Positions 1 to 60,257 of a DNA stretch of 60,257 bases are shown here, one piece after another (positions within the stretch are counted from its first letter, which is position 1; the number at the start of each line of letters is the position of its first letter). This stretch comes from Myxococcaceae bacterium (GTDB lineage Bacteria > Myxococcota > Myxococcia > Myxococcales > Myxococcaceae), in assembly GCA_022842905.1 (NCBI GenBank), contig JALHOS010000001.1:4907-65163 (forward strand), written 5' to 3'. The position numbers and the translations under genes were made by a program. The notes beneath the pieces were generated by a model. That model did not search any database, had not been told where the DNA came from, and worked only from the letters and a program-made list of their open reading frames with translations.

Positions 1-72
1 AAATTTCCCCAGCCGCCGAAACGGGCTCAGAGGGAGAACGAGGGTGGGCCTTTGCGGGGTCCTCGGCGCCCG

Positions 73-615
73 TCAGGGCTCCTCGGCGGGCTCCCCTGCC
101 TCTCCGGTCACCGTGACGTCGATTGCCAGCGGGACGGGCAGCGAGGCCCCTTCCGGCAGCTTCCTGCGGGCCTGCTGGCGCTCCAGTTCGTGCTTCGCCG
201 CCATGAAGGCAGCGTCGGCCGCCCTTCGGTAGCGGATGACGAGGCTCAGGGTCTGGCCCTTGTTGCAGTCGCGCACGAAGGCCATGCCCGCGCCGTCCTG
301 AGCGGAGGCCCCCTCGTACTGGAGCCCGCCCGCCTCGAAGACTTCTGAACGGCGGCGCTTCCACTCAGCGGCAGCCATCTTCTCAACGAGCAGAGACTCG
401 GTAGGCGTCTCCGGACGCCATTCGTTCCGAAGGTCGGTGAACAGCTCCTCCCACTCGGCTCGGCTTTCCGAGGGCAGGAGCGAGACGGCCTCGGAGCGAA
501 GCCCGTGCCGCTGAGAATTGAGGGCGGAGACCGCGCGGCCTTCCGAAGTCCGTGGGCCGGTGGACTTGGCGGCGTTGGTGCGGTTGGCGGCGAACTGGGC
601 GGCGGTGGCGGTCAT
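73..615 (-). CDS. Hypothetical protein with N-terminal NAAKSTGP-type motif
   Basis: The 180-residue protein opens with a stretch containing NRTNAAKSTGPRTSEGR followed by NSQRHGLRSE. This signature occurs in a family of uncharacterised proteins in soil and aquatic bacteria; no function is known to me. The rest is charged and helical (many Glu, Arg and Ala), with no membrane segment or catalytic motif I can name. The reading frame stays open upstream to base 1023, but that part is low-complexity Ser/Arg and lies opposite the neighbouring gene, so I place the start at the ATG just before the conserved motif. The gene is divergent from the one at 824. It belongs to the mobile element by position. 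Existence likely, function unknown. Confidence 0.6.
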   Translation of the reverse strand: MTATAAQFAANRTNAAKSTGPRTSEGRAVSALNSQRHGLRSEAVSLLPSESRAEWEELFTDLRNEWRPETPTESLLVEKMAAAEWKRRRSEVFEAGGLQYEGASAQDGAGMAFVRDCNKGQTLSLVIRYRRAADAAFMAAKHELERQQARRKLPEGASLPVPLAIDVTVTGEAGEPAEEP

Positions 616-823
616 GGTGACGATGATCGCCGAAGTCCGCGTCTTCGACGAGTCGCAGCGCCGCGCGGTACATCGCACGCGAGGTATGAAACCCTCCCCC
701 CTCAGACTCCCAGAGGATTCCGAAGCACAGGGGAGGCCCCGGAAGGCTGCCCCTGCCTCCGTTCGGAGAACTTCGCACCCGTCGCCGTTGACGTCCCCGG
801 CGCGGTCGTGGTCGATCTCTCCC

Positions 824-1435
824 ATGCGTCCCGACCACGAGCAGGCCCTCACCGCCATCGAGCAGCTCCTCACAAAAGTGCCGACCTCCGCTGCCGACGT
901 CGCCGCCGCTGACGCTGTCGAGCGGCAGGCAGAGCTGAAGGTGCTGGAGCGCGTCGTCGAGCTGCTCGCCCCGCACTTCGACAAGCTCGCCGACATCATC
1001 ATCGCCCGGCGCGAGGAGTTCACCTCCGAGGCGCAGCCCTCGCTGAACCAGTTTCACCGCGAGGACTACCCGGAGAAGGGCGTGCTCATCCACGAGCACG
1101 AGGGCGAGGACGGCACCGGCCAGCTCGGCCGCCTGCGCCTCTGGGGCGCGCGCATCTACCTGCTCAAGGGCGGAAGGCTGTTGCTCGTTCAGCGCGAGGG
1201 GTTCCGCGAGGAGCGGAAGCGACGAGGACTGCGACCGGACCGAAAGGAGGTCTGGGGGTCGAGTGCCGTCGAGGTCACCACGGCCGAGGCGCTGGAGCGC
1301 ATCGCCCTCATCGAGATGTTGCTCGATACCGTGAAGGAGCAGGTCGAGATGGCGGTCGGGCTCGCCGAGGACCACCTGCTCTCATCGGCGGAGCGCACCG
1401 CGAAGCTGCTCAAGCTCGTGGACGGGATGCACTGA
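824..1435 (+). CDS. Hypothetical protein, charged and helical
   Basis: The 203-residue product begins MRPDHEQALTAIEQLL and is mostly predicted helix, with acidic and basic stretches and a central more ordered part (GQLGRLRLWGARIYLLKGG). A second helical segment rich in Glu and Leu ends the protein. I recognise no family. The same frame is open upstream to base 518, but that stretch overlaps the divergent gene and lacks protein character, so the ATG at 824 is preferred. The next gene follows on the same strand after about 85 bases. It could be part of a small accessory cassette with the TPR-HEPN gene. Gene likely, function unknown. Confidence 0.55.
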   Translation: MRPDHEQALTAIEQLLTKVPTSAADVAAADAVERQAELKVLERVVELLAPHFDKLADIIIARREEFTSEAQPSLNQFHREDYPEKGVLIHEHEGEDGTGQLGRLRLWGARIYLLKGGRLLLVQREGFREERKRRGLRPDRKEVWGSSAVEVTTAEALERIALIEMLLDTVKEQVEMAVGLAEDHLLSSAERTAKLLKLVDGMH

Positions 1436-1520
1436 TCCGGCTGGCCGATCACCGTCCCGCGAGTGGTTGCCCAGAATTCCTACGCGGAATGAGTTCGACC
1501 TCTCGCAGTCGCTGGTGACC

Positions 1521-3014
1521 ATGCCTTCATTCAAGACTGCCTTCGACCACATCACCCAGAGACAGTTCGCGGCGGCTGTGCGCGAGGGGCGAGAGGCTGC
1601 GGCAGCGCTCGGCCCCCGGTGGGAAGCTCGCCACAACCTCGCTGGCGTGCTCATCGACGCGGGCGCGCAGGGCAGGCGGCGACCGTGGGTCGTCGAGGGC
1701 ATCGGCCTGCTGAATGCGGTGCTCACGGAGGTTCCGGCAGAAGCCAGCGGGGGCGTCCACTACAACCTCGGCAACGGCTACCTCGCCGCCACGGAACTGC
1801 GGAAAGGCCGCTCGCTCTCCACTCGGAACGCCCAGTCACTTGCTTTGGCGGTGAACGCCCTCGCGCAGGCTGCTGAACTCAAGCCGGACCTCCACGAGGC
1901 ACGCATCAACCTCGCCAGCGCACTCCTCCAGCAAGGGAGGTCCATCGAGGCGATCGACTTGCTGACCATGGTGGTTGCGGTCGCCCCCTCGCACCCAATG
2001 CCACGGCTCAAGCGGGCCATCGCGCTGGAGCACGTTCACGGCTGGATGCACCCTCGCGGGGGAGTTCTGGATTCCGCGTTGCGCGATGCCCTCGCGGCTC
2101 AGGAGCGCGCGGGCGCCTTCCCGGAGTATGCGCACGGCTGCGAGAGCGCCGTCACGCGACTCAGGGGGCGCGTGAAGCAGGCGAGCCCTCACGGCGAAGC
2201 AGTCGAGGCACCGGGGCCGCTCTCTTGGATGTGGGAAGCAGGTCTCGCGCTGAATCCCTGCGTTCGATGCCGTGAGAGCTCGCCGACGGCCTTTGACGTT
2301 CTTGTTCTTGATGGCCTGCTAGATCATCGTGGGCGTCGCCCAAGTGCTGATGAGGTCGCAGAGATTGTCAGTGCTTGGCACCGCACCTTCAGCGCGGCGC
2401 GGTGGACAGTGATGGGCGCGATGGAGGTGGAGCACCCCCTCCCGAATGACCATGTGGTCGCCCTGCGGGGTGGAGGAAAGACGCCAGACCTCCGGACCGG
2501 CCTTCTCTTGCAGGCTGCCGTCGGCTTTCACGCTGTCTTCGACCAGATCGCCTTCGGGCTCAACGCCTACCTTCACCTCGGCCATTCGCCCAAGAACGTG
2601 ACCTTCAACACGGTCTGGTATCGACGAGGCAAGCGACCCGCGCAGAAGGGCGTACTCGCTCCGTCGGAGTTGCACACGTCGCTTCGAGGGAAGGCACTGC
2701 CGCCACTTTCCGCGCTCTATTGGCTCTCGCGGTCACTTCAGGACGACGGCGGTCTCTACCATCGCCTTCGCGACCTGCGGAACCAAGCCGAGCACCACGT
2801 CACCGTCGCTGCGAACACGGTCACGTCGCGGTACTTCACCGTCGTAGATGGTGAACGCCTCGCGGCGGACGTTCTCGCCCTCGGGAGGCTGGCGAAAGCT
2901 GCCATGTGGTACGCGGGGGCCACCATCTTTGCTCACGAGAAGGCGCGCGCTCGGCGTGCAGCGAGACGCGGAGCGGTCATTGTGTCCGGCACCCGCAACG
3001 TCCAGCGAGCGTGA
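1521..3014 (+). CDS. TPR-repeat protein with C-terminal LA2681-type HEPN domain
   Basis: The N-terminal half (about residues 1-190) carries TPR-like helical repeats such as EARINLASALLQQGRSIEAI. The C-terminal third has ALYWLSRSL followed by LRDLRNQAEHH, an R-x4-H motif (Arg420, His425) typical of HEPN ribonucleases. TPR plus HEPN in one chain matches the LA2681-like HEPN family. In known HEPN defence and toxin proteins this motif cleaves RNA; activity here is inferred only. A TTG start at 1467 is possible and would add 18 residues; the ATG at 1521 precedes the first helical repeat. It ends directly against the convergent metalloprotease gene. The setting next to a restriction-modification operon supports a defence role. 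Confidence 0.7.
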   Translation: MPSFKTAFDHITQRQFAAAVREGREAAAALGPRWEARHNLAGVLIDAGAQGRRRPWVVEGIGLLNAVLTEVPAEASGGVHYNLGNGYLAATELRKGRSLSTRNAQSLALAVNALAQAAELKPDLHEARINLASALLQQGRSIEAIDLLTMVVAVAPSHPMPRLKRAIALEHVHGWMHPRGGVLDSALRDALAAQERAGAFPEYAHGCESAVTRLRGRVKQASPHGEAVEAPGPLSWMWEAGLALNPCVRCRESSPTAFDVLVLDGLLDHRGRRPSADEVAEIVSAWHRTFSAARWTVMGAMEVEHPLPNDHVVALRGGGKTPDLRTGLLLQAAVGFHAVFDQIAFGLNAYLHLGHSPKNVTFNTVWYRRGKRPAQKGVLAPSELHTSLRGKALPPLSALYWLSRSLQDDGGLYHRLRDLRNQAEHHVTVAANTVTSRYFTVVDGERLAADVLALGRLAKAAMWYAGATIFAHEKARARRAARRGAVIVSGTRNVQRA

Positions 3015-3746
3015 CTACCAGTCTGCTCGGCTGCCGAACTCTCGGAGCGATGCCCTTCGCGCCTCGGCGTCGGGTAAGACCGACCCGAGTGCCGCCCAAA
3101 ATGCTTTCGTGTGGTCGGGGTGGCGAAGATGAAGCACCTCGTGCGCCACGACGTACTCAACCAGCCGCGAGGGCGCCTGCACGATGCGCCAGTTGAACCG
3201 CAGGACGCCACTGGGACTGCAACTTCCCCAGCGGAGTTCCTGCTCGCGCACGAGCACGGTTGGAGAGGGTAGGCCGATGCGCGTAGCCCAGTAGACGGCA
3301 CGCGCCGCCAACCGCTCCGCCGCCCGCCGCCTGTACCAGCCGATCAGCAGCGCCCGCACCCGAGTAGCCCGCGCCGCTTCGCTCAGGGGACTGTCGGTCT
3401 CCACGACAAGACGCCCCGCGTCGAGCTTCACGTTCTCGGACTTCCCGGCGAGCACACGCAAGCGGTACTGCCGCCCGAGGTAGAGGAAACTCTCGCCGCT
3501 CAGGAACTCCTTCACTGGCGACGGCCCTGAAACGGGGCGCACGAGCCGCAGCCGCCCAGCAATCCACCGCGCCTTGTTCTTCACCACTGAGTCGAGCCGC
3601 GTGACCGACGCACCCGCTGGGGCGGTCAGGATGACGCTCCCGGTGGGATGCACGGTGACCGCGACCGTCTTCCGTCGAGAGCTTCGTCGGATGCCGTAGT
3701 CGATGAGGGTCCGGCCGAACTGAACCTCGGAGTGCTCGACGATCAT
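3015..3746 (-). CDS. YgjP-type (M48-related) zinc metallopeptidase
   Basis: The 243-residue protein has the family layout: an N-terminal beta-rich part, then WGSCSPSGVLRFNWRIV, then the zinc site HEVLHLRHPDH (His192, Glu193 and His196, with His202 as likely third ligand). This matches YgjP/DUF45 metallopeptidases, which often sit at the end of type I restriction-modification operons. Substrate and role there are unknown. Two starts are possible. The ATG at 3746 overlaps the upstream stop codon as TGATG and is preferred over the one seven residues earlier. It is the last gene of the run that begins with hsdM, so it is probably co-transcribed with the restriction genes. Confidence 0.82.
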   Translation of the reverse strand: MIVEHSEVQFGRTLIDYGIRRSSRRKTVAVTVHPTGSVILTAPAGASVTRLDSVVKNKARWIAGRLRLVRPVSGPSPVKEFLSGESFLYLGRQYRLRVLAGKSENVKLDAGRLVVETDSPLSEAARATRVRALLIGWYRRRAAERLAARAVYWATRIGLPSPTVLVREQELRWGSCSPSGVLRFNWRIVQAPSRLVEYVVAHEVLHLRHPDHTKAFWAALGSVLPDAEARRASLREFGSRADW

Positions 3747-5071
3747 CAGTACGGATTCCGCGACCAAGGATGAACGGCTGGAAACGGGATGCCCGTGCTC
3801 TCATATAGGCGAGGTAGCTCAGCCTTCGGGTCTGGTCGTCGGTTGGCCGCGCCAGACCGAATGAACACGTCGTTTCCCGGAACCGTGGAGTACGGCTTGT
3901 CGCGGCCGGTCTCCACCGTGATGACGATGACCTGTCGCCCCAAGAGATGAACCGACTCGACCTTGATGAAAGGGACCGGCTTAACCCGCTCTCGAATCAC
4001 CTCGTCGAGGTGCTTCATGTAGTCGGTGAGCGCCTCAGGCCTGTCGCTCTGAAGAACGCGCTTGAGGGCCTTCTCCGCCTCGGGTTCGCGGTCCTTGCCC
4101 ACGCCCACGTAGATGCGACCTCCGTTCGTGTTCGCAAAGGCGACGGCCGACTCGATGACCTCTGACTCCTTCGCATCCTTTCGGTCAATGAACGGCTTGA
4201 ACTCGACGTTCTCGCTTTCCCAATCCAGCAAGTCTCTCCGTGCCTGCTCGGCGACGGTCAGGGCCAACGCCTCCGCGCTGACCTCGGCCCCCGGTGTCAC
4301 GCGGACGTGCCCCATCAGGTCCTTTGATGCGTGGACCAGATAGACATCCGCGAGACGCGCGTCCTTTGGCGTGTCCCAGATGAAGGCCGCAGGAACAGGG
4401 CGAATCGGGTCCAGCATCCGCTTCCCGCTCTCCGTGTCGAGCACTACCTGAAGCTCCAGTTCGGCATGCTCGGAGAGGGTGTGAATCGTCCCCGAGAGCT
4501 TGCTCCCGGCCCACTTCACGCTCTTCAGCGCGCCCCGCGTGTCGGACACGACAATCAGAAACTCTCGAAGATGAGCGGCATCCCCGCCTCCCTGTCGCTC
4601 CATGCCAAGGGTCCAGTTCTCGACCGCTCTGCTGACGGTCTCGAACGGCGGTAGCCCATGACCGACGGCAGGCCCCTGCGGAGCCTGCACTGCGTTGTCT
4701 GCGTGCCGCGCGGCAATCACCCATTCGGGCCAACCCGAAAGATTTTCAAACGCATCGGGCAGTCGTCGCTCCAGCCAGTGGCTCTCGTGGAAATTCCCGA
4801 AGTCGAACCTTCGCTTCGCATTCCTCCCGAACACCGTCGCGTCGAGCATGGAGATCGCAGTACCAAGTGGGAGCCACTGCTCCTCTAGCTGCACGCTGCC
4901 GTAGTCCACGGACCGACGCGGCTTACCCTTGGTGTCCATGAACAACGCGACACCCGTGAGAAAAGTCGAACCTGCGCGCGCCCACGTCACGAGCGCACCG
5001 AGCGGTTTGGCTCCGCGCCGGGCGAAGACGGTCTCCAGAGGCTCCCTCAGGCTCTTGATCTGCACCTTCAT
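3746..5071 (-). CDS. AlbA_2 (Schlafen-type) domain protein in restriction operon
   Basis: The 441-residue protein carries an AlbA_2/Schlafen-like domain at about residues 283-400: an ENVEFKPF-type opening and AFANTNGGRIYVGV (FANTNGG at 312-318), then HLLGRQVIVITVE and a closing VFIRSGAANRRP. Proteins with this domain bind nucleic acid, and some Schlafens cut RNA. The first 280 residues match nothing I recognise and may be the specificity part. The start overlaps the hsdR stop by 4 bases (ATGA), and the next gene overlaps its own stop, so translation is coupled. It is an accessory gene of the type I system; whether it is needed for restriction or is a separate defence effector cannot be told from sequence. 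Confidence 0.75.
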   Translation of the reverse strand: MKVQIKSLREPLETVFARRGAKPLGALVTWARAGSTFLTGVALFMDTKGKPRRSVDYGSVQLEEQWLPLGTAISMLDATVFGRNAKRRFDFGNFHESHWLERRLPDAFENLSGWPEWVIAARHADNAVQAPQGPAVGHGLPPFETVSRAVENWTLGMERQGGGDAAHLREFLIVVSDTRGALKSVKWAGSKLSGTIHTLSEHAELELQVVLDTESGKRMLDPIRPVPAAFIWDTPKDARLADVYLVHASKDLMGHVRVTPGAEVSAEALALTVAEQARRDLLDWESENVEFKPFIDRKDAKESEVIESAVAFANTNGGRIYVGVGKDREPEAEKALKRVLQSDRPEALTDYMKHLDEVIRERVKPVPFIKVESVHLLGRQVIVITVETGRDKPYSTVPGNDVFIRSGAANRRPDPKAELPRLYESTGIPFPAVHPWSRNPY

Positions 5072-8000
5072 CGTCCTTTCCTCGCTTTCGCGAGGTCAAT
5101 GATGGCGTCGGTGGCCTTCTCGATCTTCGCGTCGTCGTAGCGCGCGGCGCGCAGGTGCTTCTTGATGCGCACGCGCATCTCCCGCTGAACATCGGCCTTC
5201 TGGGTCCAGTCAACGATGCCGGTGTGCGGCGTCACCGCCTCGTCGAGCAGGGACGCCAACTCCTTCGTCGAGGTGTCGTACTCGATGGGCCGCTCGCCCA
5301 CGGACGGAAGGAGGACACCGTAGATGGCGTAGGCCATGTCGTTGAGCCCAGCGTCGCTCGCCGCGTTGGCTTCACCGCGAACCGCGCCCGCCAACTCCTT
5401 GAGCAACTCCAGTTGCTTCGCGGCGTCGATGCGCTTGAGCCGTCGGTCTTCGATGAGCTTCTCCAGCCGCTCGCGCAGGGAGGCGTAGAAGGCCGGGTTC
5501 TCCTCAAGCCGGACGTGAATCTCGTGCTTGATGGCGTGCTCCATCTCTGAAGCCCTCGCCTCCGGCGTCCGCAGCTTCTCGACTTTCTCATCGAAGTCCT
5601 TCGAGAAGATGGAGATCTCCTTCACCAGAAGTTCGATGCCGTCGGCGACGACGGCTTCCTCGATGAGCTTCCGCACCTTCTCGCCGCAGTCGGAGATGTC
5701 GAAGGTGTCGTCGCGGAACCGCGCCTTCGCCGCCGAGCGAATCTTCCCGAGCCACTTGAGGTCGGAGACGTAACGCAGCGCGCTCGGATCCGGCAGGAGC
5801 ATGTCGAGCGACTCGGAGAACTTCCTGAATGCATCGTCGAACTCGGCGCGCACGTCGTCGGGCTCCAGCACCGCGACGCAGTCGTTGAGGTCGTCCTTCT
5901 TCTTCACCTTGGCGAAGAACCCCATCGCGCGCGCATGACGGGTCTGGAGCCGGGGCAGTTCGTCGGCCTTCGGCGTCATCGCCCCCTTCACGTCGGAGGG
6001 TGAGAAGATGACGAGGGCGTCTTGCAGGGACTCGCTGATGCCCCAGTAGTCCACCACGAGGCCGAAGGTCTTCCGGTCGGCCTTGCGGTTCACGCGCGCG
6101 ATGGCCTGAAGCAGCGTGTGCTCGCGCAGCGGCGAGTCGAGGTACATGACCTGCTCAACGGGCGCGTCGAACCCGGTGATGAGCATGTCGCAGACAACGA
6201 GGATGCTGAGGGGGTCTTCCTCCTTCAGGAACCGCTCGATGAGCTGAACCTTCTCCTCCTTCGTGCGCCGGTATGGCTCGAACCGCTTGTCGTCGTTGTG
6301 CCCGACGGAGATGACGACGGCCGACTCCGGGCCGTTGAGCTTGTCGAGCATCTCCTTGTAGGTGATGGCCGCCTCGCGGCTGACCGCCACCACCTGCGCC
6401 TTGAAGGCGTTCGGCTGGATGAACTTCCGGTAGTGGTCGATTAGGTCGAGGCAGATGGTCTCGATGCGCTTCGGAGCTTCCGCCACCGCCTGCTCGGTCG
6501 CGTACTTCTTCTTGATGGCCTCGCGTTCTTCTTCTGAGCGGTCGGCGAACACGGCGTCGAAGACCTTGTCGAGGGTCTGCCCGACGATGCGGACCTGCGG
6601 AAGCCGCGACTCGTAGAAGATGGGCACGGTGGCGTCGTCGGCGACGGCCTGCTCGATGGTGTACGTGTCGATGTAGCTGCCGAAGATGCGCGGCGTGCTC
6701 CTGTCGTTCTTGTCGATGGGCGTGCCCGAGAAGCCCAAGAAGCAGGCGTTGGGGAGCGCCTTGCGCATGTTGGCGGCGAGGCTGGCGTACTGAGTGCGGT
6801 GGGCCTCATCGACGAGCACGAAGATGTTGTCAGCGGTGGAGAGTTCGGGGTGCTCGGCGCGCTCCTTGCGGTCGCCGGACCCGGTCTCGGCCACCTCTTG
6901 GAATTTCTGCACGGTCGTCATCACCGTGCGTCCGGTCGCGCCGGTCAGCAACTCACGAAGGCCCCTGACGCTCTTCGCCTTCTCGGGATTCGGGAACCCG
7001 CAGTTCGCGAACGTCTTGGAAATCTGCGTGTCGAGGTCGATGCGGTCGGTGACGATGACGATAGTGGGGTTGTCGAGCGAGCGCGCGCGCCGGAGCTTCA
7101 AGGCGAGCCACAGCATGGTCAGCGACTTGCCGCTGCCCTGCGTGTGCCAGATGATGCCGCCGCGAGCGGTGGGCTCCTTGGCTACGTCGATGCGCTCCAG
7201 CGCCTTGTTCACCGCGCGGAACTGCTGGTAGCGGCAAACCTTCCGCACGGTCTTCCCGCGCTCCGACTCGAACACGGTGAAGTTGCGCGTGATGTCGAGC
7301 AGGTTCTTCGGCTCAAGGAGGCCGTAGAGCAGAACGTCCTGCGCGGACGGCGGGTGGCCGAGTCTCTTCTCCAGCTCCTCCGCCGACACCGGGTACGGCT
7401 GCTTCCACTCGGCGTAGAACCGCTGGGGCGTCAGCACCGTCCCGTACTTCGCCGCCTGCCCGCAGCAGGTGATGACGAGCTGGACGGTCTCGAAGAGCTT
7501 GGGCGCGCCCATCCCTTTGAACTCGGAGGCGGCCTCTTGGTAGCGCAGCACCTGCCGCGCCGCCTCCTCGAACCACTTGTCGCCCAGCGTCGGCGACTTG
7601 CACTCGATGACGGCGAGCGGGATGCCGTTCACGAAGACGACGATGTCCGGGATGATGTTCTTCTTGCCGCCGAGCACTGCGAACTGGCGCGTGACGAGAA
7701 GGTCGTTTGCAGACGGGCTCTCGTAGTCGATGAAACGAACGGTCTGGCCCTTCTTTCCGGCCCCAACGTCCTGCTCGACGCTCCAGCCGTGCGTCAGCAT
7801 TGTGTGGAGCTTCTCGCTGGCGTCGAGCAGCCCGGAGGCGGCGATGTTGGTGACCGCGCGCAGGGCCTTCGACACGTTGTCGTCGGAGATCCACGGATTC
7901 AGCTTCTTCAGCGCCGCTGCTAGCCGCTTAGTCAGAACGGCATCGCGTGTGCTGTCGCGCTCGACATCGAGGCTATCGGCGGGAGCGATGGTGTAGCCAA

Positions 8001-8073
8001 GGCGCTCAAGTGCGGTAGCGGCGGGCCGCTCGGCTTGGTGTTCTTCGTTCCATTCGAGCGTGGCGGGGCTCAC
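5068..8073 (-). CDS. hsdR: Type I restriction enzyme, motor/endonuclease subunit HsdR
   Basis: The 1001-residue subunit has the expected order of domains. The nuclease site is PDIV...VIECKS (Asp143, Glu157, Lys159). The superfamily 2 translocase follows with Walker A HTQGSGKS (310-317), DEAH at 422-425, and downstream helicase motifs including SGTPI and QAIARVNRKA. In the HsdR2M2S complex it translocates DNA by ATP hydrolysis and cuts far from the recognition site. The GTG start overlaps the hsdS stop by 4 bases. Length is normal for the family and no frameshift is seen, so the enzyme looks functional. It is the third gene of the minus-strand operon hsdM-hsdS-hsdR-AlbA_2-YgjP. Confidence 0.95.
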   Translation of the reverse strand: MSPATLEWNEEHQAERPAATALERLGYTIAPADSLDVERDSTRDAVLTKRLAAALKKLNPWISDDNVSKALRAVTNIAASGLLDASEKLHTMLTHGWSVEQDVGAGKKGQTVRFIDYESPSANDLLVTRQFAVLGGKKNIIPDIVVFVNGIPLAVIECKSPTLGDKWFEEAARQVLRYQEAASEFKGMGAPKLFETVQLVITCCGQAAKYGTVLTPQRFYAEWKQPYPVSAEELEKRLGHPPSAQDVLLYGLLEPKNLLDITRNFTVFESERGKTVRKVCRYQQFRAVNKALERIDVAKEPTARGGIIWHTQGSGKSLTMLWLALKLRRARSLDNPTIVIVTDRIDLDTQISKTFANCGFPNPEKAKSVRGLRELLTGATGRTVMTTVQKFQEVAETGSGDRKERAEHPELSTADNIFVLVDEAHRTQYASLAANMRKALPNACFLGFSGTPIDKNDRSTPRIFGSYIDTYTIEQAVADDATVPIFYESRLPQVRIVGQTLDKVFDAVFADRSEEEREAIKKKYATEQAVAEAPKRIETICLDLIDHYRKFIQPNAFKAQVVAVSREAAITYKEMLDKLNGPESAVVISVGHNDDKRFEPYRRTKEEKVQLIERFLKEEDPLSILVVCDMLITGFDAPVEQVMYLDSPLREHTLLQAIARVNRKADRKTFGLVVDYWGISESLQDALVIFSPSDVKGAMTPKADELPRLQTRHARAMGFFAKVKKKDDLNDCVAVLEPDDVRAEFDDAFRKFSESLDMLLPDPSALRYVSDLKWLGKIRSAAKARFRDDTFDISDCGEKVRKLIEEAVVADGIELLVKEISIFSKDFDEKVEKLRTPEARASEMEHAIKHEIHVRLEENPAFYASLRERLEKLIEDRRLKRIDAAKQLELLKELAGAVRGEANAASDAGLNDMAYAIYGVLLPSVGERPIEYDTSTKELASLLDEAVTPHTGIVDWTQKADVQREMRVRIKKHLRAARYDDAKIEKATDAIIDLAKARKGR

Positions 8074-9317
8074 GCAGCAGCCCCAGTCGTGTTGGGGGCA
8101 CCAGACTGACCCGCGAGCAGCGCATCCAAGAGAGCGCGCTTCACGGCCTTCAGTTCGTCAAGCGTGGCCTCCTCAGCAAAGAGCCGGAAATCCATATCCT
8201 TCAGACACGCGGCTATTGCTCGCTGCTCCGGCATGGGCGGCACGGGAATCTTCAGGCTCTTGAAGTAGGGGAGCCCAATGGTCTTGATGGTGCTGCCAAC
8301 GGCGATTCTCTCGAACTCGGGCTTTCTTGCCTGAAGCCAGTAGTAGAGGAAGTGGTTGTCGAGGAGAGGTCCACACTTCCACGCCATGAAATGCTGGCTC
8401 ACTGCCATCACGTCGGTTGTGATCGCACTCTTCCCAACTCCCGCGTCTCGCGACAGCACGACGGTTCCGACAGGGTGCTCAACGGCCGACGAGTTTGCGA
8501 TCCCCAGCGGGGTTGTCTTGGCGGCCGTGTCAGAAATGTAGAGGCGGTCGAGGTGGGAACAGTCCTTGAGCGATAACCACTTGATTGATCCCCCCCAGTA
8601 CTCCGGGTGCTTCTTGTCGGGGGTGTGGCCGCTGCCGCGCTCGGCGACACTGCCGAGCAATTCCAAGCGCCACATAGTGGGCATTCGCCCGCTTTCCGTG
8701 TCCTGAAACTCTGTATGCCGCCCCGGAAGACCTTGGGTCAGCAACTGAGTCATCACCGCCCAACGCACCTCCTTCGTTTGAGCGATGACCGATTCGGTCT
8801 TTGAGACCGCGTCATCAACAGCTCCGAGCACTGCGGCGATTCGCCGTTGTTCATTCAGCGGCGGCACCGCAACCTCAAGGCCACTGAACGACTCCCAATC
8901 GGTCTTCTTTCGTTTTCCGTGTTGGTTCCCGCCCTGAGTTGCTCGCGTGAAGGCAGCCTGCATTCGGGGACTCTTCACGAGGAACCAGAAGTACGACGGG
9001 TCGATCCCTTCCCTCAGTCGAAACGTGATGTACGCGGGGCTCACAAGTCCAGCAGGCACCCGCCGCTGCCAACCAATCGCTCCGTAATAGAGCGACATCG
9101 GGTCGTAAACGAAGTCACCGTGCCTACAGATTTTGTACCTCGTAACGTCGGTCGCGATGCGCTTGTTGAACTTCTCCGATTGAAGAACAACGCCAACATC
9201 CTTCGTAACCGACAGTGGGGGAAGATCCGCGCCAGCAGCGTTGATCTCCTTGAACTGAGCGCAGAGTTGGCCCAACGAGGCTGTGGACCAGCCCTGCTCT
9301 GGGCTACGCATACCCAA
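8070..9317 (-). CDS. hsdS: Type I restriction-modification specificity subunit HsdS
   Basis: The 415-residue protein has the two-part layout of HsdS. Each half is a variable target-recognition domain followed by a conserved helical spacer. The first spacer begins PPLNEQRRIAAVLG and the second PPMPEQRAIAACLKD. The second recognition domain opens with a typical GSGHTPDKKHPEYWGG stretch. HsdS sets the bipartite DNA sequence recognised by both methylase and restriction complexes. It overlaps the end of hsdM by 14 bases and the start of hsdR by 4. Both halves are complete, so a two-part recognition sequence is expected; it cannot be read from the protein alone. Confidence 0.93.
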   Translation of the reverse strand: MGMRSPEQGWSTASLGQLCAQFKEINAAGADLPPLSVTKDVGVVLQSEKFNKRIATDVTRYKICRHGDFVYDPMSLYYGAIGWQRRVPAGLVSPAYITFRLREGIDPSYFWFLVKSPRMQAAFTRATQGGNQHGKRKKTDWESFSGLEVAVPPLNEQRRIAAVLGAVDDAVSKTESVIAQTKEVRWAVMTQLLTQGLPGRHTEFQDTESGRMPTMWRLELLGSVAERGSGHTPDKKHPEYWGGSIKWLSLKDCSHLDRLYISDTAAKTTPLGIANSSAVEHPVGTVVLSRDAGVGKSAITTDVMAVSQHFMAWKCGPLLDNHFLYYWLQARKPEFERIAVGSTIKTIGLPYFKSLKIPVPPMPEQRAIAACLKDMDFRLFAEEATLDELKAVKRALLDALLAGQSGAPNTTGAAA

Positions 9318-11148
9318 GCTCCTTCAAGTGGGCGTTCATCCGTGCTTCTGCTGCGGCGCGTTCGGCCTCCAGCACGCGTAACCGCCGAACTGCTGCGGCG
9401 ACATCGACGGCCGCTTCGGACTCGGTCGCATCGACAAACCGACTGATGTTGATGTTGAAGTCGTTCTTTTCAATCTCCTCAATGGAGACCACGCGCGCGT
9501 ACCCTTCCGAGTCGGCGAATGCCCGGAACGTGGCGGCGATCCTGTTCACGTCCTCGTCGCGCAGGAAGTTCTGGGCGGTGCCGTCCATGAACTCACGGGA
9601 GGCGTCGATAAAGAGCACCTGCCTTTTGCGAAGCTTCGCGCGGTTGAGCACCAGCACGGCGGCCGGGATGCCAGTTCCATAGAAAAGGTTCGATGGCAGC
9701 CCGATGACGGCCTCCACGAGGTCATCCGTAACGAGTCCCTTGCGAATGTCCCGTTCGCTCCCGCCGCGAAAGAGGACGCCGTGGGGCATGACTACAGCTA
9801 GCTGGCCGGTGGCATTCAACGTCGCGACCATGTGCTGCACGAACGCAAGGTCGCCTTTCGACTTTGGAGGCACGCCATAGCGGAACCGACCGAATCCGTC
9901 GTGTTCGGCAACCTCGACGCCCCACTCGTCGAGCGAGAACGGAGGGTTTGCTATCACTCGGTCATAGAGGATGAGCCCGCCGTCCTTCACGAGCTTCGGG
10001 TCGCGGATGGTGTCGCCCTTCTCGATGCGGGCGTCGGTGAGGCCGTGGAGCAGCAGGTTCATCTTCGCGATGGCCCACGTCCCGAGGTTCTTCTCCTGAC
10101 CGTGGTACGTGAGGTTCTTCGCGTTGCCGCCGTGCTTCCGCACGTAATGCGCGCACTCAACCAACATGCCGCCTGAGCCGCAGGTCGGGTCGCAGATGCG
10201 CATCCCTTCATTGGGAGCGAGCAACTCGACGATGAGCTGTACGACCTTGCGGGGCGTGTAGAACTCGCCGCCCTTTTTTCCGGCGTCATCGGCGAACTTC
10301 TCGATGAGGTACTCGTAGGCCCTCCCGAGCATGTCCGGCTCGGACAGCGACGAGTTCCGCAGGTTCACCTTCGAGAAGTGCAGCACCAACTTGGAGAGCA
10401 CGGTGTCGCGGTTCTTCGCGTCGCCCAGCCTCCGCTCGTCGTTGTAGTCAATCTGCGCGAGCAGCCCCTCCAGCGACTCGTTCTTCTCCTCCAGCGCCGC
10501 GCACGCCTTGTTCAGCGCCTCGCCGATGCCGGTGGAGACCTTCTGAAGCTCTGACCACCGCGCGCGCGTCGGCACGAAGAACTGGTGCTGGTCCTCGTCG
10601 CTCCACGCAACCTTCTCCGACTCGCCCGCCGCGACGAGCTTCTCGGCCTCCTCCTCGAAGACGTCGGAGAGCCGCTTCAGGAACAGCAGCCCGAAAATGA
10701 AGCCCTTGTAGTCCGACGAGTCGATGCTGCCTCGAAGGATGTCAGCGGCGCTCCAGAGGTAGCGTTCGAGCTGGTCCACGGTGAGCTTGCCGTTTGCGGT
10801 GAGTTCCCCCGTGGGCGGCGCGACATCGTTCTTCGCCGTCACCTTGGCGACGGGAGCCGCCACGTCACCGCCGAGAATGCGAGCGATGAGGACGTCCTTC
10901 TCCTTGCCGGAGCGGTCGAGTTCGAGCGCTTCGCAGATGCCCTGAAGCTCCTCCCGCCTGAGCAGACCCAACACCTCGGAGAAATCCACCGAGCGCGAGC
11001 GAACGAGGGCGTCAACGTGCTGTTCGAGCACTCGACGGTCCCCGACTTCGAGGTCGAAGTGCTCGGTTAGGGAGGAGAGGCGGTCACGAGCGAGAGTCGC
11101 AAGGGCCTGACGGCGGATCTTCGACGGGAGGATGTCCGGCTTCGACAT
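9304..11148 (-). CDS. hsdM: Type I DNA adenine methyltransferase subunit HsdM
   Basis: The 614-residue subunit contains the N6-adenine methylase motifs: DPTCGSGGML (from residue 320) for S-adenosylmethionine binding and the catalytic NPPF at 401-404. An HsdM N-terminal helical domain (about 121-260) precedes them. It is longer than the usual roughly 500 residues because of an N-terminal extension of about 110 residues. Within this, 61-92 (LRREELQGICEALEL...) looks like a SAP-type DNA-binding helix pair. With HsdS it forms the methylase that protects host DNA. It is the first gene of the operon, starting about 240 bases from the divergent gene pair at 12.4 kb, with a small same-strand gene in between. 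Confidence 0.95.
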   Translation of the reverse strand: MSKPDILPSKIRRQALATLARDRLSSLTEHFDLEVGDRRVLEQHVDALVRSRSVDFSEVLGLLRREELQGICEALELDRSGKEKDVLIARILGGDVAAPVAKVTAKNDVAPPTGELTANGKLTVDQLERYLWSAADILRGSIDSSDYKGFIFGLLFLKRLSDVFEEEAEKLVAAGESEKVAWSDEDQHQFFVPTRARWSELQKVSTGIGEALNKACAALEEKNESLEGLLAQIDYNDERRLGDAKNRDTVLSKLVLHFSKVNLRNSSLSEPDMLGRAYEYLIEKFADDAGKKGGEFYTPRKVVQLIVELLAPNEGMRICDPTCGSGGMLVECAHYVRKHGGNAKNLTYHGQEKNLGTWAIAKMNLLLHGLTDARIEKGDTIRDPKLVKDGGLILYDRVIANPPFSLDEWGVEVAEHDGFGRFRYGVPPKSKGDLAFVQHMVATLNATGQLAVVMPHGVLFRGGSERDIRKGLVTDDLVEAVIGLPSNLFYGTGIPAAVLVLNRAKLRKRQVLFIDASREFMDGTAQNFLRDEDVNRIAATFRAFADSEGYARVVSIEEIEKNDFNINISRFVDATESEAAVDVAAAVRRLRVLEAERAAAEARMNAHLKELGYA

Positions 11149-11196
11149 GGTGCCGGAGACTACGCCTCGCGCGCACGATCTTCATCGAACTCAGTT

Positions 11197-12390
11197 CTAG
11201 AGTGCTGGCGGTGGAGCTTCAGGGCTCCCGAAAGCGGAAGCCCCGTTCACCGTGAGCCTAACCGCCTCGTCGCGGTCGATCCGCTCGAAGTCCCAGCTAA
11301 GGTCGTAGGCGAGCGCCCCCCCGGACCAGTCCACCTGACCGCTCGGGATCTCCACAACGAACGGCTCGGCAAAGCGCGTGCGAATGATGGCGAAGACTGA
11401 CCCATCCGTTGCCGCCCCCATCTGGAGGTGGTCGCGCCCATCAGCCGAAACGAGGTTGAAGCACGGAACCCTCGCGGCCTCTCCGCCCGTCGGCTTCCAA
11501 CCCGGACTGATGCTGTAGGTCGCTCGCCCGCTGACGAAGGTGCCGCTCACGTAGGCCACCTTGCTGATGATGCCGTCGCAGCCGCGCAGCTCCCCCCCGG
11601 TCAGCTTGAGTTCCCCGCTCGGGGTTGGCGGCGAGTACCGTTCTGGGAGCTGCACGGCTACTCGCTGAGCGACGGCCTCCAACCCGCCGTAGTCTTCGGA
11701 GAAATGTAGGACGTCGAACGGCCGTTCAACCTGAGGCCCGAAAAAATACTGGGCAATGAACCACCCCGTGCGCGTGGTGTTGCTTTCGGTACTCACGAGA
11801 CACGCAATGAGTCCCTGTCTTGCGAACGACTCGACCGCCTGCCGGAGCTGCGGGCGCACGGCCGCGAGGCCCGTTCCATCACTCGCTGCTCCCGCTCGGT
11901 TCATGAGCGAGAGAACCTCGCGGCACTGTCCGACAGCGTTCACCTGCTGTGTTTCGATCTGGGAGAGCAGGTCGTCACCCAGTCGCTTCGCCAGCCTCCG
12001 CTTCGGGCCGTCCTCGGGCGACGCGGACGCAATGGAGACCAACTCTTCACGGTGGTCTGAGACGAACCGGCGAATGATTCGCTCAAGCGCGCGCGCGTCG
12101 AGCTTGCCCTGCGCTCGAACGGCTTCGCCGAGAACCACCTCGTTTTCGCGGCGGTCGTTTCTTGCGACGTTGGTTGCGCTCGATACGTTGGCCGCCGCTG
12201 CGAACATGGAGATCGCGGCAGACACCATGGCGACGACCAGTGCCGCGACCGCGAGCTTGTTCGTCGCTAGAGGCGTCTGAGCCGACGCTGACACCGAACT
12301 CGGTGCACGCCCTTCGACCGGGTCGCCCACAGCAGAGGGCTGGCGATCGGGCGCGGAATTGGGAGGTGGCGAAGGGGTGCCGTCGGACAC
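11197..12390 (-). CDS. Membrane-anchored hypothetical protein
   Basis: The 397-residue protein has a Pro/Ser/Ala-rich cytoplasmic start, one hydrophobic segment (LAVAALVVAMVSAAISMFAA, about residues 47-66), a helical charged stretch, and a C-terminal part that looks beta-rich. I recognise no family. The start is GTG at 12390. It lies 48 bases upstream of hsdM on the same strand, so it may be co-transcribed with the restriction genes, and it is divergent from the putative nuclease gene at 12439 with less than 50 bases between. A membrane protein paired with a nuclease is a common defence layout, but the link here is inference from position only. Confidence 0.6.
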   Translation of the reverse strand: MSDGTPSPPPNSAPDRQPSAVGDPVEGRAPSSVSASAQTPLATNKLAVAALVVAMVSAAISMFAAAANVSSATNVARNDRRENEVVLGEAVRAQGKLDARALERIIRRFVSDHREELVSIASASPEDGPKRRLAKRLGDDLLSQIETQQVNAVGQCREVLSLMNRAGAASDGTGLAAVRPQLRQAVESFARQGLIACLVSTESNTTRTGWFIAQYFFGPQVERPFDVLHFSEDYGGLEAVAQRVAVQLPERYSPPTPSGELKLTGGELRGCDGIISKVAYVSGTFVSGRATYSISPGWKPTGGEAARVPCFNLVSADGRDHLQMGAATDGSVFAIIRTRFAEPFVVEIPSGQVDWSGGALAYDLSWDFERIDRDEAVRLTVNGASAFGSPEAPPPAL

Positions 12391-12438
12391 TGCGCGAACC
12401 TAACTCGGCCAACGACTATGGTGGTGGTCGGAGGGGCC

Positions 12439-13287
12439 ATGGGTTTCCGTCAAGACTGGGACGCGTTGGGCGTGAGGATCGACGGTCTCGCGCAGGCGGG
12501 GCTGTTCGTCGTGCAAACTGCACCAGCAGTTGGGGCTGACTTTTACGGGGTACTCAACAGCGTCGTTCTGCCAAACGCGGCAGAGACCTTCATGCTGCTT
12601 GAGCAGTTCCACACGGCGCACGAGAGCAGTCTCCCTCCAAGGGCAGGCGAGGCCTTGAAACGGTTCATCCATCTTCAGGGGGGCTTCTTCAAGGACAAGA
12701 AGCCGACCGGCTTCCCCGCGTTGCAGGGGATGGTCGCCCTCCTTCAGTCGATCCGGGCGGAGGTCACGCACTACATGACTGACCTCGAATTCGCCCAGCA
12801 CAGGCGAGTCGAGCGGGCCTTCGAGCATCTGAAGCGAAGCCTCATCGTGGACGAGCAGCTTGCGACACGCTGGGAGGCGGCCTTCGACAAGCACGAGACC
12901 CACTGCGAGAAACTGGGGGCAGTCCATCTCCTCGCGCACGGTCTGTGGGCGTTCAAGGCGAGCGAAGCGGGGGCTGCCACAGACCTCATTCTGGGCTCCC
13001 CGCTGGAAGCAGATGACCATGTCGAAGCCGTCGCCGACGCGCTCGTGCTCACCGAATGGAAGCGTGTCACCGACCCGAAAGACCTCCCCAGTCACGCAGC
13101 AAGGGCGCGGTCGCAGGCAGGCAAATACGCCGCTGGGATTCTCGGCGGCGTCGAGCTTCGCTCGTTCCGCTACCTCGTCTTCGTGTCAGAGCGCGACCTC
13201 GTGATGCCGAAGGACATCTTGGAGGGGGGCGTGCACTACCGCCACATCAACATCCCGGTGATGGCGAAGACGCCCTCTACGGCGTGA
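12439..13287 (+). CDS. Putative PD-(D/E)XK nuclease-fold protein
   Basis: The 282-residue protein has a helical N-terminal two thirds. Its C-terminal part has the order of a PD-(D/E)XK core: AHGLWAFK, then TDLILG (Asp172), then ALVLTEWKRV (Glu196, Lys198), then a helix with ARSQAGKYAAGIL and a strand RYLVFV. Asp...Glu-x-Lys on adjacent strands followed by an Arg/Gln helix is the usual arrangement of restriction-type nucleases. I infer DNA cleavage; the substrate is unknown. The ATG at 12439 follows a GGAGG sequence, so I prefer it to the one at 12418. The gene is divergent from the membrane protein at 11197-12390. Confidence 0.6.
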   Translation: MGFRQDWDALGVRIDGLAQAGLFVVQTAPAVGADFYGVLNSVVLPNAAETFMLLEQFHTAHESSLPPRAGEALKRFIHLQGGFFKDKKPTGFPALQGMVALLQSIRAEVTHYMTDLEFAQHRRVERAFEHLKRSLIVDEQLATRWEAAFDKHETHCEKLGAVHLLAHGLWAFKASEAGAATDLILGSPLEADDHVEAVADALVLTEWKRVTDPKDLPSHAARARSQAGKYAAGILGGVELRSFRYLVFVSERDLVMPKDILEGGVHYRHINIPVMAKTPSTA

Positions 13288-13406
13288 CGATCGTCGAAGG
13301 GCGAAGCACTGGACTCACACCTCTCATCCCGCCGCTCACTTGCTCTCTTGGGCATTCCAGTGCGAGGGCTCGGGCACCCTTCAGGCTTGGCGCCAACTCT
13401 CGAAGG

Positions 13407-14249
13407 TCAGTTGGCGTAGCCGTCGATGATCTCGGCGGCGCGCCTGACGACCTGCATGAGTCCAAAGACCCCACGCAGCGACACGGTCGCTGCGTCCCCG
13501 GCATTGACTGGGCCGAGCTTGGGCAGTTCCTTCAGCCCAATCCCCGCTGCATCAACGCCGTCGTGCGCGGCGCGGGCAGTCGCGAACCGGTCTCCAACGT
13601 GCTTGGAGGAATGAACAAGGCAATTCCGAAGCTCCTTGTGCGCGCGATAGACCGTCAAGTGGCCACGAAGAAGCGTTCGGAAGCGCACAGTCGTCTGAAA
13701 CCGAGCGGCATCACCGCCCTTGGCCCTGATGATGGCCTTCCTGAATGACTGGCGTAGCGGGGGCAGGCCGGGCGGAGTTCCCTTCGGCGCGACCTTCGCG
13801 AGCGCGGCAACAACCACATCTGCGGAGTCGGGGAATTGGAGGGCCTTCTCCAAGGCCGCCTCCGAGGTCTTGCAGTTGAATCGCTTCCGAAGGGGCTTGA
13901 TCACTACAGAAGGCAACAGCACCACCGAAGAGATGTCGGTGGCCCAGCGCTCAAACGCCGCGCACACCTCAAACAGCAGGAGCTGGTTCAGCGACTGACG
14001 ATGTTGATCTGCGTCCCCGTCCACGAGTTGGTCAGGGGAGAATCCGCGTTTCACCGCTTCGGAGTGCGGGAAGCCAGCCCTCAGTCGTTCAAGGACTTGG
14101 TTGTCGCGCTGAGTGGAACTCGGAAGCGTCGCCCGAATCGTTGTCGCGTCGTGACGGAGCCGCTCAAGGCCCAACGACAGGGCGTGACCAAGGAAGGCAA
14201 GTTCATCGAGCCAGTCGTAGAACCGCACGGTACAGGCAAGGGTACGCAT
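13407..14249 (-). CDS. HEPN-like hypothetical protein with RN-x3-H motif
   Basis: The 280-residue protein is almost entirely helical. Near residue 205 it has AHKELRNCLVHSS, in which Arg208 and His213 form an R-N-x3-H motif like that of HEPN ribonucleases. LLFEVCAAFERWATDI at about 91-106 resembles the first long helix of such domains. This suggests an RNase or RNA-binding protein of the HEPN superfamily. No nucleotidyltransferase (MNT) partner is adjacent, so a classic HEPN/MNT toxin-antitoxin pair is not supported. It is convergent with the nuclease gene ending at 13287 and stands apart from the recombinase operon. Family assignment is tentative. Confidence 0.55.
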   Translation of the reverse strand: MRTLACTVRFYDWLDELAFLGHALSLGLERLRHDATTIRATLPSSTQRDNQVLERLRAGFPHSEAVKRGFSPDQLVDGDADQHRQSLNQLLLFEVCAAFERWATDISSVVLLPSVVIKPLRKRFNCKTSEAALEKALQFPDSADVVVAALAKVAPKGTPPGLPPLRQSFRKAIIRAKGGDAARFQTTVRFRTLLRGHLTVYRAHKELRNCLVHSSKHVGDRFATARAAHDGVDAAGIGLKELPKLGPVNAGDAATVSLRGVFGLMQVVRRAAEIIDGYAN

Positions 14250-14283
14250 CGCTGCTCAGCGTACCGTCGCCCCTCCTGTGGCT

Positions 14284-14550
14284 TCACGCATTTGTTGTGC
14301 CGCGCTGAAGCTTCAAGAGCGGGAACCAGATGTCGCCATAGAGCGCAGCGCGGTTCGCGCCGAGCGACTCCGCCGTGCGCGCCTTGAAGTTCTTGGCCTC
14401 GATGTCCAGCGCCGCGCGCGACAGTACCTCTGACCACGCCCGCTTCGACGTGTAGCTCCTCCATCCATGGTCCCGAGTTCGAGGAGCGCGAGTCGGTCGA
14501 GTCGCTGGTCACTCTCCTTGAGTGACCGCCGAGAGGGCGGCGCACAACCT
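14284..14550 (-). pseudogene. C-terminal remnant of an unidentified gene
   Basis: Minus-strand reading from about 14460 to the TGA at 14284-14286 gives a convincing protein tail: SYTSKRAWSEVLSRAALDI, then EAKNFKARTAESLGANRAAL, ending LLKLQRGTTNA. The frame has no usable start and hits a stop just upstream. A second frame upstream reads DQRLDRLALLELGTMDGG and would join it by a single-base shift near 14460. This looks like a broken gene that lost its front part. I do not recognise the family. It sits between the HEPN-like gene and the recombinase operon, a likely site of past rearrangement. Confidence 0.35.
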
Positions 14551-14582
14551 TCAGTTTCTGGCGAGGGTCGGTGGCGACCAGC

Positions 14583-15221
14583 TCAGGCAGCACGCTTCCG
14601 AGTGGAGCCGCTGGTCGATTTCGGCGGGGGATTTTGCGCCACCGCTGCGAGCGCCCGCTCCAGCGTGCGGCGCGGCACCTTCATCGACACCGCGCAGTCG
14701 CGCCACGAGAGGCCCTGCGCCCGCAGTGCTGCGAGCCGAGCGAGGTCCACCTCGCGCCGAGGTCGCCCCAGTGGACGGCCTGACCTGCTCTGGCCGGTGG
14801 TCTTCACCTTCGAGATGCCCGCCGCGATGCGCTGCCGGATGAGCGACCGCTCGAACTCGGCGAGGGCGCCGAAGATGGCGGTCATCAACTTGCCGGTCGG
14901 GGTGGTGAGGTCGATGCCCTCCCTCAGCACGATGACCGCGCACGCTCCGGCCGCCAGCTCGTCGAGCAGGAGCAGCAGGTGACGAAGGTCTCTGGCCAGT
15001 CGCGACAGCTCGGTCGCCATCACCTCGGTCACCTCGCCGCGCTTCACGGCCGCGCGCAGCTCGTCGAGCGCGGGCCGCGACGCCTTGCCTCCCGACTGGC
15101 CAAGGTCGATGAACTCCTTCACGTCACTCCAGCCGCGAGCCTTCGCCGCCAGCCGGAGCTGGTGGAGCTGTGCAGCACCGTCAGCGTCGCTGACGCTAGT
15201 TCGGACGTAGATCGCTTTCAC
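14583..15221 (-). CDS. Serine recombinase (resolvase/invertase type)
   Basis: The 212-residue protein has the resolvase catalytic domain. It starts MKAIYVRTS, with Ser9 as the nucleophile and Arg7 beside it. ELSRLARDLRHLL at about residues 70-82 holds the conserved Ser/Arg motif, and EGIDLTTPTGKLMTAIFGALAEFERS is the long-helix entry. GRPLGRPRR and a C-terminal helix-turn-helix (LSWRDCAVSMKVPRRTLERAL) complete it. Length and layout are standard for small serine recombinases that resolve dimers or invert short segments. It is the last of five genes on the minus strand, each overlapping the next by 4 bases, so it is probably made with the inactive relative at 16364-16987. It appears catalytically intact. 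Confidence 0.85.
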   Translation of the reverse strand: MKAIYVRTSVSDADGAAQLHQLRLAAKARGWSDVKEFIDLGQSGGKASRPALDELRAAVKRGEVTEVMATELSRLARDLRHLLLLLDELAAGACAVIVLREGIDLTTPTGKLMTAIFGALAEFERSLIRQRIAAGISKVKTTGQSRSGRPLGRPRREVDLARLAALRAQGLSWRDCAVSMKVPRRTLERALAAVAQNPPPKSTSGSTRKRAA

Positions 15222-15571
15222 CCCCGCCTCCGCGAACGTCGCTCATGGGCGACACGCCGGAGTTCACGCTGGGCCTCCCCCTGCCGCTTCTCGGCGCTCC
15301 ACTCCGCGACGGCGGTGCCGCCGTCCCCCAAGGAGCGGTTGAAGTGCTCGACCAGCTCAGCGGCGTCTTTGCTGCCGTTGAGGGCCTGCGCGCACGCCTT
15401 GAGCCGTGTCCCGATGAGGTTCAGCAGGGCGGACGCGGACCTTGGAAGCTGACGCGCGGCCTCGTCGTCTGACACGGCGTTGGTTGCCAGCATGTCCGTC
15501 AGCAGCCGCACCCCATCGACCGCTGCTCGGATTTCGCCGACCTCGGCGCCCACATCGAGGGTCTTCTTCAT
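15218..15571 (-). CDS. Small helical hypothetical protein in recombinase operon
   Basis: The 117-residue product begins MKKTLDVGAEVGEIRAAVDG and is all-helical by appearance, with a basic tail (ERRSRRRG). I recognise no family. The start at 15571 overlaps the upstream stop as ATGA, and its own stop overlaps the recombinase start the same way, so it is translationally coupled to both. The basic tail may contact DNA or the recombinase, but that is a guess. It has no homologue elsewhere in the window. Confidence 0.6.
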   Translation of the reverse strand: MKKTLDVGAEVGEIRAAVDGVRLLTDMLATNAVSDDEAARQLPRSASALLNLIGTRLKACAQALNGSKDAAELVEHFNRSLGDGGTAVAEWSAEKRQGEAQRELRRVAHERRSRRRG

Positions 15572-16104
15572 TGCGCCTCCCAAGGCGAGCGACCCGCTGC
15601 ACGCAGCGCCGCTCGGCGTCGCTGGAGGTCGCGGTGAGCCACGAGATGCTCCTGCGCCCGGCTGATGGTGATTTCTTCATCCGGCGCCGTCAGGGTGTCG
15701 GGGAAGACCGCCCGGACGCGGTCCACCGCCTCGGATGACTTCAGGCCGGAGCCCAGAAGCATGGCCGCCGCCGTCAAGGAGACGGAGACTGGCCTGAGGC
15801 ACGCAACATCGAGCGGGAACCCCTGCTGGAGCTTCTCCGCGCCCCAATGAGCGACGGGAGCTAGGTCGAGGGAGAATGCGGGCAGGTGGTCGCAGCGGAC
15901 GCTGGAGAGCCATCCACGGCGTCCAAGGGCCTTCTCAAAGCAGAGGTTGGCCCCCGGTTCCTCGAATAGGTCGTCGGTCGAGGCGACCACCATCAACCGC
16001 ACGTCGCTGCCCGCGTAGGCGTCGAGGCGGACGTCCCCAAGACGCCAAATGCCGAAGACCCGGAGTCGCACGCCACCAACATCGAGTTCGATGGCTGCGT
16101 TCAT
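15568..16104 (-). CDS. Hypothetical protein in recombinase operon
   Basis: The 178-residue protein starts MNAAIELDVGGVRLRVFGIW and has a mixed beta N-terminal half (RLDAYAGSDVRLMVVAS) and a helical C-terminal half ending in a basic QRRRAALRAAGR stretch. No family is recognised. I chose the ATG at 16104 because it overlaps the preceding stop by 4 bases; the frame is open 35 residues further upstream but that part reads as low-complexity shadow of the next gene. Third of the five coupled genes, so expected to act with them. Confidence 0.6.
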   Translation of the reverse strand: MNAAIELDVGGVRLRVFGIWRLGDVRLDAYAGSDVRLMVVASTDDLFEEPGANLCFEKALGRRGWLSSVRCDHLPAFSLDLAPVAHWGAEKLQQGFPLDVACLRPVSVSLTAAAMLLGSGLKSSEAVDRVRAVFPDTLTAPDEEITISRAQEHLVAHRDLQRRRAALRAAGRSPWEAQ

Positions 16105-16367
16105 GCCCTCGCCGCCTTCATGATGAGCACGGCCGGTCCGGATTTCAGGCGTGGGAGCCGCTTGCGGACGACCCGCTGGAGCTGCGCCAGCATCACCGAC
16201 GGAGGGCAACTCCCGGCCTCAGCGAGGTCGAAGGCCAGCTCCACGAGGGCGCGTACCGCCCGGCAGAGTGATGTCGCGTCCTGCGGCGGGTCGAGGTCGC
16301 AGATGGCCCTTACGAGCGGCGGGGTGAGCGCCGCCTGAATCTGCTTCCTCGTTGGGGCCTTCCTCAT
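16101..16367 (-). CDS. Small helical hypothetical protein in recombinase operon
   Basis: This is an 88-residue product beginning MRKAPTRKQIQAALTPPLV, with two or three amphipathic helices and a basic segment VVRKRLPRLKSG. It contains no recognised domain. The ATG at 16367 overlaps the stop of the inactive recombinase gene (ATGA), and its stop overlaps the next start. Such a small basic protein could be an accessory factor for recombination, but nothing in the sequence proves it. The frame is open further upstream; that part is opposite the neighbouring gene and is not needed. Confidence 0.55.
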   Translation of the reverse strand: MRKAPTRKQIQAALTPPLVRAICDLDPPQDATSLCRAVRALVELAFDLAEAGSCPPSVMLAQLQRVVRKRLPRLKSGPAVLIMKAARA

Positions 16368-16987
16368 GTCGTCCTCCGAGCGGGCGCGACGGGGAGAAGT
16401 CCGGCGCGAGCGAGTGCCCTTCTGATGGAGGCGGCGGAGACGCCGACCTTCTTCGCCCCGCTGCGCCAACCGAACTGCTCGACGAGCCGCCGCGCTTCAT
16501 CGGGTGAGACGGGCAGTGGTCGGGAGGGGCGGCCGACCTTCGCCCCCGCCTGCCTCACGCTGGCAATGACTGTGCGGCCCTGCCGTGAAGCCCGCCGCTG
16601 CTGGTCGGCGGACAGGTACACCGAGATGGCGACGACCGTGTGGGGGTCCACCGTGGCGGTCCAACAGTCGGCAAGGCTCACGAGCCGAATCCCAGCGGTC
16701 ATCAGCGCCCCAGCGATGCCGAGCGCGGTCGTCGCGCTGGGGTGGAGAGCCGCGAGCGAGGCGACCACCACCGTCGAGGCGCCCGCGTTGAGCACCTCGG
16801 AGACCAGCGCCTCGGCTGCCCCCGACCTGCGCCCGCGCCCTCGGACAACGAGGCACTGACCGCCGCCGTGGGTGGCAGCGGCATCGACAAGACGTCGGTC
16901 ACCGCCTCGACGACGCCCCGTCACCACCAAGGCAACCTTGGGGACCGCTACCCCCTGCGCCAACTGGATTCTGGGAATTGCGGCCAT
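16364..16987 (-). CDS. Catalytically inactive serine-recombinase-like protein
   Basis: The 207-residue protein follows the resolvase fold: VALVVTGRRRGG at the position of the catalytic strand, VVVASLAALHPSATTALGIA where active enzymes have the SRLxR motif, IRLVSLADCWTATVDPHTVV, an SADQQRRASRQGR helix, KVGRPSRPL, and a C-terminal helix-turn-helix (GAKKVGVSAASIRRALARAG). The catalytic serine and its neighbouring arginine are missing: the usual YxRxS reads VVTG. It therefore cannot cut DNA by the known mechanism but may still bind it through the HTH. It is the first gene of the five-gene operon that ends with an intact serine recombinase (14583-15221), so a regulatory or architectural partner is a reasonable guess. 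Confidence 0.7.
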   Translation of the reverse strand: MAAIPRIQLAQGVAVPKVALVVTGRRRGGDRRLVDAAATHGGGQCLVVRGRGRRSGAAEALVSEVLNAGASTVVVASLAALHPSATTALGIAGALMTAGIRLVSLADCWTATVDPHTVVAISVYLSADQQRRASRQGRTVIASVRQAGAKVGRPSRPLPVSPDEARRLVEQFGWRSGAKKVGVSAASIRRALARAGLLPVAPARRTT

Positions 16988-17080
16988 GTGATAGCATGAT
17001 AGTACATCGCATTTAGCAGGTGGGATAGCGATGGTCAGTCATAGTTGAATCAATAGGATACGAGCCGGAGGACGATGTTC
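16988..17080. promoter_or_regulatory. AT-rich divergent control region
   Basis: This gap separates the recombinase operon (minus strand) from the small gene at 17081 (plus strand). It is clearly richer in A and T than its surroundings and contains the close direct repeat TGATAGCATGATAGTAC and a GTTGAATCAATAGGATAC stretch ending 8 bases before the GGAGG ribosome-binding site of the right-hand gene. Promoters for both directions must lie here. Because a serine recombinase is encoded alongside, a recombination (res-like) site in the same gap is possible; I cannot define one. Confidence 0.4.
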
Positions 17081-17329
17081 ATGCCCAAGCGAACAGGCGT
17101 AAGGGACCGGCCCGACCCACAGCTCTTCTCGTTGAGGCTTCCACGGCGACTCTGGGCTGAGCTGGGTGTGCTCGCGCGCCTCCGAGGGGTGCCGCTCAAC
17201 GAACTCCTCGTCGGCGTCCTACAGGCCTACTGGGACACGCAGCCCGAGAAGGCGGCCGTCGCCCCGCTAGTCGAGGCGTCGGGCACGCTGAGCCCTCGCG
17301 CACGAGACAAGGCCGGAAAACCTGAGTAG
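17081..17329 (+). CDS. Small ribbon-helix-helix-like protein
   Basis: The 82-residue protein begins MPKRTGVRDRPDPQLFSLRL. It continues PRRLWAELGVLARLRGVPLNELLVGVLQAYWD, that is, one strand followed by two helices, as in Arc/MetJ-type ribbon-helix-helix regulators. Such proteins bind operators as dimers. GGAGG at 17067-17071 sits 9 bases before the ATG at 17081 and only 3 before the alternative at 17075, so the later start is chosen. It is divergent from the five-gene recombinase operon and could be its repressor. No toxin-like partner follows it. Confidence 0.6.
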   Translation: MPKRTGVRDRPDPQLFSLRLPRRLWAELGVLARLRGVPLNELLVGVLQAYWDTQPEKAAVAPLVEASGTLSPRARDKAGKPE

Positions 17330-17354
17330 CCCGTCGGAGTTTTCCGGGGGGGCG

Positions 17355-17789
17355 TCAGAGGTGCTGCACGTCGAGGTCGCCCCACTTCTGCTTGAGGTAC
17401 TCGACTACGAGACGGCGGTGGCAGTGATGCGGCTTGTCCTCGCTGCACAAGAGGCAGGCGCCTTCGAGTGATGCGCGAGGAATCGTCTGCTCGATGCGCC
17501 GCTCAGCCATGAGCGCGAGGAAGCGCTTCTCGTAGTCGCCCCAGTCACCGCCGTCCTTCTTGTAGCCGTCCAGCATTGGCTGCGTCGGCGCCAGCACCGG
17601 CTCGTGGGCGTACTCGATGCCGCCGATGGCTTTGAGGAAGTAGCGGAGGTCTTCCTTCTTGGCGAACCCGGCAAGCTGAGAGACGTTGTTCAACCTGACG
17701 TCGAGCACCTTCTTCACTCCCGCCTTCTGGAGCCTGCCGAAGAAGCCCTCCGCAGTGGTCTTGGTGAAGCCGATGGTGAAGACCTTCAC
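17355..17789 (-). CDS. DUF488 family protein (second copy)
   Basis: The 144-residue protein shows the DUF488 pattern: MKVFTIGFTKTTAEGFFGRL at the front, VLDVRLNN, a central YFLKAIGGIEY, and the closing ACLLCSEDKPHHCHRRLV with the conserved Cys and CH pair. Biochemical function is not established for the family. The GTG start overlaps the stop of the upstream DUF488 gene (GTGA), so the two are coupled. With the dual-OB-like gene at 18409-19110 it makes a three-gene set that occurs in genomic islands; a role in sensing or handling nucleic acid has been suggested for such sets, which I recall but cannot verify here. Confidence 0.85.
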   Translation of the reverse strand: MKVFTIGFTKTTAEGFFGRLQKAGVKKVLDVRLNNVSQLAGFAKKEDLRYFLKAIGGIEYAHEPVLAPTQPMLDGYKKDGGDWGDYEKRFLALMAERRIEQTIPRASLEGACLLCSEDKPHHCHRRLVVEYLKQKWGDLDVQHL

Positions 17790-18409
17790 GGTGCGAACCG
17801 CTCCGCCCCTGAGTCACCCACCGTGGCGGGCTTTTCGACGTAGGCGATCTCGTTCCCGCGCTTCGTATACGCCTCGTCCACCAGCTCCTGCCGGGGCTTG
17901 AAGAAGTCGTCACCTCGGACACCGACCTCCTTCAGCAGACGGTCGAGCGCATCCTCGTGCGGTTCGAGACGGCCATCCTCGCGGATGTGAGCGGCTCGAA
18001 GGCCCCGCGCAACGAGGTGGCGGACGACGAGAATCGTTCGGTGGCAGGTCAACGGGTCCTTCTCCGCGCACAGGAGCGCGATCCGGTAACGAGCGGCCCC
18101 CTGCTCGACCCGAGTAAGCCCTTCCTGAAAGAGGGCGCTCTTTGCGAGGCGGTCGTACTGGACCTTTCCATCGACGTAGCAGCTCCGGTCTTCGCTGCGA
18201 GCACCAAGCTCGCGGCCGAGGAAGACGTAGGAGATCCCCGCGCCCTTAAGGGCGTCCTTGAGGGGCTCGCGGTTGAACTGGGGGTTCATGCGCGAGTACG
18301 GCTGCGAGCGCACGTCGGCGACCGCCGTGATCTCATTGCGACGGAGAAGCTCGATGAGCTTGGCCGACGAGTGGGTGGAGTGCCCGATCGTGAAGACGAC
18401 CGCGCCCAT
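17786..18409 (-). CDS. DUF488 family protein (first copy)
   Basis: This is a longer DUF488 member of 207 residues: VVFTIGHSTHSSAKLIELL, VADVRSQPYSRMNPQFNRE, GISYVFLGRELG and the conserved IALLCAEKDPLTCHRTILV with its paired cysteines. A C-terminal extension of about 70 residues (ENGRLEPHE-like region, then KPRQELVDEAYTKRG) goes beyond the core fold. Start choice: the ATG at 18409 overlaps the upstream stop as TGATG; a GTG at 18412 is also possible. Two DUF488 proteins of different length in tandem suggest a heterodimer. Function unknown. Confidence 0.85.
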   Translation of the reverse strand: MGAVVFTIGHSTHSSAKLIELLRRNEITAVADVRSQPYSRMNPQFNREPLKDALKGAGISYVFLGRELGARSEDRSCYVDGKVQYDRLAKSALFQEGLTRVEQGAARYRIALLCAEKDPLTCHRTILVVRHLVARGLRAAHIREDGRLEPHEDALDRLLKEVGVRGDDFFKPRQELVDEAYTKRGNEIAYVEKPATVGDSGAERFAP

Positions 18410-19110
18410 CACGTCCCCCCAGCACGCTCAGGCGTGATGACGGCGGCGGCCAACTTGTAGACATACCCGTTGAAGCCCTCTCCGAGGCTCACGCAGAGCA
18501 GCGCGCGAGGGGTCGGGTAGCTGCCATCAGCAAGGGCCAGATACTGGCGCTCGATGGGCGGGTCGGTGACGCCGAAACGGTAGCTGACGCCGTTCAGACT
18601 GAACTCCGCCCGAAGCCTGCGCCGACTCGGGTACATCCCGTTGTCCTCGATCCGAACGACCAGAACGAGGTTCTCGGGTCGAACGAGGTAGAGCGAGCGC
18701 GAGATACCGCCAAGCTGGCCCTCGGGCACTTGGTCATTCAGCCCATGCCGCGTCGAGAAGCCGTTCACCCACAGTGGACCCTGCGGGCTGTCAACCGCAG
18801 GTTGCAGCTCCTCCCAAGAGGCCTGCCCGGTCTTCACCCAGTAGTACCCCGCGTCCAGCTCGTGATTCTCCTGTTGGTGGTCGTGGGGCACCGGTTGCTT
18901 CATAGTGATCGAGATGATGTCGAGCACCTTCGGGTCGGTGCCGTCCTCGTAGCGCCGCTCTTCCTCGGACACCTCTCGTGTCGGCCGCTCACTCACTGGC
19001 CGGACCCAGTCGCCGTACCCACCCGCCCGATGCTCTCTTCCGGCGATGCAACGCCCCGAAGGCGGCTTGCGCGAGTTGGCGAGGCAGACGATGTCTTTCG
19101 TGTAGCTCAC
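18409..19110 (-). CDS. Dual-OB-like domain protein of the DUF488 cluster
   Basis: The 233-residue product begins (V)SYTKDIVCLANSRKP and continues PPSGRCIAGREH, GDWVRPVSERPTREVSEEER, DIISITMKQPVPHDHQQEN and LWVNGFSTRHGLNDQVPE. This layout matches proteins I know as dual OB-fold domain proteins that accompany DUF488 genes. A GTG start at 19110 is chosen because AGGAG lies 7 bases before it; the frame also offers an ATG nine codons upstream. First gene of the set of three, coupled to the DUF488 genes by overlapping stop and start. Probably nucleic-acid binding by fold; no activity is shown. Confidence 0.65.
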   Translation of the reverse strand: MSYTKDIVCLANSRKPPSGRCIAGREHRAGGYGDWVRPVSERPTREVSEEERRYEDGTDPKVLDIISITMKQPVPHDHQQENHELDAGYYWVKTGQASWEELQPAVDSPQGPLWVNGFSTRHGLNDQVPEGQLGGISRSLYLVRPENLVLVVRIEDNGMYPSRRRLRAEFSLNGVSYRFGVTDPPIERQYLALADGSYPTPRALLCVSLGEGFNGYVYKLAAAVITPERAGGT

Positions 19111-19167
19111 GAGGTGGCTCCTACCAGCAGCGTACACGAGACCGCCACCGAGAGCAGGTAGCCTCAG

Positions 19168-19560
19168 TCAGCGACCGAGCCGCTTGACGATGATTCGCGC
19201 CAACTTCTGGGCCTTCCGGTAGCGACGTGTCCCCGGTGTACTCGCATGCGCGACGGGCTCGGGCTTGACGACGCTGGGAGCCTTCGTCCTCGCAAGGCGC
19301 GCCTTCAGAAACCGTTTGGCCTTGTCGAGTTCGATGGCAATCGCGGGCGCCGTCGCGCCCATGTCTTGAAGGACCAGCTCGGCCTCCGCGAGGAACGGCT
19401 GGATTTCCTCCGGCACCACTGGGTGCTGGACGTTCAGGATGTGGCGCTTGCGGTCTCCATCAACGGCTCGCCCACGCCAGTGAACGGATGCAGGCCGACA
19501 CTTCTTGGTCGTGAGGCGATGCCTCTCTGCGATTTTCTCGAAGCGAAGATGGAGAGGCAT
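19168..19560 (-). CDS. Hypothetical basic protein
   Basis: The 130-residue reading frame starts MPLHLRFEKIAERHRLTTKK. It has a central acidic helix (PEEIQPFLAEAELVLQDMG) and a strongly basic C-terminal half ending RRYRKAQKLARIIVKRLGR. Protein character is better on this strand than on the overlapping plus-strand frame. No family is recognised. It lies 57 bases upstream of the dual-OB gene on the same strand and could be transcribed with that set. Its basic nature suggests nucleic-acid contact. Moderate confidence that it is a gene. Confidence 0.45.
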   Translation of the reverse strand: MPLHLRFEKIAERHRLTTKKCRPASVHWRGRAVDGDRKRHILNVQHPVVPEEIQPFLAEAELVLQDMGATAPAIAIELDKAKRFLKARLARTKAPSVVKPEPVAHASTPGTRRYRKAQKLARIIVKRLGR

Positions 19561-19591
19561 GACCGCGCCATTCTACACGGGCAGTTCGACG

Positions 19592-19629
19592 CGAGCGGGA
19601 CACGCACCGGGACCATGTGGTCCCGCTCG
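19592..19629. repeat. Nested inverted repeat upstream of hypothetical gene
   Basis: Outer arms CGAGCGGGAC (19592-19601) and GTCCCGCTCG (19620-19629) match perfectly. An inner hairpin CGGGACC-ATGT-GGTCCCG (19608-19625) shares the right arm, so two alternative stems compete. It sits 32 bases before the start of the gene at 19560, on its 5' side, and between two minus-strand genes. It could be a terminator for the upstream zinc-finger gene, an operator, or an mRNA switch. There is no T-run on the minus-strand side, which weakens the terminator reading. Confidence 0.5.
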
Positions 19630-19718
19630 TTTGTGTGGGACGCCGACATCGTCATCGTCAGGGCCGCGAGCCAGCAAGAGAGCAAGCGCGTGATCGGCTG
19701 GCGTTGACGCGGAGAAGA

Positions 19719-20183
19719 TTACCCTCGTCGTCGAGGATGCCTGTCACCCACTCGGATCGGACCGCCGAGCAGGCAGCTCGCGTGCGCGTGATGGAGCACC
19801 TTGCGACGGGCGGCTGGTCGTCTGCTGTCGAGCTTCACCAACACCAACGCGTAGACCACCTCCGGCTTGTGGAGCAGCCGCCGACACGCACTGCACCGAA
19901 GCGCCGTGGGCGAATGCCTGCGCTCTCTCGATGGAGGTTGGGAGATGACTGCGTAGTCAACTCCACCGACCAAGGCCTCCCTTGCCAGCGCAGCTACTGC
20001 GGGGGCACCTATCAGCCCTCGCTCGATGCAATGTGAGTGGACCAGCGCCCGGAGATCAGGACGTCCCTCGCGCGGGCGGAACACCCCGTCGCCATCCAGA
20101 GCCCCGACTATGAGCCCCGCGACTGGCTTCGACAGAGCCAATCGCGCCCGACAGACGAGGCAAGGGGGTCCGGCAGCCCTCAT
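19719..20183 (-). CDS. Small protein with two tandem CxxC...HxxC zinc-binding modules
   Basis: The 154-residue protein holds two similar metal-site patterns: Cys8-x2-Cys11 with His49-x2-Cys52, and Cys97-x2-Cys100 with His134-x2-Cys137. The spacing between pairs is 37 and 33 residues. Such CxxC...HxxC units are typical of treble-clef zinc fingers of the HNH/recombination-associated kind, but no nuclease residues are evident. The first 148 codons of the longer open frame were dropped because they oppose the HTH gene. The gene is divergent from the XRE gene at 20343. I know no named family; the duplicated pattern is the main support that it is real. Confidence 0.5.
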   Translation of the reverse strand: MRAAGPPCLVCRARLALSKPVAGLIVGALDGDGVFRPREGRPDLRALVHSHCIERGLIGAPAVAALAREALVGGVDYAVISQPPSRERRHSPTALRCSACRRLLHKPEVVYALVLVKLDSRRPAARRKVLHHAHASCLLGGPIRVGDRHPRRRG

Positions 20184-20342
20184 CGCCAGTTCCGATCTCG
20201 CAGCGGCTTGGGGTGCGCGATTGTCAACGAGTGCTCGTATCAACAAGGGAAACCATCTCGGCCTCGGTGCCGCAACACCCACCCACCAGCGGCAGATGAC
20301 CCGCTTGTACGCCGTCGGTGCGGCGGCGGGAACTCGGAGCTG

Positions 20343-20555
20343 ATGATGAACATCGACAAGACCAAGTTGAAGATTGCCCTCGTGACGAAGGGCTGGACGC
20401 TGGCTCAACTGGCAGGCGCCATCGACCGGCCGAGCACGACCTTGTCGAGCTGGGTGGAGGGACGTCACCCCGGTCCTGCTGACCTCGCGGAGCAGCTCGG
20501 GGCGGCACTCGGGGTGGAGCCCGCCTCGCTCCTTAGGGCGCCCTTGAAACCGTAG
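20343..20555 (+). CDS. Small XRE-type helix-turn-helix protein
   Basis: The 70-residue product (MMNIDKTKLKIALVTKGWTL) is a minimal Cro/C1-like HTH: WTLAQLAGAIDRPSTTLSSW is the DNA-binding core, and DLAEQLGAALGVEPASLLR closes the domain. It is about the size of a phage Cro or satellite regulator. It sits 70 bases upstream of the primase gene on the same strand and is divergent from the zinc-finger gene, so it likely controls the replication module of the element. The ATG at 20346 is an equally possible start. Confidence 0.75.
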   Translation: MMNIDKTKLKIALVTKGWTLAQLAGAIDRPSTTLSSWVEGRHPGPADLAEQLGAALGVEPASLLRAPLKP

Positions 20556-20625
20556 CAGCAAGGTCGCGCGAGCAACGCCGAGAAGCACAAGGCAGGAGCA
20601 CTTGGGTGCTCCCGAACGGAGAGCC

Positions 20626-22518
20626 ATGTCCTACGAACGCAGAGCTGGAGCTGGACCCGATGAACGTGTGCCAGACATTCTCGCGGTGGCGCGAGCGGCC
20701 GGGTTGGCGCCGACACATGACTACGGTGATGAGTGGCTGGTGACGTGTCCGTTGCCGGGTCACGACGAAGACGAACACCCGAGCTGCTCCCTCAACGCCG
20801 CGACGCAGGAGTTCAACTGCTTCGTGTGCGAGCGTGGTGGCGGCTCGCCGGAGTTCGCACGCATCCTGAAGCAGGAGCATGTCCCCGTCGTCCCGGTTGC
20901 AGGCTCGCCTGCGGCGAAGAAGCCGTCGAAGGCCAGTCAGTGCAACGCGGCTCGCATCTGGGAACTGCTCTCGACGCAGGACCTTCGGGGGCGGAGGGCG
21001 CTCAACAGGAGGTGGCTTCGCACTGCGCCCGAGGTGGATCTGGCAAAGTTCCTGACCGAGGACTTCGCTGGCATCAGCACCGCGACAGACAACTACCTGC
21101 GCTGGTTGGCTCGGGTGGGATTCCGCGTCGCAGTACCGATGCAGGACGTGAGCGGGAAGACGGTGGCGCTCGCGCTCAGGAACGTCGATCGAGATGCTCG
21201 CCCCAAGGTGCGGTTCTTGGGCACCCCGGCGAAGGCGTTCTTCGGGATGCCGCGCAACGTCGTTCGTCATCGGCGGGCTCTCTTGGTCGAGGGCCTCACC
21301 GACTACCTCACGGCGAGTCTCGTGTTCATCGACGACACGGAGACGACGGTCATCGGCTTCAACTCGACGGGCGGCTTCGACGAGGAAGCACTGGCCAAGG
21401 TCTTCCGCGACTTCGAGGGAGAGCTTTTTCTCTTCCCGCACAACGATGGGGCCGGAATGCGCCTGATGGCGAAGGCCGCGAACGCGCTCACCGACATGAA
21501 GCGGCGTTGGCGCTGGGTGTCCCCGCTGGTTGAGACGAAGGGTGGCGACCTCTCAGACCTGCTCGCGCAAGAGAAGGGCGACTACGACGAGTACTACGAC
21601 GAGTACTACGTCAAGGTGGCGGAGGCGATGGCGGCGGCCTTGCCGCAGTTGACGCCTGAGGTCGCTTCCTTGATGGCGACCAGAGCCCCTGAACGTGACC
21701 GCACCAGCCCACCTGCGCCTGAGTGGGTGGGGGAGCCCCCCGCCTTCTGCCCGCCGCCCACGACGGCGCTGGTCTCCCGTCAGCTCCTTGGTGAGGTCGC
21801 AGCGATTCTTGATGCCTCCACCGCTCGACGGCGAGCTGCGCTCGCTTCGCGACCAGCAAAGGCTGCGACCCCTGCGCCCAGCGCTGCCGATGCCAGCACG
21901 CAGGACAGGACGAAGGGCGAGCGACCTCGGCCTCGTGTGGCAGCGGATGCCCTTCTCGGTCTCCAGCTCGACACCGCCCTCAGGTTCATGGACCGAGGCA
22001 AAGGCGCGTTCGCAGGGCCGGAGTACCTGACGAAGAAGCTGAAGGTGTCTCCGACTCGCCTGCACGCAGCGGCCAAGTGGCTCGCGGCGCGAGGTGTCAG
22101 CAGGACAACTCCCACCTCAAGCGACGGCCGGAGGCACTGGCAGGTCGCGAAGCCCATCACGGATAAGGAGGCGACGTGCGACTACGTGCCCGTGCCGTCG
22201 GCGGCCGTCTTCGAGTTGAAGCCGCTCGACTTCTTCGTGCTCGCAACCCTCCACGACCTGCACGAGCTTGCCTGCGGCGGCGACGCCAAGGACCACCGGA
22301 GAGAGCTGCTGCCCCGCACGGGGTACATGAACATGCCCATGGCCACCATCTTGTCGGTGATGCCCATGGGGCCGAAGCGGGCAACGGCGTGCCTCCTTCG
22401 ACTGGAGGAGAAGCGGTACTTCAGCGCGAAGGTTCGCAAGCTCTCGCCCCCCATCAGCACCAACCCGCTGGGAGGGCTCCGGCGAAAGCCGTCAGCGACG
22501 CCCGAGGAGTCGCCATGA
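20626..22518 (+). CDS. CHC2 zinc-finger/Toprim DNA primase of mobile element
   Basis: The 630-residue protein starts with a DnaG-type zinc finger (Cys41, His46, Cys65, Cys68). It continues with a Toprim domain containing LLVEGLTDYLTA (Glu222, Asp226) and FLFPHNDGAGMR (Asp274). The usual first Asp of the Toprim DxD pair reads His272 here. The last third (about 430-630) is a helical DNA-binding or adaptor region with a winged-helix look (KVSPTRLHAAAKWLAARGVS). It would synthesise primers for the element's own replication. GGAGAG precedes the ATG at 20626. A TTG upstream at 20602 is less likely. The iteron-like array lies downstream. Confidence 0.82.
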   Translation: MSYERRAGAGPDERVPDILAVARAAGLAPTHDYGDEWLVTCPLPGHDEDEHPSCSLNAATQEFNCFVCERGGGSPEFARILKQEHVPVVPVAGSPAAKKPSKASQCNAARIWELLSTQDLRGRRALNRRWLRTAPEVDLAKFLTEDFAGISTATDNYLRWLARVGFRVAVPMQDVSGKTVALALRNVDRDARPKVRFLGTPAKAFFGMPRNVVRHRRALLVEGLTDYLTASLVFIDDTETTVIGFNSTGGFDEEALAKVFRDFEGELFLFPHNDGAGMRLMAKAANALTDMKRRWRWVSPLVETKGGDLSDLLAQEKGDYDEYYDEYYVKVAEAMAAALPQLTPEVASLMATRAPERDRTSPPAPEWVGEPPAFCPPPTTALVSRQLLGEVAAILDASTARRRAALASRPAKAATPAPSAADASTQDRTKGERPRPRVAADALLGLQLDTALRFMDRGKGAFAGPEYLTKKLKVSPTRLHAAAKWLAARGVSRTTPTSSDGRRHWQVAKPITDKEATCDYVPVPSAAVFELKPLDFFVLATLHDLHELACGGDAKDHRRELLPRTGYMNMPMATILSVMPMGPKRATACLLRLEEKRYFSAKVRKLSPPISTNPLGGLRRKPSATPEESP

Positions 22519-23201
22519 ACGCGCTCTTGTTCCCCGCCAGCCATCATCTCCCAGCCCCCCGAATCTTAGGGAAGGTTCACCTTCGGATTCTTCTTAGGGT
22601 TCTCCTTCCACTGATTCTCCTTAAGGACTTCCGAGGAGGCCCGATGCCTGCGGCATCCCTCGCGAAAGTGGCTCCTCGAAGGATGAGTCACGTCAACGCG
22701 TCTGCCAGCGCGCAAAACGCGTTGGGCATCGCGTCCAAACGCATTGGGGCATTCGCTCGAACACGTTGGCGCCAGAACCCCCACGCGTTCGGAATCAGAA
22801 ACGACGCGTTTTCGGCCAGCGACGCCCAACGCGTTCATGGCCCACCCGAATTTCGCCGACCATTTCCTCGACCAGTTGCGCAACCTCCCGTGCCGCCGAG
22901 GGAATCCGGGCACTCAAATTACAATTCGGAGGTCACCTGCTACCAGATGAGCATGGGCAGCGTGATTGACAGAACCCCGACGCAGAACCGGACGGCAGGA
23001 TGGTCCGGGCATTGGGTGCCCAGAGGGAAACGCGGCCTCAGCCGCGTGACCGACGGCGGCCCACCGTAGCGCCCGAACGCTGACGAGCAGCACCCGGATG
23101 TGATCGGCCCCCTGAACTAGCGAGGGCCACGGAGGACGGATCTTGCCCTCGGGCGCGGCCGCCAGCGCGCGAGGGACCACACGGCGGCATGGAGTTGAAC
23201 G
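22519..23201. other. Gene-free segment downstream of primase
   Basis: I see no convincing gene in these roughly 680 bases; the open frame that starts at 22515 (ATGA overlap with the primase stop) reads through repeats and has poor protein character. The left part has CTTAGGG at 22565 and 22593, the palindrome CCTTAAGG at 22619-22626 and the hairpin GATGCC-TGC-GGCATC at 22643-22657. The centre carries the octamer array listed separately. The right part (22840-23200) shows nothing I can name. A replication origin or partition site would fit the layout. Confidence 0.55.
22695..22835. repeat. Iteron-like array of seven AACGCGTT-type octamers
   Basis: Copies start at 22695 (AACGCGTC), 22716 (AACGCGTT), 22738 (AACGCATT), 22760 (AACACGTT), 22782 (CACGCGTT), 22803 (GACGCGTT) and 22828 (AACGCGTT). 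The steps are 21, 22, 22, 22, 21 and 25 bases, about two turns of B-DNA. The octamer AACGCGTT is a perfect palindrome. Between copies the sequence is not conserved, so this is a phased binding-site array rather than a simple tandem repeat. It lies just downstream of the primase gene, as iterons do at plasmid and satellite origins. The binding protein is unknown. Confidence 0.65.
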
Positions 23202-24086
23202 ATGAGAACCGGAGACGCGAAGTACGTGCAGTTGAAGTGCAGCTCTTGTGGTCGCGGCGGGAAGCTCGCCCCGGCAGAGGACGTGAACCCCTTCGCCAAG
23301 GTTGGGGACGAGGTGGCGTGGGAGACCGCATGCCCATCGTGTGAAGTGAAGGGAGCACGATTCGAGATCGAGGCCTTTCACGACTCCGACCCGAACGCCA
23401 AGGCGATTGCCCTCTATGCGTCCGGCCCGACCCGGAGGCGCATCGACGAGAAGTTGGCCGCGCTCCGTGATGTGGCTGCTGCGGAGGGTGTCGTCGTGCG
23501 CGAGTACAGAGATGTCGCCTCTGCCAGTTCCGCGCGGAGCGGCCTCTCAGAACTGATCGCCGCCGCCGAGGAAGCCGAGTTCGAGACCGTGCTGGTGATG
23601 AGCTACGGCGAACTCGGGAAGGACCTCGTCTCGATTCGTTCCGTCGTGAACGACCTCGGTCGCAACGGCGTGAATGTCACCTCGCCGGACGGCTTCTTGG
23701 TGAGCAGGAACGAGGACTGCCCGGTGCTCTCACCCGGACTCAAGGCGATCGACCCTGAGGACGCGGAGGCGTTGGCCGAGACGTGCGGCGCAATCGCGGC
23801 GGCACGCATTCGAGCCGAGCACCCAGACGAGTACGAAACGATGGAGGAGCAGGTGCTCGACGAACTGGGTGACGAACTCGCGATGTTCTTCCCTGCCGGG
23901 GCCTACGCCTCGGATGACAGCTCGAACTTGCCCTGTCCTGAGGGCCACTTCCTCGACGGTGTCGCGATGCTGACCCCCGGCCAGTTCATTGAGGATCTCG
24001 AACCGCACTTCTGGCGGGGCTTCCGCGCCGAGGTGATCGCAGCCGCGAGTCTCGGCAAACCCCGCGTCGCTGGGCGCGGCTCCTGA
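23202..24086 (+). CDS. Zinc-ribbon protein with inactive serine-recombinase-like domain
   Basis: In this 294-residue protein, residues 10-50 form a zinc ribbon (Cys13, Cys16, Cys44, Cys47). From about 66 to 165 the sequence tracks the resolvase catalytic fold: AIALYASGPTRRR, VVVREYRDVASASSARSGL, FETVLVMSYGELGKDLVS, and GVNVTSPDG. The catalytic Arg and Ser of the YARVS motif are replaced (YASGP), so strand cleavage is not expected. The last 120 residues are acidic and helical and match nothing I know. It lies between the origin-like region and the excisionase-like gene, so a role in replication or recombination of the element is plausible. Gene certain, function inferred from fold. Confidence 0.7.
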   Translation: MRTGDAKYVQLKCSSCGRGGKLAPAEDVNPFAKVGDEVAWETACPSCEVKGARFEIEAFHDSDPNAKAIALYASGPTRRRIDEKLAALRDVAAAEGVVVREYRDVASASSARSGLSELIAAAEEAEFETVLVMSYGELGKDLVSIRSVVNDLGRNGVNVTSPDGFLVSRNEDCPVLSPGLKAIDPEDAEALAETCGAIAAARIRAEHPDEYETMEEQVLDELGDELAMFFPAGAYASDDSSNLPCPEGHFLDGVAMLTPGQFIEDLEPHFWRGFRAEVIAAASLGKPRVAGRGS

Positions 24087-24227
24087 GGGAGCACTTCGCC
24101 ATCGAGAGTCGCGCTGGTGAGCGGCCGCCACCAGTTCCCGGAACGCGAATCAGGCAGGCGGGGCGGAGCAAGACGTCGTCGCGTCGGTCGCCTCAAAGCA
24201 AGCCGTAACCAGAAGGCAGCAAACGAT

Positions 24228-24265
24228 CTCGGAATGCGTGGGGAGCCCCCACTCGGGGTTCCGAG
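24228..24265. repeat. Two-part perfect stem-loop
   Basis: Outer arms CTCGGAA (24228-24234) and TTCCGAG (24259-24265) enclose an inner hairpin GTGGGG-AGC-CCCCAC (24238-24252). It lies in the 284-base gap after the zinc-ribbon gene and before the excisionase-like gene. No T-run follows, so a simple intrinsic terminator is not supported. It could be a Rho-linked terminator, an RNA control element, or a protein site for excision. Nothing else is evident in this gap. Confidence 0.5.
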
Positions 24266-24370
24266 ACGGCAGCAGATACCCGGATGGAGGACGACCCGGT
24301 TCAAGTAGCCAGCGCAACGCGGCGCTGTCGCAACGCTCCGGGGGACGCCACTTCGCGAGGAGAACCCAAC

Positions 24371-24739
24371 ATGAAAGCAGACAATGGGTCTTCCCCGACG
24401 GGGAAGACAGATGGGCAGAGCCATGTCGAGCGGGAAGCTGACTCCGCTCGTCGCGACAATCCTCAACGCCGGGAGACGGTCAGGAAGCCACTCGGCGCGC
24501 AGGCGGACGAGGTTCCGGGAAAGTCGGCACCTGAAGGCGGCACTGAGCTTCCGAATCTTCTCTGCACGCCGAAGGAAGCCGCAGCGTTCCTGCGTTTGAC
24601 GCTGAAGGCGCTCTACGGGCGACGGGCTCGCGGCCAGATCAAGTCGGTGACGATCGGGCGAAGCATCAGGTTCCGTCGGACTGACCTGCTAGCGTTCGTT
24701 GCCGAAGGGCGTGCGCCGTCGCCGAGGAGATCTCGATGA
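24371..24739 (+). CDS. Excisionase-like helix-turn-helix protein
   Basis: The 122-residue protein has a disordered, charged N-terminal half and a C-terminal HTH_17/excisionase-type domain: LLCTPKEAAAFLRLTLKALY, then GRRARGQIKSVTIGRSIRF, then RRTDLLAFVAEG. This is the MerR-like winged helix of Xis and AlpA-type factors that steer integrase towards excision. A GAGGAGA ribosome-binding site ends 9 bases before the ATG at 24371. Its stop overlaps the integrase start (ATGA), the classic xis-int layout. The element can therefore probably excise. Confidence 0.8.
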   Translation: MKADNGSSPTGKTDGQSHVEREADSARRDNPQRRETVRKPLGAQADEVPGKSAPEGGTELPNLLCTPKEAAAFLRLTLKALYGRRARGQIKSVTIGRSIRFRRTDLLAFVAEGRAPSPRRSR

Positions 24740-25926
24740 CGGTCTACATCAGGCCTTACGTGGTGGCCGTGAACCACGTCAAAGACTGCGCCAAACGCAG
24801 GTGCAGTCCGGATTGCAAACGCGTCACTGAAGGCTGGGAGGTGGACGTCGTGTTGACCCTGCCCGACGGCGAGGAACTCCGGGAGCGAAGGAAGAGCCCG
24901 GTTACCTCGAAGGCGGGCTCCAAGTTCTGGGCGGAGCAGCGGGAGGGTGAGCTGCTGCGAAACGGGAAGAAGCGCGCCGATGCACTGATTCCGACGCTGA
25001 AGGAGTTCGTGCCCCGGTACATCGAGGAGTTCTGCGTCGCCAACAAGCAGAAACCCAGCACCATCGAGAGCAAGCAGGCGACTTTCGATGGGCGATTGCT
25101 GCCGCTGCTTGGTGGGCTCCGTCTCGACGAGATCGGCGAGGAACAGGTTCAACGCGTCAAGGCCGACATGAAGGACTGCAAGCCGAAGACGATCAACAAC
25201 GTGCTCTGCATTCTCTCCAAGGCCCTGAAGGTGGCGATCAAGTGGAAGAAGAGCACTGGTCTCACCGCCATGCCCGTTCAGATTGAACCGCTGAAAGGAG
25301 CTGGGGCCGAGGTCCGGTTCTACGAGTTCGAGGAGTACGCGCGGCTCGTGGAGGCGGCGGAGAAGCTCGATCTCCGCTCGCTGGTGTTGGTCCTCCTTGG
25401 TGGCGATGCCGGTCTCCGCACCGGGGAGATCATCGCCTTGGAGTGGTCCGACATCGACTTCCGGCGACGAATCATCATCGTCGGACGGTCGGAGTGGAAC
25501 GGCAACGTGAGCATCCCGAAGAGCAACAAGTCTCGGAAGGTGCCGATGACCGAGAAGCTCACGGCCGCCCTCAAGGCCCTCAAGCACCTCCGTGGGCCTC
25601 GGGTGCTCTACCGGGACGACGGCACTTCGACGTCGAAGCAGACCCTAACGACGTGGATGAAAGCCGCGCAGAGACGGGCTGGGCTGAAGGAGACCGGGAA
25701 CAAGCACATCCTCCGGCACACCTTCTGTTCGCACCTCGCCATGAGGGGAGCCACCGTGCTCGCCATCAAGGAGCTGGCCGGGCACAGCAGCCTCAGCACG
25801 ACGATGAGGTACATGCACCTCAGCCCGGACCACAAGGAGCAGGCCATCCGGCTCCTCGACCAAGCTCGGAATGGTTCTCAGCTTGGAGACATTCTGGAGA
25901 CGGACCGACCGGCCACCCAGCACTAG
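24736..25926 (+). CDS. int: Tyrosine recombinase (integrase)
   Basis: The 396-residue protein has an N-terminal arm-binding part with four cysteines (CAKRRCSPDCKR), a SAM-like core-binding domain (about 85-185), and the catalytic domain. The catalytic residues are visible: Arg in GDAGLRTGEI, HILRHTFCSHLA (His and Arg), LAGHSSLSTTMRYMHLS (His and the Tyr nucleophile). It catalyses site-specific insertion and excision. The gene ends about 90 bases from the 3' end of tRNA-Glu(CTC), which is the likely attachment site. Complete, with no frameshift. Confidence 0.94.
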   Translation: MTVYIRPYVVAVNHVKDCAKRRCSPDCKRVTEGWEVDVVLTLPDGEELRERRKSPVTSKAGSKFWAEQREGELLRNGKKRADALIPTLKEFVPRYIEEFCVANKQKPSTIESKQATFDGRLLPLLGGLRLDEIGEEQVQRVKADMKDCKPKTINNVLCILSKALKVAIKWKKSTGLTAMPVQIEPLKGAGAEVRFYEFEEYARLVEAAEKLDLRSLVLVLLGGDAGLRTGEIIALEWSDIDFRRRIIIVGRSEWNGNVSIPKSNKSRKVPMTEKLTAALKALKHLRGPRVLYRDDGTSTSKQTLTTWMKAAQRRAGLKETGNKHILRHTFCSHLAMRGATVLAIKELAGHSSLSTTMRYMHLSPDHKEQAIRLLDQARNGSQLGDILETDRPATQH

Positions 25927-25962
25927 GCGGTGGGCGCTGTTGCTCCGACCCCAGAAACACCA

Positions 25963-25991
25963 AAGGCCCCGAGGAGTTACCTCGGGGCCTT
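25963..25991 (+). terminator. Strong hairpin after integrase
   Basis: The 12-bp perfect stem AAGGCCCCGAGG (25963-25974) pairs with CCTCGGGGCCTT (25980-25991) around the loop AGTTA. It lies 36 bases after the integrase stop. The 3' side continues CGTACC without a long T-run, so efficiency is uncertain, but the stem is long enough to end transcription from the element and, read backwards, from the tRNA genes, where the left side is followed by TTTGGTGTTTCTGG on the minus strand. A bidirectional terminator at the junction is the best reading. Confidence 0.7.
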
Positions 25992-26018
25992 CGTACCTCG
26001 GGACGAGCGAGGATTTTT

Positions 26019-26091
26019 TGACCCTGCCGGGATTCGAACCCGGGTTTATGCCGTGAGAGGGCACCGTCCTAGGCCACTAGACGACAGGGCC
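26019..26091 (-). tRNA. tRNA-Glu (anticodon CTC), insertion site of the element
   Basis: The minus-strand cloverleaf is complete: acceptor stem GGCCCTG with CAGGGTC (one G-U pair), D arm GTCTAGTGGCC, anticodon arm GTGCC-CTCTCAC-GGCAT with anticodon CTC, and T arm CCCGGGTTCGAATCCCGG. The discriminator base is A; CCA is not encoded. The 3' end faces the integrase gene, as expected when an element inserts into a tRNA 3' end and restores it. The partner direct repeat should lie at the left end of the element, outside this window. Confidence 0.93.
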
Positions 26092-26200
26092 AAAACGCGC
26101 GCGGTGAGTACGCCACACGCTCACTGAAATCAACTTCCACCAGCACCTTCAGCAACTCGACTTCACTCCCCGGCCCCAGCACAGCGAACCGGCTCACCTG

Positions 26201-26273
26201 AGCGGCGGAAGGGATTCGAACCCTCGACCCCAAGCTTGGGAAGCTTGTGCTCTACCAACTGAGCTACCACCGC
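26201..26273 (-). tRNA. tRNA-Gly (anticodon CCC)
   Basis: The minus-strand tRNA has acceptor stem GCGGTGG/CCGCCGC, D arm GCTCAGTTGGTAGAGC, anticodon arm CAAGC-TTCCCAA-GCTTG with anticodon CCC, and T arm GAGGGTTCGAATCCCTT. No CCA is encoded. It lies about 110 bases upstream of tRNA-Glu on the same strand, so both are probably one transcript that runs towards the element. Confidence 0.94.
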
Positions 26274-26397
26274 GAAACCGCCCCGGCCGTGTACCGAAAC
26301 TCGCCGGCCGACGCAACGGCGTCGAAACGCTGACGGCGTGCCCGAAGGAACCCCTCGGGACACGCCGCCGCGCTTCGTCCGACAACCCGCCGAACGC

Positions 26398-26658
26398 CTA
26401 CTTCGACGACGTCCAGCTGCCCTCGTTGAGCAGCTTGTTGATCTGCTCCTCAGGCGAGCAGGCCATCGCGTTGTTCTGCGCCCGCAGGCACTTGAGCACC
26501 TTCGCGTCGTACGTCGAGCTGAAGATGACCTTGTTGTAATCGGTGTACGCGACGTACAGCGTGTCGCCGCCCACCCAGGTCCGCGCCGTCACGAACTTGA
26601 TGTTCATGCAGCCGCTCACCGCCACCAGCGCCAGCAATCCAAAGAGTGTCTTCTTCAT
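26398..26658 (-). CDS. Small lipoprotein, fourth of a tandem paralogous set
   Basis: This 86-residue product has a lipoprotein signal (MKKTLFGLLALVAVSGC, lipobox VSGC). The mature part is short: VGGDTLYVAYTDYNKVIFSS, then a KCLRAQNNAMAC pair of cysteines 10 apart. It shares with its three upstream neighbours a strand-rich start and a C-x(8-10)-C pair near the end, which suggests old gene duplication. AGGAG lies 8 bases before the ATG at 26658. Last gene of the group of four; function unknown, probably outer-membrane or periplasm facing. Confidence 0.78.
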   Translation of the reverse strand: MKKTLFGLLALVAVSGCMNIKFVTARTWVGGDTLYVAYTDYNKVIFSSTYDAKVLKCLRAQNNAMACSPEEQINKLLNEGSWTSSK

Positions 26659-26678
26659 GGTCATGTCTCCTTGGCGCC

Positions 26679-26954
26679 TTAGAACTGCACTTGGCCGGTG
26701 TAGACGTTCGTGAGAATGGTCGAGGTCGCGCAGTTGCTCTCGGTCCCATTCGCGTCGTAGTCACACATGCGGATCTGGTAGTCGTACAGCACCACCTGGT
26801 TGTTCGATCCGTTCCCCACCGACGTCATGGGCACGTAGATCGTCTTCGTCCCGCGGCCGCCGACGAAGCTGTCGTCGACCAGGTACTGCGGTCGACGGCA
26901 CGCACCGAGCGCGACGAGCGCCAAAGCACCGAGCATCAGAATCTTCTTGGTCAT
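26679..26954 (-). CDS. Small lipoprotein, third of the set
   Basis: The 91-residue protein has signal MTKKILMLGALALVALGAC, lipobox LGAC. The mature part is FVGGRGTKTIYVPMTSVGNG, then IRMCDYDANGTESNCAT with two cysteines separated by ten residues. The C-x10-C spacing equals that of the first member (27306-27539). GAGGAG precedes the ATG by about ten bases. It lies 13 bases from its upstream neighbour and 20 from its downstream one, consistent with one operon. Function unknown. Confidence 0.78.
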   Translation of the reverse strand: MTKKILMLGALALVALGACRRPQYLVDDSFVGGRGTKTIYVPMTSVGNGSNNQVVLYDYQIRMCDYDANGTESNCATSTILTNVYTGQVQF

Positions 26955-26967
26955 TGGTGTCGTCTCC

Positions 26968-27306
26968 TCAGTTCACCGAGTTACCCACCGAGCCACCCGA
27001 GATCGTCGCGGGTGAGCCAGGCAGCATCAGGTCCGGGCAATCCAGATCGACGCCCTTCTCGGTGCAGGACTTCTTGCACGAGATGGCGCCCGGCTGCTCC
27101 GAGCACTTCCAGAACTGATGCCGAATGCTCGTCGGGAAGATCTGGAAGAACCAGATCCCGTACGTGTCCACCGTCTGGATCACCGTGACGTTCTTGTCGC
27201 CCGACTGAATCACCGACTTCAGGCTCCGGCTCCACAGACAGCCCGAGCCGCCCACGGCCAGCGTCGCCAGCGCGGCGACGGCCACCATCTTCCGGAAGGT
27301 CTTCAT
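26968..27306 (-). CDS. Small lipoprotein, second of the set
   Basis: The 112-residue protein has signal MKTFRKMVAVAALATLAVGG with lipobox GSGC. The mature part has DKNVTVIQTVDTYGIWFFQI, FWKCSEQPGAISCKKSC and a C-terminal extension with two more cysteines (LDCPDLM). It is the most diverged of the four. The ATG at 27306 overlaps the upstream stop as TGATG; a GTG one codon earlier is possible. Co-transcribed with its neighbours. Function unknown. Confidence 0.76.
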   Translation of the reverse strand: MKTFRKMVAVAALATLAVGGSGCLWSRSLKSVIQSGDKNVTVIQTVDTYGIWFFQIFPTSIRHQFWKCSEQPGAISCKKSCTEKGVDLDCPDLMLPGSPATISGGSVGNSVN

Positions 27307-27539
27307 CACTTCTCCTCCACGAAGGTGAGGGTGAGGGGCTTGCAGTTGCTCAGCGCCCCGTCGGCGCCGGCGTCACAATCGATGACGCCCTGCTCCGTAT
27401 TGCCCCAACCGAGGTTTCGGTAGAACAGCAGCCGGAACTTGCTGTCCCGAGTGGTGGACATGCTGGTGATGATTCGAGGACCGGCGCACGCAGAGAGGCC
27501 CAATGCCCCCAGCGCTGCCAGCGCAATCAGTCTCTTCAT
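27306..27539 (-). CDS. Small lipoprotein, first of the set
   Basis: The 77-residue protein has signal MKRLIALAALGALGLSAC, lipobox LSAC. The mature part is STTRDSKFRLLFYRNLGWG then GVIDCDAGADGALSNCKPLTLTFV, with cysteines ten residues apart. GGAGGGAG lies 7 bases before the ATG at 27539. Longer upstream starts are open but would put 21 non-signal residues before the signal peptide. First gene of the four-gene lipoprotein run, 97 bases after the stop of the large TSP3/vWA lipoprotein on the same strand. Confidence 0.78.
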   Translation of the reverse strand: MKRLIALAALGALGLSACAGPRIITSMSTTRDSKFRLLFYRNLGWGNTEQGVIDCDAGADGALSNCKPLTLTFVEEK

Positions 27540-27574
27540 GCTGTGACTCCCTCCGAGGAAAAACTGCGGCGCGG

Positions 27575-27602
27575 ACCCTATCGCCTCGGGCGTGCGCCAC
27601 AA
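27575..27602 (-). promoter_or_regulatory. Possible sigma-70-type promoter of lipoprotein set
   Basis: On the minus strand TTGTGG (27602-27597) and TAGGGT (27580-27575) are separated by 16 bases, with the start codon of the first lipoprotein 36 bases further on. The match to consensus is weak and no expression data exist. The gap between the two genes is too short for much else. Confidence 0.28.
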
Positions 27603-27636
27603 TGAAAAATTGCTTCCCGGAGAGATTTCTGCGGCG

Positions 27637-30225
27637 TCAGTTGATCTGGGGCTCGCAGGAGCACGTGGCCCGGTTGCAGGTCAGCCCCGCCGAGCACCCG
27701 CCGCAGTTGTTCGGGCACACGCACATGCGCGTCATCGCGTCGCAGACCAGCGGCGCCACGCACATCATGCCGCAGGGGTCGCCGTCGAAGCGCGTCATGG
27801 CGTCGTTCCAGTAGCGGTAGCTGACCGCCACCTGCACCCCCGACGCGCTCGGAATGCAGTTGCCGAAGAAGGCCACCCGCCGCGTCGTGCTGTCGATGTC
27901 CCAGCCGTTGGTCCGATCCCGCGGCACGTCGGCCGTGTTGCACGTGCCCCGCGTGGAGCCGGCGGCCATGGCCACCTTGATCGTCGCGTTGATCGGCGGG
28001 CGCTGCAGCCGGTGCCCGGTGCTGCCGACCACCGCGCGCAAGATCGCGTCGATCGTCTGCTCCTGCTGGGCGAGCTGCTGCGTCGTCGGGCTTGCCGGGT
28101 TGAACACTTCGATGTTGCCGAGCACGCCGCCCACGTTGCGGATCAGCGTGTGGTACTTGCCCGGGTTCACCTCCGGCGTGCCGTCGCCGCAGTCGGTGCC
28201 CTCGGTGCAGACGATGCCGTGCGCCGACCAGTTGCCGGCGCCGAAGCGCGTGTTCATCGTCGTCGCGATGGAGCTCGCCGTCGTCCCCGACTGATCCCGC
28301 GTGTCCGACAGGAAGATGATGTGCGCCAGCGCGCCCATGCGGAACATGCCCGGGTTGTTGGACGGGTGGCTGCGGTTCAAGAAGCTCAAGAGCCCCGAGA
28401 AGCCCTGCTCGTTGCCGTTGCCCGTGATGCCGAACGCCGTCGTGCCGGTGAACCAGCTGGTGAGCGTCGCCACCTGATCGGTGAACTCGAAGAACTTCCC
28501 GTCCCACGCGCTCGAGTACCAACCCGTCGACACCCCGGCCGCCCGCCAGTTGAGCCCCGCCGTCGTCAGCCGCCCGCCGAACAGGCTGCCGGCGCGCGAG
28601 ACCGCCGTCTGCGAGTCCTCCATGGAGCAGGAGTCGTCGACCACCCACAGGAAATCCACCGTCTGGTTCACCTGCGCCTGGAACACCTCACACTGGGTGC
28701 CGTCGAAGTCGCCGAACTGGGCCACCGCGCTGCCGCCGGCCACGTCGTCCTGCGTGAAGAGCACCGGCTGCTGGCTCGCCGACGCGGCGGGAATGAACGC
28801 CGCCACCACCACCAGCCGCGCGTCCGTCGCGCCGGGCGCGGTGCGCACCGTGTACTGAACCTGCGCGCGGAACGGCCCGCTGACCCCGGCGGCGCCCATG
28901 AGCGTCCCCGTCGTGCCGCTGCCGAGCACGCTGCCAGCGACGGCGTTGAGCTTGGCCTTCAAGTCCTGCGTGCCGCTGACGTCGTACGTCGCGCGGATCG
29001 ACGCGTAGCCGTCCCAGCTCGTGAAGTTCTGCACCAGCGGGTTGGTCGCGCCGCCGAGCGCCGCGCGCCCCGCCTGCTCCTGAGCGACGGCCGTCGCGCT
29101 CGCGGCCACCGTCTTGACGACCGCGAAGCCCGCGACCCGGTTCGTCCCGTCATAGAAGATGAGGCCCCGCTCCTGCCCGCCCTGCGTCAGCGTCGACACT
29201 TCGGTGAAGGACGGCGCCAGGGCCACGTTCACGTCGGCGAAGCCGTTCTTCTCGAACTTCACCGGGCGCAGGTTCGCGGTGGCGCAGGCCTGCGTCGCCG
29301 GGCCCATGGCGTCCGCCGGGTTGCCCGGGTTGAGCTCGCCCATGTCCGTGCGCCCGTTCAAGTTGGTGTCCTCCGCGCCGTCCATGATCCCGTCGCCATC
29401 GCTGTCGGCGCTGCACGCGTTGGTGCGGCTGCCCATGTCCGCGTCGAAGGACGCGGTGGTGTACGTGCAGCCCATGGCGTCGTGGCCCGGAGGCGTCAGC
29501 CCGCCCTCCACGCCGTCCGGCAGGCCGTCGCCGTCGCTGTCCCGCTTGCTGGGGTCCGTGTTGCAGCCCGCGGCGCCCATCGTCTCCTGCTGATCGCTGT
29601 AGCCGTCACAGTCGCTGTCGCCCTTGAGTGGATCGGTCTCCCCTGGATCCCGCTTGCCGTTCTTGTTGGCGTCTTCCACGCCGTCGGCCAGGCCGTCGTT
29701 GTCACTGTCCACCTTGGTGGGGTTGGACTTGGACCGCGGATCCGTGTCGGCGACGAAGCCCATGCAGGTGACGATGGTGCTGCTCTTGCCCATCTCCTGG
29801 CCGTCACCCAGACCGTCGCCGTCGCTGTCCGACGCGCAGGGGTTCGTCTTGGCCCCACCGCCGTAGTCCGTCGCGTACTCCTCGGCGTCCGTCAGGCCGT
29901 CGCAGTCGCTGTCGAGCATGGGGTTGGCGGGGTTGCTGATGTCGCAGCCCGTGTACACGCGGCCCATGCCGCCGGCGCCCGCGCCACCCGCGCCGCCCGT
30001 CCCGCCGCCGCCGGAGCCTCGGCACACGCTGGCCTGGCACGTCTCTCCCGCGGGGCAGTCAGTGTTGTTCGCGCAGGTCCGGTTGCTGGCCTGGCGGCAC
30101 TCGCCCATGGTGCACACCTGCCCGGCGGGGCACTGCGCGGTGGTGGTGCACTGCTGCACGGTCTGGCCACACGCGGCGAGCACGCCGACCGCGGCAAGTC
30201 CGAGCGCAAAAACGTGGTTCTTCAT
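27637..30225 (-). CDS. Lipoprotein with thrombospondin type 3 repeats and vWA-like domain
   Basis: The 862-residue protein has signal MKNHVFALGLAAVGVLAAC (lipobox LAAC). Two Cys-rich modules follow (QCPAGQVCTMGECR, DCPAGETCQASVCR), then a Gly/Ala linker. Next come six calcium-binding TSP3-type repeats (for example DSDGDGLGDGQE, DSDNDGLADGVEDANKNG). A vWA-like domain begins about residue 550, with the metal site VVDDSCSMEDS (D-x-S-x-S). The C-terminus is another Cys-rich module (CVCPNNCGGCSAGLTC). Such large surface lipoproteins are frequent in myxobacteria and bind Ca and probably other surface partners. Export and anchoring on the outer membrane are inferred. The gene has its own gap on both sides; frame is intact throughout. 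Confidence 0.85.
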   Translation of the reverse strand: MKNHVFALGLAAVGVLAACGQTVQQCTTTAQCPAGQVCTMGECRQASNRTCANNTDCPAGETCQASVCRGSGGGGTGGAGGAGAGGMGRVYTGCDISNPANPMLDSDCDGLTDAEEYATDYGGGAKTNPCASDSDGDGLGDGQEMGKSSTIVTCMGFVADTDPRSKSNPTKVDSDNDGLADGVEDANKNGKRDPGETDPLKGDSDCDGYSDQQETMGAAGCNTDPSKRDSDGDGLPDGVEGGLTPPGHDAMGCTYTTASFDADMGSRTNACSADSDGDGIMDGAEDTNLNGRTDMGELNPGNPADAMGPATQACATANLRPVKFEKNGFADVNVALAPSFTEVSTLTQGGQERGLIFYDGTNRVAGFAVVKTVAASATAVAQEQAGRAALGGATNPLVQNFTSWDGYASIRATYDVSGTQDLKAKLNAVAGSVLGSGTTGTLMGAAGVSGPFRAQVQYTVRTAPGATDARLVVVAAFIPAASASQQPVLFTQDDVAGGSAVAQFGDFDGTQCEVFQAQVNQTVDFLWVVDDSCSMEDSQTAVSRAGSLFGGRLTTAGLNWRAAGVSTGWYSSAWDGKFFEFTDQVATLTSWFTGTTAFGITGNGNEQGFSGLLSFLNRSHPSNNPGMFRMGALAHIIFLSDTRDQSGTTASSIATTMNTRFGAGNWSAHGIVCTEGTDCGDGTPEVNPGKYHTLIRNVGGVLGNIEVFNPASPTTQQLAQQEQTIDAILRAVVGSTGHRLQRPPINATIKVAMAAGSTRGTCNTADVPRDRTNGWDIDSTTRRVAFFGNCIPSASGVQVAVSYRYWNDAMTRFDGDPCGMMCVAPLVCDAMTRMCVCPNNCGGCSAGLTCNRATCSCEPQIN

Positions 30226-30270
30226 GGACGGCTCCCTTCAAGCGAAAACGAACGAAAAACGTCGCGCACA

Positions 30271-30911
30271 CTACACGCAGTCAGCGACCAAAAGCACATG
30301 CGGGGTCGAGTAGCCCGAGAAGCTCCGGGCCGACGCCACGCGAAAACCGCTGGACGAGAGCGCCTGCGTCAGCACGTCCCTCGGAGCGAACTGCAGGCCC
30401 CCGCTGCCCTGCGTCTTGCCCAGCACCGACACCATGAAGCGTTCTTGGAGCAAGGCCTTGGTCACCTTCCACGAGCCGTCATCTTCGGCCTCTTTGAGCA
30501 CCAGGCGCCCGCCGCGGCGCAGCAATGTCCGGGTGTGCGCCAGAAAGTTCCGCCACGTCTCGACGGGCAGCAGGTACAGCACGTCGCAGACGAGCGCACA
30601 GTCGAAGGCTCCCGGCTGCCGCGCGGCCAGCGCCTCGAGGGCCTCCACCCGCAATTCCACATTGGGCAAGCGCCCTGCCCCAGCCTGCGCCCAGCGAATC
30701 TTCGCGTCGTCCACGTCCACCCCGAGCACCCGCGCCTGCGGCAGCCGCTGCGCCACGTGGGCCAGCACCAGCCCATGGCCACAGCCGATCTCCACGATCG
30801 ACTCGCCGACGGCCGCTTCGGCCACCTCGACGATCGGCGCGCTGGCCTGGCGGGCGCGGACGAACCAGCGCTCCTTGAGCGGGAGCGCGTCGAAGCAGGA
30901 GGGGATCGCGC

Positions 30912-30915
<4 letters not shown>
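30271..30915 (-). CDS. Class I SAM-dependent methyltransferase
   Basis: The 214-residue protein holds the Rossmann-type methyltransferase motifs: VEIGCGHG (residues 41-48) for the methionine moiety of SAM, VLGVDVDDAKI for the ribose-binding acidic residue, FDCALVCDVLYLLP, and LLRRGGRLVLKE. The substrate is not evident. It overlaps the stop of fadJ by 4 bases, so it is probably the third gene of the fadI-fadJ transcript. It might act on a lipid or quinone-like substrate, but nothing in the sequence identifies one. Confidence 0.85.
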
Positions 30916-33115
<2,200 letters not shown>

Positions 33116-33119
<4 letters not shown>

Positions 33120-34393
33120 GTGCGCTCCAGGACGACGGCGGCGCCCAGGCCTCCCTGGGCACAGACGGTGAGCAAGGCGGTGGCGGCGTTGCGGCGGGCC
33201 ATCTCTCGCAGGACTTGGTGCACCATGCGCGCTCCGGTCGCGGCGAACGGGTGGCCGATGGCGATCGAGCCGCCGGTGGTGTTCAGCCGCGCGCGATCGA
33301 CCACGCCCAGCGGCTGGCTGCGCCCCAGCTTCTCGGCGAAGGACCTCGATTCGAACGCCTGCACGTTGCTGGCGACCTGCGCGGCGAAGGCCTCGTGCAT
33401 GTCGATGAGGTCGATGTCTTTGAGCGTCAGCTTGGCGCGATCGAGCGCGATCGGCGCAGCGTAGGCCGGCCCCTGCAGCAGCTGATCGGCGGGATCCGTC
33501 GCGGCGAAGGCGTGGCTGCGCAGGAAGCCCAGCGGCGTGTAGCCCAGCGCCTTGGCGCGCTCTTCGCTCATGAGCAGCAGCGCCGCCGCGCCGTCGGTCA
33601 GCGGAGACGCGTTGCCCGCCGTCACCGTGCCGTACTTGCGATCGAACGCGGGCTTGAGCTGCCCGAGCGCCTCGAGCGACGTGTCTTCGCGCACGATGTT
33701 GTCCCGGCTCACCGTCGCCTCGAAGCGCGGCGGCACGGGCACATGCATGACCTCTTGGTCGAACCACTTCTCGCGCCAGGCCTTGGCCGCGTGCTGGTGG
33801 CTCTTGAGCGCGATCTCGTCCTGCTCCGCGCGGGTGATGCCGTTCTCCTTCGCCATCTTCTCGGCGGACTCGCCCATGGACAGGCCGGTCGTGTACTCGG
33901 CGATCGCCGGAGGCACCGGGAGCAGATCCTTCGGCGACAGCTTCTGGAACGGCTTGAGCTTCTCGGGGAGGTTCCGCGCCCGCGACGCCTGCACCAGCGC
34001 GTGCGCCAAGGGCCGGCTCGAGAAGATCGGCGGATCCGACATGGACTCGGTGCCGCCGGCGATCGCTACGTGCGCCTGGCCCAGCGCGATCGCGTTGGCG
34101 GCGGCGATCATCGCCTGAATGCTCGTCGCGCAGGCGCGCGCCACCGTGTGCGCTTCGACCTTGCGCGGCAGCCCGGCGGTCAAGACGACCTCCCGCGCGA
34201 TGCTCGTCGCCGTGAGCGTGGGGATCACCTGCCCGAAGACGAGCTGATCGATCTCCTCGGGATCCACCTCGCTGCGCTGCACCAGCTCCTGGACGACGAT
34301 CCGCCCCAAGTCGAGCGCGGTCAGATCCTGGAACGCGCTCCCCGCTTTCACGAACGGCGTCCGCAGCCCTGCGACAATTGCGACCCGTGCCAT
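33116..34393 (-). CDS. fadI: Acetyl-CoA C-acyltransferase (thiolase), beta-oxidation beta subunit
   Basis: The 425-residue thiolase has the nucleophilic Cys88 in VARACATSIQAM, GGTESMSDPP, NVNAAG-like loops (ASPLTDGAAALLL), IAIGHPFAATGARM with the active His, and the second active cysteine in TVCAQGGLG. It releases acetyl-CoA in the last step of beta-oxidation and forms the trifunctional complex with FadJ. First gene of fadI-fadJ-methyltransferase. The gap before it (about 217 bases) is shared with the divergent peptidoglycan-binding gene. Crotonyl-CoA made by the lysine cluster at 47-52 kb could feed into this pathway. Confidence 0.92.
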
Positions 34394-34610
34394 GCCGGCA
34401 CCTCCGGTTTGACTGACAGGCCGGCTTACGAGCCGCGACGCTCTGCGTCAACCGGGGTGCTCGCTCTCGACTTCCAAGGTGCCGGCGCGCGGGTGTCTAC
34501 CAGTCGGCCAGCTCGTAACGCCTCGTCACAACACAAACTGCCGCGCAGCGTCGAAAACATGTGCACGCAGTGGTTTTACTCAACCCGCAGCCCCCTTGAA
34601 GGAGCCAGCC

Positions 34611-35183
34611 ATGGCCCGCATCTCGTTCCACGTCGGCGTTGGAATCCCCGTTCGCCTGCCCGTTCCCCTCGTCGTCATCGACGGTGGGCCACACCGGCCG
34701 CACGTTATGTCCGAAGGATCGCGCGGCCCGGCAGTGCGTGAGCTCCAGACGCAGCTGGTGCGCACCGGCTACCTGAACAGCACGCCCGACGGGAAGTTCG
34801 GCCCGATGACGAAGAAGGCCGTCATGGAGTTCCAGGCCGCGCAGGGCATGAAGGCTGACGGCCTGGTCGGCCCGAAGACGATGGAAGCGCTGAAGAAGGC
34901 CGTGTCGAAGAACGGCCCCTTCATCGGCAAGGTCGAAGGCCAGGATCGCGAGCTGGCGGTGATCGCGCTCGAGCGGCTGAAGACGGCCAAGCCCATGGAG
35001 AAGTCGCCGGCGCTGCCCGAAGGCCAGCAGGCGATCGACGTGAGCACGGGCCTGGGCGCGAAGGTGTTCCTGTTCCCGGTGGGCGACAAGCTGTTCGCCA
35101 TGAAGCAGGTGGTGGCGCCGGGCGCGAAGCCGCAGTGGTTCGACCTGGGCCTCAAGCCGCACTTCGGGCCGCGCCCGGCGTAA
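34611..35183 (+). CDS. Peptidoglycan-binding domain protein
   Basis: The 190-residue protein has a PG_binding_1 domain at about residues 33-100: SEGSRGPAVRELQTQLVRTG, DGKFGPMTKKAVMEFQAAQG, DGLVGPKTMEALKKA. The last 90 residues have a compact mixed character (VSTGLGAKVFLFPVGDKLF) with no recognised domain. There is no signal peptide, so either it acts inside or leaves by another route. AAGGAG sits 7 bases before the ATG at 34611; the frame upstream lacks protein character. It is convergent with the helicase gene and has a strong hairpin after it. Confidence 0.8.
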   Translation: MARISFHVGVGIPVRLPVPLVVIDGGPHRPHVMSEGSRGPAVRELQTQLVRTGYLNSTPDGKFGPMTKKAVMEFQAAQGMKADGLVGPKTMEALKKAVSKNGPFIGKVEGQDRELAVIALERLKTAKPMEKSPALPEGQQAIDVSTGLGAKVFLFPVGDKLFAMKQVVAPGAKPQWFDLGLKPHFGPRPA

Positions 35184-35219
35184 GGCCGAGGATCACGGGC
35201 CGAGGTTCGAGTTGGTCCG

Positions 35220-35257
35220 CACGCCGCGCTCTCCTGCAGGTGAGGAGGCGCGGCGTG
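35220..35257. terminator. Hairpin between convergent genes
   Basis: The perfect arms CACGCCGCGC (35220-35229) and GCGCGGCGTG (35248-35257) close over an inner CTCCT/AGGAG pairing with one bulged T. The position, 37 bases after one gene and 95 before the end of the convergent helicase gene, fits a bidirectional terminator. No strong T-run is present on either side, so it may work with Rho or as a simple pause hairpin. The rest of the gap holds nothing I can name. Confidence 0.6.
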
Positions 35258-35351
35258 GCGTTTCGAACGGGCTTCACTGCGAGCGCTGGCGCGTGAGCGC
35301 GCTCGCCAACGGGTGGAGGCGCGGAGTGGCGCGCCTCGCACGAACTCCTGC

Positions 35352-38030
35352 CTACGGCTTGCGCGGCTTGCTCGGCCGACCGAACCCGTCGCCGCTGCGT
35401 GGACCGCCGAACGGGCGGCCTCCAGACGGACGGCCAGGCCCGTCGAAGGACCGCTTGCCAGGTCGATCGCCGCCGGCGCCGCCACCGGGCTTGCCGAAGG
35501 GACGACCCGGCTTGTCGAAGCTGCGCTTGGGCGGACGATCACCTTCGAAGCCCGGCTTGCCGAACGGACGATCCGGCTTATCGAAGCTCCGCTTGGGAGG
35601 ACGATCACCTTCGAAGCCCGGCTTGCCGAACGGCCGATCCGGTTTGTCGAAGCTCCGCTTGGGAGGACGGTCGCCGAACCCGGGCTTACCGAAGCCGCGC
35701 TTGGGTGGGCCGCCGCCGAAGCCGGGCTTCCCGAAGCCACGCTTCGGAGGACGCGCTGGCTTGTGGCCCTCAGGGCTCTTGGCCGGCGGGGCCTGGCCAA
35801 TGCGCAGGACGGGAACGGAGCGAGCACCGCCTTCGTGTCGCTCGGAGACGACCTCGGAACGAACGACCGGAACCTGCTCGGCGGCGGGCGCGTCGGCCCG
35901 CGGACGGCGATCAGCAGAGCGTCGCGGCGGTGGCGCGTCGTGGCGTCCTTCTCCGCCCTCGTCGCTGTGTGGCTTCGCCCTCGGAGCGCTCGCCACGGCC
36001 GGAGGCGCCGGTCGCTTGGCCGAGCGCCGCGGCGCGGGGATCGCCTCGACCGAAGCTGAACCCTCGTCGGCTCCGGTGCCCTCCTCCGGCTCCCGCTTCG
36101 GGCGCCGAGCCGACGATCTCGGCGGCGGCGGAGCTTCGTCTTCGTCTTTGGCGGCGCCGAACGCCTTCGCGCCACCCCGCCCTTCGATGCGATCGCTGAC
36201 CGCCCCACCGTCGAACGGCTGCCGTCCCTCGCGCCGCGGCTTGGGGCTGCGTGGCTCGGAAGCGCCCGCCTCGGCCAGGCTCACCTGGAAGCGCCGCCCG
36301 CGGATCGTCGTGTCGCGCAGCGCCGAGAGCACCTTGGCCTGATGTTCCTGGGCGACGTCCACGTACGACGCGCGGTCCTGCACGTCGATGCGGCCGACCT
36401 CGCGCGAGGAGATGCCCGCCTCGTTGGCGATCGCGCCGACGATGTCCTGCGGGCGCACGCCGGCCTGCCGACCCAAGGAGATCTGGAGCGTGACCGTCGG
36501 CACTTCAGGGAACGAACGCTCGGCCCGCGGAGCGCGACGATCGCCGTCTGGGCGCGGGCGACGAGCCTGGCCTTCGCGCGGCGGGCCGCGTTCACCTTCG
36601 GGCCGCCGCGGACGATCGGAAGCGACGACGGACAGCGCTTCGTCGTCTCCGGCCTGCCGCGGGTTGAGCTGCGCGTGCAGCGCGGCGAAGGCGCCCAGGG
36701 CGAGCTCTTCCCAGGACCGCCCTTGCTCGACCAACGCCGCCAGCGCGGTGCGCATGGGCGCCGGCACGTCTCCACCCGCGACCTCGGTGGTGATGCGCGT
36801 GGTGCGCTCCAGCGCCTTGGCGAGCACGTCGTCGGACGTGGGCACTTGGTTCAGCGGGATCTTCGTGCGGGCCACGTGCTCGAGCACGCGGACGAAGCGC
36901 GTCTCCTTGGGCTCGACCAGGCTCAACGCGCGGCCTTCTTTGCCGGCGCGACCGGTGCGGCCGATGCGGTGGACGTACACCTCCGGCGAGGTCGGCAGAT
37001 CGTGGTTGATGACGTGGGTCAGATCGCGCACGTCGAGCCCGCGCGCGGCGACGTCGGTGGCGACCAGCAGGCGCGGCGGCGCTTCACCCTGCTCCGGCGC
37101 CGGTCTGCGGAAGTTGCCCAGCACGCGATCTCGCTGCTCCTGGCTCATGCCGCCGTGGAGCGCGACGGCTTCGACGCCGCGGGTGTTGAGCATGGACGTG
37201 ACGCGCTCGACTTCGAGGCGGGTGCGGCAGAAGACGATCGCGGTCTTCGGCTGCTCGACGCTGATGACCCGGAGCAGCGCCAGGTCCTTTTTGCCGCGCG
37301 GCACGAGGAAGGCGACCTGCTCGATCTTCGGCAGCGAGCCCGCGTCGGTCTGCTTGGCTTCGATGCGGACCTTCACCGGGTCGTTGAGGTACTTGCTCGA
37401 CAGCTGCGCGATGCGCGGCGGCAGCGTGGCCGAGAAGAGCGCGGTCTGCCGCTGCGCGGGCAGCGTGGACAGGATCGCCTCGAGATCTTCGGCGAAGCCC
37501 AGGTCCAACATTTCGTCGGCCTCGTCGAGCACCACCAGCCGCACCTGATCGAGCACCAAGCTGCGCCGCTTGAGGTGATCGAGCGCGCGCCCCGGCGTGG
37601 CCACGACGACGTCGACGCCCTTCGCGAGGGGGCGCATCTGCCGAATGATCTCCTGCCCGCCGTAGACGGCGATCGCGCGGACTCCCTGCACCTGCCCGTA
37701 CTTGGAGATCGCCTCGGTCACCTGCATCGCCAGCTCACGCGTCGGCGCGAGCACGAGGGCCTGCGGCCGGCCCGGCTCGATGCGGGTGCGCTTCTCGAGC
37801 CGCTGCAACATGGGCAGCGCGAAGGCGGCGGTCTTGCCGGTGCCAGTGGCCGCCAGACCGAGGACGTCGCGGCCTTCGAGGAGTGCGGGGATCGCCGCGC
37901 GCTGCACCGGCGTGGGCTCCTCGTAGCCGAGCCGCGTCAGCGCTTCCTGCAGATCGTCGCGCAGGCCCAGCGCCGCGAAGGCCTTGGGCGCGTCGGCCGG
38001 GGCGGACGGTTCTTGCTCGGAGGGACTCAT
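35352..38030 (-). CDS. DEAD-box RNA helicase with DbpA-like domain and repetitive tail
   Basis: The 892-residue protein has all DEAD-box motifs in order: the Q region with PTPVQRAAIP, ATGTGKT (61-67), APTREL, ATPGR, DEAD (169-172), FSATLP, and HRIGRTGRAGKEG. A DbpA-type RNA-binding domain (VTLQISLGRQAGVRPQDIVG onwards, about 540-615) follows. The last quarter is a basic, Gly/Arg/Lys/Pro-rich tail with a repeated 22-residue unit (GDRPPKRSFDKPDRPFGKPG plus FE). The likely role is unwinding of structured RNA in ribosome assembly or cold adaptation, as in CsdA/DbpA-type helicases. ATG at 38030 chosen; upstream Mets exist. Divergent from the MuiA gene. Confidence 0.9.
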   Translation of the reverse strand: MSPSEQEPSAPADAPKAFAALGLRDDLQEALTRLGYEEPTPVQRAAIPALLEGRDVLGLAATGTGKTAAFALPMLQRLEKRTRIEPGRPQALVLAPTRELAMQVTEAISKYGQVQGVRAIAVYGGQEIIRQMRPLAKGVDVVVATPGRALDHLKRRSLVLDQVRLVVLDEADEMLDLGFAEDLEAILSTLPAQRQTALFSATLPPRIAQLSSKYLNDPVKVRIEAKQTDAGSLPKIEQVAFLVPRGKKDLALLRVISVEQPKTAIVFCRTRLEVERVTSMLNTRGVEAVALHGGMSQEQRDRVLGNFRRPAPEQGEAPPRLLVATDVAARGLDVRDLTHVINHDLPTSPEVYVHRIGRTGRAGKEGRALSLVEPKETRFVRVLEHVARTKIPLNQVPTSDDVLAKALERTTRITTEVAGGDVPAPMRTALAALVEQGRSWEELALGAFAALHAQLNPRQAGDDEALSVVASDRPRRPEGERGPPREGQARRPRPDGDRRAPRAERSFPEVPTVTLQISLGRQAGVRPQDIVGAIANEAGISSREVGRIDVQDRASYVDVAQEHQAKVLSALRDTTIRGRRFQVSLAEAGASEPRSPKPRREGRQPFDGGAVSDRIEGRGGAKAFGAAKDEDEAPPPPRSSARRPKREPEEGTGADEGSASVEAIPAPRRSAKRPAPPAVASAPRAKPHSDEGGEGRHDAPPPRRSADRRPRADAPAAEQVPVVRSEVVSERHEGGARSVPVLRIGQAPPAKSPEGHKPARPPKRGFGKPGFGGGPPKRGFGKPGFGDRPPKRSFDKPDRPFGKPGFEGDRPPKRSFDKPDRPFGKPGFEGDRPPKRSFDKPGRPFGKPGGGAGGDRPGKRSFDGPGRPSGGRPFGGPRSGDGFGRPSKPRKP
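35485..35682 (-). repeat. About three 66-bp in-frame repeats in helicase tail
   Basis: The sequence encoding the 22-residue unit GDRPPKRSFDKPDRPFGKPG plus FE recurs about three times with few changes; the third copy ends early. The unit keeps the reading frame, so copy-number change would lengthen or shorten the protein tail only. Flanking sequence carries shorter related units (KRGFGKPGF). Bounds are approximate. It is a coding repeat, not a CRISPR. Confidence 0.6.
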
Positions 38031-38650
38031 GCGCGCGCTCATGCACGACGCGCGGGCGCGGTGCACGAGGAAAGCGAGGCCGTGGGCGTGGGCGTCGGCT
38101 CGGGGCTGACCGGCTTCAGGGCCAGCGGTGTCCCGAAGCTGGCGAGCGTCGAGGGCCTCGCGGTTGAGCATCGGCCGCGAGCTGCTGACCACAGCCGAGC
38201 GCCGTACTCGGCCCCCGAGGTCTTCGCGCGTGGGCGCTTCCGCGAGCCGCCGACCACGGTCGAGAGCAGGATCTGCCCCGCAGGTCTTCGTCCGCATCCT
38301 CGGCCTGAGCCAACGGCTTTCGAGGCGGGGCGCGCAGGTCACCATGGGTTCGGCCCCGAGCAGTGCCGCCCAGGCTCGTCGAGCCCGCTGCGAGCGCTGC
38401 CTTGGTGCGCCGTGAGGCAAGGACGACGACGTGCGCGGCGATCATCCTCGCCATCGACCCCTCCCCACGAGCCCGGTCCCTCTTCTTCGCGCCATTCCTC
38501 GACGAACGCAGCACTCGACGCGAGTTCGGGCGTTCGGGTCGGCACTCCACGCCCAACCTGCGCGCCCGGGCGCCCGCAAGAACGGAAACGACCGACCGGG
38601 CCGGCAAGCTGCTGCCCGAAGGAAGCAAAGCGACTAGCGTCCCGCGCCTC
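38031..38650. other. Long divergent intergenic region, no gene seen
   Basis: About 620 bases separate the helicase start (minus) from the first MuiA gene (plus). Several open frames cross the segment but all are Ser/Arg/Pro-rich shadows without a start signal or known motif. Promoters for both genes must lie here; I could not find a clear pair of consensus boxes. No obvious hairpin or repeat stands out. Confidence 0.5.
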
Positions 38651-40885
38651 ATGAACGCCCAGTCGGTGTTGGAAGCCGTCGCCCTGTACCGCGACGCCGC
38701 GATCGTCACCCGCCGCGCCCAGGTCGCTCCCGGGACTGAAGCCAGCGTGCGCGTCGGCGGCCTGCCGCTGTGTCTGAACCCAGGCTCGCTGCGCGCCCGC
38801 GTCGCCACGTCCGGCCAGCTGCGAGTGCTCGACGTGCGCGCCGCCTTCGACGTGCAGCTCGCCGCCGAGACCGACGTGCCGGCCGAGGTGAAGGCCGTCG
38901 AAGAAGGCCGCCACGCGGTCGCCAAGCTCGAACAGGAGCTCGCGCGGCTCGACCGAGACCTGGCGCTGACCACCAAGCTCACCCCGACCTTTCGCGAGCC
39001 GAAGAAGGGCGCGCCGCCGCGAGAAGCGCCCGTCGCGGCGATGATCGGCCTGGCCGACTTCGTCGATCAGCGCGTCGCGGGCCTGCACACGCGCCGCCGG
39101 GCGCTCGTCGCGCGGCTCGACGACGCCCGCCGCGAGCTCAACATGCACACCCAGCGCCTCGCCGAAGCGTCGAGCGCCACGGCGCGCACCGAGCGCGCCC
39201 AAGTCACGCGCTGCGCCGTCGTCGTCCTGAGCGAAGCGCCGACGGCGCCGACCGAGCTGCTGATCGACTACGAGGTCCCCGGCACCCGCTGGACGCCGAG
39301 CTACGAGCTGCGCCTGGCGGCGGGCGGTGCGAGCGGCGCGCTGCGGATGCGGGCGCAGATCGCCCAGGACACGGGCGAGGACTGGAAGGGCGTGAAGCTG
39401 TCGCTGTCCACCGCGTACCTGCAGCGGCGCGCGGATCTGCCGGAGCTCAGGGCGCTGAAGATCGGCCGCACCCAGCCCGCCCCGCCGCGCTCCGGTTGGC
39501 GTGAACCGCCGGCGGGCCTCGACTCGCTGTTCGAAGGCCTGGACGGCTTGGGGCGCCACCGTGAAGAGCCCCCGGCCACGCCGCCGGTGCTGGCGGAACA
39601 GCTCCGGGCGCCGATGAAGAAGTCGAAGCCCACCGGAGAACGCGCCGCGCGCTCTTCGGACGCGTCCATGCACCTGGCGCGCGTGGCTGAGCCGGCGGCC
39701 GTGATGGCGTACCCCCCGCCGGCCCCGCCTCCTCCTGCGCCTTCGGCCGCTCCCAAACCCGCCGCCATGGTCAGCCGTGCTCGCAGCGGCGGCGCGCCCA
39801 TGCAACCTGGTGGAGGCGGCTTCAACAGAGCGCAGTCCCCCAGGGCCAAAGAGCGCGCGTTCGACGACGAAGCCGCACCCATGGTGGACGAGTTCGCCGA
39901 GCTCGAAGGCGGCTATGACCAAGACGAGGACACCGGTGCGGGCGTCCGCCAGTCCTTGCTCGATCTCGCTCCGGTCGGCGGGTCGGCGATTCCGGGCTGG
40001 AGCCTCGAGGAGTCGCTCTTCGACTACGACCGGCTGATGATGGTCGGCTTCGACGGGGGCGACGGGAGAGGCAGGCTCCGCCCCGCCGGCGCCTGGGAGT
40101 TCGCGTTCGTCGCGGGCGTGAGCGTGCAGATCGAGGTGGTCGTCGGGCTCATCGCGATCGCCGAGCAGCGCGCCACGCACATTCACGGGCTGCCGCTGCC
40201 CGCCAACTGCACCGGCGTCACCTCGCTCGATTCCTTCGACTACCGCTTCGAGTGCGCCGCGCCGGTCGACGTCCCGTCCGTCGCCGCGTGGACGACGGTC
40301 CCGGTCACGCGCTGCGACGTGGGCCTGACCCCCGAGTACGTCTGCGTGCCGTCGGTCGAGAGCAAGGTCTACCGGACGCTGCAGATCGCGAACACCTCGC
40401 CGCACGCGCTGCTCCCCGGCCCGGTCGACGTCATGGTCGGCGAGGAGTTCTTGTTGACCGCGCAGCTGCCCGCGACCGCTCCGGGCTCGTCGGCGACGCG
40501 GCTGGGGCTGGGCGTCGAGGAAGCGATCAAGGTGTCGCGCAAGACGCAGTACCGCGAGTCGACCGGCGGGCTGCTCGGCGGCACGACGGTGCTGACCCAC
40601 GAGATCGAGATCGAGCTGAACAACCGGCTCAGCACACCGGCGAAGATCGACGTGCGCGAGCGCGTGCCGATCGCCGAGCCAAACGAGAAGGACATCAAGA
40701 TCGAAGAAGCGCAGGTCCAGCCGCCTTGGGAGAAGGCCGACGGGTTGGTCGAAGGCCGGCACGTGCCAGGCCAGCGGCGGTGGCGCTTGAGTGTTCCCCC
40801 GGCCACCAAACAAGTCCTGCACGCGAGCTACGCGGTGCGCATTCCGTCCGACCGCATGCTCGTCGGCGGCAACCGGAGAGGCTGA
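38651..40885 (+). CDS. MuiA/DUF4139 family protein, long form
   Basis: The 744-residue protein has the DUF4140-type N-terminal part (VALYRDAAIVTRRAQVAPGT), a coiled-coil stretch (about 75-175), and the DUF4139 domain that starts with ELLIDYEVPGTRWTPSYELR and VKLSLSTAYL. In the middle is a long low-complexity Pro/Ala/Gly linker (residues about 345-400). The end resumes the DUF4139 beta fold (TTVLTHEIEIELNNRL). The family is named after the mucoidy inhibitor MuiA; the biochemical role is unknown. ATG at 38651 chosen; no strong Shine-Dalgarno sequence is visible. It is followed after 3 bases by a second member, so the pair likely acts together. Confidence 0.82.
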   Translation: MNAQSVLEAVALYRDAAIVTRRAQVAPGTEASVRVGGLPLCLNPGSLRARVATSGQLRVLDVRAAFDVQLAAETDVPAEVKAVEEGRHAVAKLEQELARLDRDLALTTKLTPTFREPKKGAPPREAPVAAMIGLADFVDQRVAGLHTRRRALVARLDDARRELNMHTQRLAEASSATARTERAQVTRCAVVVLSEAPTAPTELLIDYEVPGTRWTPSYELRLAAGGASGALRMRAQIAQDTGEDWKGVKLSLSTAYLQRRADLPELRALKIGRTQPAPPRSGWREPPAGLDSLFEGLDGLGRHREEPPATPPVLAEQLRAPMKKSKPTGERAARSSDASMHLARVAEPAAVMAYPPPAPPPPAPSAAPKPAAMVSRARSGGAPMQPGGGGFNRAQSPRAKERAFDDEAAPMVDEFAELEGGYDQDEDTGAGVRQSLLDLAPVGGSAIPGWSLEESLFDYDRLMMVGFDGGDGRGRLRPAGAWEFAFVAGVSVQIEVVVGLIAIAEQRATHIHGLPLPANCTGVTSLDSFDYRFECAAPVDVPSVAAWTTVPVTRCDVGLTPEYVCVPSVESKVYRTLQIANTSPHALLPGPVDVMVGEEFLLTAQLPATAPGSSATRLGLGVEEAIKVSRKTQYRESTGGLLGGTTVLTHEIEIELNNRLSTPAKIDVRERVPIAEPNEKDIKIEEAQVQPPWEKADGLVEGRHVPGQRRWRLSVPPATKQVLHASYAVRIPSDRMLVGGNRRG

Positions 40886-40888
40886 CCC

Positions 40889-42427
40889 ATGACGCTGAAC
40901 GTGACGCTGCCGATCAAGCGAGTCGTGGTCATGGAGGACCGGGCGCAGGTGGAGCGCGCCGGGCCGCTGACGGTCGCTGGGCTGACGCGCTTCGAGGTCT
41001 CCGGGGTGGCGCTGGTCGCCGTGGACCGAACGCTCCGCGTCGAGGTGCAGGGCGCGAGCCTGGTCGACGCGAAGCTGGTCCGCCGCTGGGTCGCCGAGCC
41101 GAAGGGCGGGCTGGCCCAGGACGCGAGCGACCTCGATCGCCGCATTCACGAGCTCGAGCTCCAGGTCGAAGCCGGGCAGCAGGAAGTGCAGCGGCTCGAG
41201 ACGAAGGGCACGCAGCTGGAGCTGGCGCGAAAGGACGTGCTGCGCGCGATCGCCGAACAGGCGGGCGCCGGGCAGGCCGCGATCGAGCGCTGGGGCCAAG
41301 AGCTGGACGCGCTCGAGCAGGCCGTGGCCAAGCGCGACGAGGCGCAGCTCGTGGCCCGGCGCGCCTTGCACCACACGTCGCTCCGCCTGGACGAAGCCCG
41401 AGTCGCGCGCGCCGCGGCTCAGGAGCCGGAGAAGCGGCTGGACTGCGTGCTCCAGCTCACCATCGACGGGAACGGCGAGGCGCAGGTGAAGGTCGGCTAC
41501 CTCGTGCCCTGCGCGGTCTGGCGCCCGGCGTACCGCGCGACGCTCGCGGCGGACGGCAGCAAGGTGCTCGTCGAAGCCGAAGCCGTCGTCTGGCAGCGCA
41601 CGGGTGAAGCGTGGTCCGACGTGAAGCTGTCGCTGTCCACCGCGCGACCGACGCTGGGGACCGCGCCGCCGTCGCTCATGGAGGACCGGCTCTCGACTCG
41701 CCCCAAGATGGACGTCGAGAAGCGCGTCGTCGACGTGTCCGTGCGTGAAGAGGTGATCCAGTCGTCCGGCGAGCGCGGTGGGAGCGGCGCCGAGGAACTG
41801 CCGGGCTTGGACGACGGTGGCGAGGCGCGGCTGCTCGAAGCGAAGGGGCTAGCGTCGTTGCCCAGCGACGGCCAGCCCCACCGCATTCCGCTGTTCTCGT
41901 TCGAAGCCCCGGCTCAGCTCGAGCGCGTCTGCCCGGTGGAGCTGTCGCCGCTGGTGACGCTCGTGGCGCGGCTGACCAACACGAGCGGCCAGGTGCTGCT
42001 CGCGGGCCCGGTGCAGCTCGTCCGCGCCAGCGGGTACGTGGGCCGAACCCAGCTCAAGTTCACCGCGCCGGGCGAAGCGCTGAAGATCCCCTTCGGCTCG
42101 GAGGACGCGCTGCGCGTCGTGCGCAAGGCGACCGAGAAGACCGACGAGACGGTGCTGACCGGCCGGAAGCACACGGTGCACAGCGTCACCCACTTCGTGT
42201 CCAATGCGGGCGCGTCGGCCGCACAGATCATCCTCGAGGAGCGGGTCCCGGTCAGCGAAGTGAAGGAAGTCGAGATCGAGGTGCTGACGAAGGACTGCAA
42301 GCCGGCCCCGAGTGAGGTCAGCAAAGAAGGCATCGCGCGGATCGCGCTGAGCCTGCCGCCGAATTCGACGCAGCAGGCGGTCTTCACGTGGCGGCTGTCG
42401 GCGGCCGCGAAGGTCGCTGGCCTGTAG
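40889..42427 (+). CDS. MuiA/DUF4139 family protein, short form
   Basis: The 512-residue second member: KRVVVMEDRAQVERAGPL at the front, a coiled coil (about 85-170), then DUF4139 with VGYLVPCAVWRPAYRATLA and VKLSLSTARPTLG, and the closing VTHFVSNAGASAAQIILEERVP. It starts 3 bases after the stop of the longer member. The two proteins share the fold but differ in length and the linker. A heteromeric pair is a reasonable inference. The gene ends 27 bases before the convergent argS stop. Function unknown. Confidence 0.83.
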   Translation: MTLNVTLPIKRVVVMEDRAQVERAGPLTVAGLTRFEVSGVALVAVDRTLRVEVQGASLVDAKLVRRWVAEPKGGLAQDASDLDRRIHELELQVEAGQQEVQRLETKGTQLELARKDVLRAIAEQAGAGQAAIERWGQELDALEQAVAKRDEAQLVARRALHHTSLRLDEARVARAAAQEPEKRLDCVLQLTIDGNGEAQVKVGYLVPCAVWRPAYRATLAADGSKVLVEAEAVVWQRTGEAWSDVKLSLSTARPTLGTAPPSLMEDRLSTRPKMDVEKRVVDVSVREEVIQSSGERGGSGAEELPGLDDGGEARLLEAKGLASLPSDGQPHRIPLFSFEAPAQLERVCPVELSPLVTLVARLTNTSGQVLLAGPVQLVRASGYVGRTQLKFTAPGEALKIPFGSEDALRVVRKATEKTDETVLTGRKHTVHSVTHFVSNAGASAAQIILEERVPVSEVKEVEIEVLTKDCKPAPSEVSKEGIARIALSLPPNSTQQAVFTWRLSAAAKVAGL

Positions 42428-42454
42428 CGCTGTCGGTCGACGGGTTCGGTGCGG

Positions 42455-44299
42455 CTACGCCGCGTCCTCGGCCTCGGGCGCGTCCATGTGCTCGGGCGCG
42501 GAGATGCCGAGGATCGCGAACGCGTTCTTCAGCGTCTGCTTGAGGGCGGCGACCATGGCCAGGCGGCCCTGCGTCTTCACCGGATCCACGTTGATCACCG
42601 GGTCCGACTTGTACTGCGTGTAGTACGCGTGGAAGTCGCCGATGAGCTCCTGGCAGAAGTAGAGGACGTGGTGCGGCTCGAGGCGATCGGCGGCGCTCGC
42701 GACGACCTCCGGCAGCTGGCTCATCTTCTTGAGCAGGGCCTTCTCCTCGGGCAGCTGAAGCGCGGCCAGGTGCGCAGGGGTGAGCGCAGCCAACCCGACG
42801 AAGGGCTGACCCTTCTCCAGCGCCTTCTTCAAGATCGACGCGCAGCGAGCGTGCCCGTACTGGAAATAGAAGACGGGGTTGGTCTTCGACTGCTTCGCGA
42901 CGTCGTCCAGATCGAAGTCGAACTGCGCGTTGGCCGTCTTCATCAAGAAGATGAAGCGGCACACGTCAGGCCCGGCTTCGTCGATGAGGTCCGCCAGCTC
43001 GAACAGCGTGCCCTTGCGCTTGCTGACCTTCACCTCTTCCCCGCCCCGGGTGATCCGCACGATCTGCACCAGCACGAAGTCGAGCTTGTCCGCGTCGAGG
43101 CCGAGCAGCTTCATTCCGGTGGCGATCCGCGGCACGTGCCCGGAGTGATCGGCGCCGAACACGTCGACCATGCGATCGAAGCCGCGTTCGAACTTGGCCC
43201 GGTGGTAGGCGAGATCCGCCGTCAGGTAGACCGGCGTCCCGTCGGCCCGCAGGAGGATCCGATCTTCCTCGTCCTTGTACCGGCTCTGCTTGACCGACTT
43301 GTCGTCCTTCCACTTCGTGGTCATCAGGAACGTGCCGCCCGCCTGACGATCGGCGAACTTCGCGGCCTTCGAATCCGCGTCGCGCACCTTGTCCTGATCG
43401 TCCTTGCGCCGTGGCTCCGCGGCCTCGTACGTGACGCCCGCCGCGACGTACTCCTTGGCGATGCCGAGCACCTTCCCGCCGTCGTGCAGCGACTGCTCGC
43501 TGAAGAACACGTCGTGGCTGATGTTCGCCTTGGCCAGCGTCGCGCGAATGGCCTTCATGTTCTCGCGAATGCCGACGGCGATCGCCGCGGGCAGCCACTG
43601 CGCTTCGGGCTTCGACAGGAAGGAGTCCTGGACCTCCGCCTTCCAGGTCTTGGCGATCTCGATCACGTACTCCGCCGGGTACTCCCCTTCGGCCAGCGTC
43701 ACGGCTTCGCCGAACAGCTCGCGGTAGCGCTTGTAGATCGTGCGCCCGAGCGTCTCGACCTGCTTGCCCGAGTCGTTGATGTAGAACTCCCGCGTCACGT
43801 CGTGGCCCGCAGCGTCCATGAGCCGGGCGATGCCGTCGCCCATGAAGCTGCCGCGCGCGTGGCCGATGTGCACCGGGCCGGTCGGGTTGGCGGAGACGAA
43901 CTCGACGAGCACCTTCTTGCCGGTGGACTTGGGCGGGGTCCGCCCGAAGCGCTCACCGTGGCTGAGCACGTCCTTCGCGACGTCGCCAAACGCCGAGTCC
44001 TTCAGCGTGAAGTTGAGGAACGCGTTGACCACCTCGGTCTTCGCCACGTAGCCGTCGCGGTCGACGTCACCGAGCGCCTTGGCGATGGCCTGCGCGACCT
44101 CCGGAGGCTTCTTCCCCTTGGCGACGCGGCCCACCACCAGGGCCACGTTGCTGGCCCAGTCTCCGCGCGGCGTGTCGCCTGGCTTCGCGGCGCGGGGCAC
44201 TTCGACGTTGAAGGACGGGGGGCTCTCGAAGTCGAGCACGCCCTGGGCCTTGAGGACGTTCAACGCTTCGCACAACAACAGCTGCACGCGGCTCTTCAT
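42455..44299 (-). CDS. argS: Arginyl-tRNA synthetase
   Basis: The 614-residue class I aminoacyl-tRNA synthetase has EFVSANPTGPVHIGHARG with HIGH at 144-147 and VSKRKGTLFEL as the KMSKS-type loop. The N-terminal Add-1 domain (about 1-95) and a C-terminal anticodon-binding helical domain ending in DAPEAEDAA complete it. It charges tRNA-Arg with arginine. The ATG at 44299 gives a normal N-terminus; the long open frame upstream is a shadow of the cyclase gene. Single essential gene, intact. Confidence 0.95.
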   Translation of the reverse strand: MKSRVQLLLCEALNVLKAQGVLDFESPPSFNVEVPRAAKPGDTPRGDWASNVALVVGRVAKGKKPPEVAQAIAKALGDVDRDGYVAKTEVVNAFLNFTLKDSAFGDVAKDVLSHGERFGRTPPKSTGKKVLVEFVSANPTGPVHIGHARGSFMGDGIARLMDAAGHDVTREFYINDSGKQVETLGRTIYKRYRELFGEAVTLAEGEYPAEYVIEIAKTWKAEVQDSFLSKPEAQWLPAAIAVGIRENMKAIRATLAKANISHDVFFSEQSLHDGGKVLGIAKEYVAAGVTYEAAEPRRKDDQDKVRDADSKAAKFADRQAGGTFLMTTKWKDDKSVKQSRYKDEEDRILLRADGTPVYLTADLAYHRAKFERGFDRMVDVFGADHSGHVPRIATGMKLLGLDADKLDFVLVQIVRITRGGEEVKVSKRKGTLFELADLIDEAGPDVCRFIFLMKTANAQFDFDLDDVAKQSKTNPVFYFQYGHARCASILKKALEKGQPFVGLAALTPAHLAALQLPEEKALLKKMSQLPEVVASAADRLEPHHVLYFCQELIGDFHAYYTQYKSDPVINVDPVKTQGRLAMVAALKQTLKNAFAILGISAPEHMDAPEAEDAA

Positions 44300-44343
44300 G
44301 GCCGCCGCGCTGTAGCAGGTTTTCCGCGGGTCCTGACACGCGC

Positions 44344-46263
44344 TTACTTCTTCACGGACGGCCGCTTCCCGCTGACAGACGCTGGCGGCACGACGCGCGC
44401 CATCTTCAACGGCTGGCTCAGCAGCAGCGGCTGCGCCACCGACTTCACCGTGTACGGCACCGTCGGGACGTCCAACCCTTTGAGCACGACCGGCTCGTTG
44501 CCCACCGCCTCCACGCCCGGCCCACAGCGCAGCAGCGTGTCGGACGTGATCAGCACCTCGTTCGCGCGGGCCATGCCGCACAGCCGCGCGGCGGTGTTCA
44601 CCGTCGCCCCGATCGCCGTGTAGTCCGACCGACGTGCGCTGCCGATGGCGCCGACGACCGCCATGCCGGTGTTGATCCCGACGCCGATCTCCAACATCTC
44701 GCCGCCGGCGGTGATCTTCCGGCCGCGCTCCACCATCTCCAGCGCGGCCTTCACCGCGTTGCGCGCGTCCTCTTCCTTGGCCTGCGGCGCGCCCCACATG
44801 GCCATGACGCAGTCGCCGATGAACTTGTCCACCACGCCGCCGTGCTTCTCCACGGCCTGCACCGCCTCGGAGAAGAAGGTGTTGAGGAAGGCGACGACCT
44901 CCGGCGGCTTCATGTGCGCCGAGAGCGTGGTGAAGCCGCGCAGATCGGCGAAGAGCACGGTGATCTCCGCGGTCTGCCCTTCCACCGACAGCTGCATTCG
45001 CCCGGACAGCACCTCTTCGACGGCCGCCGGCGAGAGGAAGCGCGAGAGGTTCGCCCGGTGCTCCACTTCCTGCTGCACGCGGGCGAGCAACTGCGCGTTG
45101 TCGAGCAGCGTGGCGGCCTGGGCGCCGATGGAGTCGAACAACGGCACGTCGTCACTCGAGAACGCCGCGCTCATCGACAGCGACTCGACGTAGAGCACGC
45201 CCAGCGTCCCGCTCCGGGTCCGCAGCGGCGCGGACATGACGCTGCGCACGCCACGCACCATGACGGACTGCGACCGATCGAACCGCTCGTCGGTGAGCGC
45301 GTTGTGGGTCAACAGCGCGTGGGTCGCCGTCATCGTCTGATCGAGGACCGCCCGCGGCACGTCGATCGTCTTGTCCTGGTTCCGGGACTTGGTCTTGAGC
45401 GAGCCCTGCGTGAGCCAGAGCGCCACGCCGTCGGCCGCGGGCAGCAACTCGAACAGCACCTCGAGGATTCGGTCGATCACCGCGTCGAGCGACCGCTCGA
45501 GGGTGACGCGACGGTGGAATTCCTGCGCGATTCGGAGCCGCGCGTTCTCCTTCTTCAGCTCAGCAACCCCGTCCAGATCGTTGAGCTTGACGACGACGGT
45601 CTTCCCTTCGCGCTGGGGCGGCGCTTCGTCTTCCTGCGCGACGTCGAACGGGAGCGCGCCGCCGACCGTGGTGGCCACCGCGTTGCGCCCGGTGAGCGCG
45701 ACGGGCGCGGCTTCCGGCTCGACCAGGGTATTCCCCGGCGAGTCCGGGCGGCCAGGCATGCTCGGGCCCGCGCCGTTGGGTGTCACCTCGTCGAAGGCCT
45801 TGGCTTCTTCCAGGAAGCACTTACGGACCAGGGCTGCGACGGCACCGGGCGTCGCGGCGAGCACGGTCACCGTCCGCGCGCCGACGGACTGCTTCAGATC
45901 GGCCTCGAGCGCCGGAGAGATCGGCACCGCCGCGGCGACCTGAAGCTCTCCACCTTCGACGACCCAGCGCATGGGGCACATGCGCAGCCGCTGCGCCGCG
46001 CGGACGCCGACGCGCTCGAGCAACGCCGCGTCCACCTTCGCGGACTTCAGCTTCTCGGCGCGAATGAAGCGCCCACCGTGGGCTTCGGCGAAGTGCTTGA
46101 GCAGGTCCTGCTCCTTGACCAACTCGAGCTCGAGCAGCGCGTCGATGAGGCCTCGCTCGGTGGCCTGGCCGTGGGCCTGGGCCTTCTCGAGCGCCCACGC
46201 GTCGACCACGCCTGCGGACCGCAGCCGGGCCCCAACGCCGCCATCAGCTTCCCGCGAACCCAT
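44344..46263 (-). CDS. GAF-domain class III adenylate/guanylate cyclase
   Basis: The 639-residue protein opens with an MshEN-like domain (about 1-150: LIDALLELELVKEQDLLKHF, GVRAAQRLRMCPMRWVVE) of a kind seen at the front of GspE-type ATPases and some signalling proteins, where it can bind c-di-GMP. A GAF domain spans about 245-400. The cyclase domain is at about 425-620: ITVLFADLRGFTTL with metal Asp, HGGVVDKFIGDCVMAMWG with the second Asp, and INTGMAVVGAIGSARR, DYTAIGATVNTAAR. It would make a cyclic nucleotide in response to the GAF signal. No membrane segment. Upstream of argS on the same strand, 44 bases apart. Confidence 0.85.
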   Translation of the reverse strand: MGSREADGGVGARLRSAGVVDAWALEKAQAHGQATERGLIDALLELELVKEQDLLKHFAEAHGGRFIRAEKLKSAKVDAALLERVGVRAAQRLRMCPMRWVVEGGELQVAAAVPISPALEADLKQSVGARTVTVLAATPGAVAALVRKCFLEEAKAFDEVTPNGAGPSMPGRPDSPGNTLVEPEAAPVALTGRNAVATTVGGALPFDVAQEDEAPPQREGKTVVVKLNDLDGVAELKKENARLRIAQEFHRRVTLERSLDAVIDRILEVLFELLPAADGVALWLTQGSLKTKSRNQDKTIDVPRAVLDQTMTATHALLTHNALTDERFDRSQSVMVRGVRSVMSAPLRTRSGTLGVLYVESLSMSAAFSSDDVPLFDSIGAQAATLLDNAQLLARVQQEVEHRANLSRFLSPAAVEEVLSGRMQLSVEGQTAEITVLFADLRGFTTLSAHMKPPEVVAFLNTFFSEAVQAVEKHGGVVDKFIGDCVMAMWGAPQAKEEDARNAVKAALEMVERGRKITAGGEMLEIGVGINTGMAVVGAIGSARRSDYTAIGATVNTAARLCGMARANEVLITSDTLLRCGPGVEAVGNEPVVLKGLDVPTVPYTVKSVAQPLLLSQPLKMARVVPPASVSGKRPSVKK

Positions 46264-46392
46264 GTCGAGGCGCAGCAGCTTACGCGACCTGTGCGCGGGT
46301 GCACGCAGACGTCACGGCAGCTGATTGACCACGTCGTCGTCCGCGCCCACACACAGCCCCGCACCTGGCGGTCGCCAGCTCCGCCCGCCGAC

Positions 46393-47367
46393 TCACGGCG
46401 ACTGGTTCAAGAAGACGCTGGCGGCTTGGCTCGGCACGCGGGCCGCCAAATCGTTCGGCAGCCGCCAGAACGCCTGGTGCTCGCCGAGCGCGACGAGCTC
46501 GTAACGACCCGTCGGGAGCCTTCCATAGTCGGACACGCTGAGTGCGCCGCCCTGCAGCCGGACCAACTGCGCCCGAGGCAGGACGTACGCCGTCAGCCGC
46601 TGCCGCACGGCGACGCGACCGAGCTGCCCTTCGAGCTCTTGCAGCACGTCGACGAGATCCGGCACCAGCGCGGCGATCACCTCTTCCCCCGGCTGAAGCG
46701 GTCCGGGCCGCGGGCGCCAGCGAAGGAACAGGCGCAGGCTCACGTCGGGGATCCCGTCGCCCTCGGCGTCGTCGGGGCGCCCGTCGCGATCGGCGTCGAG
46801 AAGCCCGAAGGCGAAGCCACCGCGCCGCGAGTCGAACACCCCCACGTCGTCGGCGATCAGCACGAGCGGGTTCTCCACCGCCAGGTGGGGATCGAGCGGC
46901 ACGGCACCGGTCGCGCCTTCGAGCCGAAACGCTGGAGGCTCGCGCTGGACGAGCTGGGCGCAGTCGAGCGGAGCCTCGGTGTCGCGGCCCGGCTGCACGT
47001 CGAGCCGGAGGGAGGTGGCGAGCCGATCTCCGGCGGACGCCTGGGCCAGCACGTCGACGTTCGGATCGAAGTTGTCCTGCAGATCGAGCAGGCCGCCGAG
47101 CTCGTACGGATCCGCTTCGACCGCGCCGAAGACATAGCGGGCGTCACCGGTGGCGATGCGCGGCGCAGGCACCGCCGTCGCGAACTGAGGAATCGAGGGA
47201 CCGACCGCCGGCGCCGTTCCCGAGACGCGGCTCAAGAACGCCCACGCGGTGCCGACCACCGGCGCGCGCACCGGGCCGCTGACGGTGCCGACCTTGGACA
47301 ACGCCGGCAGCGCGGGAGGCCCGCAAGCGGCCAGCAGCACCATGCACGCGGCCGGCAGCCAGCGCAT
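46393..47367 (-). CDS. Hypothetical lipoprotein at end of lysine-degradation operon
   Basis: The 324-residue protein has a lipoprotein signal MRWLPAACMVLLAAC (lipobox LAAC) and contains a calcium-type motif DADRDGRPDDAEGDGIPD like a TSP3 repeat. The remaining sequence looks beta-rich and matches nothing I know. The start overlaps the kce stop as TGATG, so it may be translated with the lysine genes even though it is exported; that linkage could be accidental. Position at the end of the run leaves its role open. Confidence 0.7.
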   Translation of the reverse strand: MRWLPAACMVLLAACGPPALPALSKVGTVSGPVRAPVVGTAWAFLSRVSGTAPAVGPSIPQFATAVPAPRIATGDARYVFGAVEADPYELGGLLDLQDNFDPNVDVLAQASAGDRLATSLRLDVQPGRDTEAPLDCAQLVQREPPAFRLEGATGAVPLDPHLAVENPLVLIADDVGVFDSRRGGFAFGLLDADRDGRPDDAEGDGIPDVSLRLFLRWRPRPGPLQPGEEVIAALVPDLVDVLQELEGQLGRVAVRQRLTAYVLPRAQLVRLQGGALSVSDYGRLPTGRYELVALGEHQAFWRLPNDLAARVPSQAASVFLNQSP

Positions 47368-48200
47368 CACGACAGGCGGAGCAGCTCGCGGGCCTGCTGC
47401 GGCGTCGCCAGCGTGCGGCCTTTGGCCCGGGCGAGCTCGGCCGCCGCGGCGACCAGCTCGTAGTTGCCCTTCGCGAGCACGCCCTTGGATCGGTAGATGT
47501 TGTCCTCGAGCCCGACGCGCGAGTTGCCACCCCGCTCCGCCGCCAGCTCGACGAAGGGCAGCTGGTGGCGCCCCATGGCCGCGCAGGTCCAGGTGCTGCC
47601 CTGCGGAATGTAGCTGCGCATGAAGTCCAACGCCTCGACCGACGCGGCCAGCGCGCCGCCCACCCCGAGCACGAAGTCGAAGTGCGCGGGCAGCGTGATG
47701 AAGCCTTCCTTCGCCAGCGCGCGGGCTTCGTCGATCATGCCGACGTCGAAGCACTCGATCTCCGGCTTCAGGCCGATGGCTTTGATGCGCGTGGCGATGT
47801 CGCGAATGAGCGGCCGGGGGTTGCTGAAGACGTCGTTTCCGAAGTTGACGGTGCCGGTCGAGAGCGTGGCCATGTCCGGACGATCGTCGCCGGTGAGCTT
47901 GAGCGGGCCGCAGCGCTCGTCGGCGCTCATGCCCACGGCGCCACCGGTCGACACCTGAATGAGAATGTCGCAGCGCTTGCGAATGGCGCGGATCGCCGCG
48001 CGGAACAGCTCGGTGTCCTGGCTGGGCGCGCCGGTCGCGGTGCGCACGTGAATGTGGACCATGGCCGCGCCGGCCTCGCGGCACTTCGCGGCGTCTTCGG
48101 CGATCTCGTCGGCGGTGATCGGGAGGTAGGGCGTCTGCTCGCGGGTGACTTCGGCGCCGACCATCGCGGCGGTGAGGACCATGGGAGGGTGCGCGGACAT
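47367..48200 (-). CDS. kce: 3-keto-5-aminohexanoate cleavage enzyme (BKACE family)
   Basis: The 277-residue protein has the BKACE pattern: the metal-binding VHIHVR (His49, His51), ILIQVSTGGAVGM, TLSTGTVNFGN, KPEIECFDVGMI and GGNSRVGLEDN. Kce converts 3-keto-5-aminohexanoate and acetyl-CoA into 3-aminobutyryl-CoA and acetoacetate. The nearby kamD, kamE and kal genes make this assignment firm rather than one of the many other BKACE activities. It lies 37 bases after the VOC gene on the same strand. Confidence 0.9.
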   Translation of the reverse strand: MSAHPPMVLTAAMVGAEVTREQTPYLPITADEIAEDAAKCREAGAAMVHIHVRTATGAPSQDTELFRAAIRAIRKRCDILIQVSTGGAVGMSADERCGPLKLTGDDRPDMATLSTGTVNFGNDVFSNPRPLIRDIATRIKAIGLKPEIECFDVGMIDEARALAKEGFITLPAHFDFVLGVGGALAASVEALDFMRSYIPQGSTWTCAAMGRHQLPFVELAAERGGNSRVGLEDNIYRSKGVLAKGNYELVAAAAELARAKGRTLATPQQARELLRLS

Positions 48201-48237
48201 GATGGGCGCACCCTACAGCGGATCACACAGCGACGCG

Positions 48238-48630
48238 TCAAGCCCGGTGCGTGACGGCCTCGACCGAGTTCCCGTCGGGATCGAGCAAGAACGCCCCGTA
48301 GTACGTCGTGCCGTAATGCGGCCGCGGCCCGGGAGCACCGTCGTCCGTGCCCCCGGCCTCGAGCCCAGCCTTGTGAAACGCCTGCACCGCCTCGCGACTG
48401 CGCGCCACGAAGCCGGTGTGGTGTTTGCTGCCCCGCTCCTTCTTCTCGATGAGCCAGAGCGTCGGCTTCCCCGCAGGCCCGTACGCCACGACACGCGCCG
48501 TCGGGAACGCGGCGTCCCAGCTCGTCACCATCTGCGTGACGACGCCGTAGCCGAGCGCCTCGAGCGCCGCGTCGTAGAACCGCTTCGCCGCGTCGAACTT
48601 CGTGGTGTACGCCGACAGGTGGTCGATCAC
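48238..48630 (-). CDS. VOC (glyoxalase-like) family protein in lysine operon
   Basis: This is a 130-residue vicinal-oxygen-chelate fold protein: [58 protein letters not shown] and [13 protein letters not shown]. The GTG start at 48630 overlaps the kal stop (GTGA); the upstream ATG in the same frame would add 20 residues of shadow. Metal-binding His and Glu (HHTGF, NSVEAV) are present. The substrate is unknown. Between kal and kce in a lysine pathway it might handle a pathway by-product, but VOC proteins are too diverse to say. Confidence 0.82.
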
Positions 48631-49031
48631 CCCTTGGCTCCCAGGCGCTGCTTTTCCTTCGGCGTCACGCAGGTGCCCTTCGCCCGGCACACGACGATCG
48701 GCGGGTCGATCACCACCGCGGCCGAGTCGTTGATCTCCGGCGCCGCGCGAATCACCTTGCGCGCTTCGAACGTCATCGCCCGCGACGTGTTGCCGACCTT
48801 GCTGATGGTCCCGACGGCCTCGATGTAGTCGCCGGCGTAGACCGGCGCCAAGAACTCCACGCTGTCGTACGCGCGGAACAACCCTTCGTCGCCGTCGAGC
48901 CGAATCAGCAACTCCGTCGCCACGTCGCCGAACAGGCCGAGCATGCGCGCGCCGTCGACCAAGTTCCCGCCGTAGTGCGCGTCATGGCTGCTCATGCGCA
49001 GGCGGATCGTCACCGTCAGGCCTTCAGACAT
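48627..49031 (-). CDS. kal: 3-aminobutyryl-CoA ammonia-lyase
   Basis: The 134-residue hotdog-fold protein closely follows the Kal pattern: [55 protein letters not shown] and EARKVIRA. It removes ammonia from 3-aminobutyryl-CoA to give crotonyl-CoA, the step after Kce. Overlaps the kamE stop by 8 bases and the VOC start by 4. The hallmark residues are intact. Confidence 0.9.
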
Positions 49032-49821
49032 GCGGCTCTCCTTCGAAGTGCGTGCCCTTCGCTTCCTTGCCCAGCCGCTGCAGCACCTGGTGCACCACGA
49101 AGTTCGCCACGTCCGACGGCTTGGTGCCCGGCCCGAAGCCCGCGTCGAAGCCCAGCTCCACCGCCAGCTTGTGATCCACCCGCGGCCCGCCGAACAGCAG
49201 CGTCATCTTCCCGTGAACGCCGGCCTTCTTCGCCTCTTCGACGAAGCTGCGCGCGTTCTCCTTGTGCACGTCGCGCTGGGTGACGACTTGGCTGACCAAG
49301 ATCGCGTCGGCGTTCTTCTCCTTGGCGCGGCGAATCAGCTCCGCGTTCGGCACCTGGCTGCCCAGGTTGAACGCTTCGAACCAGGGGTAGCGCTCGAGGC
49401 CGTAGTCGCCAGCGAAGCCCTTCATGTTGAGGATCGCGTCGATGCCGACGGTGTGCGTGTCCGTCCCGGTGCAGGCGCCGAACACGACGACGCGCCGCGC
49501 GATCTTCTCTTCGATGAGCTTGTTGAGCTCTCCGAAGCCGAGCTTCTTGATGACGATCTCCGGCACGTCGATCTCGCCGTAGTCGAGCACCACCGGCGAG
49601 CGCGCGTAGACGACGAAGAACGTGTACTGATCCGCGGCCCGCTCCACCGCGGCGACCTTCACGTCGGTCAGCCCCAGCTTCTGGCAGTAGACCTTGGCGG
49701 CTTCCTTCGCCTTCTCCGACGCCATCACCGGCAGCGTGAACGACAGCTGAATGATGCCGTCGTCCCGCCGATCGCCGTACGCCCGCAGCAGCTGCCGCTC
49801 TTTGGATCCAGGGTGGCTCAT
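49024..49821 (-). CDS. kamE: Lysine 5,6-aminomutase, beta subunit (B12-binding)
   Basis: The 265-residue subunit holds the cobalamin base-off motif D-x-H-x-x-G (DTHTVG, His123) and the PLP-lysine region [15 protein letters not shown] (Lys135 the likely Schiff-base residue). Together with KamD it moves the 6-amino group of D-lysine or the beta-lysine isomer to carbon 5 in an adenosylcobalamin and PLP-dependent radical reaction. It sits 4 bases after a small exported protein gene that separates it from kamD. Normal length. Confidence 0.93.
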
Positions 49822-49825
49822 GGCT

Positions 49826-50317
49826 TCACTTCTTCCCGTACTTGATTGACTCGCTGACCCGCTTGACGACCTGCCCCAGCTTCACCGCCTGCGCCGTCGG
49901 CCCGACGATCGTGAGCACCCACTTGGTGCGCCCGTCGCAGCCGACGAACGTGGTGGTCGTCACCTTCTTCTCTTCAGGCTCGCCGCCCTCCTTCGCTTCC
50001 TTCACCACGTCGTGCTCGACGCGCTTGGCGGCCGGCGCGAGGCCCACGGACATGACCATGGGCGACTCCCACTTCAGCGCTTCGACGATCTGATCGAGGC
50101 ACGCCTTGGCGGGGCGAATGGGATCGACCGGAAAGACGGACATGGACACGCGCATGTCCTCATTCGCCCACTCCGCGCCGCTGCCGTCTTCGGCGGGGGC
50201 CTTCTTCCACTCCGCCGGGGCCTTGAACTTGAGCCGCTCGTACTGCTGATCGGCCATGCGCACCGCGTCGCCCTTGCCGGCGAGCGCCAAGAGCACCACC
50301 AACGCCGAAGCCGTCAT
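49826..50317 (-). CDS. Small exported protein between kamD and kamE
   Basis: The 163-residue product starts with a short signal-like segment (MTASALVVLLALAGKG) and has a mature domain with APAEWKKAPA, VSMSVFPVDPIRPAKACLDQ, TTTTFVGCDGRTKWVLTIVG and VVKRVSESIKYG. It has no recognised family and two cysteines. The start overlaps the kamD stop by 4 bases, so it is translationally coupled to a cytoplasmic enzyme subunit though it looks exported. This insertion between two subunits of one enzyme is unusual. Gene likely; its function and any link to lysine use are unknown. Confidence 0.7.
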   Translation of the reverse strand: MTASALVVLLALAGKGDAVRMADQQYERLKFKAPAEWKKAPAEDGSGAEWANEDMRVSMSVFPVDPIRPAKACLDQIVEALKWESPMVMSVGLAPAAKRVEHDVVKEAKEGGEPEEKKVTTTTFVGCDGRTKWVLTIVGPTAQAVKLGQVVKRVSESIKYGKK

Positions 50318-51867
50318 GCGCGCCCCTCCAAAATGTCCAGGAACGGGTTGAAGTAGTCGGGCGACTTCTCGAGCACGCCGTCGAGCCCCTTGCCGCCAGT
50401 CTCGGTGCGCTTCACGTCACCGAAGTGGCCGCGGCCGATCGCCGCCACCATGCCGTCGCGCTGGCATTCCTCGAGCAGCTCCATCGCCTTGCCGAAGACG
50501 AAGCGGGCGCGGTTCGCGATCTTTCCGTCTTCGCGCACGGTGAACTCTTCGTCGATGCCGCGGGCCGCGCGGTGAATGTACGCCGCGCTCTTGAGCGCCA
50601 CGTAGCGGTCCGACAGCAGCGGCGTGTGCATGGCTTCCGTCATCATGCCCAGCAGCTGAATGCCCTGCCGCGTCCAGATCGCCACGAGGTCGGCGAGCTT
50701 GTCGTAGGCGTGGCTGAAGAAGATGTCGGTCTCCTTGTGCTTCGTCGGCGGCATGTACTTGAGCGGCGCGTCGGGGAAGCAACGGCGCACGAGCATGGCC
50801 TGGCTCAGCTCGAGCAGCAGCGTCTCCGGGCGGTGCGGGTCGATTTCGTAGCTGTGGCCGATGCCCAGCTGCCAGTCCTTGAGGCCCGCGCGCTTGGCGA
50901 AGCACTCGTTGATGAACTGGCTGGCGATCACCGTGTGCGCCGCGTCGTAGGCGTCGGCGGTGGTGATGTAGTTGTCCTCGCCGGTGTTGATGATCAGGCC
51001 CGCGTACGCGCAGATGCGTCGGGAGAAGTACTGGTCGATGAACGTGCGCCGCATGTTGATGTCGCGGAAGAGGATTCCGTACATGGCGTCGTTGAGCAGC
51101 ATGTCGAGCCGCTCCCACGCCGCGCAGAACGCGATCTCCGACATGCACAGGCCCGACGAGTAGTTCGTCAGCTGCACGTAGCGCCGCAGCTGCTTGGACT
51201 CGTCGTCCAAGGCCTCGCGCATGATCTTGAAGTTCTCCTGCGTGGCGTACGTGCCGCCGTAGCCTTCCGTCGTGGCGCCATGCGGCACGTAGTCGAGCAG
51301 CGACTGCGCGGTGGAGCGGATCACCGCGATCACGTCGGCCCCGGCCTGCGCGGCGGCCCTGGCCTGATCCACGTCGTCGAAGATGTTCCCCGTGGCGACG
51401 ATCACGTACTTGTGAGGCGCCTCGGCCATGGGAAATTCACTGCGCAGATCGTTCCGTCGCTCGACGCGCTGCTTGAGCTCGGCGGCGGCCGCCTTCGCCT
51501 CGGCGCGCACGTCGTCCCGGAGCTTGGCCTCTTCGTCCGGAGGCAGCGCCTTGAGCTGCTCGAGCGGGGCGGCGGTCAGTCGCTCGACGGCGTCCAGCGG
51601 GCTCGTCGCGCCCATGCGCAGCGCCCGGCCGTACCAGTACGCGGCGCCCTTCCCCAAGACGCCGGCGGCCTTGAGGCGGTCCACCATCAAGTTCACCAGC
51701 GGCGCCCCCATGGAGCCCACGCCGTCGACGCCGAACCAGCGCAGCACCGTGCGCTCGACGGAGACCGTCGTGTGTCGGCCGATGTGGTCGAAGAGAGGAT
51801 CGGTGATGGATTGCGCGAGCGAACGTGCGCGCGCGACCTGCTCGTCACTGACGAAAAGCCCAGACAT
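50314..51867 (-). CDS. kamD: Lysine 5,6-aminomutase, alpha subunit
   Basis: The 517-residue TIM-barrel subunit matches KamD in length and composition: MSGLFVSDEQVARARSLAQS, HTTVSVERTVLRWFGVDGV, VPHGATTEGYGGTYATQENF, YFSRRICAYAGLIINTGED, and GIGHSYEIDPHRPETLLLEL. It binds substrate and partners with KamE. First gene of the lysine run kamD-exported protein-kamE-kal-VOC-kce. The enzymes KamA (2,3-aminomutase) and Kdd (3,5-diaminohexanoate dehydrogenase) are not in the window. Confidence 0.93.
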   Translation of the reverse strand: MSGLFVSDEQVARARSLAQSITDPLFDHIGRHTTVSVERTVLRWFGVDGVGSMGAPLVNLMVDRLKAAGVLGKGAAYWYGRALRMGATSPLDAVERLTAAPLEQLKALPPDEEAKLRDDVRAEAKAAAAELKQRVERRNDLRSEFPMAEAPHKYVIVATGNIFDDVDQARAAAQAGADVIAVIRSTAQSLLDYVPHGATTEGYGGTYATQENFKIMREALDDESKQLRRYVQLTNYSSGLCMSEIAFCAAWERLDMLLNDAMYGILFRDINMRRTFIDQYFSRRICAYAGLIINTGEDNYITTADAYDAAHTVIASQFINECFAKRAGLKDWQLGIGHSYEIDPHRPETLLLELSQAMLVRRCFPDAPLKYMPPTKHKETDIFFSHAYDKLADLVAIWTRQGIQLLGMMTEAMHTPLLSDRYVALKSAAYIHRAARGIDEEFTVREDGKIANRARFVFGKAMELLEECQRDGMVAAIGRGHFGDVKRTETGGKGLDGVLEKSPDYFNPFLDILEGRA

Positions 51868-51918
51868 GGGCGGGCTCTTTAGCGACTTCAGCCCAGCCTG
51901 GCTCGGGTGATGTGGCCG

Positions 51919-52707
51919 TCAGCGGCAGCAGGCCAAGGGGGTCCGGACCTGACACTCGTAGTTCGCTGGTACCGGCGCCTGGCGACCCTGTCCGGCATCG
52001 ACCACCCGGAAGCCTGCGCCTCGAGTGAGGAAGGCGGTCCCGTCGAAGACCGTGAGCACCGAGTCCACCGACTTGCCGTCACAGTCCGTGGCCAGGATGC
52101 TGTTGGCGCTGGACGGCGAGAACCAAAAGTTGCTGGCGCGCACCCCATAGACGACGCCAGCGTCCAGCCGAACGTCGTGCAGCGACGCGGTGGTGGTGAT
52201 CTCATCGAACGTGCACAGGTGCGCGAGCGGGCCACAGCCGGACAGCTCCTCGCAGTACCGCTTCGCGGCGGCGTAGCCCACGACCCCGCCGTCAAATTCG
52301 ATCCGCCCCGGCAGCGGCGCGGTCACACCGCAGACCGTACCGTACGCCGTCGTCGCGGAGCTTCCTGCCCGAATCACGGCGCGTTCGGCGAACGCGACAG
52401 TGGGCACCGGTAGTCCTGGGAAGGTAGTCCCGGCGACAGTCACACTCACCGACCGCGCGCGGCCCGAAAGGAGGTCGTCTCTGCAGGCCTCCGCCAGCTC
52501 TACCGAGAAATGACCGGTCTCCGTCGGCCCAACGCCGACCGATTGGCAAAACCGACCGCCACCGAGGTCCAACGCCACGGTGACGCCAGCGTCGACGGGC
52601 GCTCGCCCACCGTCCAGCAACGCCACTTGGCCGGAGTAGCGCGTGGGTGCCGGCTGCGCGACCGAGACCAGTCCCAAGAACAGAGTCACCAGCGCAGCCC
52701 ACCTCAT
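51919..52707 (-). CDS. Secreted hypothetical protein
   Basis: The 262-residue protein has signal peptide MRWAALVTLFLGLVSVAQP. The mature part is beta-rich in the first half (GQVALLDGGRAPVDAGVTVA, a carboxypeptidase-regulatory or Ig-like look) and then Cys-rich (CEELSGCGPLAHLCTFDEIT, FWFSPSSANSILATDCDGKS). The second half resembles the collagen/lectin-like secreted proteins of myxobacteria, but no family is certain. The start overlaps the stop of the upstream lipoprotein gene (ATGA), so the two are made together. Confidence 0.7.
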   Translation of the reverse strand: MRWAALVTLFLGLVSVAQPAPTRYSGQVALLDGGRAPVDAGVTVALDLGGGRFCQSVGVGPTETGHFSVELAEACRDDLLSGRARSVSVTVAGTTFPGLPVPTVAFAERAVIRAGSSATTAYGTVCGVTAPLPGRIEFDGGVVGYAAAKRYCEELSGCGPLAHLCTFDEITTTASLHDVRLDAGVVYGVRASNFWFSPSSANSILATDCDGKSVDSVLTVFDGTAFLTRGAGFRVVDAGQGRQAPVPANYECQVRTPLACCR

Positions 52708-53252
52708 TCGAAGCCTCCCTCGATCAGACACAACCCGGTGGGCGTGCATTGCGGTGACGCGCCGCCAGCCCACAAGCGCAGCACGACGCCATTCCGCTCG
52801 GCGACAACCGCCCCCCAGCCAAAGCTCCTCACGGCGCTCAGTCCGCCCGGGCCCCCGTCAGCGACACTCCCGTCGGGCTGCCCGGCATCACCTGGACCGG
52901 CATCACCTGGACCGGCATCACCTGGACCGGCATCACCTGGACCGGCATCACCTGGACCGGCATCACCTGGACCGGCGTCACCTGGACCGGCGTCACCTGG
53001 ACCGGCGTCCGGTAGGCCTGCATCGTCCCCGGCGTCGACGCCGCCATCAGCCCGGCCCGCATCGAGCCGGCCCGCATCGCTCGCGCGTCGAAGCACGCAG
53101 TACCCGGCCCGGCAGGTCCCGCTTTCCGGACAATCTCCGTCCGTCTCGCAGCTCCGGACGAACTGGCAGCCCGAAGCCACCATGACGAGCAGCCCGAAGA
53201 CGATCGTCGGGAGCGCTCGCCGAGGGGACGGTGAGGTGGGAGCTGCGATCAC
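52704..53252 (-). CDS. Lipoprotein with (GDAGP)n repeat
   Basis: The 182-residue protein has a signal with lipobox VASGC, then a short Cys-rich module (CETDGDCPESGTCRAGYC) like those in the large TSP3 lipoprotein, then a Gly-Asp-Ala-Gly-Pro repeat of eight perfect units, and an ordered C-terminus (SFGWGAVVAERNGVVLRLWA). The repeat is probably a flexible acidic spacer. Coupled to the secreted protein gene downstream by an ATGA overlap. Function unknown; cell-surface location inferred. Confidence 0.75.
   Translation of the reverse strand: MIAAPTSPSPRRALPTIVFGLLVMVASGCQFVRSCETDGDCPESGTCRAGYCVLRRASDAGRLDAGRADGGVDAGDDAGLPDAGPGDAGPGDAGPGDAGPGDAGPGDAGPGDAGPGDAGPGDAGQPDGSVADGGPGGLSAVRSFGWGAVVAERNGVVLRLWAGGASPQCTPTGLCLIEGGFE
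52886..53010 (-). repeat. Perfect 15-bp tandem repeat encoding GDAGP
   Basis: The plus-strand unit CATCACCTGGACCGG occurs six times in a row (52886-52975), followed by two copies starting CGTCACC (52976-53005) and a partial unit. The copies differ only at that one position. The period is a multiple of three, so the reading frame is kept for any copy number. Such perfect short repeats are prone to slipped-strand change. Confidence 0.9.
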
Positions 53253-53365
53253 GACGGCGACCTAACACTCGCCACGTGCGGCGGAAACACTAGCGCGCGC
53301 AGCCTTCGTCACTCCCGTCCGGGCAGGTTGCTCCGGTGGACCCAGCCACGGATACTCCAGCGTCC

Positions 53366-55159
53366 ATGCGCGCCCTCGCCCTCGCTTCGATCTCCCTCGC
53401 GCTCGCGGCCTGTGGCCCGTCCCACGACACAACGAGTCCAGCGGGTGAGGGCTCGGCGTCCGGCGCGCAGGCCGCGCTGTCCGCCGTCGCCCCGATCATG
53501 GGCGGCACCGTCACCGTCGCGCTGCGCGGCCGCTTCGTGGCGATCACCGACCCCGAGCGCCACCGCGTATCCGTGGTCGACGTGCAGTCCGGCGCCGTCC
53601 GCGGCCACGTGCGCTTCCCCGCGGGCAGCCTCCCCTGGCGCGCGGCGATCGACGGCAGGGGTGATCTGCGCGTCGTCCTCCGAGGAACGGGGCAGCTCGC
53701 GACCATCGGCCTCCAGGGCCCTTCGCTGCGAGGCACCCAGTCCGTCTGCCCCGAGCCGCGCGGCGTCACCTGGGACGAGTCCCAGCGGAGAATCCTGGTC
53801 GCCTGCGCCGGCGGGGAGCTCGTGTCGATCCCCGAGCTGGGCTCGAGCAGCTCGACCTTCGCCGGCCTCGATCTGCGCGACGTGGTGGTCCGCGACGGCA
53901 AGCCGTTCGTCAGCTCGTTCCGCGCGGCCCGGCTCGAAGGCGTGGACTCGACCGAGCACGCGGTGCCCCCGTCCATTCCGACGCCCGCGCTCGACGGCGG
54001 CCTGCAGGCGTTCGAACCCCAGGTCGCCTGGCGCACCTTCGAGACGCAGGGCCGCATCGTCATGGTGCACCAGCGCCACCTGGCCGGAGACGTATCGGCG
54101 CTGACCGTCGGCGCGCCACCCGTGGTAGTGCCGTACTACGTCAACGCCTGCAACACGGCGGTGGTGCGCTCGGCGGTGACGGTGTTCGAACGCGACGGCG
54201 GCGTCACCTCCGCGGAGATCCCCGGCGTGCTCCCGGTCGACGCCGACGTGTCGCCCGACGGCCGGATCCTCGCGATCGCCTCGGCCGGCAACCTCGAGCT
54301 GACGCAGGCGCTGCTGCCGAGCCCCGGCCAGGTCTTCGGCTTCGGCGCGTGTGGCTTGCCCGCGCGCCCTGCCCCGCTCCCGCCCGCCGATCGACCGAAC
54401 GATCCCCCTCCAAGCCAGTTCGGCCAGGTCGTCGGCGTGCGCTACCTCCCGGACGAGACGTTGATCGTCCATTCCCGCGACCCCGCCCAGCTCACCATCG
54501 TGCCGCCGCCGGGGAGCACCCTGCCGCCGCGCGTCGTCCCGCTCGCCAGCGATCGCATCGACTCGCCAGGCACCCGCCTCTTCCACGCCGCGCCGACGGC
54601 GCTCGCCTGCGCGTCCTGCCACCCGGAAGGCACCGACGACGGGCACGTGTGGACGTTCTTCGGTGAGCCTCGGCGCACGCAGACGCTCTGGGGCGGCCTG
54701 TCCCGCACCGCGCCGTTCCACTGGAAGGGCGACCTGACCGATCTGCGCGCCGTCATGAACCAGACCTTCGTCGCGCGCATGGGTGGCCGAAGCCCCGACG
54801 AAGGAGAGCTCGACAGCCTCCAGACGTTCCTCGACACCGTGAAGGCGCCCGCCCCCAGCCAGCGTGATGACGCAGCGCTCGTCGCGTCAGGCGCGCGCAC
54901 GTTCGAGAAGAGCTGCAGCACCTGCCACGCCGGCTCGCTGCTCACCAACGGCCAGACGGTGAGCGTGGGCTCGGGGGCTCCGGGCGCGCGCTTCCAGGTG
55001 CCGAGCCTCAAAGGCCTGCTGCTGCGCCCGCCCTACATGCACGACGGCTGCGCGAAGACGCTGGGCGATCGGTTCCAGCCCGGCTGCGGAGGCACCGCCC
55101 ACGGCACGGTGTCACCGCAGGAGCTCGACGGGCTCCTCGCCTACCTCAAGACGCTGTAA
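53366..55159 (+). CDS. Di-haem cytochrome c lipoprotein with beta-propeller-like N-terminus
   Basis: The 597-residue protein has a lipoprotein signal (MRALALASISLALAAC). The first roughly 380 residues look like a beta-propeller with strand repeats such as FVAITDPERHRVSVVDVQSG. The C-terminal 200 residues resemble the MauG/cytochrome c peroxidase fold, with haem motifs CASCH (415-419) and CSTCH (517-521). It likely moves electrons in the periplasm or at the outer membrane; peroxidase activity is not proved. The GTG upstream at 53336 is less likely than the ATG at 53366, which starts the signal. Divergent from the lipoprotein gene and convergent with the acyl-CoA dehydrogenase. Confidence 0.85.
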   Translation: MRALALASISLALAACGPSHDTTSPAGEGSASGAQAALSAVAPIMGGTVTVALRGRFVAITDPERHRVSVVDVQSGAVRGHVRFPAGSLPWRAAIDGRGDLRVVLRGTGQLATIGLQGPSLRGTQSVCPEPRGVTWDESQRRILVACAGGELVSIPELGSSSSTFAGLDLRDVVVRDGKPFVSSFRAARLEGVDSTEHAVPPSIPTPALDGGLQAFEPQVAWRTFETQGRIVMVHQRHLAGDVSALTVGAPPVVVPYYVNACNTAVVRSAVTVFERDGGVTSAEIPGVLPVDADVSPDGRILAIASAGNLELTQALLPSPGQVFGFGACGLPARPAPLPPADRPNDPPPSQFGQVVGVRYLPDETLIVHSRDPAQLTIVPPPGSTLPPRVVPLASDRIDSPGTRLFHAAPTALACASCHPEGTDDGHVWTFFGEPRRTQTLWGGLSRTAPFHWKGDLTDLRAVMNQTFVARMGGRSPDEGELDSLQTFLDTVKAPAPSQRDDAALVASGARTFEKSCSTCHAGSLLTNGQTVSVGSGAPGARFQVPSLKGLLLRPPYMHDGCAKTLGDRFQPGCGGTAHGTVSPQELDGLLAYLKTL

Positions 55160-55173
55160 GCCGAACGCGAGCT

Positions 55174-56814
55174 TCAGCTCGGCCAGGCCCGCTTGACGAT
55201 CGCCGCGACTGGCGCCTTGGGCCCGAGCGTGCCGTACACCTCGCCGTGCTCACCGCCCAAGCGGCTGGCGCAGAAGGTCTCGCTGATCTCCGCCGGCGCG
55301 TGTTGCAGCAGCAGCGCCCCCTGCATGGCCAGCGCGAGCTTCGTCGTCGCCACGCGCGCCGTGCCTTCGGTGGCGATCGCCTCGAAGCCAGCCGCCAGCC
55401 CCCCGACGAACTTGTCGAAGTGCGCGTTCTTCCCCGCGGCCTTGCCCAGCTCCGTCCGCAGCACGTCCATGCTCTTGGGGTACTTCGTCAGCGCGCGCAG
55501 CACGTCCAGGCACATGACGTTGCCCGAGCCTTCCCAGATCGAGTTGAGCGGCATCTGCCGGAAGATCCGCGGCATCACCGTCTCTTCGACGTAGCCGATG
55601 CCCCCGAACGCCTCCATCGCCTCCGCGGCCAGCGCGGGTCCACGCTTGCACACCAGGAACTTCGTCGCCGGCGTCAGCACCCGCCGCAGCAGGCTCTCGT
55701 ACTCGTCCGTCGGGCTGTCGAAGGCTCGCGCCAGGCGCAGCGACAGGGCCGTGGCCGCTTCGGTCTCCACCGCCAGATCCGCCAGCACGTTCTGCATCAT
55801 CGGCTGCGCGGACAGCACCTTCCCGAACGCGTGGCGCTGGTGGGTGTGGTGCAGCGCCTCGGCCAGCGCGAAGCGCATCAGGCCCGTGGTGCCCAGCGCG
55901 CAGTCGAGCCGGGTGTAGGTGCCCATCTCGAGGATCGTGGGAATGCCGCGGCCTTCTTCGCCGATCAACGTGGCGTACGCGCCGGTGAACTCGACCTCAC
56001 TCGACGCGTTGGATCGATCGCCCAGCTTGTCCTTCAGCCGCTGAATGCGCAGCTCGTTGAGCGCGCCGTCCGGCGTCCAGCGCGGCACGAAGAAGCAGGA
56101 CAGCCCGCCCTTCGAGTTCGCCGTCACCAAGAAGCCGTCGCACATGGGCGCGGACAGGAACCACTTATGGCCCACGATCCGGAACGTGCCGTCGCCCTGC
56201 TCGATCGCCTGTGAGGTGTTCGAGCGGACGTCGCTGCCGCCCTGCTTCTCGGTCATGCCCATGCCGATGATCGCGCCGCGCTTCTGATCGACGGGGAGGA
56301 AGCGCGGGTCGTACTCGCGGCTGGTGAGCTTCGGCATCCACCGCTGCGCGAGCTTCGCTTCCCGCTTCACCACGGGGATCGCGCCGTACGTCATCGTCGT
56401 GGGGCACTGGGTCCCGTTGTCCACCGACGAGTACATGATGAAGTGCGCCGCGCGGGCCACGTGCGCCCCGGGCTTCGCGTCGACCCACGGCGCCGAGTCC
56501 ATGCCGGTGCGCTTCAGGTAGCCGAAGAGCTGGTGGTAGCTCGGGTGAAACTCCACCTCGTCCGTGCGCCGGCCGTAGCGATCGAACAGCTTGAGCGTGG
56601 GGACGAACTTGTTCGCCAGCGTGCCGGCTTCCTGGAGCGGGCCCGCGCCGAGTTCCTGGCCCCGCTCGGTCAGCTCGCCGACCGCCCAGGCCGCGCCGTT
56701 CGCCGCGACGCCGTCCTTGAGGGCCAGGTTGGTGAGGAACAGGTTGGACGGCCCGGGGAGCTGCGGCTGGTTCAGGACTTCATGGGTCTTGAAAGGGTCC
56801 ATGGGCCGGCTCAT
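55174..56814 (-). CDS. AidB-like acyl-CoA dehydrogenase
   Basis: The 546-residue flavoprotein has the long AidB-type layout: an N-terminal THEVLNQPQLPGPSNLF, MTEKQGGSDVRSNTSQA as FAD-binding loop, RLKDKLGDRSNASSEVEFTG, GLMRFALAEALHHTHQR, EAFGGIGYVEE and SIWEGSGNVMCLDVLRAL. AidB proteins bind DNA and protect it from alkylation; related dehydrogenases act on acyl-CoA. I can tell AidB-like length and motifs but not substrate. The ATG at 56814 begins MSRPMDPFKT; the open frame before it is shadow. The end is 14 bases from the convergent cytochrome gene. Confidence 0.85.
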   Translation of the reverse strand: MSRPMDPFKTHEVLNQPQLPGPSNLFLTNLALKDGVAANGAAWAVGELTERGQELGAGPLQEAGTLANKFVPTLKLFDRYGRRTDEVEFHPSYHQLFGYLKRTGMDSAPWVDAKPGAHVARAAHFIMYSSVDNGTQCPTTMTYGAIPVVKREAKLAQRWMPKLTSREYDPRFLPVDQKRGAIIGMGMTEKQGGSDVRSNTSQAIEQGDGTFRIVGHKWFLSAPMCDGFLVTANSKGGLSCFFVPRWTPDGALNELRIQRLKDKLGDRSNASSEVEFTGAYATLIGEEGRGIPTILEMGTYTRLDCALGTTGLMRFALAEALHHTHQRHAFGKVLSAQPMMQNVLADLAVETEAATALSLRLARAFDSPTDEYESLLRRVLTPATKFLVCKRGPALAAEAMEAFGGIGYVEETVMPRIFRQMPLNSIWEGSGNVMCLDVLRALTKYPKSMDVLRTELGKAAGKNAHFDKFVGGLAAGFEAIATEGTARVATTKLALAMQGALLLQHAPAEISETFCASRLGGEHGEVYGTLGPKAPVAAIVKRAWPS

Positions 56815-56870
56815 ACGCCTCCGACCGCGCGGCTGGAACGCCAGCCCCACGGCGATTCTTCGCCATGCCA

Positions 56871-56900
56871 TTGAGTTTTTTTCGGCGCCGCCTGTATGGT
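56871..56900 (+). promoter_or_regulatory. Possible promoter of the coiled-coil protein
   Basis: TTGAGT (56871-56876) and the extended box TGTATGGT (hexamer TATGGT at 56895-56900) are 18 bases apart, with the start codon 30 bases further. The segment is A/T-rich relative to its surroundings. This is a reasonable sigma-70-type promoter by eye; the match is imperfect. Confidence 0.4.
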
Positions 56901-56930
56901 GCCCGCCTTTTTTGAAAGGACTTTCCACAC

Positions 56931-58010
56931 ATGACCATCGCCATCGTAATCCTCGCGCTCGCGCTCCTCGTGAGCCTCGCCTTCAACATGGGCTTCCTGG
57001 GTGGCGCCAAGCCGTCCGCGCAGGCCCAGTCGAACCTCCCTTCCCCCTCCCGAGAGGCCGCGCGTGACGACGGCGACGTGAGCAGCCGCCTGTCCAAGGC
57101 CGAGGCGGAGCTGGACAAGAAGCGCAAGGAGCTGGACGAGGTGAAGAAGGCGCAGGGCGAGCTGAAGGACGAGCTCAAGGCCGCCAAGAAGAAGCTGTTC
57201 GATCAGAAGGAAGCCGACAAGTCGGAGGAAGACCTCAAGAAGGCCCGCGCCGAGGTCGAGCGGCACGCCTCGCAGCAGCTGGACAGCACCCGCGCCGAGC
57301 TGGCCCAGGCGCACCAGGACATTCAGAAGCTGCGCGCCGAGATCGAGATGCGGGGGAAGAAGCAGGCCCAGCCCAAGCCCGACGCCGCGGAGACCACCGA
57401 GAAGAAGATCGAGCGGGCGCCGGAGCCGCCTCCGCAGCGCGTCATTCGTGAGCTCTCCGAGCACGAGAAGGAGCGCATCGCCCGCCTCGAGCAGCAGTCG
57501 GCCAACGATCGCCGCCGCGCCGCCGAGTCCGAACGCGAGACGCGCAACCTCAAGGCGAAGATCGACAAGCAGCTGCGCGACGTGAAGGCCGCGTTCACCG
57601 ACGCGAACCTGCACAAGGACAAGTTCCGCGCGGTGGAGCAGCGGCTCAACCGCACGTTGCTCGAGAACGACGTGCTGCGCCGGGCGATCGCCGACCTCGA
57701 GAAGAAGACCGGCATGAACGCCGAGAAGGTCGGGCTGACGCCAGACGAGATCGCCCAGTCGGATCGGCAGATGGCGCAGAAGCACGCCGAGGAAGATCGC
57801 GTCGCCGACGAAGCCCGCGCCAAGCTCGAAGCGCAGAAGGCCGCGGAGCTCGAGGCGGAGCACGCCGAGGCCGAGCAGAAGGCGATCGAGGCTGCCAAGG
57901 CCGAAGCGCAGGCGAAGAACACCGTCGTCACCGCCGAAGTGCCGGTGCCCGCCGCCGAGGCCGTTCCGCCGACCGACGCCGCCGCCGCTGCGCCCAGCAC
58001 TGCCGTCTGA
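56931..58010 (+). CDS. Membrane-anchored coiled-coil protein
   Basis: The 359-residue product begins with one N-terminal hydrophobic segment (IAIVILALALLVSLAFNMGF) and is then almost all heptad-like coiled coil, rich in Lys, Glu, Ala and Arg (about residues 45-335), ending in a Pro/Ala-rich tail. No enzyme motif. Such proteins often act as scaffolds or envelope spacers. GAAAGGA lies 9 bases before the ATG. Divergent from the AidB-like gene. Family not recognised. Confidence 0.8.
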   Translation: MTIAIVILALALLVSLAFNMGFLGGAKPSAQAQSNLPSPSREAARDDGDVSSRLSKAEAELDKKRKELDEVKKAQGELKDELKAAKKKLFDQKEADKSEEDLKKARAEVERHASQQLDSTRAELAQAHQDIQKLRAEIEMRGKKQAQPKPDAAETTEKKIERAPEPPPQRVIRELSEHEKERIARLEQQSANDRRRAAESERETRNLKAKIDKQLRDVKAAFTDANLHKDKFRAVEQRLNRTLLENDVLRRAIADLEKKTGMNAEKVGLTPDEIAQSDRQMAQKHAEEDRVADEARAKLEAQKAAELEAEHAEAEQKAIEAAKAEAQAKNTVVTAEVPVPAAEAVPPTDAAAAAPSTAV

Positions 58011-58116
58011 AGTCGCTCGCGGATCGTCAGGCGCCCTCGCGCCTGTTCGTCGCCGCCGCGCCGCACAGTTCCATTGACCGTCTGAAACGGGGCTGCGTAT
58101 AAGCCCCGCCGCAGTC

Positions 58117-58188
58117 GGCGCCATAGCCAAGTGGTAAGGCAAGGGTCTGCAAAACCCTCATTCCCCGGTTCGAATCCGGGTGGCGCCT
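58117..58188 (+). tRNA. tRNA-Cys (anticodon GCA)
   Basis: The cloverleaf has acceptor stem GGCGCCA/TGGCGCC, D arm TAGCCAAGTGGTAAGGC, anticodon arm AGGGT-CTGCAAA-ACCCT with anticodon GCA, T arm CCCGGTTCGAATCCGGG and a discriminator T. No CCA is encoded. It lies between the coiled-coil gene and the SpoIID gene on the same strand. Confidence 0.94.
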
Positions 58189-58208
58189 TGAACGTCTCGA
58201 GTGTCTGC

Positions 58209-59843
58209 ATGCGACTCTTCGCGCTGGCCCTCGGGGTTGTCTCAGTCACAGCACTCGCGGGTCCTCCGGTCGATCTCCCGCCCCCGGTCGACCGGTCCGC
58301 CAAGCAGCTGGAATTCAAGGGCGGCCAGCCTGTGGTCCCGGTCCGGTTGATGGAAGGGAACGCGGAGGTGGCGTTCGGGAGCAAGGGTCGGCTCCGGCTG
58401 ACGTTGCACGGTGGTGAAGCGCCGAAGCTCCTGCAGGCCCCCGCCGGCACCACGTTTCGCGTACGCGCGTCGGCCGGCAAGGCGGCGGCAGTCGTCGCAC
58501 GCATTCAGCTCATGGAAGTGCCGTTCAAGGACAAGGACGGGCTGGCCGCCGCGCTCGCGGACTGGGCTGGCAAGGGCGTCAGCCTCAAGCCGGTAACCTT
58601 GGGCGGGGTCTTCGGCATCGCTGGGAAGGTGGTCGACAACCGCCGGTACGCGCTGGTGGTGGATCAGCCGGCGCAGCCGCCGGAGAAGCTCGCCGCCCAG
58701 CAGGCGCAGCTGCTCACCCAGCACGGCGTCCGCAGCACGCTGCTCGAAGAGGTGCGCTCGCCGCCGTCGGTCACCATGGAAGTGCTCGACGAGGCCGGCA
58801 AGCCGCTGGGCAGCGCGGTCGATCGGCTCAGCGTCGAGCCCGCGGACACCAGCCCAATCGACGTGCGCCGCGTCGAGTTCGGCGTGGGGTACGACTTCCA
58901 CAACTTCGAAGATCGCAGCTACCGCGGCGCGCTGCTGTTGACCGCCGACGCCAAGGGGAAGCTGGCGGTCTTGAACCAGGTGCCGCTGGAGGCGCTGCTC
59001 AAGGGCCTGGTGCCGTCGGAGATCTTCGCCAAGGCGCACCCCGAGGCGCTCAAGGCGCAGGCCGTCACCGCCCGAGGAGAGGTGCTCGCGAAGGTAGGCC
59101 TCAAGCACCTGGCGGATCCCTACCTGCTGTGTACCGAGCAACACTGCGCCGTCTACAAGGGTCTGTCGGGTGAAGCGGCCAGCACCAACGCCGCCGTCGA
59201 CGCCACCGTCGGAGAAGCGCTGTTCGACGACGACGGGAAGCTGGTGGACTCCGTGTACAGCGCCGTCTGCGGTGGGCACACCGAGCACAACGAGATCGTC
59301 TGGGGCGGCGTCCCCAACCCGGCGCTGCGGGGCAAGCCGGATCTGCTGCCGGGTCACCGGAGCGGGCCTCAGCCCACCGACCTCCACGGCTTCCTCACCG
59401 CCGACGCCGGGCACGCGTGCAAGCTCTCGTCGTTGACGCAGCAGTCCAAGTACCACTGGGAGAAGCGCTTCAGCTCGGAAGAGCTGGACAAGAAGGTCGC
59501 GTCACTGGGCGTCGGCAAGGTCTTCGCCATGCAGGCCACCGAGCGCGGCGTGTCGGGCCGAGTGCGCTTGTTGACCATCTCCGGATCGGAGCAGGCGACG
59601 ACGGTGCGCGGCGAGCTGACGATCCGCAGGCTCTTCGGCAACTTGAACAGCGCCCTCTTCGAGCTGCGGCTGGAGAAGGACGCCAAGGGCCGCCCAGCCA
59701 CGTGGATCTTCACCGGGGCGGGCTGGGGCCACGGGGTCGGCCTGTGTCAGACGGGGGCGATCGGCCGTGCCGAGGCCGGCCAGAGCTACCGGGAGATCCT
59801 CGGCCACTACTTCACGGGAGCCAGCGTCGCCCGCCTGTACTGA
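58209..59843 (+). CDS. SpoIID/LytB-domain exported protein
   Basis: The 544-residue protein has a signal peptide (MRLFALALGVVSVTALAG) and a SpoIID-type domain in the C-terminal half: LNQVPLEALLKGLVPSEIFA, HPEALKAQAVTARGEVLAK, and the closing GWGHGVGLCQTGAIGRAEAG followed by YREILGHYFTGA. In spore formers SpoIID is a peptidoglycan lytic transglycosylase. In myxobacteria a wall-remodelling role is likely but unproved. The first 230 residues are an extra region of unclear fold. The ATG at 58209 begins the signal; the open frame upstream overlaps tRNA-Cys. Confidence 0.87.
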   Translation: MRLFALALGVVSVTALAGPPVDLPPPVDRSAKQLEFKGGQPVVPVRLMEGNAEVAFGSKGRLRLTLHGGEAPKLLQAPAGTTFRVRASAGKAAAVVARIQLMEVPFKDKDGLAAALADWAGKGVSLKPVTLGGVFGIAGKVVDNRRYALVVDQPAQPPEKLAAQQAQLLTQHGVRSTLLEEVRSPPSVTMEVLDEAGKPLGSAVDRLSVEPADTSPIDVRRVEFGVGYDFHNFEDRSYRGALLLTADAKGKLAVLNQVPLEALLKGLVPSEIFAKAHPEALKAQAVTARGEVLAKVGLKHLADPYLLCTEQHCAVYKGLSGEAASTNAAVDATVGEALFDDDGKLVDSVYSAVCGGHTEHNEIVWGGVPNPALRGKPDLLPGHRSGPQPTDLHGFLTADAGHACKLSSLTQQSKYHWEKRFSSEELDKKVASLGVGKVFAMQATERGVSGRVRLLTISGSEQATTVRGELTIRRLFGNLNSALFELRLEKDAKGRPATWIFTGAGWGHGVGLCQTGAIGRAEAGQSYREILGHYFTGASVARLY

Positions 59844-59874
59844 CAGGGTGTCGTCCGGCTGACGCCTGGTGGTT

Positions 59875-60257
59875 ATGCTGCCGCTCGTGTCTTCGCCGCG
59901 CCGCCGCTCTGAGCGTCCCAACGTCCGCCTGCTCGGGGCGGTCGTGGCGACGATCGTGGCCCACGGCTTGGCGCTCGCGATCCTGGTGCTGTCCGACGGT
60001 CCGAATCCGCCCCAGGGAGCTCGCCGCAAGGTGCCGACCGGCGTCGCGCTGCGGCCGCTGAGCGCGCAGGCCTTCGCGAAGAACCGGGGCGAGCAGGCCC
60101 AGGCCCGTGCCCCGCAGATCAAGAAGGCCGAGGCGCCCAAGCCCGAAGTTGCCAAGCCGCCCAAACCTCCCGAAGCGCTGCCCAAGGGCCAGGTCGTCGC
60201 GACGCCCAAGGGAAACGAGCAGGTCGACCCCAACGCGAAGTACCTGGCCGAGAGCAA
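59875..60257 (+). CDS. TonB-like Pro/Lys-rich membrane protein, cut by window end
   Basis: The frame from ATG 59875 gives a basic start, a hydrophobic segment (GAVVATIVAHGLALAILVL, about residues 23-41) and then a Pro/Lys/Ala-rich periplasmic stretch (APKPEVAKPPKPPEALPKGQ) ending KYLAES at the window edge. This is the layout of TonB and related energy-transducing or gliding-motility proteins in myxobacteria. At least 127 residues are present and the C-terminal domain is missing, so the exact type cannot be told. Starts 31 bases after the SpoIID gene. Confidence 0.7.
   Translation, partial: MLPLVSSPRRRSERPNVRLLGAVVATIVAHGLALAILVLSDGPNPPQGARRKVPTGVALRPLSAQAFAKNRGEQAQARAPQIKKAEAPKPEVAKPPKPPEALPKGQVVATPKGNEQVDPNAKYLAES

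Follow-up and report, generated by a model that had tools for sequence, protein, structure and literature searches.

A five-gene operon with a catalytically dead first and an active last serine recombinase in integrative elements of Myxococcaceae

In a Myxococcaceae genome of 7.85 Mb we found an operon of five genes (G1 to G5 in order of transcription) which begins with a catalytically dead small serine recombinase and ends with an intact one. It lies within the 60,257-nucleotide stretch of DNA analyzed here (the window). The gene order is conserved in related genomes, the genes carry the traces of selection, G1 is dead in three loci, the last gene has been exchanged, and the loci are located in integrative elements. 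The same last slot is filled by active small serine recombinases that differ in origin. Because the working recombinase has been replaced by other kinds while its companions stayed, these companions may constitute a control kit of general use to an enzyme that rearranges DNA. In our estimation there is about an even chance that the operon serves a family of integrative elements as a site-specific recombination (resolvase) module whose accessory proteins are not committed to any one recombinase. No published description of the five-gene set was found in the open-access literature.

The five genes yield uninterrupted minus-strand proteins from translated frames (Table 1), and all four junctions are overlaps of exactly 4 bases, so that every frame and overlap of the initial annotation was reproduced by translation. 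That annotation also took such tight coupling as a sign of a complex or of fixed stoichiometry, and this part found no support. With a simple gene caller, the start codon stands in the -4 register in 27 of 75 close same-strand gene pairs of the contigs examined, and in 6 of 10 such pairs within the island that harbors the operon. Because 4-base overlaps are ordinary in these contigs, four of them alone are weak evidence. Strong evidence that the set is more than a chance assembly comes from the kept gene order and the purifying selection in related genomes.

Table 1. Features of the operon and of its island, in window coordinates.
Feature	Position	Strand	Description
G1	16364..16987	(-)	207 aa; catalytically dead small serine recombinase, C-terminal helix-turn-helix
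G2	16101..16367	(-)	88 aa; no family match
G3	15568..16104	(-)	178 aa; predicted protein-tyrosine/dual-specificity phosphatase fold without CX5R
G4	15218..15571	(-)	117 aa, basic tail; unnamed Myxococcota family
G5	14583..15221	(-)	212 aa, GTG start; intact small serine recombinase
Divergent promoter/operator region	16988..17029		repeat GTGATAGC (16988-16995) / GGGATAGC (17022-17029), 34 bp apart
Divergent RHH-like gene	17075..17329	(+)	weakly matches HicB/CopG/Arc-like (ribbon-helix-helix) proteins; G067 copy 51% identical
Primase-like protein	20602..22518	(+)	CHC2 zinc finger below Pfam cutoff, weak Toprim match
Island tyrosine integrase	24736..25926	(+)	adjoins tRNA
attR	26019..26042		24-bp tRNA-Glu(CTC) 3'-end repeat; second copy at contig C1:79-102, lying 4.8 kb to the left of the window start

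The census covered 193-195 Myxococcota genomes (searches of other phyla were less sensitive), which are designated below as G067, G129 and so on. Four loci are known in total, all in Myxococcaceae, since the same order recurs in three further genomes. In G067, the MAG Myxococcaceae bacterium SSF41 of the same family as the window genome, the divergent RHH-like gene, G1, G2, G3, and G5 follow in order, G4 is absent, and G3 and G5 are 7 nt apart. The G129 locus has all five genes with a 4-base overlap at every junction. The G188 locus is cut by a contig end and retains the end of G3, G4, and the recombinase, again with 4-base overlaps. Identity of G1 to G4 between loci is 28-56%, against 8-10% for shuffled sequences, and their third codon positions are the most variable; judged from these alignments, G1 to G4 are under purifying selection. 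The initial annotation had named two findings that would speak against it, namely an order conserved nowhere and middle frames free of purifying selection. Both fail, because the order is kept elsewhere and the middle frames are constrained.

How dead is the first recombinase, and how intact is the last? The initial annotation was right on both. In all three G1 homologues (window, G067, G129) the YxRxS and DRxxR motifs have lost the catalytic Ser and the two Arg, while the E-helix and the GRP-HTH region are retained. The Pfam resolvase signal of G1 lies below Pfam's cutoff (E 0.025), and its PHROGs match is phrog_125, "DNA invertase" (E 1e-4); resolvase profile scores are stronger in the homologues from G067 (E 1.2e-7) and G129 (E 2.7e-6). 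The best AlphaFold model of G1 is middling (pLDDT 77.5, pTM 0.54), and its top Foldseek match is the DNA-bound Sin resolvase 2r0q with E 2e-5 but a TM of only 0.41. In a serine recombinase tree, G1 of all three loci falls in a single clade (support 100/99), and the test of a G1 derived from a G5-type gene gave p-AU 0.16. Among the weak matches of G1 in other genomes, those inspected (e.g., in G048) include ordinary active resolvases.

G5 matches Pfam Resolvase with E 7.6e-37 and retains Arg7, Ser9, Arg74, and Arg77; its motifs read YVRTS and SRLAR, the Asp of DRxxR being replaced by Ser. The resolvase alignment reaches residue 189, and the C-terminal HTH_23 match is weak (E 0.03). By resolvase domain, catalytic residues, and size (the group has about 180-220 aa) with HTH it belongs to the small serine recombinases, whereas G1 lacks the catalytic residues. 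G5 resembles invertases (phrog_125, PDB DNA-invertase 4m6f), and its best NCBIfam match is XisF, with E 1.4e-17, far below the cutoff of that family. The G067 copy is 87% identical. Solo myxobacterial resolvases about 60% identical to G5 occur in G048, G070, G076, and G186 with no G1 to G4 beside them. One of them (L048, G070:C60, 4426-6806) immediately precedes hsdM on the same strand, so that it too neighbors a type I restriction system.

The last gene of each of the four loci encodes a small serine recombinase that has kept the catalytic Ser and both motif Arg, and these enzymes fall in three places of the tree. Those of the window and G067 group with the solo resolvases, that of G129 with a recombinase from an E. 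coli plasmid (99/98), and that of G188 with recombinases of G136 and G005 (100/99). A single clade for the last genes of the four loci, G188 included, is rejected (p-AU 8e-101). One clade of G129 with the window and G067, G188 being left out, gave p 0.016, and the long G129 branch makes this placement less sure; the G188 result alone (p 1e-5) implies at least two clades in the last slot. As G1 is one clade and the last genes are not, a serine recombinase has repeatedly been chosen for this slot. Recombinases of different origin in the same slot therefore favor functional dependence and disfavor a specific heteromer of G1 with the recombinase. Such a dead/active heteromer is less likely, since the active gene was replaced by other subfamilies and G1 remained one clade.

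Outside the census the search results were as follows. A pattern-based scan of viral contigs, which is weak for distant relatives, revealed no relatives of G1, G2, G3, or G4 and only distant recombinases for G5. In plasmids there were no relatives of G1 or G3, and the matches of G5 among plasmids and phages were ordinary recombinases. Among GTDB contigs, G1 searched alone had no match and the only match of G5 was SSF41, the same locus as in G067.

The three middle proteins were initially described as belonging to no known family. By sequence this stands for Pfam, PHROGs, NCBIfam, and PADLOC, but it has to be qualified for G3, which has a predicted phosphatase-like fold, and for G4, which belongs to a common unnamed Myxococcota family. 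G2 matched no family in the libraries searched; it is 56% identical to the G067 copy and 40% to the G129 copy. The AlphaFold model of G3, built with three sequences, reached pLDDT 88.5 and pTM 0.85 in two of five models, the other three being poor. Comparison of this model by Foldseek (E 1e-4) and VIA-align (Z 11.4, rmsd 4.0 over 158 residues) gave, among the matches listed, exclusively protein tyrosine/dual-specificity phosphatases or their lipid/glucan phosphatase relatives. SsoPTP, in about the same register, was also among the four weak matches of a PDB profile search, which alone is not significant. Because the CX5R catalytic motif is absent from all three G3 homologues, we read the predicted G3 structure as a phosphatase-like fold without the catalytic motif.

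The G4 family is present in 44 of 193 Myxococcota genomes, mostly as longer proteins, and among the loci inspected its members often lie in integrase-bearing elements. This family (loci L101-L122, L139, and L141, from many genomes of the phylum) recurs in elements with tyrosine integrases and is conserved around ELxEIRxAVxGAxxLA, with APHN also in most members. Some copies have notable close neighbors, a large serine recombinase in L120 and an excisionase-integrase pair in L117. G005 belongs to a different family of the phylum; there, a G4 relative is followed by a 106-aa ORF and then by a small serine recombinase in a comparable operon with 4-base overlaps, and the element around it also carries a tyrosine integrase. 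G4 is not specific to serine recombinases, since its relatives are common in tyrosine-integrase elements with none adjacent.

The operon of the window sits within an island of about 31 kb in tRNA-Glu(CTC), bounded by a 24-bp repeat of the tRNA 3' end. The three well-covered loci (window, G067, G129) are all in elements with tyrosine integrases, and the G129 integrase adjoins a tRNA-Ser gene. On the side of the operon away from the integrase lie three unassigned ORFs, followed by type I restriction genes and a Schlafen/AlbA_2 protein. The defence-like cargo of the window (3015-11148 and 1467-3014) comprises type I restriction, Schlafen/AlbA_2, metallopeptidase-like, and TPR-HEPN proteins; G067 carries a different type I system and the candidate defence protein PDC-S06. 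At window 17355-19137 (-), two DUF488 genes and a gene with a Dual-OB domain succeed each other with 4-base overlaps, and the DUF488 genes share 84% identity with their G067 counterparts, far more than G1 to G3 do. A second degenerate serine recombinase is present near the integrase at 23202-24086 (+), where a Resolvase match (E 2e-8) follows an N-terminal Cys-rich stretch. It appears to lack the catalytic residues, and the examined loci of G067 and G129 have no homologue. At about 4890-4906 of contig C1 (genome G000), immediately before the window begins, the assembly has ambiguous bases (read as X) inside the island.

Between G1 and the divergent RHH-like gene there are 88 bp holding a direct repeat, whose 34-bp spacing is kept in G067; the counterpart in G129 is only about 54 bp long. 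G129 has a divergent 82-aa ORF at the place of the RHH-like gene, equivalent by position. No toxin partner of the RHH-like gene was found. In the 88-bp region no res-like site was found, and no dyad standing out from shuffled sequence. Neither around the operon nor across the first 27 kb of the window was a strong palindrome or long inverted repeat seen, and there was no convincing inverted crossover pair in the same 27 kb, where short degenerate sites could be missed. Comparison of the flanks of G5 with those of its solo relatives gave no shared crossover-like motif, and the window has no second copy of the 3' flank common to it and G067.

Several explanations can be weighed against these data. 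G1 to G4 and the RHH-like gene could be a regulatory or maintenance cassette, the recombinase being a co-transcribed neighbor with an unrelated job. Between the window and G067, the synonymous difference (pS) is 0.62-0.66 for the RHH-like gene, G1, G2, and G3, which are positioned between G5 (0.37) and the DUF488 pair (0.44-0.53). As pS is higher than in the flanks, the RHH-G1-G2-G3(-G4) cassette has a history unlike theirs and its middle part behaves as a separate unit; the G5 relatives without G1 to G4 and the G4 relatives without serine recombinases are consistent with it. Random hitchhiking, however, would bring other genes, and a small serine recombinase is last in all four loci despite its differing clade. 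We regard the separate job as rather unlikely.

A DNA-inversion or phase-variation switch controlling the neighboring defence cargo is improbable: there is one hsdS gene only, no pseudo-hsdS was noticed, paired inverted repeats of the expected kind were not found in 27 kb, and the cargo differs between islands, although G5 is invertase-like and the operon borders core and cargo near type I restriction genes in both the window and G067. Slightly less probable still is an uncharacterized defence or anti-defence system within a defence-rich island. Restriction genes and, in G067, PDC-S06 are its neighbors, yet G2 to G4 have no PADLOC match and the operon is conserved with the mobile-element core rather than with the variable cargo.

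The suggestion of a directed recombination system with accessory factors, made at the outset, thus remains the best-supported reading, although the search for an invertible segment or a res site gave none. Control of small serine recombinases normally lies with additional subunits of the enzyme, bound at accessory sites, or with DNA-bending proteins of the host. In a resolvase module of the kind proposed here, the tyrosine integrase inserts the element into tRNA genes, and the separate last gene would supply the catalytic small serine recombinase, most likely for the resolution of multimers or co-integrates when the element is excised and replicating. G1 probably binds DNA, at an accessory site or at the operon's own promoter, in an architectural or regulatory role such as that of a repressor, since it kept the E-helix and HTH but cannot cut. 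G2 to G4 may be accessory factors serving whichever recombinase holds the last position, because this position was filled from different clades while G1 to G4 were kept. G1 to G4 would act on or with the recombinase, and the product of the divergent RHH-like gene probably regulates its own expression at the promoter region shared with the operon. A more far-reaching proposal, which we rather doubt, is an accessory apparatus independent of the recombinase, composed of the dead G1, a G3 with a phosphatase fold but no catalysis, and the small G2 and G4. It would dock onto interchangeable small serine recombinases, imposing direction, topology, or timing, and mobile elements could then exchange the enzyme and retain its controls.

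The nearest described arrangements, RK2 parCBA/parDE and XisF-XisH-XisI, are comparable in layout. RK2/RP4 parCBA is a small serine recombinase operon with companion genes, a divergent parDE, and a shared autoregulated promoter region (PMC7314908). The likeness consists in a small serine recombinase with companions in an operon and a divergent RHH(-like) gene. ParD is an RHH protein, and we know of no dead paralogue or phosphatase-fold protein in RK2 parCBA. Unlike RK2/RP4, the locus has no res site or toxin partner that we could find, and its element is integrative. The RK2 ParA resolvase, active in multimer resolution, has 222 aa and a 106-bp site (PMC5698047). In the RK2 type, a resolution site of roughly 100 bp lies in the divergent promoter region; the corresponding 88-bp region here has the direct repeat described above and no clear dyad. 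In the Anabaena fdxN element, the serine recombinase XisF needs the extra element-encoded proteins XisH and XisI (PMC4874684), but XisF is a large recombinase, and G2 to G4 are without match in the libraries searched. An SCCmec-type ccr system was rejected, as it needs a large serine recombinase (models of 442-558 aa), while G5 has 212 aa and its CcrB match is far under the cutoff. In the Sin and Tn3 resolvases, the resolvase dimer at site II is architectural while catalytically inactive (PMC2428073); one polypeptide plays both roles there, whereas in our operon the inactive role would fall to a separate gene.

If the proposed reading is true, the pairing of a dead paralogue and three more proteins with a catalytic enzyme that can be exchanged would amount to a new mode of recombination control. 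It would also serve as a natural test of how accessory proteins work when they are not tuned to a single recombinase, and would supply recombinases that can be controlled. In Myxococcaceae, which are soil-type bacteria, the operon is a marker for poorly described tRNA-integrated elements carrying defence genes.

Follow-up and report, generated by a model that had tools for sequence, protein, structure and literature searches.

Initiators of the P4 alpha type, in which primase and helicase are joined, work with iterons, and the origins of IncQ plasmids such as RSF1010 carry iterons of 20–22 bp in a replicon that has its own primase. The gamma origin of R6K has an AT-rich neighbour. R6K possesses seven 22-bp iterons, and iterons are bound by Rep proteins of the winged-helix type (PMC4980987). 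RepA_N initiators, among them the one of the PLE satellite, are known to have semi-palindromic iterons arranged as direct repeats (PMC7145576).

In the window, by which we mean the whole analysed stretch of 60,257 nucleotides, seven palindromic octamers with the consensus AACGCGTT follow a primase-like gene of an integrative element. As at the R6K gamma origin, seven repeats at about 22 bp lie beside a low-stability stretch. However, R6K has direct repeats that are bound by Rep monomers, whereas only a palindromic 8-bp core is kept in the window. Furthermore, the window has no gene of the pi/RepE type, a search for DnaA boxes around the array was negative, and the place where an initiator gene might be is taken by a primase gene. 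The RepA_N systems, exemplified by the PLE satellite of Vibrio cholerae, resemble the window in that semi-palindromic iterons lie in noncoding DNA of an integrated element (PMC7145576), but the window has neither a RepA_N gene nor a poly-A tract in the repeat, and the sequence is different. Judged by anatomy, the R6K origin and the RepA_N origins appear to be the nearest. As with P4, an integrative element has its primase gene next to a repeat array, and two related loci (L310 and L313) encode a primase-helicase type protein directly upstream of the excisionase and integrase genes (xis-int); the protein of the window, in contrast, has no helicase, and the repeats appear unrelated to the P4 iteron. 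The 20–22 bp iterons and own primase of RSF1010 are also comparable to the window, but no RepA or RepC homologue was found in it and its primase is DnaG-like. In Pfam scans, no predicted protein of the element matched a Rep initiator of a known family, and the array may therefore be said to work like, but not to be a member of, a known iteron group. The locus looks like a familiar origin plan with a new sequence.

The octamer array and the intergenic region

The octamers start at positions 22695, 22716, 22738, 22760, 22782, 22803 and 22828, so that the array covers 22695–22835 (no strand assigned), and the steps from site to site are 21, 22, 22, 22, 21 and 25. An earlier note on this DNA had listed seven such octamers, and all seven were recovered at its positions. 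Their agreement with the consensus is better than it had indicated; four sites with at most one change and three with at most two had been given, whereas we found exact copies of AACGCGTT at 22716 and 22828 and a single deviating base in each of the other five.

To correct for the choice of AACGCGTT, chains of all 256 palindromic octamers were scanned for, allowing up to one mismatch and a pitch of 19–26. The longest chain elsewhere in the 60-kb window has three sites, as against seven in the array, and in 60 second-order Markov windows the longest chain was two to three sites, with a maximum of three. Shuffled sequence, the comparison proposed in the earlier note, thus does not give equal numbers. 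Chains of four or more were absent from 870,562 bases of loci that had been fetched for reasons other than arrays, and no pair of exact AACGCGTT at a pitch of 19–26 was found in the 7.85 Mb genome.

The best-kept eight bases are perfectly dyad-symmetric, as expected of a site for a dimer, and the consensus is held in 51 of the 56 core cells, whereas the spacer columns mostly hold three to four out of seven. This may be taken as an argument for selection on the core, softened by the fact that the core was chosen after the fact. The array is real, and it stands out by its seven sites, in which the core is kept while the spacers have loosened. Its palindromic core hides the orientation of the repeats. 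Several repeats of about 17–22 bp in one noncoding region are characteristic of iterons, and here seven sites occur in such a region at a pitch of 21–25. The proposed two-turn phasing holds between neighbours, which are about two helical turns apart, but not cumulatively: with 10.5 bp per turn, the seventh site has drifted to a position of 12.67 turns.

It had also been claimed that the DNA between the copies is not conserved, and that the array reflects phased protein binding and not a tandem duplication. Neighbouring spacers are, however, more alike than shuffled spacers (p = 0.00025, gapped similarity) and more alike than equally laid-out pieces of local intergenic DNA (p = 0.0012); compared with random places in the window they are also more alike, although less clearly so (p = 0.027). 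Permuting the order of the real spacers gave no significant result (0.16). A lax TRF search revealed tandem units of 21–24 bp in the array. Since the spacers retain a weak similarity, the first claim does not wholly hold and the second was too strong. The spacer similarity and the TRF units make it probable that the array arose by tandem duplication, with the core kept constant while the spacers drifted.

The array is located in an intergenic region of 683 bp (22519–23201, no strand assigned). A repeat within a coding sequence was rejected, because the steps of the array are not consistently multiples of three and no ORF contained in 22519–23201 scores as coding. As previously noted, the array directly follows the primase-like gene, whose stop is at 22518; the first site lies 176 bp further on, and the array ends 366 bp ahead of the next gene start. 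Nearest-neighbour energies revealed a low-stability stretch at 22559–22638 (no strand assigned), a candidate DNA unwinding element. This 80-mer is the second least stable in the window; the least stable is found at 16985–17064, in a 1.1 kb gap between predicted genes. The stretch ends 56 bp upstream of the array, in the position of the adjacent AT-rich, low-stability element of iteron origins, and the gap 22519–23201 ranks second of 17 intergenic gaps for low stability. As unstable stretches are common in intergenic DNA, the meeting of stretch and array is modest evidence. Repeats inside the stretch, including an internal 14-mer, were not significant.

No DnaA box with up to two mismatches was found in 22300–23300; such boxes occur in many iteron origins but are not required in all. 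The GC skew does not single out the array, with its minimum at 20313 and a local dip near 22873. No sigma-70-like promoter was detected in 22400–23400 by a scan that would miss other promoter types.

The integrative element and its relatives

The element spans approximately 30.9 kb and comprises a tRNA-Glu, a tyrosine integrase and an excisionase. A protein with a partial serine-resolvase N-terminal domain, assigned by domain match, is encoded at 23202–24086 (+ strand) and gave only weak matches in 96 family genomes. It is followed by an excisionase-like HTH_17 protein (24284–24739, + strand), matches of which lie just upstream of the integrase in many relatives, by the tyrosine integrase (24736–25926, + strand) and by the tRNA-Glu that serves as integration target (26018–26092, − strand). 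The right-hand 24-bp repeat (26019–26042) consists of the last 24 bp of the tRNA and recurs at contig C1:79–102, the left end of the element, outside the window; a terminator-like hairpin, read by eye, is found on the outer side of this left repeat. Because C1:1–4896 is joined to the window through ten N, the length of approximately 30.9 kb rests on this join. Runs of ten N at contig C1:4897–4906 and 65164–65173 bound the window, so that the left end of the element is connected to it across an assembly gap.

Defence-like cargo is present at 1467–11148, namely type I restriction-modification (hsdM, hsdS, hsdR) and Schlafen AlbA_2, YgjP-like and HEPN_LA2681 TPR proteins. Positions 17075–19137 hold a small ribbon-helix-helix gene, two adjacent DUF488 genes and a DuOB gene, and relatives of all four occur together in one related locus (L297). 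The element has no detectable replicative helicase, ParA or ParB.

The primase-like gene (20602–22518, + strand) encodes 638 aa with a CHC2 zinc ribbon, a TOPRIM domain and C-terminal stretches resembling a helix-turn-helix, the latter read by eye. The Pfam matches to CHC2 and TOPRIM are weak, both being below the curated cut-offs, and the protein also matches phage and DnaG primase families. It contains no Walker A motif or helicase domain, and therefore not the combination of primase and helicase that defines the P4 alpha type. The C-terminal region has no Pfam match, and BLAST gave no alignment between it and the C-terminus of the L313 protein. Single-sequence structure predictions of the primase and of its C-terminus were unusable (mean pLDDT 35 and 34, respectively). 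No close relatives of the primase were found in the viral contigs, genome contigs, phages and plasmids searched, and up to 98 relatives contained weak local matches only. So far, a single element with this primase and array is known.

About twenty relatives of the integrase, at 48–57% identity, were found in 145 class genomes. One of them, 52% identical, is a second integrase of the family encoded elsewhere in the genome of the window (G000:C27:22573–23625, L294). We examined 40 relative loci, which extended as far as about 15 kb upstream from the integrase when the contig was long enough. None of them holds a palindromic array like that of the window. The longest palindromic chain, five GCGCGCGC-like sites in L307, lies in GC-rich repetitive DNA, as do the direct-repeat chains of five or more, which occur only in L295 and L296. 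According to the earlier note, an absence of the array from relatives would count against its proposal. The integrase relatives indeed have no array, but they do not have this primase either, apart from a 43-aa zinc-finger match in L313, so that this comparison is uninformative on whether array and primase travel together.

The relatives do carry other replication genes near the integrase. Immediately upstream of xis-int, L313 encodes a protein with CHC2, TOPRIM and AAA_25 domains, whose C-terminus weakly matches MarR/GntR; it unites primase and helicase as in the P4 alpha type, and a protein 56% identical to it occupies the same position in L310. The least stable 80-mer within 17 kb of L313 lies about 190 bp before the primase gene. 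A Prim-Pol protein is encoded near the integrase in L304, with homologues in L299, L305 and L312. A ParB_N protein is encoded near the integrase in L290 (3008–3970, − strand), with a 27% identical match in L315.

Possible functions of the array

We see a roughly even chance that the array is an iteron-like replication origin bound by a dimer, the candidate binder being the C-terminal region of the primase or another protein of the element. The probabilities of this and all other readings are judgements, not computed values. The earlier note had suggested an origin or a partition array. Its first half finds indirect support in the anatomy of the array (seven sites, the primase gene and the adjacent low-stability stretch) and in the fact that several integrase relatives carry replication genes close to the integrase. 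The second half is not supported, as none of the predicted proteins of the element matched ParA or ParB in Pfam.

If the array is an origin, the element would first excise from the tRNA-Glu. A dimeric protein encoded by the element would then bind the seven dyad sites, where neighbouring dimers, about two helical turns apart, would be able to touch, and the bound protein might bend or wrap the DNA so that 22559–22638 opens. The primase of the element could subsequently prime synthesis, with a helicase borrowed from the host or a helper, since the element seems to have no replicative helicase of its own. In this model, that a protein binds the sites, that the stretch melts, that replication starts here and which protein is the binder are all inferred. 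The sites might be bound by the C-terminal part of the primase or by the resolvase-like protein (23202–24086). The small ribbon-helix-helix-like protein (17075–17329, + strand) was considered but is less favoured. L297 encodes a protein 53% identical to it, together with two DUF488 genes and no array, and excisionase-like and ribbon-helix-helix proteins in general occur in relatives without the array, which makes both weaker candidates. By this elimination through co-occurrence, which has one positive case and is not proof, the stronger candidates would be the primase and the resolvase-like protein, both of which have so far been seen in this element only. A more specific version, in which a helicase-less primase recognises its own palindromic iterons via its C-terminal region and a single protein both marks and primes the origin, strikes us as decidedly doubtful; such a primase would be related to the primase-helicase proteins with a winged-helix-like C-terminus in related elements. 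Several observations speak against an origin, namely that no canonical Rep initiator and no replicative helicase were found in the element, that no DnaA box is nearby, that the GC skew is indecisive and that no DNA-binding domain of the primase is confirmed.

Repressors and activators typically bind rows of dyad sites, and a dimeric regulator of the element might instead use the array as an operator for the primase operon or for the three genes downstream (resolvase-like, excisionase and integrase), and so control excision, not replication. The genes run rightwards from 23202, and the element encodes small DNA-binding proteins (17075–17329 and 24284–24739) that could act in this way. However, both of these candidate regulators have matches in relatives that carry no array. 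Seven is a large number of sites for a single operator, the next gene start is 366 bp away, and 22400–23400 has no promoter of the sigma-70 kind, although other kinds would be missed. We therefore consider an operator rather unlikely.

That the array is a functionless, diverged minisatellite of 21–24 bp, whose units were made by slippage and whose octamer survived by chance, is in our judgement unlikely. Such a history would fit the greater likeness of neighbouring spacers than of local noncoding DNA. Furthermore, public genome contigs contain at least 119 stretches with three ACGCGTT at a pitch of 20–25, and a backward control pattern was matched about as often as the real ACGCGTT pattern when 147 class genomes were searched, so that, from these counts, a three-site ACGCGTT array is not special in itself. 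Neutral decay should nevertheless strike core and spacer alike, whereas 51 of the 56 core cells are held and the spacers mostly keep three to four of seven, with the reservation that the core was picked post hoc; moreover, the part that was kept is a perfect palindrome. Most of the public arrays among the matches listed repeat at a fixed pitch with hardly any change across the whole unit, in contrast to the array in the window, as judged by reading the printed units and spacings. A centromere-like partition site of the excised element is very improbable. Arrays of short sites are typical of centromeres, and the ParB_N protein near the integrase of L290, with its match in L315, would fit this reading. 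A ParABS or ParMRC system would include ParA or ParM with a DNA-binding partner, which was not seen in the element; none of its predicted proteins has a Pfam match to the ParA or ParB families, and tblastn gave no convincing ParB match in the contig.

Should the origin reading be true, about 300 bp would be defined as the candidate origin of an integrative, defence-carrying element in an apparent Myxococcota genome, and the locus would offer an entry point to the replication of these islands after excision. Throughout the class, relatives in this integrase family have replication genes of different kinds close to the integrase.

Other arrays with the octamer

Among the matches listed, pitches of 21 and 24 are frequent in the public ACGCGTT arrays, and a 22-bp pitch recurs in arrays of Bacteroidales and Saccharothrix. 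A 20-bp tandem (L013) and a 24-bp array inside an ORF (L014) were taken as unrelated, with no related primase beside them where looked at. The same applies to the Bacteroidales, Saccharothrix and Polyangium arrays. The array of L245, beside a large RNA-polymerase-like gene, was also taken as unrelated. One Bacteroidaceae MAG (JAGAAS; L104, L106, L116, L124, L144 and others) carries three-site CAACGCGTTG arrays with a 22-bp pitch in many places, and the Saccharothrix loci L114, L122, L130, L157, L174 and L197 contain 22-bp repeats close to GAACGTAGGACACACGCGTTCT.

Follow-up and report, generated by a model that had tools for sequence, protein, structure and literature searches.

Several described groups of bacterial lipoproteins can be compared with the four small proteins presented in this work. 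SitA toxins are myxobacterial, bear a lipobox, are encoded in operons and are patchily distributed between relatives, while CglD belongs to the contact-dependent gliding lipoproteins. Small lipoproteins can also exclude phages, as in the case of Cor, and MliC-type periplasmic inhibitors are small, strand-rich lipoproteins with a disulphide-bonded Cys pair. The locus considered here is a run of four short genes located on the minus strand at positions 26398-27539 of the window, which is the whole 60,257-nucleotide stretch of Myxococcaceae DNA that was analyzed. It shares with the SitA loci all the general features listed above. However, the mature parts of its products comprise only 60-90 aa, without a recognised toxin domain, and no paired immunity gene lies 3′ of the fourth gene. 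This position is occupied by tRNA-Gly in the window, by an SfsA-like gene in the myxobacterial MAG SJ252 and by a convergent response regulator in Archangium, the last two being named by eye. Moreover, there is one such set per genome, as opposed to the 25-80 sitAI loci given in PMC8546572. The SitA-like toxin-immunity reading was rejected, as two of its defining features were tested and found to be absent. CglD is a lipoprotein encoded in the same genome neighbourhood, but the protein in the window has an 862-aa TSP3-repeat architecture and its adjacency to the four genes is not conserved. Cor (phrog_1119) is a small lipoprotein similar in length to the product of the fourth gene; the weak match between them (E 0.067) is, however, confined to the signal peptide and lipobox. 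The Pfam MliC model matched none of the 12 members at E≤10 in a search whose HMMER filters drop weak matches.

Results

The four genes were named LP1 to LP4 in the order of transcription. LP1 (27306..27539) encodes 77 aa, with the lipobox LSAC and a mature part of 60 aa containing C-x10-C. LP2 (26968..27306) encodes 112 aa when read from the ATG, a GTG 3 bases 5′ of it being also possible, and its mature part of 90 aa contains C-x8-C-x3-C-x8-C. The products of LP3 (26679..26954; 91 aa, mature 73 aa) and LP4 (26398..26664; 88 aa, mature 70 aa) contain C-x10-C and C-x9-C, respectively. The second ATG of LP4, at 26658, is likely its true start, because it is better distanced from the AAGGAG ribosome site. 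The LP1 stop and the LP2 start overlap as TGATG, the LP2-LP3 and LP3-LP4 gaps amount to 13 and 14 nt, and a sequence resembling a ribosome site precedes each gene. The third-position GC of 0.81-0.94 fits real genes in a window of 67% GC. A signal peptide and a lipobox Cys, which characterize bacterial lipoproteins of the signal peptidase II type, were found in all four proteins and in their eight orthologues, and Pfam LPAM_1 exceeded its cut-off in LP4 only. The first-pass annotation had described four tandem small lipoproteins with a lipobox and one Cys pair each, 8-10 residues apart. The four open reading frames were confirmed, as was C-x10-C in members one and three, and the spacings of 10, 8, 10 and 9 agree with the range given; LP2, however, carries two pairs, that is four Cys. 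Its two consecutive C-x8-C units, with 3 residues between them, are present in all three genomes with an intact set and resemble an intraprotein hairpin duplication. The GC content of the operon is below that of its surroundings in each of these genomes: 0.616 vs 0.674 in the window (26398-27539), 0.668 vs about 0.70-0.72 in SJ252 (L084:9983-11100), and 0.654 vs about 0.69-0.70 in Archangium violaceum Cb vi76 (L086:9892-11082).

Upstream of LP1, on the same strand, lies a gene for a CglD-family gliding lipoprotein with TSP3 repeats (27637-30225), which matched NCBIfam NF033765 gliding_CglD with 542 bits (cut-off 400). At least two more CglD-like loci occur in the same genome (contigs C7 and C147). 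The 97 bases between the cglD stop and LP1 (27540..27636) revealed neither a sigma-70-like promoter nor a terminator pattern, and the alignment of the four upstream regions gave no clear conserved block except the ribosome site. In the 3′ direction, LP4 is followed by tRNA-Gly, tRNA-Glu and a tyrosine integrase (24736-25926, plus strand), which adjoins tRNA-Glu. A small open reading frame before the integrase (24284-25926 region, plus strand) looks by eye like one for an excisionase-type DNA-binding protein. The region 24284-25926 together with tRNA-Glu is likely the end of an integrative element; no tRNA-end repeat of ≥14 bases that would mark an att pair was found in the window.

The same four genes are present, one-to-one, intact and in the same order, in two other genera, represented by SJ252 and A. 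violaceum Cb vi76. The first set was identified in a search of relatives with LP3, which gave one strong match outside the window's genome, with the other three genes around it, and the second (G087) when LP4 was run against the order (145 genomes). Identical DNA in the records L084 and L086 assigns the two sets to SJ252 and Cb vi76, respectively. In SJ252 and Cb vi76, respectively, LP1 (L084:9983-10225; L086:9977-10237) is 64 and 43% identical to the protein in the window, LP2 (L084:10222-10536; L086:10237-10542) 48 and 39%, LP3 (L084:10550-10810; L086:10551-10820) 49 and 35%, and LP4 (L084:10828-11100; L086:10832-11092) 66 and 35%. All 30 of 30 non-lipid Cys positions are kept across the three genera with all spacings fixed, which upholds the claim that the Cys pair is conserved. 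Since the same four open reading frames recur intact in two other genera with these Cys retained, they are not chance frames. Gene lengths and spacing are also alike, LP1 and LP2 overlapping in three of three genomes and the other gaps measuring 8-17 nt. The dN/dS (NG86) between the window and SJ252 was about 0.2 for LP1 and 0.6-0.7 for LP2-LP4, and it slightly exceeded 1 in two Archangium comparisons, where the estimates approach saturation and high GC3 biases them. These values point to only moderate purifying selection on the LP genes and do not separate the rival explanations. Directly upstream of the operon, A. violaceum has a gene for a different Cys-rich small lipoprotein (L086:9474-9893; 139 aa by the first start codon), which is retained in a sister genome devoid of the operon.

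Outside these sets, relatives of the LP proteins are rare. Within the order, 5 of 145 genomes gave matches to a pooled profile of the 12 mature proteins. Three of them have all four members, the MAG M069S2 (G141) has two relics, and the fifth has a 311-aa frame at E 0.16, which was the sole other match at E≤0.2 and was taken as chance. Copy number is therefore constant in this profile search, with exactly four members in each intact genome and no further copies in the window's genome, and the expanded copies for which the first-pass annotation had proposed to search other myxobacteria did not appear. Across the phylum, LP4 orthologues were detected in 3 of 195 genomes (six passed E 0.05, and three of them, at E 0.004-0.05, were discounted as partial stretches of longer frames). 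Among the 145 genomes of the order, LP2 and LP1 were each detected in four; for LP2, 11 genomes passed E 0.1 and seven were discounted at E 0.03 or worse, and for LP1, 23 passed E 0.1 and 19 were discounted at E 0.013 or worse. When 84,980 species were scanned with the LP1 alignment, by way of two short motifs that distant relatives can escape, only SJ252, M069S2 and Archangium were returned.

In M069S2 (L085), LP1 has an early stop, LP2 is truncated and frame-broken, and LP3 and LP4 are absent. When this locus was compared by blastn with five sister genomes, homology in each began at or near the neighbouring gene's start, and none of the five showed a recognisable relic. The match of LP1 in the sister genome G035 (20 residues, E 0.033) was dismissed as chance. 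Two sister genomes carry the gene adjoining the relics in duplicate, as diverged copies separated by about 2-3 kb, on contig C64 of G035 (L128/L131) and contig C107 of G003 (L129/L132), the second copy being 38-39% identical to the query. In a sister Archangium (G086, L122), the flanks of the A. violaceum operon are present at 88-90% DNA identity and the site is empty. Homology ends at position 9891 of L086 and picks up again at 11082; in L122 the two matching stretches are 14 bases apart. A 36-base scar in L122, collinear with the right flank, aligns to the LP4 3′ end with a score of 24.5, which none of 2951 random 60-mers of the locus reached (best 23); the LP4 remnant corresponds to 24 nt of the end of the gene. 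As an LP4 3′ remnant remains at the empty site, the operon was most likely deleted in this genome rather than gained in A. violaceum, as judged from a short scar match and one sister genome. The flanking gene is present in two of six genomes of the genus Archangium, the carrier included, which left one sister for comparison. In two relatives the SfsA-transporter neighbours are arranged differently, so they provide no empty-site comparison for SJ252. The genes flanking the set differ in all four carriers, and therefore the unit has relocated. LP identity to the window (48-66% in SJ252, 35-43% in Archangium) tracks that of CglD in the same genome pairs (60% in SJ252, 43% in Archangium, and 54% in M069S2). 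For this reason, old vertical inheritance with repeated loss is the simplest account of the distribution. The module is dispensable in most relatives.

The relationship among the four proteins was assessed with hhalign on mature parts only, against shuffles in which the Cys columns stayed fixed. LP1 and LP3 aligned over 56 columns at E 8e-5, their Cys being in register, and none of 156 shuffles was as good. In the LP3-LP4 and LP1-LP4 alignments the Cys are also in register, with 6 of 156 shuffles as good in each case, which is not significant after six pairs. For the pairs with LP2, the counts were 16 (LP1-LP2), 56 (LP2-LP3) and 30 (LP2-LP4) of 156. Pooling LP3 and LP4 against LP1 gave 0 of 184 shuffles, pooled LP1 and LP3 gave 12 of 184 against LP4 and 6 of 184 against LP2 (N-terminal strand only), and pooled LP1, LP3 and LP4 gave 37 of 184 against LP2. 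These alignments support a single origin of LP1 and LP3, and are only suggestive of common ancestry of LP4 with them; for LP2, they give no significant sign of such ancestry with the other three. The idea of four diverged paralogues thus holds for LP1 and LP3, is weak for LP4 and did not reach significance for LP2. Because each line is separately orthologous across three genera, the four are anciently diverged lines and no recent local expansion, which corrects the earlier reading of repeated duplication from their order and tight spacing.

Structure models of LP4 and LP2 were obtained with AlphaFold from three-row alignments. The LP4 model (mean pLDDT 62) is a five-strand meander with a C-terminal helix, in which Cys59 and Cys69 lie on neighbouring strands 57-61 and 67-71. 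The LP2 model (pLDDT 49) is also a meander of five strands; here Cys68 is on strand 60-71 and Cys77 on its neighbour, strand 74-83. Both would fit a disulphide across a hairpin, in line with the strand-rich middle and disulphide-bonded fold suggested beforehand, at a confidence too low for the comparison of folds. A fold search with the LP4 model, uninformative either way at this pLDDT, gave no match at E≤0.001 (best E 0.15, RB69 DNA polymerase), and its best VIA Z was 2.9, for cyanovirin-N. The first-pass annotation recognised no family, and this was borne out: Pfam, NCBIfam, PHROGs, PADLOC and PDB sequences contained no convincing match. Pfam and NCBIfam returned nothing but the lipoprotein attachment site and chance-level rows, among them a match of LP2 to an NCBIfam succinate dehydrogenase model (18 bits, cut-off 855) that was discarded, and the PDB search returned a single chance-level row (E 1.9). 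Viral contigs gave pattern matches and no confirmed relative, and no description of such a cluster was found in the open-licence PMC literature. The gene set is real, conserved and uncatalogued in the libraries searched.

Discussion

The retention of the complete set in order in some relatives and its loss in others suggests that the four proteins work together in the cell envelope. The operon may be one inherited functional unit, translationally compact, encoding four different small lipid-anchored beta-domains. Each domain would be clasped near its C-terminus by a disulphide across a hairpin, with two such clasps in LP2. Export would be followed by lipidation, periplasmic disulphide bonding and placement in the outer membrane, where the four would come together in one flat assembly that hugs the membrane, none of the subunits being interchangeable with another. 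Inner-membrane lipoproteins of M. xanthus commonly have +2 Lys and matrix ones +7 Ala, and the sorting rule is imperfect, as +2 Lys is reported not to have retained FibA (PMC3222651). None of the 12 LP proteins has +2 Lys or +7 Ala, and the outer membrane is therefore the default expectation. In each mature protein, conservation begins about 4 residues past the lipid Cys with a strand-like motif, in most cases a basic residue and then hydrophobics; hence there is no long tether, and the domains are expected to lie near the membrane. Since the four lines have stayed separate, hold a fixed order and disappear as a set, they may be useful only together, and it is on this ground that we infer hetero-assembly; co-transcription, the disulphides and the outer-membrane location are likewise inferred. 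The unit is supported by the four-gene order and tight spacing in three genera, by presence that is all-or-none apart from the LP1/LP2 relics, by the fixed Cys pattern, by LP identity that tracks CglD identity and by the deletion scar in the sister Archangium. On the other hand, co-regulation could conserve the order without any contact between the proteins, none of the genes beyond the four is a conserved partner, the paralogy of LP2 is non-significant, purifying selection is only moderate, and most relatives do without the module. An outer-membrane assembly with four non-interchangeable subunits is therefore put forward tentatively, at somewhat less than an even chance. It may serve as an envelope accessory, in adhesion, or as protection against phages or rivals. 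It is rather unlikely, though worth considering, that the assembly is in addition an outer-membrane machine of a kind not described before, whose four subunits all diverged from one small disulphide-clasped beta-domain, each taking a distinct, non-replaceable position, and which is kept or lost only as a complete set.

The strongest rival, because the distribution is patchy, is that the four are independently acting and merely co-expressed accessory factors, for example decoys at the surface or factors that exclude phages or rivals, with the patchiness reflecting fluctuating selection. Three intact sets among 145 genomes, the decaying copy in M069S2 and the deletion in the sister Archangium agree with such a role, as does the weak match of LP4 to Cor. 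This match, however, spans LP4 residues 3-34, no PADLOC model was matched, and no relative was found among plasmids (searched with LP4) or phages (searched with LP1). Moreover, the CglD-like divergence and the fixed four-gene order are unlike fast-turnover defence cargo. Independent action is possible, but on this balance doubtful. The similarity of LP1 and LP3 could also mean that the genes are leftovers of tandem duplication of one lipoprotein, redundant in function and kept by dosage. The separate conservation of each line across genera with its own Cys spacing and the lack of copy-number variation make this improbable. The proximity of cglD in the window brings to mind a role in adventurous gliding, in which the four would be accessory to the machinery and act together with CglD. 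Nevertheless, the cglD orthologues of SJ252 and M069S2 are on other contigs than the LP genes or their relics, and a convergent gene comes after each of them instead of LP genes; the best CglD match in Archangium is also on a separate contig, and the operon is absent from most relatives. As the link to cglD is missing in all three, a gliding role was rejected as the main reading and is quite improbable. The order methyltransferase-cglD is itself conserved in SJ252 and M069S2, without the LP genes. Finally, although the integrase and two tRNA genes adjoin the operon, its being cargo of that integrative element is very improbable, as the integrase lies beyond tRNA-Glu, so that an element inserted at that tRNA end would extend to the left and not toward the operon, the window has no tRNA-end repeat of ≥14 bases to mark an att pair, the orthologues stand in different contexts with no integrase seen beside them by eye, and the searches of plasmids with LP4 and of phages with LP1 were negative.

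Summarizing, a cluster noticed by eye has become a defined gene set that is conserved and has named orthologues, including those of a named strain, A. violaceum Cb vi76. Should the four proteins not assemble, they make up an uncatalogued small-lipoprotein family that is useful for annotation. If, as tentatively preferred here, they do assemble, they would be a compact example of duplicated lipoproteins turned into obligate partners, and would add a new component to the envelope of bacteria that are known to exchange outer-membrane lipoproteins.
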